Positions 1 through 64,000 of a stretch of 64,000 nt of DNA are shown piece by piece. The DNA comes from Pseudocercospora fijiensis CIRAD86. Taxonomy: Eukaryota > Ascomycota > Dothideomycetes > Mycosphaerellales > Mycosphaerellaceae. Made by a program: the position numbers and the translations under genes. Within the stretch, counting starts at the first letter, position 1. Every line of letters begins with the position of its first letter. Where the stretch lies: NCBI RefSeq assembly GCF_000340215.1, contig NW_006921545.1, positions 304,687-368,686 on the forward strand, written 5' to 3'. Below the pieces are notes generated by a model. That model made no database searches, was not told the DNA's origin, and was given only the letters and a program-made list of their open reading frames with translations.

Positions 1-2330
1 TTTATAGAAACATCCTATAGCTAGTTTTTCTTTCTAAGGTTGTATAAAATATATATATTCATTTATTCTAGAATAATGTTATTATATTATTATGCTATTT
101 CTTAATAATATAGTAAGTATATTATAATATACTTTCTTTCTTGAAAAAAAAGCTTAAGGAAAAATTCTTAACTTTTTAGAAGAATTTAATTATTTACTAA
201 AGTATATTATATAATCTATAGATTAGTAGTCGAATTGTTCATTTTTATTTCTATTTTTTTCCGTAAGGTACTCTAACTTCTTTAAAGTAGAAAATATATT
301 TTAAAAGCTAAGACAGTATAAAAAATATACTAGCGAACTATAGAGAAAGAAATTAAACTTAGGAAGAGCGAAGGCGAGTATATATAATATATATTGCTGT
401 CTCTCTCTACTTGAATTAAGGTTTATATAGAATACTACAACTATATATAGTAATAATAATATAATAGTATATTGAAATTCATTTATTTCTTTGTAATAGT
501 ATATTAGAATAATAGAATAATAGAATATATTCATTCTAAAATAATATATTATTCTATTATTCTAAGATACTATTATTAATAAATAAATTTATTTAAATAT
601 ATTACTATAGTTTATTAACTAAATATAGTTTTATTATTGTATATAAACCTTAATTGAAAAGGAGAGAGTAATATATATACTTCGTCCTTTCCTTTTTAAA
701 GATCTTTCTTCTTTCTATACTACTTTAGTATACGAGACTACAACTAACTACGCTACTCTCTACTACGCTATAATCTTATAAGACGTCTATTCAATAGTAG
801 ACTACTACTATAATACGAAGTAAGTCTACTAATATGAAAAAAACTACTTACTTAGTAACATACTAATTTTATTATTATTAGAATGTATACCTTCGACGAT
901 ACCTTAACCTCTATTACTTTTATTAATACGTTTATTAATAAAAGTCCTATAGTAGCGTCTAGCCGCATAGACAAAACTATTAGGGCTGTTATTTATAGCT
1001 TGCTAAGTAATAGAGCTAAAGGGAATAAAGAAATCGTCGAATATCTAAATCAACTTCGGATTACCTACCTTATTAAGCGGATTAAGCAGTACGATATTAA
1101 GGAATATAAGAGGATTAAAGGTATTATATCCTAATAAATTAACCTAACGTATTATACTAATAGTTTGTAGCTTTTGTATTCTCTATCGATAATTTAGACG
1201 AGTTTAATTCTCGGCTAGATATTCGAGCTTATATCGACTCTTTAAACGATAACGATATCGTTTCTAGAATCGAATACCTTACGCTTTATCTTCTAAGATA
1301 CTCGCTTTACTTTCAAGACTATAGTATTATATACTAGCCTTAAGATTTAGTAATATCTCTATACTAATAGATATTATAGCTTTTATTCGACTATTTCTAG
1401 ATAGTAGTATAGTATCCCCCGAGAACTATACTACTATTAGTACTAGTATCGAGTCGGCTAGAGATACCTATCTCTATACGGATATCTACGACGATATCTA
1501 CTTTCTTAGTAGACTTAACTTCTTTAATTTAGAGTATAAAGAGGAGGAAAAGATTCTTATAGAGGCCTATTTAAGTACGGCCTTAAAGGAGGAGATTAAA
1601 TCTCTAAGCTGCAGTACTATAGAAGAAATTCTTAGTACTAGAAATAGTATCGAGATAGATAGTAGTAAGGAAGATAGTAAGGACTCGGAGGAGATAGCCG
1701 ATAGAGAGATAGACTTAGAGTAGGCTAAATAGCCTAGTCTTAGCTATCTAGGGATAGTAGTATTATATATAGTAGTAGGAGTAAAGGGTATTAAAGGGTT
1801 TTCGTCATATAAATCGCTCCAAATTGTAGTATAATCTAGACTTAGATCATAGTATACCTATATTCGAGAGAGACATTAAGTACTTATAGTCTATTAGATA
1901 CTTTCTATAAGAATACCGGTATTATATTGTTCTTATTATAGTAGTTTCTTTATTTAGGTAGATACTATTAATCTTTTATACCGATATTATACTATAAATA
2001 TCTATATAGTCTAGTGTACTATATAAGTAATCCTATAGCTAGTATAAATATAAAAAATATATATTAAGTATACGGCTATAATATAATAGGATTGTAACGA
2101 TTATATAGTATAAAATAGATAACGGCTCTATCTAGCTATCGGAAAGACTGCCTATATAAGTATACCTGCCCTTACTAGATAATAGCAACTATAGCGGCTA
2201 ATATTAGCGGCTACTAAACTATTGTATATATATTATCGACTATAGCGACTAGTAGTAGCCGCTACTATACTATTGTATATATACTATAGTAATATATATT
2301 TCTACTATTAATATTAGACTATCCTTAATT
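1..2330. other. RIP-degraded AT-rich DNA, no intact gene
   Basis: This stretch is very AT-rich, with TpA in great excess and CpA and TpG almost absent, which is the usual result of RIP in ascomycetes. Apart from one short open frame at 883-1134 I see no gene. The part from about 1400 to 1730 (runs such as gaggaggaaaag and ccttaaaggaggag) looks like a worn protein-coding region of a transposon, but I could not assign a family. Confidence 0.7.
883..1134 (+). pseudogene. Short open frame in RIP-degraded DNA, probable transposon relic
   Basis: An 83-codon frame starting with ATG (MYTFDDTLTS) and ending in TAA. The predicted peptide is Ile/Lys-rich, with a likely helix near its C-terminus (LIKRIKQYDIKEYKRIK). 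No domain is recognised. Its neighbourhood is so heavily mutated that an uninterrupted frame may simply be chance or a fragment of a larger old transposon gene. No promoter or neighbouring exon is evident. Confidence 0.25.
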
Positions 2331-2518
2331 ATATTATAGTATATTATAGTATATTATAGTATATTATAGTATATTATAGTATATTATAGTATATTATAGT
2401 ATATTATAGTATATTATAGTATATTATAGTATATTATAGTATATTATAGTATATTATAGTATATTATAGTATATTATAGTATATTATAGTATATTATAGT
2501 ATATTATAGTATATTATA
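2331..2518. repeat. 10-bp minisatellite, about 19 copies
   Basis: The unit atattatagt is repeated without a single change about 18.8 times. The perfect copies contrast with the strongly mutated flanks, so the array is either recent or kept uniform by slippage. The unit has no CpA, so RIP cannot diversify it further. Confidence 0.97.
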
Positions 2519-2588
2519 CTTATTAAGTAATTCTATAGCTTAGAATAGGTAGAAAAACTACTATAATAGTAGAATAGTAATTACTATT

Positions 2589-2735
2589 TTACTATTACTA
2601 TTACTATTACTATTTCTCGAAGGTCCCTAGTAATAGTAATAGTAATAGTAATAGTAATAGTAATAGTAATAGTAATAGTAATAGTAATAGTAATAGTAAT
2701 AGTAATAGTAATAGTAATAGTAATAGTAATTACTA
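2589..2735. repeat. Inverted hexanucleotide arrays, (actatt)n then (agtaat)n
   Basis: About four units of actatt (2589-2616) are followed by a short non-repeat loop (tctcgaaggtccctag) and then about 17 units of agtaat on the same strand. The two arrays are reverse complements and could fold into a hairpin. They end close to the switch from AT-rich to normal DNA near 2790. Confidence 0.9.
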
Positions 2736-2789
2736 TAGTAATGTTACCATTACTATAGTAATTACTATTTACTAGTTTACTAAGGTTTT

Positions 2790-3759
2790 TATATCTCTGT
2801 TGCGTGCATGCGCCTAGGCCTAGCTGCGTTGTGAAGTGAATAGACAGTGCAGTACTGCGGCTGCGCCCCGATTCAAAGTTTGTATATGATGGTTCCAGTG
2901 CCAGCAGTGCATGGACGCGGCCATCGCGAGTAATCGCACCCCAATGCGAAATCGTAGTGCACTTGTTGCACGCATTCTTTCAAAACTTGTTGTTGCTTCA
3001 CTCTGCGGTACGTCAACTTTATGCGGATTCCTGGAGTCTGTTTCATAGCTCCACGGGTTGTTTGGAGGTGACACGAGGCCGCAAAAAATGGGTTGTCCAG
3101 AGCGGCGAAAAAGCAGCCTTTTTGCCAAGAGGCTGCGAATTCGCGGCTTCTCCATCTGACCAGACGCTGCGAATATGCGGCCTACTCGCTGCCCACTCCT
3201 GATGCAAACCACAAACATTGGTTCAATGCCTCCGTATTTGGATTTGGTCCACAATGTCTACTGCAATGCTTAAGTTTTGAAGCGGTCACGGCGGGCTATA
3301 CTATGAGGCTGCATATACCAGGCTTTTTCAACCCGACTTCCTCACTCTGCATGTCACCTAGTAACTCTTACATATGCTGGTTCAATACTTGTCACTGGTT
3401 TGCCATGCATTACTTCATTCGTCAGTCCATCGAGATTTTCACAATCTGCTGGATTGGTTCGCCTTTTGAAGTAGGCAGGAATGCGGCGTCGAGGCCGCAA
3501 TGCGCGGCTGACTGGCTTTTGCAAAATGCGGCGCGGCCCACTCCCGATGCCAACCACAGCAACCGCGGCCTGGCTTCGTCAACATGCAACGCCCTGGCTT
3601 CGTCAACATGCAACGCGATACATACAACAACACGCCACGCCCGCATCAGCTTTCGTGCACATGAATCCCGAAGCAAACTTTTGACTGCAGTCCGTTCGTA
3701 GCAGCTTCGAAAACCATGCGACTTCTCCCACCCATCAGCGTGCACTCGGCAATTCCTTG
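2790..3759. other. Start of normal-composition island, no gene seen
   Basis: Base composition changes abruptly near 2790 and CpA/TpG return. The open frames here overlap on both strands, lack convincing starts and match nothing I know. A 24-bp unit (ctggcttcgtcaacatgcaa plus gc and one base) is directly repeated at 3570-3593 and 3594-3617. A segment at 3100-3135 shares the motif gcgaaaaagcagcct with the tandem array at 62556-62802. It presumably holds the upstream region of the protease gene. Confidence 0.6.
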
Positions 3760-6351
3760 ATGGCCAAGTTGCACAGTACTGCGAAGCGCGCTGCCAACAC
3801 TCCGGCCGACGGCGAAGATCTGAGCGAAATCCTACAAATTCAGCACTTGAAGGACTGCTGCAAAGAGCACAAATGCACTAGAGACGCACTTGGCAGCTAC
3901 TGCGAGACGTATCAGCGCTTCACCGACAAAAGCGGCGTCTTTCCACTCGGGCGCATCAAGGACCTGATCCCGCCGGAGGTGCAGACGGAGCTTGAGTTTT
4001 GTGTAAACAGGAAGCTGAACGACCACAAGGCGAAACAACGGCTTCACGCGTGCATCCAACCCCCAGACAGGCGCAATCGCAAGGCAGAAGCCTGTTGGTG
4101 GCAGCTCGACTTCCTTGATCTCATCGGCTGGTTTGGCGGAGATTTGAGCTGTCTATCGCGTAATTTCTGCGGGAATCTGCGCGAGGCGGAAAGATCTGGA
4201 TGCAAACGCGACACCTTCTTTCGGACACTGCTGGAGGTGCTGACCGAAAAGGAGGGCGTAGTTTCATGTCCTTTTGCTGCGCGCTCGTGGGAACCCGCTG
4301 ACCTGAAGACGGCGCTCGAGCGTTGTGGGCCGGAGAACTGCGAGGAAGAAGGATCAACGCTCACAGAAGCCAACGAGGGCGCCACCAGCAAAGCAGAGCC
4401 AACTGTCGAAGGCGATGACGACGGGTACGACTCGAATTACGCCAGCGACGACAACTTGAACGCATCAGCACCAGGCCTCAAGGAGAAGAGAAAGACGAAC
4501 GCTAGAAGAGAAGCGCTGTCGGTGATCGAAGAAGAGGAAGACGAGGAGGCAGAGGACGAGGCAGAGGACGAGAAAGAGGACAACGAGGAGGAGGACAACG
4601 GCGAGGATTGTGACGCCAGCGAGAACGGCAGCACTGAGCTACCCGTCGAGCAGGCTCGTGGAGCCTCCGCCTCTCCACTGCGTGACGATACCTGGTACGG
4701 CGCCCACGACGAGGCTGACGGCGCGTCCTTTGGCGACGACGACGAAGGTACCGAGCACGGATTTTCTGGCCTGAACGATTCATACGGCGCGATTTACGAC
4801 TACGACGACAAAAGCGACCACAGGCGTCTTGAAGGCCATCTGAAGGATCCCCAGCCGCGAACTCCTCCACGCCAGGTCAGCCGCAGCCTCACCGCGGGCA
4901 AAGGCACGAAACGCACCTTTGTCGACTTCTCTTCTTCCTCTCCCGCAAAAGTGCCTGTCAAGCGAAGTAAGACTGCTGCCACTGCCGATTCTGCCCCGCT
5001 TAACTTGCTCCTCCCTGCCGACAAGTCTCCAATACCCGCAGCCCTACGTAAGGCGACGATCAAAGCTTCTCCACCTCCACCTTCCGCTTCTACATCGCAG
5101 CGGCAGCCTGTCGTCCCAGCTTCTCCACATACACCTCCCGCTTCCACATCACAGCGGCGGGCCATCGTCGCAATTTCTTCATCGCCGCTGCGGGCTCTGC
5201 CTTCTCCTGAGCGCGACCAACCTCACCACGGCCTCCAAGTTTCGACTGCAGAAAACACCACAATGGCGCAAGGCGGCGGCGGCGCATCCTCGTCTGGTGC
5301 GCGACCACCTCCAGCCCCACAGCACCCGCAGCACCCACAACCGCCAGCACCCACCCCTGCTCCTGCTCCTCCTACCGCGAACTTCAGATGCGCGCCAAAG
5401 CCCGCCGACTCGGTGCCAACAGCTTTGGACACCCTGCAGGCTGGTCGGCTTGTCACTAGCGCCGCTCTAGATCTTGTCCTCCAAGTGTTTATGCCGACGG
5501 CCTTCCATGTTGCAGATGCCTCCGCTGCGCAGCAGAGCAATACTGCCCACTACCGTCCTCTGCAGTATCAAGCCGCCGATCAACTCCCGCCCATCGTCCT
5601 GCCAATCTACACACCAGATCACTGGGTGATCGCACTGATCGACCCATCTCACAGGACTTGCTGTATGCTGGACTCTTGGACGACAAATCTCTTCCACGAG
5701 CGGACCGAGACTCTCGCAATGAACTTTTGCAACCGCCTGCCAGGTGGCAGTAATGGCTACACCATACGGAGGCCCAACGATTTTCCCAAGCAGAGAGACA
5801 ACGTCAGTTGTGCAATTATGGCAATGCTCGACGTTCTGCTGCGAACCACAAATCTCTCTGTCCCTCCCAATGCACGCCTTCTCGATCAGGACACAATTCG
5901 GTACCTTTTCCGTGTGGCCATTCATGCCGCATATCCCGAAGCTGGTCTTCCCACCCAGCACGATCTGCCTGCTCTCGCACCTCCAGACGAAACGCAGGTG
6001 CAAGCTTGCCAGCAGTACCTCGAAAACCTCCGCGCTCGCCAGGCGACTGCCCAGTTGCTGGAGCTCGTTGCCCAATGCAACCTCAGCAGTAGCGATCCTT
6101 CCCCAAACCTCGCCCACCAAGAACAAGCGCTGGAGTCCTTTCAGAGTTTGATCGCGCTCGGTCAACAAGACGCGCACATTCGAGCTCGTCTTCCTCCAGA
6201 CCTCGCCGCATACCAATGTCGCATAAGGAATGAGATGACCTTGCAGAGAATGAGATTCCAGGCGATGGATCAAGTTGTACTACAGGCGAGACGGATCAGA
6301 GCTGAGAGTATGCCGGAGCTCAGTCGAATGATAGGTCTTGTGGGGTTTTGA
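3760..6351 (+). CDS. Ulp1-like (C48 family) cysteine protease domain protein
   Basis: Single-exon gene of 863 residues, from ATG at 3760 to TGA at 6349-6351. The C-terminal part carries a Ulp1/SENP-type protease signature: His621 followed by Trp (DHWVIALID), Asp638 (MLDSW), Gln678 and Cys684 (KQRDNVSCA). The His-Asp spacing of 17 and Gln-Cys spacing of 6 equal those of yeast Ulp1. The family cleaves SUMO or related ubiquitin-like proteins from targets, so that is the likely activity, in nucleus or cytoplasm. Residues 1-190 are Cys-rich and unassigned, about 248-290 is an acidic Glu/Asp tract, about 420-545 is Ser/Pro/Ala-rich and probably disordered, and 745-863 is helical. It is much longer than Ulp1 and lies in an island between transposon blocks, so it may belong to a repetitive Ulp1-like family rather than be the host housekeeping enzyme. 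No RIP damage is seen. Confidence 0.85.
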   Translation: MAKLHSTAKRAANTPADGEDLSEILQIQHLKDCCKEHKCTRDALGSYCETYQRFTDKSGVFPLGRIKDLIPPEVQTELEFCVNRKLNDHKAKQRLHACIQPPDRRNRKAEACWWQLDFLDLIGWFGGDLSCLSRNFCGNLREAERSGCKRDTFFRTLLEVLTEKEGVVSCPFAARSWEPADLKTALERCGPENCEEEGSTLTEANEGATSKAEPTVEGDDDGYDSNYASDDNLNASAPGLKEKRKTNARREALSVIEEEEDEEAEDEAEDEKEDNEEEDNGEDCDASENGSTELPVEQARGASASPLRDDTWYGAHDEADGASFGDDDEGTEHGFSGLNDSYGAIYDYDDKSDHRRLEGHLKDPQPRTPPRQVSRSLTAGKGTKRTFVDFSSSSPAKVPVKRSKTAATADSAPLNLLLPADKSPIPAALRKATIKASPPPPSASTSQRQPVVPASPHTPPASTSQRRAIVAISSSPLRALPSPERDQPHHGLQVSTAENTTMAQGGGGASSSGARPPPAPQHPQHPQPPAPTPAPAPPTANFRCAPKPADSVPTALDTLQAGRLVTSAALDLVLQVFMPTAFHVADASAAQQSNTAHYRPLQYQAADQLPPIVLPIYTPDHWVIALIDPSHRTCCMLDSWTTNLFHERTETLAMNFCNRLPGGSNGYTIRRPNDFPKQRDNVSCAIMAMLDVLLRTTNLSVPPNARLLDQDTIRYLFRVAIHAAYPEAGLPTQHDLPALAPPDETQVQACQQYLENLRARQATAQLLELVAQCNLSSSDPSPNLAHQEQALESFQSLIALGQQDAHIRARLPPDLAAYQCRIRNEMTLQRMRFQAMDQVVLQARRIRAESMPELSRMIGLVGF

Positions 6352-6854
6352 TGGAGGTGTAATTGTGAACGAATCTCGCATCATGGCCAATGCGGAGACT
6401 GTGGAGCGAGGTTCATTGCTGGAATGGTGCTTTTCGTAATTGAGGCATACTTCCTTTTGGTCTGTCTGCTAGCTAGAGTACTCACATGCTACCAATCATA
6501 CACATACACATACACACTTGTGCACTGGCATTTCCTCCAAGTCTTACATCCGCGCATCTGGACCAGGGGCTCGTCGCCGTGTAGATATTTATCTGATATA
6601 CTGATTGGAGGGGTCTCGAGGTGACACGTTGAGAATATACACGTGCACCAATCGCGTATCCGGGAAGCCGCCCGAAAAGTCTGACCATGAGCATGGGCAT
6701 GTTGTGAGCAGTCAGCCCCAGAATGTTCGACCTTCAAGCGCAGTGAGACGTTCGACTCGATTCTACATTCGCAGCCTTTGCGCCGGAGTGTCGGTCGCAA
6801 AGAAAGCTACGCTGCGCTCAGCAGGCCGCCGTTGTCTTCGATGGAAATCTCTTC

Positions 6855-6999
6855 ACCGACGCAATCCCCACAAGCATGCCCTCGACCTCCGATGACAACC
6901 GCACCGACGCAGTCCCCACAAGCATGCCTTCGACCTCCGATGACAACCGCGCCGACGCAATCCCAACAAGCATGCCCTCGACCTCCGATGACAACCGCC
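6855..6999. repeat. 48-bp tandem repeat, three copies
   Basis: A 48-bp unit (starting accgacgcaatccccacaag) occurs at 6855, 6903 and 6951 with few changes. The period is a multiple of three, so the plus strand can read as a Pro/Thr-rich peptide repeat, but whether it is translated is unclear. Confidence 0.85.
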
Positions 7000-7441
7000 A
7001 CGAAACGAGCTGAATGTCGACGACACTTCCAGGCCAACTTCGCGGAGCAAACACCAATCGAGAACTCAGCAGCAAACTTCACATCACATATCGATAGCGT
7101 GCAGTAGATCCTGCCAATTTGGCGAAAGAAGATGGGCACAGCGCTGAGGTATACTGAAGGCTAAATTGTCGAGGTTCAGACATCAGCATGGATGGTATCA
7201 ATAGCACCGGGAGTGAATGAGATGGACGCGCGCAGAACTCCATAGGGAAGCACGGAAGATTGAAAGAATATCGGAGAGAAAGACAAGAGGTGTATGTGAT
7301 CAAACTTGCTCGGTCTCCACAATGCGCATGCCTTGAAGTCTCTTCTCTCATCATATGCAGCCATGTTGTCAGCAGTATGTTCGTTGAGTTCATCTTCAAT
7401 CACGTTCAAGGGTTGAGTGCAGCCAACACCAGGCGCTCCAG

Positions 7442-8045
7442 CATACCTTTGCCCGCATCATTCCTAAGCATCCGGCCAGCATGAGCTCGGAAGGCAGTCA
7501 GCGCCAGAGCCTCTGATACACCTTTGCCCGCATCATTCCCGAGGATGCGGCTGACATGAGCTTGGAGGCCATACCTCACCAAGACCTCTGCCCACCTTTG
7601 CCAGCGTCATTCTCCAGCACGTGGCGGGAATGAGCGTGGTGGGCGTGGTGGGCGTGGTGGGCGTAGCCGGGCGAGGTGGGCGTAGGTGGGCGTAGGTGGG
7701 CGTGGCTGGGCGTGGTGGGCGTAGCTGGGCAGCCGACACCAGGACCTCTGGCACGCGTTTGTCAGCATCATTCTCATCGATGCGGCTCCCATAAGCTTGG
7801 AGGCCATACAATACCAGAGCCTCTGGTACAACTTTGCCGGCATCATTCTCAGGGATGCGGCGAGCATGAGCTTGGATGGCAATCAGCACCTGAACCACTG
7901 GCAAAAGTTTGCGGGCATCATTCTCAAGCATGCGGCCGCCATGAGCTCAGGTTGGAGGGAATCCAACACCAGAACCTCAGGCACAACTTTGCCGGCATCA
8001 TTCTCAAGGATGCATGCGGCGAGCATGATCTTGGAGAGCGTATCT
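7442..8045. repeat. Degenerate ~75-bp tandem repeat, 7-8 copies
   Basis: Successive units share a core like ctttgccggcatcattctca, then agatgcggcgagcatgagct, then acctctgg. Most units are near 75 bp, a multiple of three. Either strand can read as a 25-residue repeat, for example ENDAGKVVPE on the minus strand, but indels break a single long frame. It is either a minisatellite or a decayed repeat-protein gene. Confidence 0.8.
7634..7733. repeat. Short G-rich tandem repeat (tgggcg)n within the 75-bp array
   Basis: Imperfect copies of gtgggcgtggtgggcgta are inserted within one unit of the surrounding 75-bp array. The G-rich strand could form G-quadruplex-like structure. Confidence 0.85.
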
Positions 8046-9387
8046 CGCACGAATGCCGAGAAGGTTGCACCTTGGGGTCGTGGGCCGAACAAGTGGGCGG
8101 CATCAGCCGCAGAGGAGACCGTATCCTCTAGGCACAGAGAGCCTGCAGCTATTCCATCTTTCCAGGAAAAGGGGCAGTGTAAGCTCGCGGCCTCAAAACA
8201 GGCGGTGTCCATGAGATGATAGCATATGATCTCCGTTTCTGGCTTATGTTTCTGGAAATTTCAGCTGGCATCCGGTTCAAGCATGCCATTCATGCCACCT
8301 TCGTGGTATCCCAGATGCTGGCTTGAGTGCCACCCCACTCTGCGGCATACTCGAATTACACAGTCCAATCGTATGCCGATCGATTTGACCTCGCACCCTT
8401 GTCTTGGCCGTGCTCGCCGCCGACAGCACCAGAATGGTATCAGCTACAGCCCAACAGCAATATTCACGGGCTGCTACTGCCCAGCGCATCTTGTCGTCCT
8501 CAAACCGAGCTGTATCACGGGGATCCCGATTTTCCACGATGCTGCTGTCATTCGTTTACCCCGCGCTGCGTCGAGAACATGTTCGCGGCTGCGGAAAAGC
8601 GGTGATATGCCTCGTGCATCTCACAGCATTCTTTCGGCAGTCAGCTTGCCAGTTTCGATTGAATCTAGATTTGCAGCAGAGATTGAACTCCGCATTGCTT
8701 GAACGGGAAAGGGAGAAGATTTGTGATGCCTGGGATGTATTGGAGTCGGAATGCTGTGGATGAGATTGATGCCGGATTGTGCGACGTAAAGAAGGCAGCG
8801 GGAATTGGGGTGTTTTGACTCAATTCCATGATCGGAGTCCCGTCCGCAACACAATCACGTCTTCAGACCGCTGCGAGCCCACAGGGAGCAGCTGGCAGAT
8901 CAAATGCGTCTGCAATGTAGTTACGGAATCCCAGCTGCAACCACCATTCAAGAATTTCCTAGCAGCGTAAGCACCCACTCCGAGGAGCTCACCATGTCGG
9001 TGACTGGACGTGAATGTGCAATTCTGCGGATCTGTTTCGTTGCTATCAGAGTTGCTGCTGCTGTGCGGATCTGGCACAGCCGGTATGACGCACATCGAAT
9101 CGAGAGATCGCTGCAAGAGCATGGGCTTCGTCGTCTTGACCATTTCTCCTCGAACGTCCAATGAAGCTTGAACAAACTTCCCAGATTGATCTTTCTGAGT
9201 ATTTCGCTGCTCTGATACGGGAGGTGCGCGAAAATTACGCCAGCATGTGTTGAAAGGTCGTTCATCATGCGTGGCGAGCACTTTGTGGAGAAACGGAAGT
9301 CCCATTCTCTGCTGCCATTCGACTACGTCTTGGGACACTTCATCGATTGGTAAATCGAGTGCGAGGACTGCGACTACCTTCAGTGTA

Positions 9388-9495
9388 CAAGTCTATGAAT
9401 AGCCCTCGATCGAGAGCTGAGGTTGCGACTACTTCTCAAATTTGCAAATCTATGAATAGTCCTCGATCGAGAGCTGAGGCTGCGACTTCTCAACT
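9388..9495. repeat. ~55-bp direct repeat, two copies
   Basis: The sequence around aatctatgaatagtcctcga with tcgagagctgaggctgcgac occurs twice in direct orientation, with a few point differences. Confidence 0.85.
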
Positions 9496-9901
9496 TAGAG
9501 AGAAAGAGCTCGACGAACATGAATGCGAGAAAAACGTCGCATACTTGGATGCAAGGGCTGGGAGACATCTGCAAGAACATTAGTTTCGATGGAGTTATGA
9601 AATTCGAGCATTATTCATCGATGTCGAATTAGTATGTAATGATGAATCTGAGATAAAAAATCTGGATACAGCGAGGGGTAGAGCAAGCAGGACTCTCTTT
9701 CCTTCTACATAGGAAAGGGAGGAGGAGAAGAGTAGCGGTTTCTGACTTCTCCCCCTCGTAAGCAGACGACCAGGAGCGCCAGATTTTCGCCAGCAAGCAA
9801 CTCGAAGTCGACCGAGCACCTCATCCGAAACCTCCCATTCCAGCGCCTGTCTCCGTGAGATCCTTCGTTACCAAGCTCCTCGCCCGAAAGCTCCAATTCC
9901 A

Positions 9902-11116
9902 ATGGCTGCCCGTTTCGAGCATGAGAAAGTCGCTGCTTCGCAGCAAGTGCAGCTCGATCGCTGCAGTACTCATGCTGCGAGACTTATGTACATTGATACC
10001 ATGTTTCAGCAGAAAGTCGAGCAGACGCAGACGCGTTTGTATGAGATTTTTTACCTCTGGCAGTGGTTGGAGCAGAGGGCTCCTCAGGAAGCTGAGCTGG
10101 CTTTGAGGAAGTATGAGGCGCTTGGAAAGTTGGTGAGTAGTTGTGTCTGACATTGGATACTGGTAATGAATAGTCCGAGAAGTGTTTGCTGATATGTTGT
10201 GTCTCAGGTTGGTGATACTGGTACGGAGATTTCGGCTTTTCAACGAAAGGTCGATACCATCAAGCGGCGCTGGCCAGAATGGACTTGGAATGTTGGCGAG
10301 CGGACTCCTGCGGTCTTCAGCGGCCGTATGGTCGATACTTTGGTGAAGCTGAGTTTGCGGATCGAGAATGATCCGGATGCTCGTCGTTTGGCTCCGGCGC
10401 TGCTGAAAGATGCAGCAACTGCTCGCATTCGCGAGCTCAAGACTACTCTGGCCTCGGGCAATAAGGCCCTCATGCTTACGACGGCCGATATCGAAACGGT
10501 GTGGCGGGATTTTGGAGGTCAGACGCGCAAAGAGACCACCATTGTGGATCTTTTGGAGAGAAGCAGGACGAGTATCGAGAGGGGAGTCGGTAGTGCCGCT
10601 CCCCTCGCAGGTACTTCGTCGATTTTCCGGACCAATGTGTCGTCAATGCCCTTGTTGGGCCAAAATTCCTTTGGCAGCTTCGCCTCCTCCTCCTCGCTGC
10701 CGCCTGGCCACGAGCCAACACCGCCTCCTCCTGCTCCTGCTCCTCCTGGCTCTCCTCCTGGGCCTGACCTTGAGCCAACACCTCCTCCGCCTCCGCCTCC
10801 GCCTCGCGTTCTTCCGGGGAGAGATGCTCGTCCTCCGGCTGGCTTCGGTCTTGGTGCCGTCAGTGGTGGGCTCTCGCGAGGCCATAAGAAATCGAAGAGA
10901 CCGCGCGTTGATTCGCCACCACCGCTCCCGCCGCCTCCTCCTCCTCCTCCCGGCCAGCTTGACTGGCGTAGCATGTTCGCAGCTCAGCTGCAAATCGATG
11001 AAGATCGGCTCGCTGCCGCCGCAACAGATGAGGAGAGAGATGCCGCCTCCGCCGCCCTCGACGCCACCAAAGCTGCGATGAGCATGGCTCCTGCACATTG
11101 GGGTGCTCTCGAATGA
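9902..11116 (+). CDS. Hypothetical protein, helical N-terminus and proline-rich C-terminus (two exons)
   Basis: Exon 1 is 9902-10132 and exon 2 is 10208-11116, joined in phase 0 across a 75-bp intron, giving about 379 residues. Without splicing the frame stops 18 bases into the intron, while splicing gives one continuous protein (LGKL joined to VGDTG), which supports the model. The N-terminal ~225 residues look helical and soluble (QVEQ-type heptads, RIENDPDARRLAPALL). Residues about 245-330 contain several polyproline runs, interrupted by a basic RGHKKSKRPR patch that could be a nuclear signal. The last 40 residues are a charged helix. Polyproline runs often bind SH3, WW or profilin partners, but no such function can be claimed here. 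I do not recognise the family. The gene shows no RIP damage. Confidence 0.7.
10133..10207 (+). other. Spliceosomal intron of the 9902-11116 gene
   Basis: Donor GTGAGT at 10133, a branch-like CTGAT about 15 bases before the acceptor, and CAG ending at 10207. The length of 75 bp is typical of fungal introns. Confidence 0.8.
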
Positions 11117-11269
11117 AAGCTTTTCCTCTCTTCCCGGTTGTGGGTAAACCAAAAACCCTCCAGATGGAAAACTGTAAACCAACCCTTGCGATGTACTCGC
11201 ACCTTGACGTGGTGCAAGGGCTTCTGGTACCTGGAACCTTTACCAAGACGAGTACAACAACTACATACA

Positions 11270-11707
11270 ATGAATGATGCTGGCGGCGACATTACTTCGA
11301 CTTCTTCGATTTCACCCGGTCTTTCGCGGACACACGGACTCACCTTTTTCCGATCTTCATTGGCGGTTCGGCAGGAAGGAAATGCACAACACGATGGGAG
11401 AAATCCTAGTAGCGGCATCATTGGAATATCTTCTGGCTTTGGAGGCAGCATAACTGGAATTTCTTCTTGCTATGGACGCGTTACTCGAATCCCTTCCTGC
11501 CGTGGCGGCGGCAGTACTGGAATCTCTTCTTCTGGCGATATGGCGGTGGCAGGAGATGCAGCAGGACGATGCGATGCGATGCGATGCGATGCGACTCGTG
11601 CGGCGAATCGAATGATGGCGGCGGTATCACTTGATTCTTCTTGTTCTCCAAGTTGTGAATATGTAATTCTGGATCCATGGTCATGGCGTCATTCCCGGTC
11701 CGGCTAA
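11270..11707 (+). CDS. Possible small Ser/Gly-rich protein
   Basis: A 145-codon frame from ATG at 11270 (acaATGa context, A at -3) to TAA at 11705-11707. Its middle has a loose ~14-residue repeat around GIIGISS, ITGISS and STGISS, and it includes a run made by the pentanucleotide repeat at 11567. It has no recognisable domain. It lies just downstream of the proline-rich gene and could instead be its 3' untranslated or intergenic DNA. Confidence 0.3.
   Translation: MNDAGGDITSTSSISPGLSRTHGLTFFRSSLAVRQEGNAQHDGRNPSSGIIGISSGFGGSITGISSCYGRVTRIPSCRGGGSTGISSSGDMAVAGDAAGRCDAMRCDATRAANRMMAAVSLDSSCSPSCEYVILDPWSWRHSRSG
11567..11594. repeat. (gcgat)n pentanucleotide microsatellite
   Basis: About 5.5 perfect units of cgatg, giving a 5-bp slippage-prone tract inside the weak reading frame 11270-11707. 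A gain or loss of one unit would shift that frame. Confidence 0.9.
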
Positions 11708-11756
11708 AAAGGATGGAGCAGGCGCAGATGCCGGCGCGGGAGGAGAGCTGAGCTTC

Positions 11757-12509
11757 ATGCAGCGCACACAGCCATACACACCCTCGCCAGCTTCACATCA
11801 GATCGGGATTGGATCGGCCCCATCACCGGACGACCTCTCGGTATCCAACAGTCCGAAAACAATGTCATCACAGGGAGCAACCGACATGGCGTCAGGCGAA
11901 AACTGCAACCACCACCGTCGGAGAATCAGCAAAAGCGACGGTTTTGTCCAGCAACTGATCGACCAACACCCACCTCGCAAGATCATGACTGCTTTTCAGA
12001 CTTTCTCCGAACTGGTCGACCAACGCGTGGCACGCCTCTTCACAGCATTTGACGATCCAGCAAGCGACGAAGATCTCAAGGCCGAGGCCACGATGTTCCT
12101 GGATGCCGAGGAGGAAGCTGAATGGCACGCGGAGTGGGCTCGAGCTCGCGTTACATTGAAGCAGATTCTCTCATCTCTGGAGACGAGACGTGAGGAGCTT
12201 GATCATATCGTTTGCGAACGTGTCTTGCCTGCGTGGCTGGAAGCGGGTGGTAGGAAGACGACAGCGATGCCGGAGGACGTGGACATGAAGGATGAGGAGA
12301 AGAAGCACGTGGCCATGAAGGATGAGGAGAAGAAGCATGTGGCCATGAACGATGTGGCCATGAATGATGACGCCAAGAAGGATGTACACAAGAAGGTTGT
12401 AGTCAAGAAGGTGGTGCAAAAGAAGGATCGGGGCAAGAAGGGTGTAGACATGGAGGAGGATGTCAGCAAGAGAAATGTGGACAAGAAGATCAAGCAAGAG
12501 CAGAAATGA
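11757..12509 (+). CDS. Hypothetical Lys/Asp-rich low-complexity protein
   Basis: A 250-codon frame from ATG at 11757 to TGA at 12507-12509, without introns. The N-terminal ~55 residues are Ser/Pro-rich and disordered. Residues about 60-165 form a charged helical region (FQTFSELVDQRVARLF, EEEAEWHAEWARARV). The C-terminal ~80 residues are built of short repeats such as VDMKDEEKKHVAMK and DVHKKVVVKKVV. The last part resembles nuclear basic tails, but no family is recognised. A second in-frame Met lies about 35 codons in. It is in the same orientation as the two larger genes upstream and shows no RIP damage. Confidence 0.5.
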   Translation: MQRTQPYTPSPASHQIGIGSAPSPDDLSVSNSPKTMSSQGATDMASGENCNHHRRRISKSDGFVQQLIDQHPPRKIMTAFQTFSELVDQRVARLFTAFDDPASDEDLKAEATMFLDAEEEAEWHAEWARARVTLKQILSSLETRREELDHIVCERVLPAWLEAGGRKTTAMPEDVDMKDEEKKHVAMKDEEKKHVAMNDVAMNDDAKKDVHKKVVVKKVVQKKDRGKKGVDMEEDVSKRNVDKKIKQEQK

Positions 12510-13160
12510 TGCGTGCTTTGCAGGTTGACCTCAGGTATGACCAGGCGCTCATGTCACCAGGCTAAACAGCTATGGTAACGCTGATCGCAGTTGCTGACCC
12601 AGTGCAAGAAAAGTGGAGAACAACTTCGATCAGGGCTCGCGCAGTATCATCGCCGTGCTTGAATGGATGGCCACTGACCTACTGGCCGCTGGCCATGACA
12701 ATGAAACGTAAAGCACGACGAGAAGAACAACTGGCACCGAGACATCATACCACATTGACACAATCATAACCAAACGGCACCACACAATAGGCGGAGCAGA
12801 CACCGCCGGGGGTGGTCAGTCATCTGCACGCACTTTGTCGGCACCTCCGCGCAATGAATGCAGTTCAGGAAGGCAAGCAAACGAACATCGGGCATTGGAA
12901 CTGCTTTGGTCGAGGAGGACGACGGGAAAATGAGACTGAGCAAGACGTAGCATGAGTATTCATTGTCACATTGCACCAATTCTGAGCATCGGCTCCTGCT
13001 TTCACAGTATATCAAGATCTCTTTACACAGTAACGGAGTAATCACAGATCCTGAAATACTTACTCCCAACGCAGTGATTTTTAGACCTTACAACTCATCC
13101 CGCAAATATTGGCAATTTCAAAGGCAGCCGTATGTCTTGCTTCTCCTTAAAACATCTTAA
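12510..13160. other. Island edge, no gene seen
   Basis: Normal-composition DNA that passes into RIP-degraded DNA near 13150. Only short open frames without recognisable features are present. Confidence 0.6.
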
Positions 13161-13169
13161 AGGTTAGTA

Positions 13170-13640
13170 TAATCTGTAACGTATATGCAAATGTTTATTA
13201 GACGAACGACCTACTTACAAACGGATATAACAAGGCGTACCGGTTTGTCTCGTTACGTCGGATAGTTAAATAACAACTTTATACTCGACTTATTTTCCCT
13301 CGGATTTGTCGTTAGAGATACCGATTCTTTATACTACGTTAAAGTATAAGTATAGGTTTATAAAGGGTAGTTCTAATAGGGACAACTTAGTAGTCTAAGA
13401 TAGATTTTACGTTTCTTTTAGTTAGTTCGGTTACGTATATCTATACGGATTAGCTAAAAGCTACGACTTTAAGCTATTTATATAGATTACGAAACTACCT
13501 CTTAGGGTAAATTCTATCTCCTTTTAGAAGCTCTATAGATACCTTAGACTCTACTATATATAGTAAGAACCGGATCTAGCGGAGCGTCTATTAATAATCT
13601 ATTAGAAAGTAGAGATTCTAGGCTTCGTAAGCCTCTTTTT
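13170..13640 (-). pseudogene. RIP-ruined coding remnant, unassigned transposon gene
   Basis: One minus-strand frame reads as reasonable protein if TAG and TAA are taken as mutated Gln or Trp codons, with stretches such as YINSLKS, TTKLSLLELPF and GISNDKSEGK between the stops. All stops in the frame are TAG or TAA, as RIP would produce. The family is not recognised. It lies just outside the Copia element and may belong to an older transposon into which the Copia inserted. Confidence 0.4.
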
Positions 13641-14560
13641 ATAATACGATAAACGATATAATATAATAGCTGTATACTATATAAAAATCGTTATATAAAG
13701 AAGGTTCTCGAGAATTTTAAGATTTATCCGTACGTAAGCTTAAACCTTATCTAACGTAACTCCGTATATCGAAAAAAGCGACTAAATTCGAATAATAATA
13801 AGAGAACGGTTATTGCTTCGCTATAGACGCCGGTCTATAGGCGAAAAGAATCGACTAATACGAATTAAACGGTCTAAAAATCTTAACAATACGACGTTAT
13901 AAAACTATTTTTCCCGATCGCGATAATTCTATTAATCCTATCTATCGCTAGCGATCCTAGCGATAGGATTGATCGACTTAATAACAGAAATTAATATATT
14001 ATACTATACTAGAAATATAACATTTTTGTCTTATATTACTAAGCCGCAAACCTTCTAGATAAAGAGATATAAAGTAAGAAAATCCCTTTTCTAGAAATTC
14101 TACTTCTAGTCTATCTCTTTTTCTAGTAGGTTTACGGCTTAGGAATATATTATAAAGTACTCTATTTTTAGTATATTATTATAAAAAAATATAAAATTCC
14201 TAGATTTCCTAAGAAACTAAAGCTAAGAAAAAGAATGAAGTAGTATAGTATTTTAGCTTTTTCTAACCTATACTTTACTATTATTAGAGATCTAAAAGGT
14301 AGAACTTAGAGGTCTACCTACTAATAAGACTATTCTAAACTTTTAACCTTAAAGACCTAGTAGTTATCTTAGAATCTAGAAAAGAATCTCGAGTATCTCG
14401 ACTATAGTTTTTTATAAAATTCTACTTATTAAGCGTCGGCTTTTGAAAAAACCTTAACGTAATCTCGGCTACATTTGACCAAACCTTAACGATAAAAAAT
14501 TATTTATAAAAAAACCGATAAAACCTCTAAATTTAATATATATAGTATTTCGAAATACCT
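13641..14560. other. RIP-degraded DNA, unassigned
   Basis: TpA-rich DNA with no open frame. The 5' LTR of the Copia element should lie in or near this stretch, but I could not find its partner LTR downstream and so cannot place it. Confidence 0.5.
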
Positions 14561-14639
14561 CGTAGTAGTAAAGCAACCGTAATAGTAGTCGGGCTCTAAT
14601 AGTCGGGCTCTAAGTCCCGCGTCCAATAGCGTTCCTTAG

Positions 14640-15869
14640 CCCTATAGTCCGAGATTAAGGCCGCGGATAAAGACGAAACTCCCTCGGAGACCTCTAAGAA
14701 GGTAGTCCTTATTGCGTCCTTAAGAGAAGAGTATTCCTCTACTATATTCGCCTTAAAAGCGGCCGGTTTATCTACTCTTTCCTACGAGGAACTAGTTTAA
14801 CGACTACGGGCCGTTTCATATACTATTACTACTTCTAAAAGCGATAAGGTAGTAGCCCGATATACTAAGGATTCGGTAAAAGATAAGGCCGGTAACGGAA
14901 AGAAGGGTAATACGTCTAATATACCTAATAAAGCTAAAGGAAAGACCTATTACTATTGCTTAAAGGTCGGGTACTTTAAATAGGACTATAGGAAGTATAA
15001 ATAGGACCTAAAAAACGGAAGGATCTAAGAAAATAATAAGGAGGAATTAAAGATCGTAGCTTAGGCGGCTATCGATTCTACGACTCGACTTTCTAATAAA
15101 GGGGATTAGATCCTAGACTCCGGATATACTAGATATATATCTAACGATAAGAACTACTTTACGGACTATAAGGAAGAACCCGGAAAAGTTACTATAGCGA
15201 ATAGTAAAACGATAAAGGCCGCGGGATCCGGTATAATCCTCGCCCGGTTTAAGGGAATTCCGACTACGATTCTAGACGTTATATACGTGCCCGAGATCGG
15301 TTATAATATCCTTTCGATAAGCTAACTCTCGTAACGAGGTATTACGACTCTATTTACTAAAGAAGGGGCTATACTTCGAAGAGGAAACGAAGAACTAGCT
15401 AAAGGCGTACGCGTCGGAAGATCCTATATTCTAAAGGAATCTAGATCTATCGGGACTTCGAAAGTAGCTACTACTACGACTAAAGATACTACGCTACTTT
15501 AGTATCGACGCCTAAGATATCTAGGGGACAAAAAACAACGTAATATATATAAAATAGTACTAAGAGTACTAGAGGTTTCGACGTTAAATAAGTCTTACGA
15601 GACTTATATTACTATAAAGTCTAATAGACGATAAAGTTAAGAAGACCCGAAAAGGCAGATTATTACCTAAATAGGATATATATTGATTTTTAGTATTCGT
15701 ATAAGTATAGTATCCTAGGGGAAAATAGGTATATACTAACGATTACGGACGACGCTTCGAGACGGCTAGATATCCGCCCTACTCGCTATAGAAGCGATAT
15801 ATACGAAGCCTTTAAGGCTTAGAAAGACGAGGCCGAACTTAAAACTAGGAGGAAACTAAAGGCTATAAG
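14640..15869 (+). pseudogene. Copia gag-pol, 5' part: Gag, zinc knuckle, protease, integrase start
   Basis: Gag-like sequence (SLREEYSSTIFALKAAGLST) leads to a CCHC knuckle at 14948-14989, in which Cys and His codons have become Tyr by RIP-type changes (YYYCLKVGYFK). The aspartic protease core is at 15104-15140 (ILDSGYTRYIS, Asp codon at 15116). A VPEIGYNILSIS segment, the pre-integrase LL-YRRL-YLG motif near 15493-15525, and the integrase start (YILTITDDASRRL) follow. Numerous in-frame TAG and TAA codons make it non-functional. The frame runs into the target duplication at 15865-15869 and resumes after the Gypsy element. Confidence 0.85.
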
Positions 15870-16558
15870 TATTATAGTAGCTGCCTAGAAAGTACCGACA
15901 AGTCCTATAAGCTAGCTACTATACTATAAAGTAATTTCGGATTTGAGTTGCCTTAGTAGTAGGGGCCCCTAGCGAAGCAGGTCGCCTAGTTAGCCGCCTA
16001 TTTAGCCGTATAACGTAATATCTTAGGGACTCCCGCGGAGGCTATATATAGTAGAATAATACGTTGTATATTAATATATAAACGATAGGATTATACTAAA
16101 CTACGCGTACGCGTATATAGACGATAGTAAGCGAGATATATAGAATCGTAGGATAGATCCGAGTAGTAGGAAGGAACCGGAAGATAGGGAAGAGCTAGGA
16201 GAAACATATTTGCTTAAGAGCAGTTAAACGAGTTCGTATACGCGCGCCGCGTAAGTTAGCTAGGAAATAAAGTCGCTACGAGATAGCGGATAAGCGGGAT
16301 GCGCGCGTAGGGAAGGACCTGTAAGTAGAGGTTTGCTAAGAAGTAAGTAAGTAAGATATATATATCTACGCTTACGCGTCGGACGCGCTAGATACCCGTA
16401 GGGCGGGATACTAAGGAAGGGGCTCTCCCTCTAAGGTACCCTTCTTCCTTTCTTCGTAGTTCGTCTTATATAGATAGTAGCTGTATTAGTTTAGTAATCC
16501 CTTTGGTTTAGTTTTAAGTTTAGTTTATATTCTTACTACTTAGCCTCCGACCCTTATA
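15870..16558 (+). repeat. 5' LTR of the Gypsy element
   Basis: It starts tattatagtagct and ends cccttata. It matches the 3' LTR except for RIP-type differences and small indels, including about 38 extra bases around 16080-16118 (containing acgcgtacgcg) that the 3' LTR lacks. Confidence 0.9.
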
Positions 16559-16599
16559 TTACGAACTGCCTTAAAAAACGCTTCTATTACGACAGATAC

Positions 16600-19500
16600 T
16601 TCTAACGAGTAGATTTAAAATCTAGGACGAAGTACCCGATTTTTTAAGCTTAGTGTAAAAGGATATTCCCGCTACGCGCGAGTAACTAGATTACGCCTAT
16701 ACTACTAACCCGGAACTACTCGCTAACCTACTTAAGGCCTATAAAGACGCTACTCGTTTCCTCTCGGTCTCTCGTATAAGCTTTAGTACTACTTTTAACG
16801 ATACAAATACCTCTATTATAGAAAAAGAAGACGAAGTAGGCTACCTCTAGTCGTAGCTCGCCTCTACTCGCCTAGGCGCCGCGGTACCCGCCTCTTACCT
16901 ATTTACGCCTACTTCGAATAAAAGTAAGAAACTTAGCGATTCCGAACGCTTTACCGGTAAGCGTAAAGTATACGAAGAATTTAGGATATAAGTTAAAATC
17001 CGCTTTCTCGCTAATACCGACTACTATCTAACTAAAGCCTTAAAGACCGGATTTATATTCTCTCTACTCGGCGGCTCTACCCTCGATTCTTACTATAGCC
17101 TTTTAGAAAATATAGAAACCACTACGACGAGTAGTATCTAGAAGGCCCTCGACGCTAGCTTCGGCGACCTAGACCGTAAGCAAACTACGCGCCTAAACTT
17201 AGTTAAACTTAAGTAAGCAAATAAGACCTACTAAGAATACTACGCTACTTTCTAATACGAGATTAGGTACGCTAAATACTCCCCGGACGTCGCTAAGTAG
17301 ATCTTAGTACGCGGTCTTAGTAAAGAAATAATATTACAAGTCCGCGATAAAGATACGGAGACTTTAGACATTACCGAACTATATGCCTTACTTATACGTA
17401 TCGATAATATAACTCGAAACTTCGCGAAAATTATCGCTAACCGCGGAGGCGCCCGTACGAATACTAGCCGCTTTATATCGCCGTTCGCTACGCTACTATC
17501 GATATTACAGATACCTTAGACGCCGGCTTTAGTACTAGCTCTTACTATACCCCTAATACCGCTAGGCGCCTAGCCTACCGCCGAACCGATAGATTTAAGC
17601 GCTACCTTACTCGGCGCCCGTCTACGCGCGCCCCTAGTAAACGGTAGGCTTTCGGAAGAAGAGAAGTAGCGCCGCCGTATAGTAGTAGAATATATCTACT
17701 ACGGTATAAAAGGATATATTACTCGCCTCTGTCCGTCTCTCGTCGGTCGGCTAAATACGCTAACGATATAGCGAGTCGCCCGCTACGAATATTACGACTC
17801 TAGATACGCCTTTACTAGCTAGCGCTACTCTAAGCGGGTAGGGAAAAGCTTAAACCTTATATATAATCGCTTATAAGGGTTATTCGTTCCGAAATTAAGA
17901 GTATCTATTACTACCTTCCCTTTCTCTAGCTTAGGTATAGAGAAAGAGTTAGTTTACTAGCCTTTCGTAGTAGAAACGTTAATAGGAAATTAAAAGAAAT
18001 TATTAAAAACTATAGCTCTTATTAATAACGGCGTAACCGGCTACTCGTTTATAGATTACGGCTATACGAGAGAGCTTAGCTTAACGTTCTAAGACCTTAC
18101 GTACGCTCGGGAGTTAGAGATATTTAACGGTACGACCGCGACCGCCGGTAAGGTAACCTAGATCTACTACTTATCTATTACTATCGGCCCGTATACCGAA
18201 TATATTATGTTTTTCTTATAAAACTCCCGTAGACTTACTCCGTTATTTGTAGTCTTCCTTAGCTTAAAAAGTATAACCCGGTTATCGACTAGGCCTCCGA
18301 ATCTCTATCCTTTACGAGTAAGTATTATATAGAGTACTACTTTAGCGAATTTAGTTCTACCTCTAAAACTCCCCGAGATCGTATAGTATTCGCTATTAGC
18401 GCGGCTACCTTCTCGCGTCTTACCTACGATAAACGTACTTAGATCTTCGCTACGATAATATAGGATATCGAGAAAGCTATCCGAAAGTTCGACAAAGAAC
18501 TAACGGATCCGAGAACGAAACTACTAAAGGAGTATTAGTACCGACTCTACTAGTTTTCGAAGAAGAACGCTAATATTCTACCGCTATACCGGCCGGATAT
18601 TAACTATAAAATTAAATTAATCGACGGTAAACCGCCGCCGTACGGCCCTCTCTATTCTATATCTCGAGATAAGCTCCTCGTACTAAAGAAATACCTAGAA
18701 GATAACTTATAAAAGGGCTTTATTTATCCTAGTTCCTCCGAAGCTACCGTACTAGTTATATTTATCTAGAAACCCGGCGGAGGTCTCCGCTTCTACGTAG
18801 ACTACCGGGGCCTTAACGCCTTAATAAAGAAGAACCGATACCTAACTCCTCTCGTAAACGAAACGCTCGAACGCCTTTCGAAAGCCCGCTAGTTTACTAA
18901 GCTTAACGTAATCGCTACCTTTAACGCGATCCGTATTACTAAGGGAGACGAATAGCTAATAGCCTTCCGAACCCGTTACGACCTTTTCGAATACCTAGTC
19001 TTACCGTTCGGGCTCTATAATAGACCTAGTACGTTCTAATTATATATTAACGATACGCTTAAAGGGTTCTTAGACGCCTTCGTCTTAGTATATATAGACA
19101 ATATCTTAATCTATAGTAAAACGAAAGTAGAATACTACGAATATATCGAAAAGGTACTTTAGAAACTTAAAGAAGCTAGACTATATATCGATATCGATAA
19201 GTGCGAATTCTATAAGTAAGAGGTAAAGTTTCTTAGCCTTATTGTCTCTTAAGAAGGTATCCGAATAGATCCCGGTAAAATCGAGGCCGTTCTAAACTAG
19301 GGAGTACTACGAAACGTAAAAGAAGTCTAAAGCTTCCCCGGTTTCGCTAACTTCTACCGGATATTTTATACGGAATTTTAGCGGAATCGCCCGTCCTCTT
19401 CAAGTATTTATATAGAAAGATATTAAATTTAAATAGTCTCCGGCCTATTAAGAAGCCTAGGACTAGCTATAATATAGTTTTACGACCGTACCGATTCTAT

Positions 19501-21850
19501 AGTACTTCGACTTTAATAAAGAAACGCGTCTAGAAACCGATACTTCCGACGGTACGACTAGCGCCGTTCTCCTTTAGCGAGCGACCCTAGAAGATACGTA
19601 GCTACCTACAGCGTACCTCTCTAAGAAAATATCCTCTACTAAATATAATTACGATATCTACGATAAAGAACTCCTCGTAATCGTTAAGGCTTTCGAAGAA
19701 TAGCGCCCGGAGCTCGAAGGTTCCGAATCGCCGATCTAGATTAGCTCGGATTATAAGAATCTCGTCTACTTTCTTAAGGGCAAAATCCTTAGCCGTAGGC
19801 AGGTATATTAGAGTAAGTTACTTTCCCGGTTTAACTTCGTAATCTAGTATACGCCCGGTAAAGCAAATTTATAGGCCGACGTACTTACGAGGCGTAACGG
19901 AAACTTACCTTTAGATTGAGGCCCGTAGCGTAAAGAATAGTCTATCCTTAAAGAGTATAACCTAAGCTAGGAGCTATACGAGCTCCTCGGAGACCACTCA
20001 GCCGGTCCGGAGCCTCTTATAGTATCCTTCGTACTAATAGCCGCTCCCGCCTTTCTCGAAGATAACGATAGCTCGGACGACGAAGATACGAGCTTAGAGA
20101 GCTTAGATAGCGACTAGGAAAGCGAAGAAGAAGCGTAGAACCTCCTCGAATCTACCTAACTTAAGTAGTAGCTTACGACGGCGTACGCCGAAGACGCTCT
20201 TACTAAGGGCTTAATTTACGCTTTATAGAATAAAGAATAGTTATACGAGAATGTTTCTCTTTCGGAGTACGAACTCCGTAGAACTCTACCCCGAACGCCC
20301 CGTATAACGTTTAGGAATGCCCTCTACGTCCCAAATTTCGAAGATTTACGAGATTAAATTATACGTTCCGTTTACGACCCTCTCGGAATAGTATATCCTA
20401 GCCGAGCTAAGATACTATCTTAGCTCCGGAAGTAGTACTACTAGCCTAATCTATACCGCGATATCGACTAATTCGTTAAGAACTACGTAGTATACCGTAG
20501 AGTAAAGGCAGATACGCGTAAGCCGTAAGGACTACTAAAACCTCTTAAAATTCCTCTACGACCGTAGTAGTATATTTTAATAGATTTTATTATAGGCCTA
20601 CCGAAAGGATCCGACTTTAACGGCCTCTAGTTTTAAAATATACTAGTCGTAGTCTACTGCCTTACTAAACGTAAGAAGGTATTAAACGCCCGTAGCCTAA
20701 TAGCGAATAATACGGCTTAGGTCTTCTACCGAGATATATAGAAAGATACGGGCTTACCTAAATTATTTGTATCTAATCGCGGCCCGAATTTCGGTACCCG
20801 TTTCTAGAAGCGCCTCTACGAGCGACTAAAAATTCAAGCGCGCCTTTTAATAGCTTACTATCTATAGACCGACGGGTAAACCGAACGGGCTAACGCTTAA
20901 ATTAAACAAATTTCTAGGTACTTCTATAATTATTATTAAAATAACTAGCTAAGATTAACGCCTTCTATTAAATTTGCTATTAACAATTAGGAATTAGCTA
21001 CGACTTAGACTACGCTCTTCTACGCTTCGACTAGTTTTTACCTCCGAACCGGTATAGAATTAGTAAAAATCCAACCTAAGCCGCCGGTAAACGATCCGGA
21101 AAGAGACGCCGATATCTTCGCTCTTTAGATAGCCTAAACCTACTAAGAGCTCTATAACGAGATAAGATATACCTAGGAAGTATACGAGTACTACGCTAAT
21201 TAGCGTAGACGCGCCGCGCTAGATTACTAAGTCGGAGATTACGTTTACCTCGACTTAGTACTTACGGTATATTAGAACTAACCGACCTTTAAAAAAGCTC
21301 GACTAGAAGAATCTAGGGCCCTTCCGAATTATAAGGAAAATAAGTACGTACGTATACGAACTAGACCTCCCCGAGAATCTTAATATTTACCCGGTTAAAT
21401 ACGTAGTTAACCTAAGAACCGCTAGAGAAATTACGAACCCTAAAGACATTCCGCCGATTCTAGAAGCTACCGAGACTACCGATTAAACCGAAGACAAACC
21501 GAAGTCTACCTTAGGTATAGTACGGGCAATTATCGGATAGAGCTTCGGTAATATAAACTTCGGCAATCTTAACCCTTCCGGACTATAGGGAGAGATATAG
21601 TAGGAGGGATACTTAGACGAAGATACGACCTAGGAACCTCTACGCTATATTATCTTCGTCCGCGAAGTAATCGAAGAATTCCTACGAGATTATACCGACT
21701 ATACGACTATAGAAGGAGCTATCCCGGAACACTTCCTCCGAGAAGTATATAAGTAGAATTTAGAATAAGGTCTCCGACCGGAACTAGGGTAAGAATACTA
21801 GTACCTATTATATACGGACTTCCTTTAGCGTCGTAGGAACTCCGCGTAAA
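16600..21850 (+). pseudogene. Gypsy gag-pol polyprotein, RIP-inactivated
   Basis: Gag occupies about 16640-17690 and ends in a zinc knuckle at 17691-17732 whose first two Cys and His are now Tyr (YIYYGIKGYITRLC). An aspartic-protease-like LINNGVTGYSFID lies near 18014-18060. Reverse transcriptase spans about 18600-19120 ([23 protein letters not shown], and YIDN near 19088 in place of the usual YIDD). RNase H follows (LETDTSDGTTSAVLL) near 19530. Integrase includes SNRGPNFGT near 20770 and TDG-TERANA near 20870. No chromodomain is evident at the C-terminus. Dozens of in-frame TAG and TAA codons make it non-functional. Confidence 0.9.
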
Positions 21851-21867
21851 ACGAGGGGGGGGGCTAC

Positions 21868-22544
21868 TATTATAGTAGCTACTTAGAAAGCACCGACAAG
21901 TCCTATAAGCTAGCCGCTATACTATAAAGTAATATCGGATTTAAGTTGCCTTAGTAGTAGAGGCCCCTAGCGAAGTAGGTCGCCTAGTTAGCTACCTATT
22001 TAGCTATATAACGTAATATCTTAGGGACTCCCGTAGAGGCCGTATATAGTAGAATAATACGTTATATATTAATATATAGACGATAGTAAGCGAGATATAT
22101 AGAGTTGTAGGATAGATCCGAGTAGTAGGAAGGAAACAGAAGATAGGGAAGAGCTAGGAGAAACATATTTGCTTAAGAGCGGTTAAACGAGTTCGTATAC
22201 GCGCGTCGCGTAAGTTAGCTAGGAAACAAAGTCGCTACGAGATAGCGGATAAGCGGGATACGCGCGCGCGCGCTTAGTACGTAGGAAAGGACCTAAAAGT
22301 AGAGGTTTACTAAGAAGTAAGCAAGTAAGATATATATACCGACGCTTACGCGTCGGACGCGCTAGACGCCTATAGGGTAGGATACTAAGGAAGGGGCTCT
22401 CCCTCTAAGGTATCCTTCTTCCTTTCTTCGTAGTTCGTCTTATATAGATAGCAGCTATATTAATTTAGTGCTCCCTTTAGTTTAGTTTAAAGTTTAGTAT
22501 ATATTCTAGTATACATTCTTACTACTTAGCCTCTAACCCTTATA
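21868..22544 (+). repeat. 3' LTR of the Gypsy element
   Basis: Matches 15870-16558 in direct orientation. It begins tattatagtagct right after the purine tract and ends cccttata next to the target duplication ataag. Confidence 0.9.
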
Positions 22545-22549
22545 ATAAG
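22545..22549. repeat. Gypsy target-site duplication (ataag), right copy
   Basis: Identical to 15865-15869. Five base pairs is the usual LTR-retrotransposon duplication. Confidence 0.85.
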
Positions 22550-23575
22550 AATCGATAACGCTCCGGAGCTTATTAAAGCTCTTAATGCCTATCTTAGACT
22601 ATAAATCGAAATAACGACGCCTTATACTCTAGAATAAAATAGAATAGTAGAGAAAAAAAAATCGTACTATTATAACTAAGGTATAGGCGGCTTTAGAAGG
22701 ATCTAGATTACCTAAATAACTTTAGGGCAAAGCGGCCTATATAGTTACCTATTTATATAATAGGCTACCTATTAAAGGAAGAGATATAACTCCCGAGGAG
22801 CTCTATATTAGAAGAAAGCCTAGCGGAGAATACTTACGAGTATTCGGCTATCTAGCCTATCCGTTTATTTCTATAGAGAAAAGAAAAAATTAGCTAGAAA
22901 AGACGGTATTTCCGGGAATCTCCGTCGGATATACGAAGTCTACGAAATAGTATAGGATTTATAATCCTAAGACGAACGCTATCGAGACCTATACTAGCGT
23001 TAAATTCGACGAATTAACTAAGGGAAGTAGCCTACTATCCGGAGAAAAGTAGCCTACCCTACGGCCTACTATAGATAACGACGACGACGATATCGATCTC
23101 CTAGATAAAGGGGAATCTAAGGAAATAGAGGGAGACAATCCCGAAGCCGAGGACAATACTCTAGAAAGACGGGTTAAATAACGACGACGAAAGAATAACT
23201 TAAGAACCGTCTATTACTCCTACGAACGAAGGAGGACTAAGAAGGACTACGAGAGTCTCTAAGGTACCGAAGAGACTAAGGGACGAGATAGGGCTAATAG
23301 CTCTAAAAGTCGACTATTAAAGGGCCTTCGAAGTACCTACCTCTAAGACCTATACGGAAGCTATAAACGGCCCTTACTCCCGATAATAGAAAGACGCTAT
23401 TAAAGAGTATATCGAGTCCTTAACGGCTAATAGTAACTACGAGATTATCGACTATTCTAAGCTAAAGGACGGAAGAGGGCAAATAGGTATTATTATTCTA
23501 AAATAGGGGTTTAAAGTAAAAATACTACTAAACAGAGGACAAATTTAAGGCGAGATTAGTAGGAAAGGGCTTTAC
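22550..23575 (+). pseudogene. Copia pol, 3' part: integrase end and start of reverse transcriptase
   Basis: It resumes the Copia integrase (RIDNAPELIKALN, then TPYT-E near 22615). It continues through the late integrase region (PIKGRDI-PEELYI, RVFGYLAYPF) and an acidic linker (DDDDIDLLDKGESKE), and reaches the start of reverse transcriptase near 23480-23575 (KARLVGKGFT). The frame is cut there by the hAT copy A terminus. In-frame stops are of RIP type, and a one-base shift occurs near 23545. Confidence 0.8.
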
Positions 23576-23957
23576 TAGACCCCGTAGTAGTTCGAGTTAG
23601 TTTAGTTTAGTTTACTAAGCTAAAGATCTAGTTTAGTTTAGGTTAGTTTACTAAGTAACTATAGGAGTAGTAGGTTGGAACTATAGAATTTATCGGTTTC
23701 TAAGAAGTATAGGAATATATACGTAACTTAAAGCAAGCCCTTTATAAGATACGAGAGTATGGCCGGTAGCGTAGACGGCATTTTTTAGTTATAGAAAGGT
23801 ACTTATATTACCCTAAATCTATAGACAATTAGCTAAGGGCACTAACTAATAAAAAGTATATATATATAAGCTATTAGAGTATAGTTTAGAAACTATACTT
23901 ATTAGGTATAAATTCTATCCTTTCGCTCTCTATTTAATTCCCTAACGGCTTAGTAGA

Positions 23958-24493
23958 ATGTCTTTATCTAGATCTAAGTAGAACTTATCGATTTCCCTTA
24001 AAGCCCTCTTAAAGAAGTTCTAATACTTTCCTACTAAACTATTCTCTAATATTAAGTACTAGGATAGCTCCTCCCTTAGTATCGGTATAGTATATAGAAG
24101 CGCTATAAAGCAGCTCTATACTACGTTCTACTAGTTACTCGCTATACTAAGGCCGAATACTAGCTCGTTTCTTAGAACTCTAAGTTATTTAGTAGATATA
24201 AAGGGTAGGGTAGGAAGTAACTTCGTATTATATAAGAAGGTAGAGGCTACTATCGAACAGTCCTTTAACTTATAGAAGATAGTAAAAGATATAGAGGCTG
24301 CTCTAGGTCTAGGTACCTAGTAGAATTTCTAGTAGGTAGAGTATAGGGATATTTAGAGGGAGTATTAGGTAGAGTTACGAAGGCAGGTAAATAATATAGT
24401 CTAGAAACTAGGGTGATTTCTATAAATATTAGTATTAGGTTCTTTAACCTTCCTCCTTTTTCCCTATTTTCTTTTTATAGAAATCTAAACTAA
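23958..24493 (+). pseudogene. Left-end ORF of hAT copy A
   Basis: Counterpart of 44618-45157 in copy C, with ATG kept (MSLSRSK) but many TAG/TAA codons and a one-base length change before the shared terminal TAA. The function is unknown. Confidence 0.6.
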
Positions 24494-24793
24494 TACAAAA
24501 TAATAAGAGTGTCTATCGTCTTTTAGTTCTTTATAAGACCCGGTAGCGTAGCCGGTAGCGTAGCCGGCATTTTTACTCTTTAGTACTAAAAGAATTTTCG
24601 AAGACTTCGATTCTATATAGCTAATAAAGTATATTATATTATATATATATACTTAGGGAGTATTTAGAGCGCGCTATATAGCGCCCTATAATAGCGGTAT
24701 ATTTTATATATAGAAACGCTTATAGAGGATACTAAGAATTTCTACCCTACTAGAATATCTATCCTACCTACTACTATATCGAATATAGATATT

Positions 24794-25438
24794 CTAGCCT
24801 TTAGGAATTTAATCGAGGGCTTTGAAATCCTTATCTATAATTGCAACGCGCTTCGCGTAGATAGCTATAAGGCTAATAGCTAAAATAGTAGTATTATAGT
24901 TCGAAAAGAGGTAAAAGAAAAATATATATTCGAAGATACAAATTAGATAGGCTTTAATAGCCTCCTAAAGGGCTTCTATTATAGAGGCTTAAAAGCGATA
25001 GTTTAATATACTATATTAAGTAATTTCGTAAACAAGTCGTTAGAAAGGAGCTTTGCGGATTAGGAGTTTACTAATACTCTAAGATCTCGGAATGCTATAA
25101 AGGGCTACGGCTAAAGAAGGGTTAGTAAAATAAAAATAAAAATACTAGCTAGGCTACCGGCTACGCTACCGGCTATAGATAAGACTTACTTCCTAGGCGC
25201 TATCGACGCTTCGTACGATTATTACTACTAGTAGTAGAAACTCTAGTCGTCGTCTTATACGGAGCTTTTAAGCTTTACCTACGACGCGCTTCCTAGTACT
25301 AGAGCTAGCGGTAGTAGTAGCAGCTTTCTTACGTAGATATACTATACTCTTTCTAGTAGGTATAGTCTTATTATAACTCGTTAAAGTACTAGGTCCCTTC
25401 TTATAAGACGTCGTAACTTAGTTAAGTAGACTCGGTAT
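24794..25438 (-). pseudogene. Histone H3-like 1 gene of copy A, RIP-inactivated
   Basis: Counterpart of the copy C gene at 45482-46181. The tail repeat is eroded to one recognisable unit, and the start region is duplicated by the 200-bp tandem repeat next to it. The core aligns with the other copies but has the most stops. Confidence 0.7.
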
Positions 25439-25811
25439 TATATAAGTCGTCGAATTAATAAAAGAGTACGTTACTAACGTATACGAAAGCGCGCGTAGGG
25501 TAAGGATATAGCGGAGGTAGTAGATATAGAGCGTAGAAGTATAGGTATAGATACGAAGGTTATATATAGCGAGAGAGGTAGTATCGCGGTATTAATAGGT
25601 AATAGAGTAAGCGTAACTTAGTTAAGTAGACTCGGTATTATATAAGTCGTCGAATTAATAAAAGAGTACGTTACTAACGTATACGAAAGCGCGCGTAGGG
25701 TAAGGATATAGCGGAGGTAGTAGATATAGAGCGTAGAAGTATAGGTATAGATACGAAGGTTGTATATAGCGAGAGAGGTAGTATCGCGGTATCAATAGGT
25801 AATAGAGTAAG
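25412..25811. repeat. 200-bp tandem duplication specific to copy A
   Basis: The two 200-bp units (25412-25611 and 25612-25811) are almost identical, although the surrounding DNA is strongly mutated, so the duplication is young or both halves were mutated before it arose. It covers the 5' end and upstream region of the H3-like 1 gene. B, C and D have one copy. Confidence 0.9.
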
Positions 25812-26809
25812 CGTCGCGCAACCCTATATTATAGTAACGTTAGAGTAAGGAAAGAAGGTAGATACGGCTAAAAAAGATAGGTACGGCAAACTTAAAAATA
25901 TAGCCGGTACCTATAGCTAGTATAGTAAAACGGCGAAAGCCTCCTTTTAATAAATAGTCGGCGTACTAATAGTATCCTACTATAGTATAGATATTCTTTA
26001 GTACTTCGATTAGATTCTAAATTATCTTCCTTATCTAGAAGTCTAAATACTTATCCGCTAGGTAGTAAAACGGCGACTCGCTTTATAAGGGGAACTTAGG
26101 AGATTCTACCTAGATACCTTCTACCGTTATTACTACAATACTACTATATACTATCTAACTATCTATAAAGAGTTATAACCCGGCTAGAGATACTAGCTAT
26201 AGTAATCTTATAAGTAACCTAGGCCTATTACTAGGAAATCTAATAAATATCTATACTACGGTAGGCTATACTAAATAAGCTAGCTATTTAGTAGGAAGAG
26301 GCCTACTACTGTCTCTATCTACCGGCTATAAGTGCCGGCTATACCTCTAAATTTAACTCCGCCCTATCTTAATAGCTCTAAGCTAAGGTACCGAGTAGCA
26401 ATCCTACGGCTTATATTTACTCGGATATCGCGGAGCGCTTATAGGTAAGGTATTAGAAAAGTATATAAGAAGTATAAGAAGAATACCCTAGGATATAGGT
26501 CGTAAGTAAATAACAGTAGTACGCCTAGTTACTTATATAGTACGTTACTCTAAAGGACTAAGAGCCTATATTATCTCGTACTTCGATTATAAGCCCTCGA
26601 CTCTACTAATATAGTATCGATCTTCTCTTTAGTCGCCCTAGGCTATACTAAATAAGCTAGCTATTTAGTAGGAAGAGGCCTACTACCGTCTCTATATACC
26701 GGCTACGAGTACTAGCTATACCTCTAAATTTAACTCCGCCCTATCTCGAAGGCTAAGGTACTAAGCTAAAATTCTATAGCTTATATTTACTCGGTTATCG
26801 CGGAGCGCT

Positions 26810-26817
26810 TATAGGTA
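26810..26817. repeat. 8-bp target duplication of copy B, left
   Basis: tataggta, identical to 36686-36693. Confidence 0.92.
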
Positions 26818-27201
26818 TAGACCCCGTAGTAGTTCGGGTTGGTTTAGTTTGGTTTGCTAAGCCGAAGATCTAGTTTGGTTTAGGTTGGTTTGCTAAGTAA
26901 CTACAGGATTAGCTAGTTCGAAGTATAGAATTTATCGGTTTCTAAGAAGTGTAAGAATGTCTACGTAACTCGAAGCAAGCCCTTTATAAGATACGAGAGT
27001 GTAGCCGGTAGCGTAGCCGGCATTTTTCAGTTATAGGAAGGTACTTATATAACCCTAAATCTATAGACAATTAGCTAAGGGCACTAACTAATTAAAAGCA
27101 TATATATATACAAGCTATTATAGTTTAGTTTAGAAACTGCACTTATTAGGTATGAATTTTATCCTTTCGCTCGCTGTTTAATTCCCTAACTGCTCGGTAG
27201 A

Positions 27202-27738
27202 ATATTATTATCTAGATCTAGGTAGAACTTATCGATTTCCCTAGAAGCCCTCCTTAAGAAGTTCTAGCACTTTCTAACTAAACTATTCTCGAATATTAAG
27301 TACTAGGATAGCTCCTCTCTCGGTATTAGTATAGTATATAAAAGAGCTATAAGGCAGCTCTATAGAACGTTCTACTAGTTACTCGCTATACTAAGGCCGA
27401 ATACTAGTTCGTTCCTTAGAACTCTTAGTTATTTAGGAGATATTAAGGATAGGGCAGGTAGTAACTTCGTATTGTATTAGGAGGTAGAGGCTACTATAGA
27501 GGAGTCCTTTAACCTATAGAAGATAGTAAAAGATATAGAGGTAGCTATAGGTCTAGGTACCTAGTTGAATTTCTAGTAGGTAGAGTATAAGGATATTTAG
27601 AGGGAGTATTAGGTAGAGTTGCGAAGGTAGGTATATAATATAGTCTAGAAAACAGGGATAATGCCTATAACTATAAGCATTAGGTTCTTCAACCTTCCTT
27701 ATTTTTCCTAGTTTTCTTTTTATTACAATCCAAACTAA
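27202..27738 (+). pseudogene. Left-end ORF of hAT copy B
   Basis: Same frame and length class as the copy C ORF (44618-45157), with the shared terminal TAA in frame. The start codon position reads ATA instead of ATG, and internal TAG/TAA codons are frequent. The function is unknown. Confidence 0.6.
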
Positions 27739-28049
27739 TACAAATCAACCGGAATGTCTATCTTCTTTCAGTTCTTTAAAAACCCTAGTAGCGTAGCTAG
27801 TAGCGTAGCCGGTAGCGTAGCCGGCCTTTTAACTCCTTAGTACTAACGGGATTTTCGAAGACTTCTATTCCGTACGGCTAATAAAGTATACTATACTATA
27901 TATATATACTTAGAGAGTATTTAGAGCGCGGTATATAGCGCCGTATAATAGCGGCTTATTTCGTATATAGAAAAGCTTATAGACGATACTACGAATATCC
28001 TTCCTACTAGAATATCTATCCTACCTAGCACTATCTCGAAATAGACATT

Positions 28050-28701
28050 CTAGCCTTTTAGAATCTAATCGAGTGCTTTAAAATCCTTATCTATAATCGT
28101 TATACGCTTCGCGTAGATAGCTATAAGGTTAACCGCTAAAATAGTATTAGTATAGTCCGAAAAGAGGTAGAAGAGAAATATATATTCGAAGATACGAACT
28201 AGGCAGGCTTCTATAGCCTCTTAAAGGGCGCCTATCGCGGAGGCTTAGAAGCGAAGGTCCGTTCTATAATTCTAGGCAATTTCGCGAATAAGTCGTTAGA
28301 AAGGAGCTTTACGGATTAGGAGATTAGAACTCTTCTAATACTTTCCAATCTTACGGAGGGCTACGGCTAAAGAAGGATTAGTAAAAAGATAGTAAGAATG
28401 CCGGCTACGCTACCGGCTATAAATAGGACTTACTTCCTAGGCGCTATCGACGCTTTATACGATTATTACTACTAGTAGCAGAAGCGCTAGTCGTCGTCTT
28501 ACGTAGAGCCTTGCCCGCCGTTGTCTTACGCGGAGCCTTACTCGCGACGCCCTTTCTAGTACCGGATCTAGCGGTAGTAGTAGTAGCCTTCTTGCGTTAA
28601 TATACTGTACTCGTTCTGCTATTTCCGGTCTTATTACGACCCGTAGAAGTAGCGGGTCCCTTCTTACGAGGCGTCGTAACTTGGTCAAGTAGACTCGGTA
28701 T
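28050..28701 (-). pseudogene. Histone H3-like 1 gene of copy B, RIP-inactivated
   Basis: Same structure as the copy C gene: basic tail, intron with GCCGGC-type repeats, core exon, second intron and C-terminal exon ending in the shared TAG. The tail has two units of the 27-bp K-A-P-R-K-T-T-A-G repeat, where C has three. RIP-type stops occur at conserved Gln positions. Confidence 0.85.
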
Positions 28702-29231
28702 TATAAAAGTCGTCGAATTAAGGAAAAAAGTGCGTTACGAAGGTATACGAAAGCGCGCGCGGAGCGAGGGTATTGCGGAGATAGTAGATATAGAGCGTAG
28801 AGGTATAAGTATCGATACGAAGGTTAAATATAGCGAGAGAGGTAGTATCGCGGTATCGCTAGGCAATAGAGTAAGCGTCGCGTAAGCCTATGTTATAGTA
28901 ACGTTAGAGCAAGGAAAGAAGGTAGGTACGGCTAAAAAAGGCAGGTACGGCAAACTTTGAAATATAGCCGGTATATATAGCCGGTATAGTAATAGGCGAA
29001 AGCCTCCTTTTAATAAATAGCCGGCGTAATAATAGTGTCCTACTATAGTATAGACATTCTTTAGTGATGCCCTTACTAGCTATAGTAATCTTATAAGTAA
29101 CCTAGGCTTATTACTAGGAAATATAAGAAATATTAGGTAGGCTATACTAAATAAGCTAGTTATTTAGTAGGAAAAGGCCTGCTACCGTCTCTATATACCG
29201 GCTACGAGTGCCGGCTATCGCTCTAAATTTA

Positions 29232-29937
29232 ACTCCGCCCTATCTCGGAGGCTAAGGTACCGAGCGGAAACCCTATAGCTTATATTTACTCGGTTATCGC
29301 GGAGCGCTTATAGGTAAGGTATTAGAAAAGAGTATAAAAAGTACGAGAAGAGTATCCTAGGATATAGGTCGTAAGTAAATAAGAGTAGCACGCCTAGTTA
29401 TTTATATAGTACGTTACTCTATACGACTAAGAGCCTATATTATCTCGTACTTCGCTTATAAGACCTCGACTCTACTAATATACTATTATTCTCCTACTCG
29501 TTCGCTATCTTAATTCTTCTTCGAGTTGCCGGACTTAGTACGCATTTATAGCTATGTAATAGCGCTACGTATTATAGAGAATCAACTCTGCCGTATCTCG
29601 AAGGCTAAGGTACCGAGCGGAAATCCTATAGCTTATATTTACTCGGTTATCGCGGAGCGATTATAGGTAAGGTATTAGAAAAGAGTATAAAAAGTACGAG
29701 AAGAGCATCCTAGGATATAGGTCGTAAGTGAATAAGAGTAGCACGCCTAGTTATTTATATAGTACGTTACTCTATACGACTAAGAGCCTATATTATCTTA
29801 TGCTTCGCTTGTAAGACCTCGACTCTACTAGTATACTATCGATCTCCTCCTCGGTCGCTAATACGCTATCTTAATTCTTCTTCGAGTTGCCGGACTTAGT
29901 ACGTATCTATAGCTATACAATAGCGCTACGTATTATA
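29232..29937. repeat. 353-bp tandem duplication in copy B
   Basis: Units start at 29232 and 29585 with the same content and order as the 46738-47443 pair in C, so the duplication predates the split of B and C. Confidence 0.85.
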
Positions 29938-30333
29938 GAGAATTTCTCGTTAAAGTTTCTCTCTCGTAGGCTTGCTATCTGCCTCGTAGTATAGAGGATT
30001 AAAGTACTAATACTAAAGAATCTCCTTATAGTTAGGATACTAGGGCTCCTTAGGACCTTTATGTTTTAGGTCTAAATAGAGACGTATTATAAACGTTCTA
30101 TCGCCCTTTCGCTTACTACCCGCTAGGTCGCGATATACGAAGAAACTAATCTAAATATAGCTCGTCTCTATAATAGCCGGGTAAATATAGAGCGCTAGGT
30201 TTCTACTTCGTACCTTAGATTTAGGGACGGCGCGGAGATAAAATTAGAAATATAGCCGGTACCTATAGCCGGTAAAAGAATGCGAAAATAGGCCTCCTCC
30301 TAGGTTAATCTAACGACTAAGTACAATTTCTAA

Positions 30334-30974
30334 CTAATCCGCTATAAACCGACGCCGAATTTTAGCTAGAAGCTATATATCTTTATTTTAAAGAGTAACC
30401 CGCTTCGTATAGATAGTAAGGAGGTTTAAAAGCTTAAGCTCGGTTACGAGAAATGCCTCCGTAGCTTCCTAAAGAGCACTAATCGCCTTAGCCGTAAATC
30501 GTATACTAGACCGAAAATCTAATGTAATTTCTCGGACGAGTCGCTAGAAAGGAGTCTTAGGGATTAAAAGCTCGGTCCCTCTTTTATTTTAGAAAAGCCG
30601 GATCTAGCGAAGGGTAATAGTACCTAGTTTAAAGCGCCGCTTCTTTATCGTCGAGTCCTATCTTATTCCCTTTTTTTAATAGAAAGATAACTTTTCTTCG
30701 CGATAGTCTTCGTCCGCCTACTCTTTTTAGCCTTCTCCTATCTACCTAAAGCCTTCTTGTTTTTCGGTACTGTTTTCCGAGGAACCCCCTTCCTTTATAT
30801 ATACTACGGAGAGTCTTACTCTTCCGATATCTCGTTCTCGCTACGGTCTCCCTATACTTAGCTTACTTTACCTATACCCTTTAGCCTCTAAAGATATTTA
30901 TCTACGCGTTTAGGCGACGAGGGTATATCGGTAGGACCTAGAAAATTAATAAGTATATAATCGTAAGGAGACAT
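30334..30974 (-). pseudogene. Histone H3-like 2 gene of copy B, frameshifted and RIP-inactivated
   Basis: ATG is kept at 30974 (MSPYDYILI) and the terminal TAG at 30334-30336 matches copy C. The gene is 641 nt against 642 in C, because a poly-T tract near the tail/core junction is one base shorter. The H3 fold is otherwise collinear. In-frame TAG/TAA codons fall at Gln/Trp positions. Confidence 0.85.
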
Positions 30975-31285
30975 TAATACTTCTTACCTTCTAAAATAAA
31001 TAGTCTTCTATTAAACCGCCTTAGTAGGTTATCGTTAGATTCGAATAAAGGATAGTAGCTTAAGGAAGGGGAGGTAGCCGGCTTAGGAAGGCCCGAAGAG
31101 CCGAATCCTTAAGGTATATTTATCTTTAAGAATATAGGGAAAGGGAAGAAGGAGAGGAAGAGCGAATAGAGAATTAGAAATAGTCCGTAGGTAAGCGGGG
31201 TCGGTTGCTATAGCAACTAGTCTATTTAGGTTTTAGGAATTCGAAACACATTTCGGATATATACCGGCTATATACGCCGGCTATA

Positions 31286-33690
31286 TTACCTTATACGTAA
31301 ACGCTTCGTCTCCTTAAAGCTACTCTAAGCCTATATACGTTTTCGCTTCTCGACCCGGTATCGCCTTCTACCTCCGCCCTCCTCCTCTTCGTTATCGCTA
31401 ATTAGGGTTTCGCTTAGACTAAATTTCGTATTCTCTTCGCGCTCCTAGGTTTCTTCGATCTTAAGGTTTTCTAATTCCTCGATTAACTCCTTTAGTATAA
31501 TCTTTAGTAACCTACCTTAGCGATTCTAGTAGAGGAGATAGTATCGGAATACTATAATAGATTCGAAGGTAGTAGGCGAGTATATTCGATTAAAGCGGCT
31601 CTAGTAACGAGCGATACTAAAAGACCTTTTATAGCCTATACCTACGCTCGGGATAGCGAGGACGTCCCGAGCGACCGACGCTATCGTTAGAAACTTAGGC
31701 TCTAACCGCTACTATATAGCGAGAATATCGTCTCCGAATTCGTCTAGAAGACCGGTAAGATCTAGAGATTACTAGCCCTCTTTCCGAGCCTACGGGTTTA
31801 TACTTACTCGCGCGCCGATAGAGATCGAACTCTTCTTTATTTACTTTAGTAGTTGCTTCCTCTTCTGCCTCTACTTCCTACCTACGAAATAGGTATAATA
31901 TCGGAGCCTTCTAAACCTTCTTTTTCTTTATAGGAGCTATATTTAGACTAGTTTCTTCCCGACGCTCGTAGAACATCTTTTCTAGAATAGTCTAGTAATG
32001 CTTCGGCTATACCTCGTCCGCCTTCTATTTTAGCCTCTACTAGTATATATCCTTTTCTACCGGGTTAAGTAAGTACGTAACGCTATAGATATCCCCGAAC
32101 GACTTAAAGGTAGCACTATAATATTTATACAACTTAGTATAGGAGGTATCTACAGCTTTCGTTATAGCTACTTTTTAGGGAACGCTCTTCTTAGCTAGCT
32201 TAGCTACGGTTTCCTCGAGCTCGTTAAAGAGCTAGTTATAGTACGTAAAGATAAGGTAGATCGTCGGTCCTCGGGTTCTTCTAATCGTAGTAGTAACCTT
32301 CGCGTAATACTTACTAATATCGACGAGATACTTTGCTTAGCGCTATTCGGCGGCGGTAAGGCCGAGCTACTTAATACCCTCGGAACTCTAATAGATCTCG
32401 AGAGCGGTACGTAAAGTATATCCCCTCGTAACTATATAGAAAGTCGAATCGAACCGGGTTTTAACGTCTTAGGTAAAACGGAGTAGGCGCTAAGGAGGCT
32501 GCTTTTACTATCGCTTATTCTATATAATATTCTAGGTATCGGTTTTAGGGCGCTCGATTGGGTTCTTTTAAATAGCCTCGAATCGGTTATATCTCTATAA
32601 GCTCGAGTTCGTATATATTACTAGACGACGAAGCTAGAGAATAAGAGTTAGAACTATACTAGGTTACCGGCTATAGGCACCGGCTACGGATAAAAGTTAT
32701 ACCTTATATAAAACGAGAGCGAGGCTCTCTACCTTATCCCGTCTTATTACTATAACGAGTTTCTCGTCTTTCGACTTTACTTTATCCTTATCTAGGATCT
32801 TCTATTAATCCTCGTTTAATAGTATAATTTTAAGCGTCTTAAAGAGGGCTCGGATTGCGATTTAAACTATATAAGCGAGGTAGGGAAACTTCTATAGGGA
32901 TATAACTAGTAACGACGTCGGCTTCGATTTAATAGGGCTAGGGCTATTACTAGGCTCCTCTTTATCGTTATTATCGTACGTATTATTGTACGTATTATCG
33001 TACGTATTATCGTAAGTATCCGGAATCGTAGCGAGCTTAATATTCGGAAGATTAAGCTAGATTATAGATCTTATAATCTCCTCTACGTACTCGATCCTAT
33101 CGATACGATTAGTAATTCTAAAGATATATATAAATAAATTGTATATATAACGCCTTATATAATATTCGATTATTACTAGTATTATCCGTAGTAATCGAGA
33201 TTAGTTTCGTTATTACGCTAACCCTATCTATTACCGTATAGATAAGCTTCGCTATATACTTACTAGTTTAGGAACCTAGCATTTTAGGGAATCCGATTAT
33301 AAGTTCCTAGAGTTTCTAATCCGAATTAATAAAGTATAGTATAATCGAGAGGAAGGGGGCTCTTATAGTCTAGCTTAACTAGCTATCGATAGTAATAGCT
33401 GCTCGGCGAGTATTACGGATAATCTCCCGAATATCGTCTAACGTAGCCTCTTTATTCTTTTTAAATATAATATACTAGGGTATCGTACCGAGAAATAGAG
33501 GGAGGGGGGGAGAGGAGGTAGTTTATAAGATATAGGTCTGTCTTCTATATAGACTCCCTTTCGTAGAAGTCTTCCGAAAGACCGTTTATAGCTAGTATTT
33601 CGTTTACTAGTTACTTAAAGTCTTCGGGGGAGAAATTAGTAGCCTTTAATCCTAGAGCTTCCTTAAGCGTAGTCTATAATAATTTGCTAG
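31286..33690 (-). pseudogene. hAT transposase of copy B, RIP-inactivated
   Basis: Collinear with 48793-51170 of copy C, including the TTDNASNN-type motif and the C-terminal dimerisation segment. It has more in-frame stops than C. The limits are taken from C. Confidence 0.8.
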
Positions 33691-36189
33691 ATTTCTACGG
33701 TTAATTAAAGTAGCCGGTAGCTATAGCCGGCATTTTAGAAGACGTTCCTCTTTCTAGAACGCTATATCTATATTAACCCTCCTCTTTCCTTAAGATTCCC
33801 GATACCGTTTAGAATAGAGATAGTTAGTAGGCGATAAGTTCCTATCCCCTAGTTTCGGGTATTTTAAGATTAAACCGTAGAAGTTATAGACAATTACTAG
33901 TTAACCTTTAAGTCGAGAAGTCGTATAACGGTATAATACCCCCTCTATAAAGAACTTCTAGAATATATCCGTTCGCTCCTTACTACTCTATCGTATCGAG
34001 TACTTCTAGAGTTTATACTTCTTTAAACGTAAGTATAAAGGGAACTATATCTTATAGACCTATTAATTAAACTACTCGGTATACTCGGGTTTCTAAAGAT
34101 ACGCCTAGCTCGCCTTTTCGAAGATATCCGGGTTAATACTCGATATTCTTATATCTCCGAACAACCTTCTACTTAGACTCCGTAAAGGTAAGAACTAGGT
34201 AGTAGTACCCTATAATATATTCCTACTACTAGGATTCGGAGAGGATAAATCTAGCCCTAATCGTCGTCTAGGACTCGATAGGCTCGAAGGTAAGTATACG
34301 ACCTCCTCTCGACGTTGTCGTAATCTCGCTCGTATACTAGACTGTTTCGACTGTCGTCTCGTTATTATCCTTCCTAGTATAGCGCCTAGTATATATACAA
34401 TATCGGTCGGTATGTTTTAAGGTTTCGTACGGTAAGGTAAGGACTTAGGAGTAGTAGATATATACTAGTAGCTATAGGGAAACACCCTTTCTTTTATAGT
34501 ATCGTATCGTTAGGAACAGCTAGGCAGTAAATAGCTAGCTACCTTTTTTTTGTTTCCTAGCTACCTAACTACTAGATTTTTTTTCCTAGCTACCCTAGCT
34601 AGCCTAACTACTAGAATTTCTTTCCTAGCTACCCTAACTACCTAAATTTTGCCTTCTATACGGCGGCTCTCTCCTACTAACGGAACCGAGCTACTATACC
34701 TAACGAATCTAAGCTCGTTTTTAGTCTTAATCTATCCTCTTTCGGTATAAGACACTCGATAAGCAAATGCTTAGGCCGAGTCTAACTATAAAACCTAAGA
34801 CTAACTAATAGCTCTATTAACTAATCCTAATCCTCGAACTCCTTCCGCTTCTTAGTAAAGACCTTAAAGAGCGCTCGAGCTTCTTCGGGTACCTACGGAG
34901 TAGTCGAGATAAAGCCGTATCGCTAAAATAGGTAATCCTTCGGAGGCTTATATAGAGATTGAGAGAATTCTAACGCTAATCTATCCTACTAGTAGCTTAG
35001 ATTCCGGATATAAGCCCTCTCTGCCTTAGTAAAGATTTTATATAGTAGTAGTACTCTACCTTAGAGAAACGCTTTCTATTTAACTATTAGTATCTGCCGG
35101 CTACGAACGCCGGCTATATATACCGAGTATAGAATAATTACCTATACCCCTTCCTCCTTTAGTAACACTTCTGCCGTCCCTAGATACCTAGCCCCGATCG
35201 TATTAATCGCAAGCTACTTTGCCTTTATAGACGTAAAGGCTTCGCTCTAATACTAATAAAGAAACTTCTACTCTATATCGAGGATATAAAGACGACTAGT
35301 CTCGATTCTAATCCTTACTAGCTTTTCGTAGTAGCTTTAACTATAATTTTCTAGATTGATAGGACTTATACCTTAGCCCTTTACTAGTATCTCGTCTCTT
35401 TAACTATACTCGATCTACTCCTAGCGCTTATCGTCTATAGCGTTAGGCCCTAAGACTATACCTATTACTAGATCGACGTATAGTATCTCCTCGCTTTTTT
35501 TAGTTCCTTTATTCGTAGTATTAAGCTCTATCGCGGTATCCTAAACTCTAGTATTATTGTTCTCGGCTATCTAAATATCTCCGTTACTATCGGTCGTATC
35601 GATAGAGGTAGCGGCTATAGGTCTAAATGCTATTAGTTAACGTATTAAAGAAAAATATGCCGGCTATAGCTGCCGGCTACGGCTACCGGCTATAGCTGCT
35701 AGCTACGGCCGCTAGCTAGATTAACTTACGCTACTAGAACTTTACGCTCGAAAACTAGCTATAATTCTTTCCTTCTCTTAGCCTTCTCTTAGGTTATCTT
35801 CTTATTCTAACCTTCACTTTTTTCTATAGGCGCTAGCTATTAATAGAATGCCTTATTCCGCGCCTTACTTCTCTTATTCTTAGCTCTTTTATCCTTATCT
35901 ATCTTCTCCTTTCTCTCGCGGTCTCGTACGGAATTCTTCTTCGTAGAGTACTCCTCTTTAGTCTTACGCTTTTTAGTTAGACGCTTAGGTAAAATAAACT
36001 CGCGGTCTTTAGTTCTATCTTCTCCTTAGCGCGCGGCGCGCTTCTCTCTTATTATTGTAAGGGAAAGGGGCGGGGGCGTAGCGTATAGTAGTTATTATCG
36101 GTATAGGTATAGAGGAAGAAGTTAAAAGTATAAGAATATCGCGAAGCCCTAATTATTGCCGCCTATATAACGTTATATAGGTAAGCTTT

Positions 36190-36480
36190 CGCAACTACGG
36201 CAACTATGCCCCGGTAATAGCAACTACGCCCTAGCAACGGTAACTACGCCCTAGCAACGGCAACTACGCCCTAGCAACGGTAATAGAGCGTAGTAAATAT
36301 AACCTAGTAACTATTATAGCCGGCAATCGTAGCCGGTAGTCGAATAAGAGTGTCCTTATAGCAAAACTACGCCCTAGTAACGGCAACTACGCCCTAGCAA
36401 CGGCAACTACGCCCTAGCAACGGCAACTACGCCCTAGCAACGGCAACTACGCCCTAGCAACGGCAAAAGAGCGTAGTAAA
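36190..36480. repeat. Right subterminal 19-20-bp repeat array of copy B
   Basis: The unit gccctagcaacggcaactac is repeated in two blocks about 70 bp apart, with more copies than in C. It lies some 200-500 bp inside the right terminus. Arrays in this place in hAT elements often bind the transposase, but that is inference here. Confidence 0.85.
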
Positions 36481-36685
36481 TGTAATAGAGTTACTATTAT
36501 AGCCGGTAATCGTAGCCGGCAGTCGAATAAGAGTATCCTTATAGTAAAACTAATACAGTCTCTAGTTTAAACTAGGAATCTATATAGTTCGAAAAAACCA
36601 AACCGGAACTAGGGAGCTAGTTCGCCGCTAAGAAACCAAACTATATACGTTTAGTAGTTCGGAAACCGAACTACTACGGGGTCTA

Positions 36686-36693
36686 TATAGGTA
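36686..36693. repeat. 8-bp target duplication of copy B, right
   Basis: tataggta, identical to 26810-26817. Copy A sequence resumes after it. Confidence 0.92.
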
Positions 36694-37502
36694 AGGTATT
36701 AGAAAAGTATATAAAGAGTACGAGAAGAGTATCCTAGGATATAGGTCGTAAGTAAATTATAGTAGTACGCCTAGTTATTTATATAGTACGGTAATCTAAA
36801 CGATTAAGAGCCTATATTATCTCGTACTTTGCTTATAAGACCTCGACTCTACTAATATACTATTAATCTCCTGCCCGGTCGCCCTAGCTATAGAAGTAGC
36901 GGGGAGCGATAATCGTACGACGATTTCTCTTCTTCTTTAGTTATATCTACTTCTAGTTCTTAGCGTAGTTAAACTATAAATACTATCGAGTTTAGCCGGG
37001 ATATCTTAATTCTTCTTTAAGTTACCGGACTTAGTACGTATCTATAGCTATATAATAGCGCTACGTATTATAGAGAATCTCTCGTTAAAGTTTCTCTCTC
37101 GTAGGCTTACTATCTACCTCGTAGTATAGAGGATTAAAGTACTAATACTAAAGAATCTCCTTATAGTTAGAATACTAGGGCTCCTTAGGACCTTTGTATT
37201 TTAGATCTAAAAAGAGACGTATTATAAATCTTCTATCGCCCTTTCGCTTACTATCCGCTAAGCTAGGATATATAAAGAAACTAGTCTAAATATAGCCCGT
37301 CTCTATTATAACCGAGTAAATATAAGGCGCTAGGTTTCTACTTCGTACCTTACATTTAGGTACGGCGTAGAGATAAAATTAGAAGTATAGCCGGTACCTA
37401 TAGCCGGTACCTATAGCCGGTAAAAGGATACGAAAATAGGCCTACTCCTAGGTTAATCTAACGACTAAATACAAATTCTAGTTAATCCGCTATAAACCGA
37501 CG

Positions 37503-37699
37503 AAATTATATTTAATTTTCGGTCTAGTATACGATTTACGGCTAAGGCGATTAGTGCTCTTTAGGAAGCTACGGAGGCATTTCTCGTAACCGAGCTTAAG
37601 CTTTTAAACCTCCTTACTATCTATACGAAGCGGGTTACTCTTTAAAATAAAGATATATAGCTTCTAGCTAAAATTCGGCGTCGGTTTATAGCGGATTAG
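37503..37699 (+). pseudogene. Histone H3-like 2, 3' fragment (copy D)
   Basis: It begins inside the fold (FRSSIRFTAKAISAL) and runs to the shared terminal TAG at 37697-37699. The 5' two thirds of the gene are missing because of the copy D truncation. Confidence 0.75.
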
Positions 37700-38970
37700 T
37701 TAGAAATTATATTTAGTCGTTAGATTAACCTAGGAGGAGGCCTATTTTCGTATCCTTTTACCGGCTATAGGTACCGGCTATATTTCTAATTTTATCTCCG
37801 CGCCGTCCCTAAATCTAAGGTACGAAGTAGATACCTAGCGCTCTATATTTACCCGGCTATTATAGAGACGAGCTATATTTAGATTAGTTTCTTCGTATAT
37901 CGCGACCTAGCGGGTAGTAAGCGAAAGGGCGATAGAACATTTATAATACCTCTCTATTTAGACCTAAAATACAAAGGTCCTAAGGAGCCCTAGTACCCTA
38001 ACTATAAGGAGATTCTTTAGTATTAGTACTTTAATCCTCTATACTACGAGGTAGATAGTAAGCCTACGAGAGAGAAACTTTAACGAGAGATTCTCTATAA
38101 TACGTAGCGCTATTATATAGCGATAGATACGTACTAAGTCCGGCAACTCGAAGAAGAATTAAGATAGCGACCGAAGAGGAGATTAATAGTATATTAGTAG
38201 AGTCGAGGTCTTATAAGCGAAGTACGAGATAATATAGGCTCTTAGTCGTATAGAGTAACGTACTATATAAATAACTAGGCGTGCTACTCTTATTTACTTA
38301 CGACCTATATCCTAGGATACTCTTCTCGTACTTTTTATACTCTTTTCTAATACCTTACCTATAAGCGCTCCGCGACAACCGAGTAAATATAAGCTATAGG
38401 GTTTCCGCTCGGTACCTTAGCCTCCGAGATAGGGCGGAGTTAAATTTAGAGCGATAGCCGGCACTCGTAGCCGGTATATAGAGACGGTAGTAGGCCTTTT
38501 CCTACTAAATAACTAGCTTGTTTAGTATAGCCTACCTAATATTTCTTATATTTCCTAGCAATAGGCCTAGGTTACTTATAAGATTACTATAGCTAGTAAG
38601 GGAATTACTAAAGAATATCTATACTATAGTAGGATACTATTATTACGCCCGCTATTTATTAAAAGGAGGCTTTCGCCTATTACTATACCGGCTATATATA
38701 CCGGCTATATTTCAAGGTTTGCTATACCTGCCTTTTTAAGCCGTACCTGCCTTCTTTCCTTACTCTAACGTTACTATAATATAGGGTTACGCAACGCTTA
38801 CTCTATTGCCTAGCGATACCGCGATACTACCTCTCTCGCTATATTTAACCTTCGTATTAATACTTATACCTCTACGCTCTATATCTACTACCTCTATAAT
38901 ACCCTCGCTCCGCGCGCGCCTTCGTATACCTTTATAACGCACTTTTTTCCTTAATTCGACGACTTTTATA

Positions 38971-39622
38971 ATACCGAGTCTACTTAACTAAGTTACGACG
39001 CCTCGTAAGAAGAGACCTACTACTTCTACGGGTTATAATAATACTAGAAATAGTAGAACGAGTATAGTATATTAACGTAAGAAGGCTGCTACTACTACCG
39101 CTAGCTCTAGTACTAGAAAGGGCGTCGCGAGTAAGGCTCCGCGTAAGACGACGGCGGGTAAGGCTCTACGTAAGACGACGACTAGCGCTTCTACTACTAG
39201 TAGTAATAATCGTATAAAGCGTCGATAGCGCCTAGGAAGTAAGTCCTATTTACTACCGGTAGCGTAGCCGGCATTCTTACTATCTTTTTACTAATCCTTC
39301 TTTAGCCGTAGCCCTCCGTAAGATTCGGAAGTATTCGAAGGGTTCTAATCTCCTACTCCGTAAAGCTCCTTTCTAACGACTTGTTCGCGAAATTACCTAG
39401 TATTATATACTAGACCTTCGCTTCTAAGCCTCCGCGATAGGCGCCCTTTAAGAGGCTATAGAAGCCTACCTAGTTCGTATCTTCGAATATATATTTCTCT
39501 TCTACCTCTTTTCGAACTATACTAATACTATTTTAGCGGTTAACCTTATAGCTATCTATACGAACCGTATTACGATTATAGATAAGGACTTCAAAGCACT
39601 CGATTAGATTCTAAAAGGCTAG
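38971..39622 (+). pseudogene. Histone H3-like 1 gene of copy D, RIP-inactivated
   Basis: Same length (652 nt) and intron layout as copy B, with two tail repeat units. The start position reads ATACCG, in line with RIP of an original ATGCCG. The core shows the expected H3 landmarks interrupted by TAG/TAA. Confidence 0.8.
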
Positions 39623-39946
39623 AATGTCTATATTCTAGATAGTACTAGGTAGGATAGATATTCTAGTAGGAAGGATATTCGTAGTATTATCTATAAGCTT
39701 TTCTATATACGAAATAAGCCGCTATTATACGGCGCTGCATACCGCGCTCTAAATACTCTCTAAGTATATATATATAGTAAAGTATGCTTTATTAGCCGTA
39801 CGGAATAGAAGTTTTCGAAAATCCCGTTAGTACTAAGGAGTAAAAAGGCCGGCTACGCTACTAGCTACGCTACCGGCTACGCTACTAGCTACGCTACTAG
39901 GTTCTTTAAAGAACTAAAAGAAGATAGACATTCCGGTTAATTTGTA

Positions 39947-40493
39947 TTAGTTCGGATTTTTATAAAAAGAAAATAGGGAAAAATAAGGAAGGTTAAAGAG
40001 CCTAATGCTTATAGTTATAGGTATTATCCCTATTTTCTAGACTATATTATATACCTGCCTTCGTAACTCTACCTAATACTCCCTCTAAATATCCTTATAC
40101 TCTACCTACTAGAAATTTAACTAGGTACCTCGACCTATAGCTGCCTCTATATCTTTTACTATCTTCTATAGGTTAAATGACTCCTCTATAGTAGCCTCTA
40201 CCTCCTTATATAATACGAAGTTACTACCTGCCCTACCCTTAATATCTCCTAAATAACTAAGAGTTCTAAGGAACGAACTAGCATTCGGCCTTAGTATAGC
40301 GAGTAACTAGTAGAACGTTATATAGAGCTACCTTATAGCTCTTTTATATACTATACCGATACTAAGGGAGGAGCTATCCTAGTACTTAATATTAGAGAAT
40401 AGTTCAGTTAGAAAGTGTTAGAACTTCTTAAGGAGGGCTTCTAGGGAAATCGATAAGTTCTATCTAGATCTAGATAATAATATTCTACCGAGC
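39947..40493 (-). pseudogene. Left-end ORF of hAT copy D
   Basis: Minus-strand counterpart of 44618-45157, with the start codon position reading ATA and many RIP-type stops. Confidence 0.55.
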
Positions 40494-43400
40494 AGTTAGG
40501 GAATTAAATAGCGAGCGAAAGGATGAAATTTATACCTAATAAGTACAGTTTCTAAACTAAACTATAATAGCTTATATATATATATATATATACTTTTAAT
40601 TAGTTAGTACCCTTAGCTAATTGTCTATAGATTTAGGGTTATATAAGTACCTTCCTATAACTAAAAAATGCTAGCTACGCTACCGGCTATACTCTCGTAT
40701 CTTATAAAGGGCTTACTTCGAGTTACGTAGACATTCTTATACTTCTTAGAAACCGATAAATTCTATAGTTCGAACTAGCTAATCCTATAGTTGCTTAGTA
40801 AACTAACCTAAACTAAACTAGATCTTCGGCTTAGCAAACTGGACTAAACCAACCCGAACTGCTGCGGGGTCTACCTATTCTAGGCTCTAAAGGTAACTTT
40901 ATATACATTCGGGCGACGAGGGGATATCGCTAAGACCTAGAAAATTAATAAGCCTATAATCGTAAAGAGATATTTATACTTCTTACCTTCTAGATTTAAT
41001 AGTCTTCTATTAAACCGTCTTAGTAGGTCCTTATTGGATTCGTAATTAGGATAGTCGCTAAAGGAAGGAAAGGCGGCCGACTTAGTAAGGCCCGAAGAGC
41101 CGAATCCTTAAGGTATATTTATCTTTTATAATATAGGAAAAGGGAAGAAGGAGAGGAAGAGCGAATAGAGATTTAGAAATAGTTAGTAGAAAATCGGAGT
41201 GGGTTGCTATAGTAACTAGTCTATTTTAGAATTCAAAATGTATTAGGAATATATACTAGCTATATACGCCGGCTATATTATCTTCTATATAAACGCTTCG
41301 TCTCTTTAAAGCTACTCTAGGCCTATATACGCTTCTGCTTCTCGATCTAGTATCGCCTTCTATCTCCGCCTCCCTCCTCTTTGTTATCGCTAATAAGGGT
41401 TTCGCTTAGACTAAATTTTGTATTCTCTTCGCGCTATTAAGTTTCTTCGTTCTTAAGGTTTTCTAATTCCTCGATTAAGTCCTATAGTATAATCTTTAGT
41501 ATCCTACCTTAGCGACGCTAGTAGAGGAGGTAGTATCGGGATACTATAATAGATTCGAAGGTAGTAGGTAGGTATATTCGATTAAAGCGGCCCTAGTAAC
41601 GAGCGAAACTAAAAGACCTCTTATAGCCTATACCTACGCTTAGTATAGCGAGGACGTCCTAAGCGACTAACGCTATCGTTAAAAACTTAGGCTTTAACTG
41701 CTACTATATAGTAAGAATACCGTCTCCGAATTCGTTTAGAAGACCGGTAAGATCTAGAGATTATTAGCCCTCTTTCCGAGCCTATAAGTTTAGTACTTAC
41801 TTACGCGCCGATAGAGATTAAACTCTTCTTTATTTACTTTAGTAGTTGCTTCCTCTTCTACCTCTACTTTCTATCTACGAAATAGGTAGAATATATAATA
41901 TCGGAACCTTTTTAGCCTTCTTTTTCTTTATAGGAGCTATGTTTAGACTAGTTTTATTCCGACGCTTATAGAATATCTTTTATAGAATAGTCTAGTAATA
42001 CTTAGTCTATTCCTCGTCCTCCTTCTATTCCGGCTTCTACTAGTATATATCCTTTTCTACTAGGTTTAGTAAGTACGTAACGATATAGATATCTCTAAAC
42101 AACTAGAAGGTAATACTATAGTATTTATATAACTTAGTATAGGAGCTGTCTATAGCTTTCGCTATAGCTACTTTCTAGGGAACGCTCTTCTTAGCTAGCT
42201 TAGCTACGGTTTCGCTAGACTTATTAAAGAGCCAGTTATAGTACGTAAAGATAAGGTAGATTGTCGGTCCTTAGATTCTTCTAATCGTAGTAGTAACCTT
42301 CGCGTAATACTTACTAATATCTACGAGATACTCTACTTAGCGCTATTTAGCGGCGGTAAGCCCGAGCTACTTAATACCCTCGGGATTCTAATAGATCTCG
42401 AGAGCAGTATATAAAGGCGGTATATAAAGTATATCCCTTCGTAACTATATAGAAAGTCGAATCGAACTAGATCTTTACGTCTTAGGTAAATAAAGTAGGC
42501 GCTAAGGAGGCCGCTTTTACTATCGCTTATTCTATACGATATTCTAGGCATCGAATAATCGGTTTTAGGGCGCTCGATAAGGTTCTTTTAAATAGCTTCA
42601 AATCGGTTTTATCTCTATAAGCTTAAGTTCGTATATATTAGTAGACGATAAAGCGAGAGAAAAAGAGCTAGAACTATATTATATTACTACCTCTAGGTGC
42701 CGGCTATAGCTACCGGCTACGGATAAAAGTTATACCTTATATAAAACGAGAGCGAGGCTCTTTATCTTATCTCGTCTTATTACTATAACGAGTCTCTCGA
42801 CTTTCGACTTTACTTTATCCTTATCTAGGATCTTCTATTAGTCGTCGTTCGATAGTGTAATTTTAAGCATCTTAAAGAGGGCTAGGATCGCGATTTAAAC
42901 TAGTTAACCTTTAAGTCGAGAAGTCCTATTATAGTATAATATCCCCTCTATAAAGAAGCTCTAGAATATATCCGTTCGATCCTTACTACCCTATAGTACT
43001 TCTATAGTTTATACTCCTTTAAACGTAAGTATAAAGGAAACTATATCTTATAGACCTATTAATTAAACTACTCGGTATACTCGGGTTTCTAAAGATACGC
43101 CTAGCTAGCTTTTTCGAAGATATCTAGGTTACTACTCGATATTCTTATATCTCCGAATAATCTTCTCCTTAGACTCCGTAACGGTAAGGACTAGGTAGTA
43201 GCAACCTATAACGAAATCCTATAGTCCTACTACTCGGATTCGGAGAGGATAAATCTAGCCTTAATCGTAGTCTAGTACTCGATAGGCTCGAAGGCGAGTA
43301 TATAGCCTTATCTCGACGTTGTTATAATCTAGTTTGTATACTAGACTATTTCGACTATCGTCTTATCGCTATCCTTCCTAGTATAGCGCCTAGTATATAC

Positions 43401-44181
43401 AAAATATCGGTCGGCACATTTTAAAGTTTTATATAGTAAGGTTAAGAGTAGTCGATATATACTAGTAGCTATAGGGAAATATCCTTTCTTTTATAGTATA
43501 GTATCGTTAGGAATAGCTAGGTAGTAACTAGCTAGCTACCTTTTTCTTGTTTCCTAGCTACCCTAGCTAGGCTAACCACTAGAATTTGTTTCCTAGCTAC
43601 CCTAGCTATCCTAACTATCCGAGTTTTGCCTTCTATACGGCGACTCTCTCCTACTAACGGAACTAAGCTACTATACTAAACGAATCCGAGCTTGCTTTAA
43701 GTCTTAATCTATCCTCTTTTAGTATAAGATACTTAATAAGCAAATATCTAGGTCGAGTCTAACGACGAAACCTAATAGTAACTAATAGCTCTATTAACTA
43801 ATCCTAGTCCTCGAACTTCCTCCGCTTCTTAGTAAAGATCTTAAAGAGCGCCTAAGCTTCGTCGGATATTTATAGAGTAGTCGAGATAAAGCCGTATCGC
43901 TAAAGTAGGCAATCCTCTAGAGCCTTATATAGAGATTAAGAGAAATCTAACGCAAAACTATCCTACTAGTTGCTTAGATTCCGGATATAAGACCTCTCTA
44001 CCTAAGTAAAGATTTTATATAGTAGCGGTACTCTATCTATAGAAATCGCTTACTATTTAATTATTAGTATCTACCGGGCATAAATACCGGCTATATATAC
44101 CGGCTATAGAATACTTACTTATATCCCTTTTATCCTTAGGAACTCCTCCGCCGCCTTAGATACCTAGCCTCTATTCTATTA

Positions 44182-44189
44182 ATCGTATC
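44182..44189. repeat. 8-bp target duplication of copy C, left
   Basis: atcgtatc, identical to 54124-54131. Confidence 0.93.
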
Positions 44190-44209
44190 TAGACCCCGCA
44201 GTGGTTCGG
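44190..44209 (+). repeat. Left terminal inverted repeat of copy C
   Basis: tagaccccgcagtggttcgg, the inverse of 54104-54123 with one mismatch. The first base was probably C before RIP, giving the CAG start common in hAT elements. Confidence 0.9.
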
Positions 44210-44617
44210 GTTGGTTTGGTTTAGTTTGCTAAGCCGAAACTCTGGTTTGGTTTGGGTTGGTTTGCTAAGCAACCACATAAGTAGCTGGTTCGAACTATAT
44301 AATTTATCGGTTTTTAAGAAGTGTACGAATGTATACGTAGCTTCAAGCAAGCCCTTTGTAAGACTCAGCAGTATAGCCGGCAGCGTGGCCGGCATTTTTA
44401 GTCCTCAGTACTCATAGAATTTTCGAATCCTACTTAGGCTACGTAGTTGTATGAAGGTACTTATATGACCTCAAATCTATAGACAATCAGCTAAGGGCAC
44501 TAACCAATCAAAAGCATATACATATATAAGGCATTATAGTTTAGTTCGGAAACTGCACTCCTTAGGTATGAATTTCATCCTTTCGTTTACGGTTCAATTC
44601 CCTAACTGCTTAGCAGA

Positions 44618-45157
44618 ATGTCTTTATCTAGATCTAGGTAGAACTTATCGATTTCCCTAGAAGTCCTCCTCCTTAAGAAGTTTATACACTTTCCTACCGA
44701 ACTATTCGACAATATTAAGTACTAGGATAGCTCCTCCCTCGGTATCGGCACAGTATATAAAAGAGCTATAAGGCAGCTCTATAGAACGTTCTACTAGTCA
44801 CTCGCTATACTAAGGCCGAATGCTAGTTCGTTCCTTAGAACTCTTAGTCATTTAGGAGATATAAAGGGTAGGGTAGGTAGTGACTTCGTATTGTATAAGG
44901 AGGTAGAGGCTGCTATAGAAGAGGCCTTCAACCTATAGAAGATAGTAAAAGATATAGAGGCAGCTGCAGGTCTAGGTACCTAGTTAAATTTCTAGTAGGT
45001 AGAGTATAAGGATATTCAGAGGGAGTATTAGGTAGAGTTGCGAAGGCAGGTGTATAATATGCTCTAGAAAATAGGGATAGTGCCTATAACTATAACTATT
45101 AGGCTCTTCAACCTTCCTTATTTTTCCCTGTTTTCTTTTTATAAAAATCTAAACTAA
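44618..45157 (+). pseudogene. Left-end ORF of copy C, conserved protein of unknown function
   Basis: A 179-codon frame from ATG at 44618 (MSLSRSR) to TAA at 45155-45157, broken only by TAG codons of RIP type (Trp/Gln positions). The protein looks helical and soluble (VYKRAIRQLYRTFY, DFVLYKEVEAAIEEAFNL, QREY-VELRRQVYNML). The plus-strand reading is more protein-like than the opposite strand, which is Leu/Tyr-rich. Copy B keeps the same frame and end. It is the only rightward gene in the element and converges on the H3-like 1 gene. No family is recognised. Confidence 0.6.
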
Positions 45158-45481
45158 TACAAATCAACCGGAATGTCTATCTTCTTTTAGTTCTTTGAAA
45201 AACCTAGCAGCGTGGCTAGCAGCGTGGCCGGCAGCGTAGTCGGCAGCGTAGCCGGCCTTTTTACTCCTTAGTACTAACGGGATTTTGGGAGACTTCTATT
45301 CCGTACGGCTAATAAAGCATACTATACTATATATATATGCTTAGAGAGTATTCAGAGCGCGGTATGCAGCGCCGTATAACAGCGGCTTATTTCGTATATA
45401 GAAAAGCTTGTAGACGATACTACGAACATCCTTCCTACTAGTATATCTATCCTATCTAGTACTATCTCGAATATAGACATT

Positions 45482-46181
45482 CTAGCCTTTTAGAATCTAA
45501 TCGAGTGCTTTGAAATCCTTGTCTATAATCGTTATACGCTTCGCGTAGATAGCTATAAGGTTGACCGCTAAAATAGTATTAGTATAGTCCGAAAAGAGGT
45601 AGAAGAGAAATATACATTCGAAGATACGAACTAGGTAGGCTTCTATAGCCTCTTAAAGGGCGCCTATCGCGGAGGCTTAGAAGCGAAGGTCTATTCTATA
45701 ATCCTAGGCAATTTCGCGAATAAGTCGTTAGAAAGGAGTTTTGCGGATTAGGAGCTTAGAACTCTTCTAATACTGCCGAATCTTACGGAGGGCTACGGCT
45801 AAAGAAGGATTAGTAAAAAGACAGTAAGAATGCCGGCTACGCTGCCGGCTACGCTACCGGCTACGCTGCCGGCTACAAATAGGACTTACTTCCTAGGCGC
45901 TATCGACGCTTCGCACGATTGCTACTAGTAGCAGAAGCGCTAGTTGTCGTCTTGCGTAGAGCCTTACCCGCCGTTGTCTTACGCGGAGCCTTGCCCGCCG
46001 TTGTCTTACGCGGAGCCTTGCTCGCGACGCCCTTTCTAGCACCGGAGCTAGCGGTAGCAGTAGCAGCTATCTTGCGTTGATGTACTATACTCGTTCTATT
46101 ATTTCCGATCTTATTACGACCCGTAGAAGCACTAGGTCCCTTCTTGCGAGGCGTCGTAACTTAGTTAAGTAGACTCGCTAT
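45482..46181 (-). pseudogene. Histone H3-like 1: H3 fold with repeated K9-K18-like tail motif (transposon cargo)
   Basis: Three exons on the minus strand: 46181-45890, 45798-45616 and 45567-45482. They join to 187 codons including the terminal TAG. The core matches histone H3 almost position by position: TVALRKIRQY, KLLIRKTPF, RLIREIA, DYRIDLRF, ASAIGAL, EAIEAYLVRIFE, NLIAIYAKRITI and DKDFKALD. It ends where H3 ends. The ~97-residue tail is basic and contains SKAPRKTTAGKAPRKTTAGK, three 27-bp units resembling H3 residues 8-18 (RKSTGGKAPRK). The two introns (91 and 48 bp) have GT-AG borders, and the second has a CTAAT branch-like site. The start reads ATA and was probably ATG before RIP. Eight in-frame TAG/TAA codons, mostly at conserved H3 Gln positions, show RIP inactivation. 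If intact it would be expected in chromatin. Codon composition cannot be judged after RIP. Confidence 0.9.
45799..45889 (-). other. Intron 1 of H3-like 1, filled with GTAGCCGGCA-type repeats
   Basis: Donor GTAAGT at 45889-45884 and acceptor CTTTAG ending at 45799. Most of the intron is four units of a ~11-bp repeat (gtagccggcagc), which differ in number between copies. Confidence 0.85.
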
Positions 46182-46489
46182 TATAAAAGTCGTCGAATTG
46201 AGGAAAAAAGTGCGTTACGAAGGTATACGAAGGCGCGCGCGGAGCGAGGGTATTACGGAGGTAGTAGATATAGAGCGTAGAGGTATAGGTATCGATGCGA
46301 AGGTTGAATATAGCGGTAGTGTCGCGGTATCGCTAGGTAATAGAGTAAGCTTCGCGCAAGCCTATATTATAGTAACGTTAGAGCAAGGAAAGAAGGCAGG
46401 CACGGCTAAAAAAGGCAGGCACGGCTAAAAAAGGCAGGTACGGCAGACTTTGAAATATAGCCGGCATATATAGCCGGTATAGTAATAGG

Positions 46490-47780
46490 CGAAAGCCTCC
46501 TTTTAATGAATAGCCGGCGTAATAATAGTATCCTACTATAGTATAGATATTCTTTAGTAATGCCTTTACTAGCTATAGTAATCTTATAAGTAACCTAGGC
46601 CTATTGCTAGTAAATATAAGAAATATTAGGTAGGCTATACTAAACAAGCTAGTCATTTAGCAGGAAAAGGCCTACTACCGTCTCTATATGCCGGCTACGA
46701 GTGCCGGCTACGAGTGCCGGCTATCGCTCTAAATTCAACTCCGCCCTATCTCGGAGGCTAAGGTACCGAGCGGAAACCCTACAGCTTATATTCACTCGGT
46801 TATCGCGGAGCGCTTACAGGTGAGGTATTAGAAAAGAGTATAAAAAGTACGAGAAGAGTATCCTAGGATATAGGTCGTAAGTGAATAAGAGTAGCACGCC
46901 TAGTTATTTATATAGTACGTTACTCTATACGACTAAGAGCCTATATTATCTCGTACTTCGCTTATAAGACCTCGACTCTACTAATATACTGTTATTCTCC
47001 TGCTCGGTCGCTGTCTTAAATCTTCTTCGAGTTGCCGGACTTAGTGCGCATCTATAGCTATGCAATAGCGCTACGTATTATAGAGAATCAACTCCGCCGT
47101 ATCTCGAAGGCTAAGGTACCGAGCGGAAATCCTATAGCTTATATTCACTCGGTTATCGCGGAGCGATTACAGGTAAGGTATTAGAAAAGAGTATAAAAAG
47201 TACGACAAGAGCATCCTAGGATATAGGTCGTAAGTGAATAAGAGTAGTACGCCTAGTTATTTATATAGTACGTTACTCTATACGACTAAGAGCCTATATT
47301 ATCTTGTGCTTCGCTTGTAAGACCTCGACTCTACTAGTATACTATCGATCTCCTCCTCGGTCGCTAATACGCTGTCTTAATTCTTCTTCGAGTTGCCGGA
47401 CTTAGTACGTATCTATAGCTATACAATAGCGCTACGTATTATAGAGAATTTCTCGTTGAAGTTTCTCTCTCGTAGGCTTGCTATCTGCCTCGTAATACAG
47501 AGGATCAAAGTGCTAATACTAAAGAATCTCCTTATAGTTAGGATACTAGGGCTCCTTAGGACCTTTGTGTTTTAGGTCTAAATAGAGACGTATTATAAAC
47601 GTTCTATCGCCCTTTCGCTTACTACCCGCTAGGTCGCGATATGCGAAGAAACTAATCTAAATGTAGCTCGTCTCTATAAGAGCCGGGTGAATATAGAGCG
47701 CTAGGTTTCTACTTCGTACCTTAGATTTAGGGACGGCGCGGAGATAAAATCAGAAATATAGCCGGTACCTATAGCCGGCA
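46490..47780 (-). pseudogene. Unassigned coding-like region between the two H3 genes of copy C
   Basis: One minus-strand frame reads as plausible protein from about 47740 to 47090 (GDRTFIIRLYLDLKHKGP, DPLYYEADSKPTREKLQREI, VRQLEEELRQR), with only RIP-type stops. Part of it is repeated with 46738-47090 by a 353-bp tandem duplication. GCCGGC-type repeats at both edges (near 47760 and 46460-46725) resemble those in the H3-like 1 intron, so introns are likely. I could not assign a family or define exons. It may be a third cargo gene or an untranslated part of a neighbour. Confidence 0.4.
46738..47443. repeat. 353-bp tandem duplication in copy C
   Basis: Units start at 46738 and 47091 with the sequence actccgcc and stay alike for about 350 bases. 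The same pair exists in copy B. Confidence 0.88.
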
Positions 47781-47839
47781 AAAGGATGCGAAAATAGGCC
47801 TCCTCCTAGGTTAATCTAACGACTAAATACAATTTCCAA

Positions 47840-48481
47840 CTAATCCGCTATAAACCGACGCCGAATTTTAGCTAGAAGCTATATATCTTTATTTTGAAGA
47901 GTAACCCGCTTCGTATAGATAGCAAGGAGGTTTGAAAGCTCAAGCTCGGTTACGAGAAATGCCTCCGTAGCTTCCTAAAGAGCACTAATCGCCTTAGCCG
48001 TAAATCGTATACTAGACCGAAAATCTAATGTAATTTCTCGGACGAGTCGCTAGAAGGGAGTCTTAGGGATTAAAAGCTCGGTCCCTCTTTTGTTTTAGAA
48101 AAGCCGGATCTAGCGAAGGGTAATAGTACCTAGTTTGAAGCGCCGCTTCTTTGTCGTCGAGTCCTGCCTTATTCCCTTTCTTTTAATAGAAAGATAACTT
48201 TTCTTCGCGATAGTCTTCGTCCGCCTACTCTTTTTAGCCTTCTCCTATCTACCTATAGCCTTCTTGTTTTTCGGTACTGTTTTCCGAGGAACCCCCTTCC
48301 TTCGTATATACTACGGAGAGCCTTGCTCTTCCGATATCTCGTTCTCGCTACGGTCTCCCTATGCTTAGCTTGCTTTACCCTTGCCCTTTAGCCTCTAAAG
48401 ATATTTATCTACGCGTTTAGGCGACGAGGGTATATCGGTAGGACCTAGAAAATTAATAAGTATATAATCGTAAGGAGACAT
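47840..48481 (-). pseudogene. Histone H3-like 2: diverged H3 fold with long basic tail (transposon cargo)
   Basis: Intronless, 642 nt on the minus strand, from a kept ATG at 48481-48479 (MSPYDYILINFLGPTD) to TAG at 47842-47840, giving 213 residues if RIP stops are read through. The last ~95 residues follow H3: LGTITLR, RGTELLIPKTPF, RLVREITLDFRSSIRF, AISAL, EATEAFLV, NLLAIYTKRVTL and NKDI. It ends 12 residues after NKDI, as H3 does. The ~115-residue tail is Lys/Arg-rich (KKSRRTKTIAKK, KKRRFK) and unlike canonical H3, a pattern also seen in centromeric H3 variants. Loop 1 has canonical H3 length, which argues against a simple CENP-A. About ten in-frame TAG/TAA codons are of RIP type. It lies just downstream of the transposase on the same strand. 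Confidence 0.88.
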
Positions 48482-48792
48482 TAATGCTTCTTACCTTCTA
48501 GAACAAATAGTCTTCCATCAAACCGCCTTATTAGGTTATCGTTAGATTCGAATAAAGGATAGTAGCTTAAGGAAGGGGAGGTAGCCGGCTTAGGAAGGCC
48601 CGAAGAGCCGAATCCTTAAGGCATATTTGTCTTTAAGAATATAGGGAAAGGGAAGAAGGAGAGGAAGAGCGAACAGAGAATTAGAAATAGTCCGTAGGTA
48701 AGCGGGGTCGGTTGCTATAGCAACTAGTCTGTTTGGGTCCTAGGAATTCGAAACACATTTCGGACATATGCCGGCTATATACGCCGGCTATA

Positions 48793-51170
48793 TTACCTTA
48801 TACGTAAACGCTTCGTCTCCTTAAAGCTGCTCTAAGCCTATATACGTTTCCGCTTCTCGACCCGGTATCGCCTTCTACCTCCGCCCTTCTCCTCTTCGTT
48901 ATCGCTAATTAGGGTTTCGCTTAGACTAAATTTCGCATTCTCTTCGCGCTCCTAGGTTTCTTCGATCTTAAGGTTTTCTAATTCCTCGATCAACTCCTTT
49001 AGTATAATCTTTAGTAACCTACCTTAGCGATTCTAGTAGAGGAGATAGTATCGGAATACTATAATAGATTCGAAGGTAGTAGGCGAGTATATTCGATTAA
49101 AGCGGCCCTAGTAACGAGCGATACTAAAAGACCTCTTATAGCCTATACCTACGCTCGGGATAGCGAGGACGTCCCGAGCGACCGACGCTATCGTTAGAAA
49201 CTTAGGCTCTAACCGCTACTATATAGCGAGAATATCGTCTCCGAATTCGTCTAGAAGACCGGTAAGATCTAGAGATTATTAGCCCTCTTTCCGAGCCTAC
49301 GGGTTTGTACTTACTCGCGCGCCGATAGAGATCGAACTCTTCTTTATTCACTTTAGTAGTTGCTTCCTCTTCTGCCTCTACTTCCTACCTACGAAATAGG
49401 TATAATGTCGGAGCCTTCTAAACCTTCTTTTTCTTTGTAGGAGCTGCATTTAGACTAGTTTCTTTCCGACGCTCGTAGAACATCTTTTCTAGAATAGTCT
49501 AGTAATGCTTCGGCTATACCTCGTCCGCCTTCTATTCCGGCCTCTGCTAGTATATATCCTTTTCTACCGGGTTGAGCAAGTACGCAACGCTATAGATATC
49601 CCCGAACGAGTTAAAGGTAGTACTGTAATATTTATGCAACTTAGCATAGGAGGTGTCTATAGCTTTCGTTATAGCTACTTTCTAGGGAACGCTCTTCCTA
49701 GCTAGCTTAGCTACGGTTTCCTCGAGCTCGTTAAAGAGCTAGTTATAGTACGTAAAGACAAGGTAGATCGTCGGTCCTCGGGTTCTTCCAATCGTAGTAG
49801 TAACCTTCGCGTAATGCTTACTAATATCGACGAGATACTCTACTTAGCGCTATTCGGCGGCGGTAAGGCCGAGCTACTTAATACCCTCGGAACTCTAATA
49901 GATCTCGAGAGCGGTACGTAAAGTACATCCCCTCGTAACTATATAGAAAGTCGAATCGAACCGGGTCTTAACGTCTTAGGTAAAACGGAGTAGGCGCTAA
50001 GGAGGCCGCTTTTGCTATCGCTTATTCTATGCGATATTCTAGGCATCGGTTTTAGGGCGCTCGATTAGGTTCTTTTAAATAGCCTCGAATCGGTTACATC
50101 TCTATAAGCTCGAGTTCGTATATATTGCTAGACGACGAAGCTAGAGAAAAAGAGTTAGAACTATACTAGGTTGCCGGCTACAGGTACCGGCTACGGACAA
50201 AAGTTATACCTTATACAAAACGAGAGCGAGGCTCTCTGCCTTATCCCGTCTCATTGCTGCAATGAGTTTCTCGACTTTCGACTTTACTTTATCCTTATCT
50301 AGGATCTTCTATTAGTCGTCGTTTAATAGTGCAATTTTAAGCGTCTTAAAGAGGGCTCGGATCGCGATTTAAACTATATAAGCGAGGTAGGGAAACTTCT
50401 ATAGGGATGCAACTAGTAACGACGTCGGCTCCGATTCAATAGGGCTAGGGCTATTAATAGGCTCCTCTTTATCGTTATTATCGTACGTATTGTCGTACGT
50501 ATCCGGAATCGTAGCGAGCTTAACATTCGGAAGATTAAGCTAGATTATAGACCTTGTAATCTCCTCTACGCACTCGACCCTATCGATACAATTAGTGATT
50601 TCAAAGACATATACGAGTGAATTGTATATACAACGCCTTATATAATGTTCGATTATTACTAGCGTTGTCCGTAGTAATCGAGATTAGTTTCGTTGTTACG
50701 CTAACCCTATCTATTGCCGCATAGACAAGCTTCGCTATATCCTTACTAGTATAGGAACCTAGAATTTTAGGGAATCCGATTATAAGTTCCTAGAGTTTCT
50801 AATCCGAATTGATAAAGTATAGTATAATCGAGAGGAAGGAGGCTCTTATAGTCCGGCTTAACTAGCTATCGATAGCAATAGCTACTCGGCGAGTATTACG
50901 GAGGATCTCCCGAATGTCGTCTAACGCAGCCTCTTTGTTCTTTTCGAATATAATACGCTAGGTTATCGCGCCGAGAAATAGGGGAGGGTAGTTTATAAGA
51001 TATAGGTATGTCTTCTATATAGACTCCCTTTCGTAGAAGTCTTCCGGAAGACCGTTTATAGCTAGCATTTCGTTTACTAGTTGCTTGAAGTCTTCGGGGG
51101 AGAAATCGGTAGCCTTCAATCCTAGAGCTTCCTTAAGCGTAGCCTATAATAATTAGCTAGATCTCTACGG
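48793..51170 (-). pseudogene. hAT superfamily transposase of copy C, RIP-inactivated
   Basis: Minus-strand coding region with hAT landmarks in order: AIAIDS followed by a TAG at the expected Trp (first catalytic Asp, ~50868-50870), ILYFINSD, the signature LISITTDNASNN (~50652-50672, second catalytic Asp), and the C-terminal dimerisation segment SVARDVLAIP to SFSIAR (49112-49200) followed by IVFRYYL. Stops inside are TAG or TAA and fit RIP. An intron is likely near 50165-50240, where GCCGGC repeats interrupt the frame (LALVLYK before it). Another lies at the 5' side, 51172-51240. The final TAA is at 48793-48795. The enzyme would excise and insert the element through DDE chemistry in the nucleus, creating 8-bp duplications, as seen for B and C. 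Confidence 0.9.
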
Positions 51171-51242
51171 TTAATTTAGGTAGCCGGAATCTGTAGCCGG
51201 TAGCTATAGCCGGTAGCTATAGCCGGCATTTTAGAAGACATA

Positions 51243-53520
51243 CCTCTTTCTAGAACGCTATATCTATATCAACTCTCCTCTCTCCTTAAGATTCCCGATA
51301 CCGTTTAGAATAGAGATAGTTCGTAGGCGATGAGTTCCTATCCCCTAGTTTCGGGTATTTCAAGATTGAACCGTAGAAGTTGCAGACAATTACTAGTTAA
51401 CCTTTGAGTCGAGAAGTCGTATAACGGTACAATACCCCCTCTATAAAGAACTTCTAGAATGTGTCCGTTCGCTCCTTACTCCCCTATCGTATCGAGTACT
51501 TCCGGAGTTTACACTCCTTCGAACGTAAGTATAAAGGGAACTATATCTTATAGACCTATTGATTGAACTGCTCTATATACTCGGGTTTCTAAAGATACGC
51601 CTAGCTAGCCTTTTCGAAGATTTCCGGGTTAATACTCGATATTCTTATATCTCCGAACAACCTTCTACTTAGACTCCGTAAAGGTAAGGACTAGGTAGTA
51701 GTACCCTATAATAAATTCCTACTACTAGGATTCGGAGAGGATGAATCTAGCCCTAATCGTAGTCTAGGACTCGATAGGCTCGAAGGTGAGTATACGACCT
51801 CCTCTCGACGTTGTCGCAATCTCGCTCGTATACTAGACTGTTTCGACTGTCGTCTCGTTGTTACCCTTCCTAGTATAGCGCCTAGTATATATACAATGTC
51901 GGTCGGCATGTTTTAAGGTTTCGTACGGTAAGGTAAGGACTTAGGAGTAGTAGATATGTACTAGTAGCTGTAGAGAAATACCCTTTCTTTTATAGCATCG
52001 TATCGTTAGGAATAGCTAGGCAGTAAATAGCTAGCCACCTTTTTTTTTTGTTTCCTAGCTACCTAACTACTAGATTTTTTTTCCTAGCTATCCTAGCTAG
52101 CCTAACTACTAGAATTTCTTTCCTAGCTACCCTAACTACCTGAATTTTGCCTTCTATACGGCGGCTCTCTCCCACTAACGGAACCGAGCTACTATACCTA
52201 ACGAATCCAAGCTCGTTTTTAGTCTCAATCTATCCTCTTTCGGTATAAGATACTCGATAAGCAAATGCTTAGGCCGAGTCTAACTACGAAACCTAAGACT
52301 AACTAATAGCTCTATTAACCAATCCTGATCCTCGAACTCCTTCCGCTTCTTAGTAAAGACCTTAAAGAGCGCTCGAGCTTCTTCGGGTACCTGCGGAGTA
52401 GTCGAGATAAAGCCGTATCGCTAAAATAGGTAATCCTTCGGAGGCTTATATAGAGATTCAGAGAATTCCAACGCCAACCTATCCTACTAGCAGCTTAGAT
52501 TCCGGATACAAGCCCTCTCTGCCTTAGTAAAGATTTTATATAGCAGTAGCACTCTGCCTTCGAGAAACGCTTTCTGTTTAACTGTTAGTATCTGCCGGCT
52601 ACGAACGCCGGCTATATATACCGAGTATAGAATAATTACCTGTACCCCTTCCTCCTATAGTAACACTTCTGCCGTCCCTAGATACCTAGCCCCGATCGTA
52701 TTAATCGCAAGCCACTTTGCCTTTATAGACGCAAAGGCTTCGCTCTAATACTAATAAAGAAACTTCTACTCTATATCGAGGATATAAAGACGACTAGTCT
52801 CGATTCCAATCCTTGCTAGCTTTTCGTAGTAGCTTTAACTATGATTTTCTAGATTGATAGGACTTATACCTTAGCCCTTTACTAGTATCTCGTCTCTTTG
52901 ACTGTGCTCGATCTACTCCTAGCGCTTATCGTCTATAGCGTTAGGCCCTAAGACTGCACCTGTTACTAGATCGACGTATAGTATCTCCTCGCTTTTTTCA
53001 GTTCCTTTATTCGTAGTATTAAGCTCTGTCGCGGCATCCTAAACTCTAGCATTGTTGTTCTCGGCTATCTAAACATCTCCGTTACTATCGGTCGTATCGA
53101 TAGAGGTAGCGACTATAGGTCTGAATGCTATTAGTTAACGTGTTAAAGAAAAATATGCCGGCTATAGCTGCCGGCTACGGCTGCCGGCTACAGCTGCTAG
53201 CTACGGCCGCTAGCTAGATTGACTTACGCTACTAGAACTTTACGCTCGAAAACTAGCCGTAATTCTTTCCTCCTCTTAGCCTTCTCTTAGGTTGTCTTCT
53301 TATTCTAACCTTCACTTTTTTCTATAGGCGCTAGCTATCGATAGAATGCCTCATTCCGCGCCTTTCTTCTCTTATCCTTAGCTCTTTTATCCTTATCTAT
53401 CTTGTCCTTTCTCTCGCGGTCTCGTACGGAATTCTTCTTCGTAGAGTACTCCTCTTTAGTCTTGCGCTTTTTAGTTAGACGCTTAGGCAAAACAAACTCG
53501 CGGTCTTCAGTTCTATCTTC
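51243..53520 (-). pseudogene. Coding region upstream of the transposase in copy C
   Basis: Successive minus-strand frames read as protein with RIP-type stops. A Lys/Arg-rich part lies at about 53510-53230 (RERKDKIDKDKRAKDKRRK). A mixed part is near 52560-52150 (RLALEFSESLYKPPKDY, ARALFKVFTKKRKEF). A segment near 51600-51300 includes RYTTSRLKG. GCCGGC repeats at about 52595-52620 and 53155-53200 may mark introns. It may be the transposase N-terminus, which in hAT proteins usually has a BED zinc finger that I could not identify, or a separate gene. Confidence 0.5.
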
Positions 53521-53689
53521 TATTTAGCGCGCGGCGCGCTTCTCTCTTACTATTATAAGGGAAAGGGGCGGGGGCGCAGCGTATAGTAGTTGTTGTCGGT
53601 ATAGGTATAAAGGAAGAAGTTGAAAGTGTAAGAATATCGCGAAGCCCTAATTGTTGCCGCCTACGTAACGTTATATAGGTAAGCTTTCG

Positions 53690-53920
53690 CAACTACGGCA
53701 ACTACGCCCCGGCAACAGTAACTACGCCCTAGCAACGGCAACTACGCCCTAGCAACGGCAACCACGCCCTAGTAACGGTAATAAAGCGTAGTAAATACAA
53801 CCTAGTAACTATTATAGCCGGCAATCGTAACCGGCAGTCGAATAAGAGTGTCCTTGTAGCAAAACCACGCCCTAGCAACGGCAACCACGCCCTAGCAACG
53901 GCAACTACGCCTAGTAAATG
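53690..53920. repeat. Right subterminal 19-20-bp repeat array of copy C
   Basis: Imperfect copies of gccctagcaacggcaactac in two blocks, separated by a direct repeat containing tagccggcaatcgtagccgg. It is equivalent to 36190-36480 in B, with fewer units. A trace exists at 55045-55125 in A. Confidence 0.85.
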
Positions 53921-54103
53921 TAACAGAGTTACTATTATAGCCGGCAATCGTAGCCGGCAGTCGAATAAGAGTGTCCTTGTAGTAAAACCAATACAGTCTC
54001 TAGTTCAAACCAGGAATCTATATAGTTCGAAAAAACCAAACCGGAACCAGGGAGCTGGTTCGCCGCTAAGAAACCAAACCATATACGTTTGGTGGTTCGG
54101 AAA

Positions 54104-54123
54104 CCGAACCACTACGGGGTCTA
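54104..54123 (-). repeat. Right terminal inverted repeat of copy C
   Basis: ccgaaccactacggggtcta, the inverse of the left end with one C/T difference. Confidence 0.9.
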
Positions 54124-54131
54124 ATCGTATC
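54124..54131. repeat. 8-bp target duplication of copy C, right
   Basis: atcgtatc, identical to 44182-44189. Copy A resumes after it. Confidence 0.93.
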
Positions 54132-55500
54132 CTACTTAGTATTCCTCTAATACCGATAAAGAAATTTCTACTCTATATTAAGAATATAAAGACGACTAGC
54201 CTTAGTTCTAATTCTTACTAGCTTTTTATAGTAGCTTTAATAATAATTTTCTAGATTTAAAGGACTTATATCTTAGCCCTTTCCTAGTACCTCGTCTCTT
54301 TAGCTACACTCGATCTACTCCTAGCGGTTATCGTCTATAGTATTAGACCCTAAGACTATACCTATTACTAGATCGATATATAGTATCTCCTTTTTTAGTC
54401 CCTTTATTCGTAGTATTAAGCACTTTCGCGGCATTCTAAACTATAGTATTATTGTTCTCGGTAATCTAAATATCTCCGTTATTATCGATCGTCTCGATAG
54501 AGATAGCGGCAATAGGGCTAAATAATATTAGCTAATGCTTTTAAGAAAGAAATACTAGCTATAGCTACTAGCTATATTACCTTACGCTTATAGAAAGTTA
54601 CGCTCGAAAACTAGACGTAATCCCTTCTTTCTCTAAGCCTTCTCTTAGATTGTCTTCCAGTTCTAACCTTTACTTTTTTCTATAGGCGCTAGCTATCGAT
54701 AGAAGGCTTTATTTTACGCCTTTCTTCTTTTATCCTTCGATTTTTTATTATTATATATTTTCTCCTTTCTCTCGCGGTCTCGTACGGAATTCTTCTTCGT
54801 ATAGTACTCCTCTTTAGTTTTACGCTTTTTTCTTAGATACTTAGGTAAAATAAAGTCGCGGTCTTTACTTATATCTTCTATTTAGCGCGTAGCGCGCTTC
54901 TCTCTTACTATTTTAAGAAGAGAAGAGGGGGGCGTAGCGTATAGTAGCTATTATAGGTATAGATATAGAGAAAGAAGAAGTTAAAAGGTATAAGAATCTC
55001 GCGAAGCCCTAATTGTTACCGCCTACGTAAACTTATATAGGTAAGCATTTATAACTACGGTAACTATACCCTAGTAACGGTAACTACGCTCCGGTAACGG
55101 CAACTACGACCTAGTAATAGGGATAGCTATTATTAAGGCAACCCCGAGCGGAGTAAATATAACGTAGTTACTATTATAGCTAGCAATAGTAGCCGGTAGT
55201 CGAATAGTAGACTTATATAAAAACTATTATAGTCTCTAGCTACTACGGCCTAGTAATAGTAGTAGCTATTATTAGGGCAACCGCGAGCGTTATAGATATA
55301 ACCTAGTTACAACTATAGCTAGTAATCGTCGCCGGTATTTAAATAAGAGTATACTTATAATAAAATTAATATAGTCTCTAGTTTTAACTAGGAATCTATA
55401 CAGTTTAAAAAAGTAAAACGGAACTAGGGAGCTAGCTTGCCGCTAAGAAACTAAACTATATACGTTTTATAGTTCGTAAACTAAACTACTACGAGGTCTA

Positions 55501-57290
55501 CTAGCGATAGTAATACCGTTTATATAGCCGCTATTAATAACGATACTAATACCTATACTTAAGGTTTTATAAATTCGAGAATTAGTTCCCTTACTAATAC
55601 TCCTACGAGTAGGCTCTAAGGTATAAAAGGACTAGTCCGAGATAGTAAAAGAAATATTATTCTAGTCTAACGGGTTCTACTAGGTTGCTTTAATAACAAT
55701 TAGATCTATTTACTAGTTCTAGATCTCTAGACTCCGGTATTACGTACTCTATAGAAGTAGGAGCCTTACTTGTAGGAACCTAACTAAATATAGCTAATTA
55801 TCTGAAGCTTATAAATACTATATCGTACTTTCCTCTATCCTTATTAGTACTAAGGTCCTTAATTAACCTACGAACGGACTTAGTAAAGCTAAGCGGTAGT
55901 AGCCTCCCCCGGATAGACAAAGTAGAACTATAAAAGATCTCGGCCTCGTATAATCTTAAGAGCTATAGTATAGCGCTCTTAGAGCTAGATTGTATTCTAT
56001 CTCGAAGTACGAGAACTCTATTCAATTCCTAGCTATTCTCGCTATATCTAAGAGCTATATAGCTATAAACTCGGTATAGTAATCGATACTAACCTTCGTA
56101 AACTTATAAATAAGGAGCTAATACTAGCGGATAATAGTTTCGGTAGAAAGAAATTAGTTAGCCGCGCTAGGCTTAAGAGAGGAGCTTAAAACTAATCTAT
56201 TAATAGGTCTAAGGGCGGTAGATACTAATATAGTCTTCCCTATACGCGATTAGCCCTACTTTGTTAGTAAAGAAATAAGGAGGGAAACCTACGCGGTTGT
56301 TCTCTTATCGTAGGTGTGTAGAGACTCTCTAGTGTAATAGGTACCTATTAATCGTAAAATAGTCGCGAGCTATATAGTAAAGAGGAAATTATTAATAAGG
56401 CGGATAGAGGATCGAATAGGTTTACGAAAGTATATTCTACTACTAAATAATACGACGGCTTAGAGGAGATAACCGATAAGTAACATATACGCTATAGCCG
56501 TACTTTATATACAAATATAGGCTACTTTATATATAAACATAACCCTAAGCCGTATACTATATACAAATATAGGCTATCTTTTTATAGTATTAGCGAAGTC
56601 TAAGTAGTATAAGAGCGGTATAATAGAATAGACTATTATAGCGATTACGGTTCTAAAGGATAATACCTAAGTTATCTCTTTAGTAGTTCTAATACCCTAA
56701 AGGTCTTACGTTATTTAAGAGTCGAGCTATTACTGTTAGAATATTAAACAAACTCTAATATCGATAGAATAGAAATCGGACTTATAGTATCGTATATTTA
56801 TAATTTCTCTCGCCTAATACTTAAGCTCCGAAGATAAGAATTAAAACGTAGGAGTCTATAATTAGTAGTATTAGCTATAGTTCCTAGGGACTCGTTATAC
56901 GCTTTAGAATAAGCCTATTACCTACGAAGAACCTAGTATAGGCAATAATTCCTCTATAACTATCGATAGACTATAGTCGTTTACTTATCCGGCGGTAGTA
57001 AGTATCCTAGTAACTTTATATAATAAAAATGTTCCGATATTACTAAGTATCCCGCTATTGCTAGTAGACTTAAGGCTAAGACCTATAAGGCAGGATTAGC
57101 TAGTCCTACTTCTAGCTTATCGCGTTTCTAGAAGCCTACTTAAGAAAGATATTCTCTCGTTTTCTAGTAGTATATTTAGGATAAGTATACTCTATTAACT
57201 TGTATAGGCTAAGCGATCTATATAAGCCTATTATAGTTGATTACGATGCGGTAGATAACTGTTATATCTCAAGTTAGTAGTTTTTACCGA
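55501..57290. other. RIP-degraded DNA right of copy A, unassigned
   Basis: TpA-rich sequence with short frames only. It does not obviously continue the Copia reverse transcriptase that copy A interrupts at 23576. Frame segments such as TIDRL and RLRPIRQD suggest old transposon coding DNA, but nothing can be assigned. Confidence 0.5.
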
Positions 57291-60200
57291 ATTGTAAATA
57301 TAAGCTAGTCCTAAATTTTTATAGCTAACCGCAGCTATCGCGAAGCAGGAAGGCGGAAGAAGATAATATTCCCTCTTAGCCGGACTATGAGTCTGAAATT
57401 AACAAAGGAGCAATGTGCAGGAGGAGACGTTGCAATCCGGACAGCAGAGGGCAAGAGAACGACTCCTTGTTCGCGTAGAGGAAAACGACGGCGATATACA
57501 CCGGCCACCCTCGGACTTCCCGCTTGAAGTTTGGCAAAAGCGAGACTGAAAGCACGAATCAAACACTCCGAGAGGCGCAGAACCGTGACTATCTTCCGCA
57601 CGGTTCATGGAAAGGCAGGCCGTCAAATTATACACACGTCCCAGCCCCCCAGCGTCGAGATTTGGCGGCGGCATGTACATGAGCGGTCTAGAACGACACC
57701 CACATCTCGGCCGCCCTCTGGACCATTGGCCGGTCCTGAGATGTATGATATGGGTTTATAGGGCACGAGAGCGCTCCCAATCCTCCCTTGGTACACAAGC
57801 TTGGTAGCTTGGTTTGCTGAAATCTGGCGCCAACTCCGCAATTCTAACTGCTAGAAAGGGCTGCTTTCCACCAAGGTGTAAGTCACTGATGCTTGTTGCC
57901 GCTGTAGCCAAGGAATGGGCTTTGTCCGCGATCACTTACGCAAATTGGCTTTGATGGAGGTATGATAGTACGATCTAAGGAAGTGTGATGTTGCGCTGTA
58001 ACCGTGTTCCGACTCTAGTCTACGTGAGGCATCAGCGCATTGCATGAGTTCGATACTTCAGGATGTTACATTTACGCTTTTCGCTCTGGCTCATCTTGAA
58101 ATTTGTCCGAGGAAATTGGTAGCGGCATCAGATGAAATTCTACTCTAGGTAGAGCTCCATGACTCTGGCAGATGAATTATTTGTGATCGCTAAATTTCTT
58201 GCTGATCTGGTGTTGACCGTCGCTTCCCCAATTGCTTGTATAAAGATTTTCTTGAACGGCAGATTGCAGCGCTTCTGGCAAGAGACTCCCAATCGCTTTT
58301 AATTTGATTAAGTTCCAATTCCCAGCGCAGACTTGTTCGTGGTAGAAAAGCTCCAGGTAAGTCAGGCAGTGGACAAAGCAGTTGAGATCGTCACCTTGGA
58401 CAAATTTGCCCTACACTCGAGGCATGATAAGATTGCGTAGTCGTAGGCCAACAGGAAGGGAGACCCCGGTAGGTGGCATAAATTATGCTGAAGCTCGACA
58501 TCGGCGAACTCTATAGTGTAGGATGTCTGTTGAGCTTTGAAGAGGAACCACAGAAAAGCAGCCAAGTCCAGGCGCTTGTGGACCGTGTTTTCTGACATGG
58601 TAGTCCTACTTGCGATTACATTCACCCTTGCTTTCGTTGCAAGAACATCCACGCCAATGTAGTGCCGTGCACAGGAGACATGGCCGCTTAGATGGGACCA
58701 GGTATCAATCTCCTCCAATCCAATCCCCCAAAAGCTCCAATACGCTTGAGGCGCGTGATGGCATATAAGCTTCGTTGGTAACATTGGCGGCTGCGTTGGG
58801 GATGGTGAAATGGTGCTTGACGCCTCTGAGAGTTTGCGTTGCGGTCTTGGTTGTAACGCATGCTTGTTGATCTCGCTTCGCACCTTCCTGGAGCCTTGCA
58901 GATGGACAAAAGATGCCCAGAATTGCAAGTCTCCCCTGCCGCGGCAAATGGCTGTAGAATGTCATACCTGGCTGTACAAAGCTGCTTCGAATCCACTGGC
59001 AAGAGAGTGCTTCTCGACTCACACCAAGGATTGTCCTGCAGTGATCATTCACGTGTCTCACTTGATGATTATTCCCAGACGTAGGAAGTGCGAGCAGCGC
59101 AAGTGTAGCGCGCAGAAGATCGAGCTCTGCCCTTATGTCGTTCGCTACTCTACCCCTCGTTCAGCACGGGAGGGCGGCGCGATCAAGCCTAGGCGTTGAT
59201 GCTAAGTTGTCCAATTCATGCCATCGACCTGGTGGGCGCCGTCCTGACATCCGGACTCCAGGTGGTCTTTCCTCATGTCGGGTACCTCACTACGCACGTG
59301 AGTCCATTAACAACCTCTGTCCAATCATCCGGAACTTTAATGCTCCCTGTCCTTGTTTGGCCAGCGCAGTTCCGTTTCTCGTTCCCTCTCTTTTTCCATT
59401 CTTCTTCGCTGGAAAGCAGCCTCTGTCTTTTTTTTTTCACCTTCGTCGCAGGGTAGCGTTGGTGGCAGCTTGAGTGCTCTTGTGGTTGGCGATGAAAATT
59501 CCAGTGCCATCGGCTGGCGACCTCGTGTTAATGGGGGCAGTGTGCGGGTGGTCCTGAGTCTTGATCTGCATGCCAATTGCTGCGTTGGTCATGTCGTGGA
59601 TCGCACCCCCGTCCAAGTGTGCTCTGTCCCTCTCGATGCACCTCAGACACGTCCTCGGGCGACGACCCCACCTCTTGGGAATGGTTCGCAGAACGAGTGG
59701 CCCAGGTTCGATCAGCAATCAGCTCGTCCTCGGCAGTCGGGTTGCGAAGCGACGGGAGTGTGGAGGGGCACATTTCGCAAAAGCACACTGGCATAACTCA
59801 GGACATCTCAGGTTGACAGTGGCATTTTCTACGCGAAGCCTTGTCGAACTGGTTGCTGGAAGCGGAATCACAGCCACCGGCGCCTTTTTCATGCGCTCGA
59901 ATGTCGTCCTAAGCCCGCTGGAGTAGACCATGTGCTGTTTGAGCACTCGACGATGTAGTCAAAGTAGCCATGACTTTCTGGAATACCTGTGGCGCCAGCC
60001 TTCTGAGCTTTCTCAGTCCTTCATCGAAAGGATCGTTGTTGAGTGATATGCTTGAACTAGGAAGTCGTACATGTAGGCGGAAGAACTTGCAAACACCCAA
60101 CGGGTTGGGTTGGCTTTAGCATGATCGCAGGTGGCAGGTCGTAGTGCCTCGTGAATCGGCAAACTGTTCTCGTTCTTCAATCAACAATGCCCACCTCGAG

Positions 60201-61153
60201 TCGTTCTTAATACCCCAGTGAAGCATGACGTGATTCCTTTCGCGTGCGGCCGATGCCCCTTCGCAATGCTCGTCAGTGTCGAGAAGTCTTCGGTGCACAC
60301 CTCTCGCAGAATTCAGCCCACCAGCCTGAATACCTTCACTCCTCCACCCTTCCTTACCACTGAAGACGGAGAATGCAGTCCACCTGTTTTTCCTCTCGGG
60401 AGTCTGCCTCACACTGTTTCGTATTCTCGAATTGGCATTGGCATCCCAACTCACATGCAGACTCCGACTTGTGCCTCGGAAGTGCAGAGGTGGGAGCTGA
60501 ACCCATCAGCAATGTGGACATGCGCAGTCCCAGGCGGTGAGGTTGGCTCGCCAGCTCAGACGCTGTCCATCTGGCGAAGTATGCTATGATGATGTGTTGC
60601 ATCTGAGTGCTGTCTTCTATCGTTCGCACTTCGCCAACCTCGTCCTGCACGACTTGGAGTTCTGGCGCTGGGATGCTTGGCTGTCTGACCTGTGTGAAGG
60701 CGCGTCGCCGGGCAAAGAGGCCTTTCCGATGCAATGCCCAACACCGCTGGATTAAACGCCAAAGAAGCTTGATCTGAGTAAATGGACGGATCTGAGCAGG
60801 CTTGGGTGACGATGACGACCGGTTCTGTTTGGGAGCTTACTACCCTCCAAAGCCTTTGGCGTAGGATCATCTTCTCCGGCCATCTCCCGTGCAGCCGGCT
60901 TAGGAAGGTAAAGTGCATCATGAGATGCTTGTGGATCTAGCCAAGCATTTCGTTTCTGTGGATTGGCTTTGCCCCAGCTCGTGGCCGGATGGGTGGCGGG
61001 ATAGGTAGCGAAGTCGCTGCGGCGGCCAAAGCAGACGGCCGCGGACCACGGACTGCCTGATTCCCTGTACTCGTACCAACAGCACGAGTTCGAGCTGCAT
61101 GCGCAGTTGCTTGAGGGCCGTCAGTGAAGTCAATGCCGCTTTCGGCGAGCAAT

Positions 61154-61615
61154 TCATGCGCTGTATTTTGGTCGCAGCCGCCTGAGCTGTGATGATTGGA
61201 TGATCGGTGATAATTGGACGGTCGATGATCTTTGGTTGTGTTGTCGTAGTAGTGTCGACGCGAATGTTTGAAGGCATGAGAGGTACAGGGACAGTGGAGG
61301 TCCTACGGATGAAAACTGAAGAGGACGCATTTGGCTTGTGCCCGGTGTTGGTCCATGGTCAGTGCCAGCGAAATGAGTGTTGTGAAAGGAAAGCGTGTCA
61401 AAGAAATCCTCGTTTTGCAAGGCAGCTGTTGCGCCATTGGCTTGTCCACTGCCCTGCTCTGTATCAGGGAACTCATCGCCGTCGCTGTCTCCGGCCCCAG
61501 ACGACCGACCTCTGTCGTCTTCTCTGCTGGCAGACAGCTCGTCGCCATCACCTTCTCCGCCGGCGCACAACTCGTTGCCATTATCATCCTCTACCAGCAC
61601 ACAGCTCGTCGTCAT
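61154..61615 (-). CDS. Possible exon of an acidic Asp/Glu/Gly-rich protein
   Basis: ATG at 61615-61613, then MTTSCVLVEDDNGNEL with three rough repeats of a G/D/E-rich motif (NGNELCAGGEGDGDELSAS), and then a less biased part. A possible GTAGGA donor near 61303 and protein-like frames further downstream on the same strand hint at a spliced gene, but I could not fix the exons. No known domain. Confidence 0.3.
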   Translation of the reverse strand: MTTSCVLVEDDNGNELCAGGEGDGDELSASREDDRGRSSGAGDSDGDEFPDTEQGSGQANGATAALQNEDFFDTLSFHNTHFAGTDHGPTPGTSQMRPLQFSSVGPPLSLYLSCLQTFASTLLRQHNQRSSTVQLSPIIQSSQLRRLRPKYSA

Positions 61616-62555
61616 TGTGTTCCCCTGCCATTGAAAGGTACGTCGTCATTGTTACGTTGTGTTGCGGCATATGAAATCTTTTCTGCCAGCTCGTTGTGCG
61701 CCGTCTTTGATGAGGTTGCCGGTCTTCTCCTTCTGCTGCTGCGCTGTGCCTGTGACTACGACACTGCATTTCTTTCCTCCACATTCCATCCACGACTCAG
61801 GCTAGCGCTCTTTTAGCCCAGTTCTGTGATGAGGCACCTCTTCAGACAGTGGGTCGGTGGTTTTACCGTCTCGTCGGCGTGTTGCGCTCACGGCAGGCGC
61901 ATCGCGCATCCTTTCGAGTGTGCCAAATGTCCCACCTGATTCTTCCTAGCCATCTCGCTTGGGTATGCACCATGGACATTGTCATTCGAGTCGCGGGCGG
62001 GTCGGTGGGAGAAGGCGGCGCGTGCAAGCTACATGCATTGTTAGTAGAGACACACAATCCCATACCGATTCCTCACATTTTGCTTCCTTGGATGGGTAGT
62101 CGTAAGGCCAGTCGACAGTGTTTCCGCCTTTCCGCTTGCTCGAGATGCTGGATGCGCGGCGCTTGGTGCGCTGGACTCTGGCGGATCCGGACTCGTGTCA
62201 CGATCGGCTTCCACAGTGGCGGAATGTTCAGAGGAGACCAAGCAGGAAAGGTGGTGGGAATTGGATGGTATGGGAGGCTTTTCCGGAACTTCCGGTTTTC
62301 GCCATTACCAGGGCATAGTTGGAGCAGAAGCTGTATTTGATCTTTGTTATCCTGCCAATGCCCAACTTGTGGACGTCGGCTGGGCTCGATGCGTCATTGA
62401 TCCTCGAGGGTTGAAGCCAGACCTCGCAGATCCGAAGAGACAGACTGGATTCCTGACAAGCTGTCACTGTTACAAGTCTACGGAGGATGCGCATTGCAAA
62501 CGAAGGGGTTGTGGAATTGGCGACGATGCGGCCTCTTACCAAAGCGGGGCACCTC

Positions 62556-62802
62556 CGACGCTGTGAAAAAGCAGCCTCTCGGCAAAGCGCGGCAACTCTG
62601 ACGCCGCGAAAAAGCAGCCTCTTGGCAAACCGGGGCAGCTGACGCCGCGAAAAAGCAGCCTCTCGGCAAAGCGCGGCAACTCTGACGCCGCGAAAAAGCA
62701 GCCTCTTGGCAAACCGGGGCAACTCCGACGCCGCGAAAAAGCAGCCTCTTGGCAAACCGCGGCAGCTCTGACGCCGCGAAAACGCAGCCTCTTGGCAAAA
62801 AT
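62556..62802. repeat. ~43-bp tandem repeat, about six copies
   Basis: Units begin cgccgcgaaaaagcagcctc and continue with ttggcaaaccgcggcaactc, varying between 41 and 43 bp. A degenerate further copy lies upstream near 62530. The core gcgaaaaagcagcct also occurs at 3103-3120 in the first island. Confidence 0.9.
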
Positions 62803-63183
62803 GTTTATCCTTTGGCTTTACCTTCTCGACCGCCCAGGAGACAGACCGCGCGTTCGACCTCCAAGCAAACAGTACAAAGCCAACACCCAGCAGGCAGCGC
62901 GAAGCCAAGACCAGCGTGAAGCGCGAAGCTGCTATCGTAATGGCTACGAAACACGATTGATTACAGCTGACCATCATCGCTTCCCACCCAAGCATCGCTT
63001 CTCCCTGCTGCTGCGACTCACATCCGCGCCGAGCGAATCGATATGCGCATCTCAAAACACCGTCCAGATGGACGCCACTTCAATGTCGGCAGTGTTAGGC
63101 TCGTATGCGAGGAGGCGGAAAAGGAGGACAACCAACTGAAGAAGCAAGGGGAACGGGAACGGAGGCATTGGTGATAATGGGTG

Positions 63184-63444
63184 TCAAAGCTGGAATCTAC
63201 TATGCTTGCGCCAACGGAATTCGTTGTTGACATTATGCACGGGGTCGTAGCACCATTCCTTCGAATGGGACATGACCGTGTTCTCGACTTTGGCGCCATA
63301 GAACCCCCGCTGTAGTAATGCCAGCCTGGCCTTCATGAGTACACAGATACCTTCATTTGTTCCCAGCAAGAGCGCTGGTGTTATACCGTGTAAAAAATCG
63401 CTCCACAAGCCATCAGAGGAGATGTCATACAAAGCATAGACGCG
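63184..63444 (-). pseudogene. Orphan protein-like frame, possible exon or gene fragment
   Basis: The minus-strand frame reads as well-balanced protein (YDISSDGLWSDFLHGI, LMKARLALLQRGFYGAKV, EWCYDPVHNVNNEF) down to TGA. It has no upstream ATG before a TGA a few codons earlier and no AG acceptor in between, so as it stands it is a fragment, or it starts internally at the Met of MKARLALL. The family is not recognised. Confidence 0.3.
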
Positions 63445-64000
63445 GCATCACGACCCAACGGGCTCTGCCTTTCGCGCCTTTATGACTCTTCTATTTCGTT
63501 CTCCTCCATCCCCACAAGCACACACCTGACGAAACGTCAAGTTGTGCGTGCAGTTGTGCGATCGTCCCAGCCTGCAAAATCCTTTAAGCACACATTTGGC
63601 GGGATAGTTCCGGTACGCAGTGCGCTCGAAGTTCGGCAATGGGGTCAACAGACGCAGCACTCTACAATTCATCGACCGACACACTATCACCCCGATCAAA
63701 CCTCAAGGAAGCAGCAGCTATCGGTTCCAAGCTCATCATCTGCTCCTCTGCGGCCTTCTTTCCCTCCCGGGCTTCCTTCTTCGCGCTGACTTGAATCCAG
63801 CTGCGTACGCTGTACACTTCGTTCTCGATTTCTCAAAGCCCAAGCAACTGGAAACGAATTGGCAGAGGCCGCTGGTGCCTTGGATGATCCCGACGAGCGC
63901 CGCCTTCCACAGCACAGGCATTACAAAACACGGTCAAGAGCACAGCGGGTAAGGGCAACAGCAAAGGACGGACAGGAGCGGGACAAAGGTGCCAAATGTT

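Follow-up and report, generated by a model that had tools for sequence, protein, structure and literature searches.

The window analyzed here, 64,000 nucleotides of the Pseudocercospora fijiensis CIRAD86 genome (contig NW_006921545.1), holds at positions 44190–54123 a mutated, dead copy of a fungal transposon carrying two histone H3-like genes. This 9,934-bp element (copy C, no strand assigned) is defined by its ends and its target site duplication (TSD). The left terminal inverted repeat (TIR), TAGACCCCGCAGTGGTTCGG, occupies 20 bp at 44190–44209 on the plus strand, and its inverse occupies 54104–54123 on the minus strand with one C/T difference; 19 of 20 bases match, so the repeats fall just short of the "perfect" pair described in a first-pass annotation made from the sequence alone. 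The 8-bp target duplication described there is present, with identical copies of ATCGTATC on both flanks (44182–44189 and 54124–54131, unstranded).

Both H3-like genes lie on the minus strand and encode long tails. The intronless H3b (47840–48481, stop included), read with X at stops in frame 48481–47840, matched the Pfam profile PF00125 with an E value of 1.2e-23 (84.1 bits, cut-off 26.4), and the core frame of H3a (gene at 45482–46181, frame 45826–45467), read in the same way, matched with an E value of 3.7e-18. A sequence search of the PDB agreed: all 60 among the matches listed for each of H3a and H3b were named histone H3. Together, these results rule out chance or a frame artefact as the source of the similarity and uphold the earlier assignment of both genes to H3. 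The coordinates given there are also right, with H3a predicted to be spliced and H3b unspliced. Leaving stops out, the two cores keep 54/84 and 49/87 host H3 residues; both cores carry Tyr in place of His113, and loop 1 is as short as that of host H3 in an alignment that did not include host CENP-A. The long tails of copy C possess neither ARTK nor ARKS, with a single ARKG in H3a. The H3a tail exon alone gave no match against Pfam, and it contains repeated GKAPRK-like words. Within this tail (45888–46181), a 27-nt unit reading GKAPRKTTA occurs three times in copy C, twice in copies B, D, and L010, and once in most of the L037–L048 copies.

The gene model of H3a comprises three exons (46181–45890, 45798–45616, and 45567–45485) and a stop codon (45484–45482), the first codon being ATA in copy C. 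Predicted intron 1 (45799–45889, minus strand, 91 nt) runs from GTAAGT to TTACTAATCCTTCTTTAG in phase 1 of the Thr45 codon, and its junction (GGA A, intron, CC GTA GCC) yields L-G-T-V-A-L-R as in H3. Among 21 aligned copies, GT is present in 21 and AG in 20. The host H3 intron is likewise in phase 1, in Gly44, 3 nt (one codon) away. Predicted intron 2 (45568–45615, minus strand, 48 nt) separates FE from NL; its donor reads GTATAT or GTATGT, and it ends in ATACTAATACTATTTTAG. The 48-nt length and terminal AG are found in 21/21 copies, while the donor G is present in 2/21 and reads as A in the other 19, the change made at TG by repeat-induced point mutation (RIP). Excision of the 48 nt gives FE-SV-NLIAI, which aligns without gaps to FE-DT-NLCAI of the host. 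Each of the two predicted introns has splice ends of the GT-AG type and branch motifs; they are well supported by sequence and apparently new, as they are not reported in the available portion of the paper that described such elements in this species (PMC6710886).

Further coding sequence in copy C includes a probable transposase at 49040–51738 (minus strand), for which exons in several frames give a partial model. Traces of the hAT dimerization domain PF05699 were obtained in three of four copies tested, at 16.4, 16.2, and 18.4 bits and hence below the cut-off of 21.4, with no trace in the fourth, L010; DUF659 gave no match in the element frames scanned with Pfam. When the raw transposase frame, introns left in, was used as the query of a search for relatives, 0 of 7,993 were scored. 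An additional open frame at 52160–53140 (minus strand) has no Pfam match, and a plus-strand frame at 44560–45130, near the left end, looks conserved. Short GCCGGC repeats are clustered across 44370–53975 (26 sites in the element; for example, 45195–45265, 45799–45889, and 50160–50190). They fall within H3a intron 1, within what appears to be an intron of the transposase around 50160, and in intergenic sequence of either strand. These clusters look like introner-like or repeat-seeded introns.

To place copy C in its genome, the PF00125 profile was searched against the whole assembly (73.94 Mb, 30 contigs), giving 772 H3-fold candidates; 150 received scores. Among these 150, the two stop-free places are host H3 (contig 6) and host CENP-A (contig 5), and no intact family member was seen; the scored list is not exhaustive, as host H2A, H2B, and H4 are not obvious in it. 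The window itself contains four H3a and three H3b matches, copy C included. Twenty further 10-kb regions were placed on H3 hits of the same list and chosen by H3b; all 20 contain both H3a and H3b (the latter by construction), and 17 have both ends with at most three substitutions, 16 of these 17 with an identical 8-bp TSD. The claim that the H3-like genes recur in other copies, and travel with the ends of a hAT-like element, is thus confirmed by ends, TSD, and recurrence alike, and the 8-bp TSD and short 20-bp TIRs are those of the hAT superfamily. Other full or partial family copies in the window lie at 23576–26817, 26818–36685, 37497–40873 (inverted), and 54145–55500. The window copies are nested in one RIP-affected block, and some are only 76–87% identical to copy C in the H3a part.

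The element carries a RIP pattern. Its TpA/ApT ratio of 1.77 compares with 0.44 and 0.52 for two GC-rich stretches elsewhere in the window, and its (CpA+TpG)/(ApC+GpT) ratio of 0.43 with 1.47 and 1.38. With the more distant L010 set aside, 19 fetched regions remain; 18 of them show between 1 and 16 transversions and between 266 and 330 transitions relative to copy C, and the last, L018, is without the right part of the element and was left out of the comparison. Stops in the cores fall at host H3 glutamines in 9/11 cases (5/6 and 4/5 per core, p 2.8e-6 and 5.6e-5), as RIP of once-open genes would predict through CAG/CAA to TAG/TAA. Length changes were also informative. In H3b, read by eye, indels common to several copies measure 3, 6, and 21 nt, and single-copy losses measure 12 nt in L035 and one base each in B and L032. 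In H3a, 18 copies differ from copy C in tail exon length, two of them out of frame, and 18 differ in intron 1, nine of them not by multiples of 3 (2/18 vs 9/18, p 0.027, copies not being independent); L028, with an alignment cut at the 5′ end, was left out of these counts. Among 20 copies of the H3a core exons, four differ in length, and two of these are out of frame. The in-frame shared indels and the pattern of tail lengths suggest that both H3s still had open frames at the time the subfamilies arose.

The first-pass annotation knew of no described DNA transposon with histone cargo, a claim of novelty that is overturned by two earlier studies (PMC3538342, 2013; PMC6710886, 2019). The latter described a hAT family in P. 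fijiensis, with 784 H3-like sequences in 471 elements of 9.5–9.9 kb at full length, bounded by a 20-bp TIR and an 8-bp TSD. Each element carries one or two H3s that differ by a 16-residue insertion, and the family was found to be inactivated by RIP with a CpA to TpA bias, the original H3 remaining intact on scaffold 6 (PMC6710886) of a 74-Mb genome (PMC13041039). Copy C shares the length, TIR, TSD, and RIP, the two H3s with a 16-residue (48-nt) difference, and an original H3 on the sixth contig or scaffold, and very probably belongs to this family, the match being one of described features rather than of consensus sequence. The 48-nt intron 2 of H3a very probably accounts for the 16-residue insertion of that paper (48/3 = 16). 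A difference lies in how the genes are read: in PMC6710886 the H3 is taken as intronless, a captured transcript or retrocopy with an insertion, whereas here H3a has two predicted introns and H3b has none.

The 2013 study reported a hAT of Pyrenophora tritici-repentis that likewise carries an H3-like gene (H3L) between its ends, and raised altered chromatin as a question (PMC3538342). Unlike the P. fijiensis elements, those of Pyrenophora are 5.6 and 2.3 kb long and carry a single H3L, with most copies open and ESTs reported; according to PMC6710886, the two are not similar in sequence. Another parallel is offered by fungal DNA transposons encoding TET/JBP enzymes (PMC12730594), hAT elements among them, in which a chromatin or DNA-modification gene is thought to counter silencing; the cargo there differs in being an enzyme rather than a histone, and it is spread over many transposon lineages.

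We assign a probability of about 0.85 to the reading that copy C is a dead member of the published P. fijiensis H3-hAT family, formed by H3 capture, spread, and subsequent RIP. A hAT-like element would have taken up host histone H3 sequence, H3a with its introns, the first lying one codon from the host H3 intron, and the two genes would have spread by transposition between the element ends until RIP, by turning C into T at CpA, introduced the stops that the copies now carry. The element being already published, the additions made here are the H3a introns and a record of transversions. Because RIP makes only transitions, transversions were counted as a cleaner record of the history before RIP, which renders the question of whether the histones were passengers or tools testable.

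Between copy C and L010, H3a has 49/446 amino-acid-changing and 7/76 fourfold transversions (p 0.84), with 1/138 in its introns. The corresponding counts are 31/529 and 4/80 for H3b, 76/2075 and 20/295 for the transposase segments, whose changing sites have a lower rate than their fourfold sites, and 48/784 and 5/98 for frame 52160–53140. H3a thus exceeds the transposase threefold in amino-acid-changing transversions (p 4.8e-9), the fourfold rates of the two being similar (p 0.46); this fits either relaxed constraint or rapid adaptive change. On the internal branches of a 21-copy tree, H3a changing sites (72/403) do not differ significantly from fourfold sites (7/66, p 0.25) and exceed introns plus upstream sequence (7/168, p 1.8e-5); the tail contributes 29/178 vs 0/35 (p 0.01) and the core 43/225 vs 7/31 (p 0.66). 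Terminal branches gave no excess (68/403 changing vs 15/66 fourfold). Permutation over all branches returned p 0.007 with fourfold and intron sites combined as the reference and p 0.49 with fourfold sites alone. Transversion counts, tree, and permutation found no strong purifying selection on the H3s. The changing-to-fourfold ratio appears to be about 1 in both, and introns alone suggest more; as frame 52160–53140 has the same ratio, the pattern is not special to histones. Relaxed constraint explains these rates no less well than positive selection does.

These rates count against capture and spread of working histone genes insofar as a functionless gene would give the same likeness of changing and fourfold sites, in H3a as in frame 52160–53140. 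Also on that side are the PF05699 scores below the Pfam cut-off and the out-of-frame changes in single copies (2/18 tail exons, 2/20 core exons, and H3b of B and L032). The alternative, close to the published reading and given roughly even odds here, is that the element picked up a housekeeping gene by accident, amplified it along with itself, and never gained anything from it. The equality of changing and fourfold rates in H3a and H3b, the terminal branches without excess, and a transposase that alone looks constrained are consistent with a pure passenger. Arguing against it are frames kept open between subfamilies, with their shared H3b indels; tail exons out of frame less often than intron 1, in copies that are not independent; splice motifs of H3a that persist across copies; and the excess on the internal branches of the tail.

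It is possible, though we doubt it, that the element instead used variant H3s against silencing and that these evolved fast against the host. The threefold excess of H3a over the transposase, the rate far above that of its own introns, the internal-branch excess over introns and upstream sequence, the copy C tails devoid of ARTK and ARKS, and the parallel with transposon-borne TET/JBP enzymes (PMC12730594) point in this direction. They are countered by the lack of a significant overall excess over fourfold sites, both on internal branches and by permutation, and by the possibility that the introns themselves are constrained. On balance, a passenger is slightly likelier than a role in silencing escape. 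Tentatively, element H3s without the usual ARTK and ARKS contexts might have entered host nucleosomes as variants and helped the element to escape silencing. A fuller version, which we regard as unlikely, would make the H3s element-owned, spliced variant genes with the tail changing fastest, serving against silencing until RIP, with hATs in this fungal class having taken up H3 at least twice because such nucleosomes help. Had the H3s served as tools, they would join the transposon-borne TET/JBP enzymes as chromatin cargo in fungi.

That the two stretches of H3a are coding insertions in a retrocopy, as published (PMC6710886), is very improbable. In its favor, H3b is intronless, and in copy C the 48-nt stretch can be read in frame without meeting a stop. 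Against it, each stretch has branch motifs and splice ends of the GT-AG type, the 91-nt length is not divisible by 3, and the first stretch lies one codon from the host intron. Under the preferred reading, with introns in H3a, at least this gene did not enter the element in the form of a spliced transcript, so that the published retrocopy inference fails for H3a and could hold for H3b only. The histone was accordingly not acquired solely as processed RNA.

Searches of public data for relatives returned 105 proteins of 191 candidates for H3b and, for H3a, five candidates with none significant. The best H3b match, P0001 (46% over 70%), is an intact protein of 164 aa on a 1,189-bp contig; like H3b, it has an insertion of two residues and ends in RRRF. 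P0009, at first sight similar to H3a, was rejected as a relative, being closer to host H3 (56/90) than to H3a (46/84). Elsewhere in the window, the GC-rich part contains an intact 864-aa frame (3757–6351), which looks like a Ulp1-type cysteine protease, and a repeat spaced at about 43 bp lies in a GC-rich stretch at 62477–62810.
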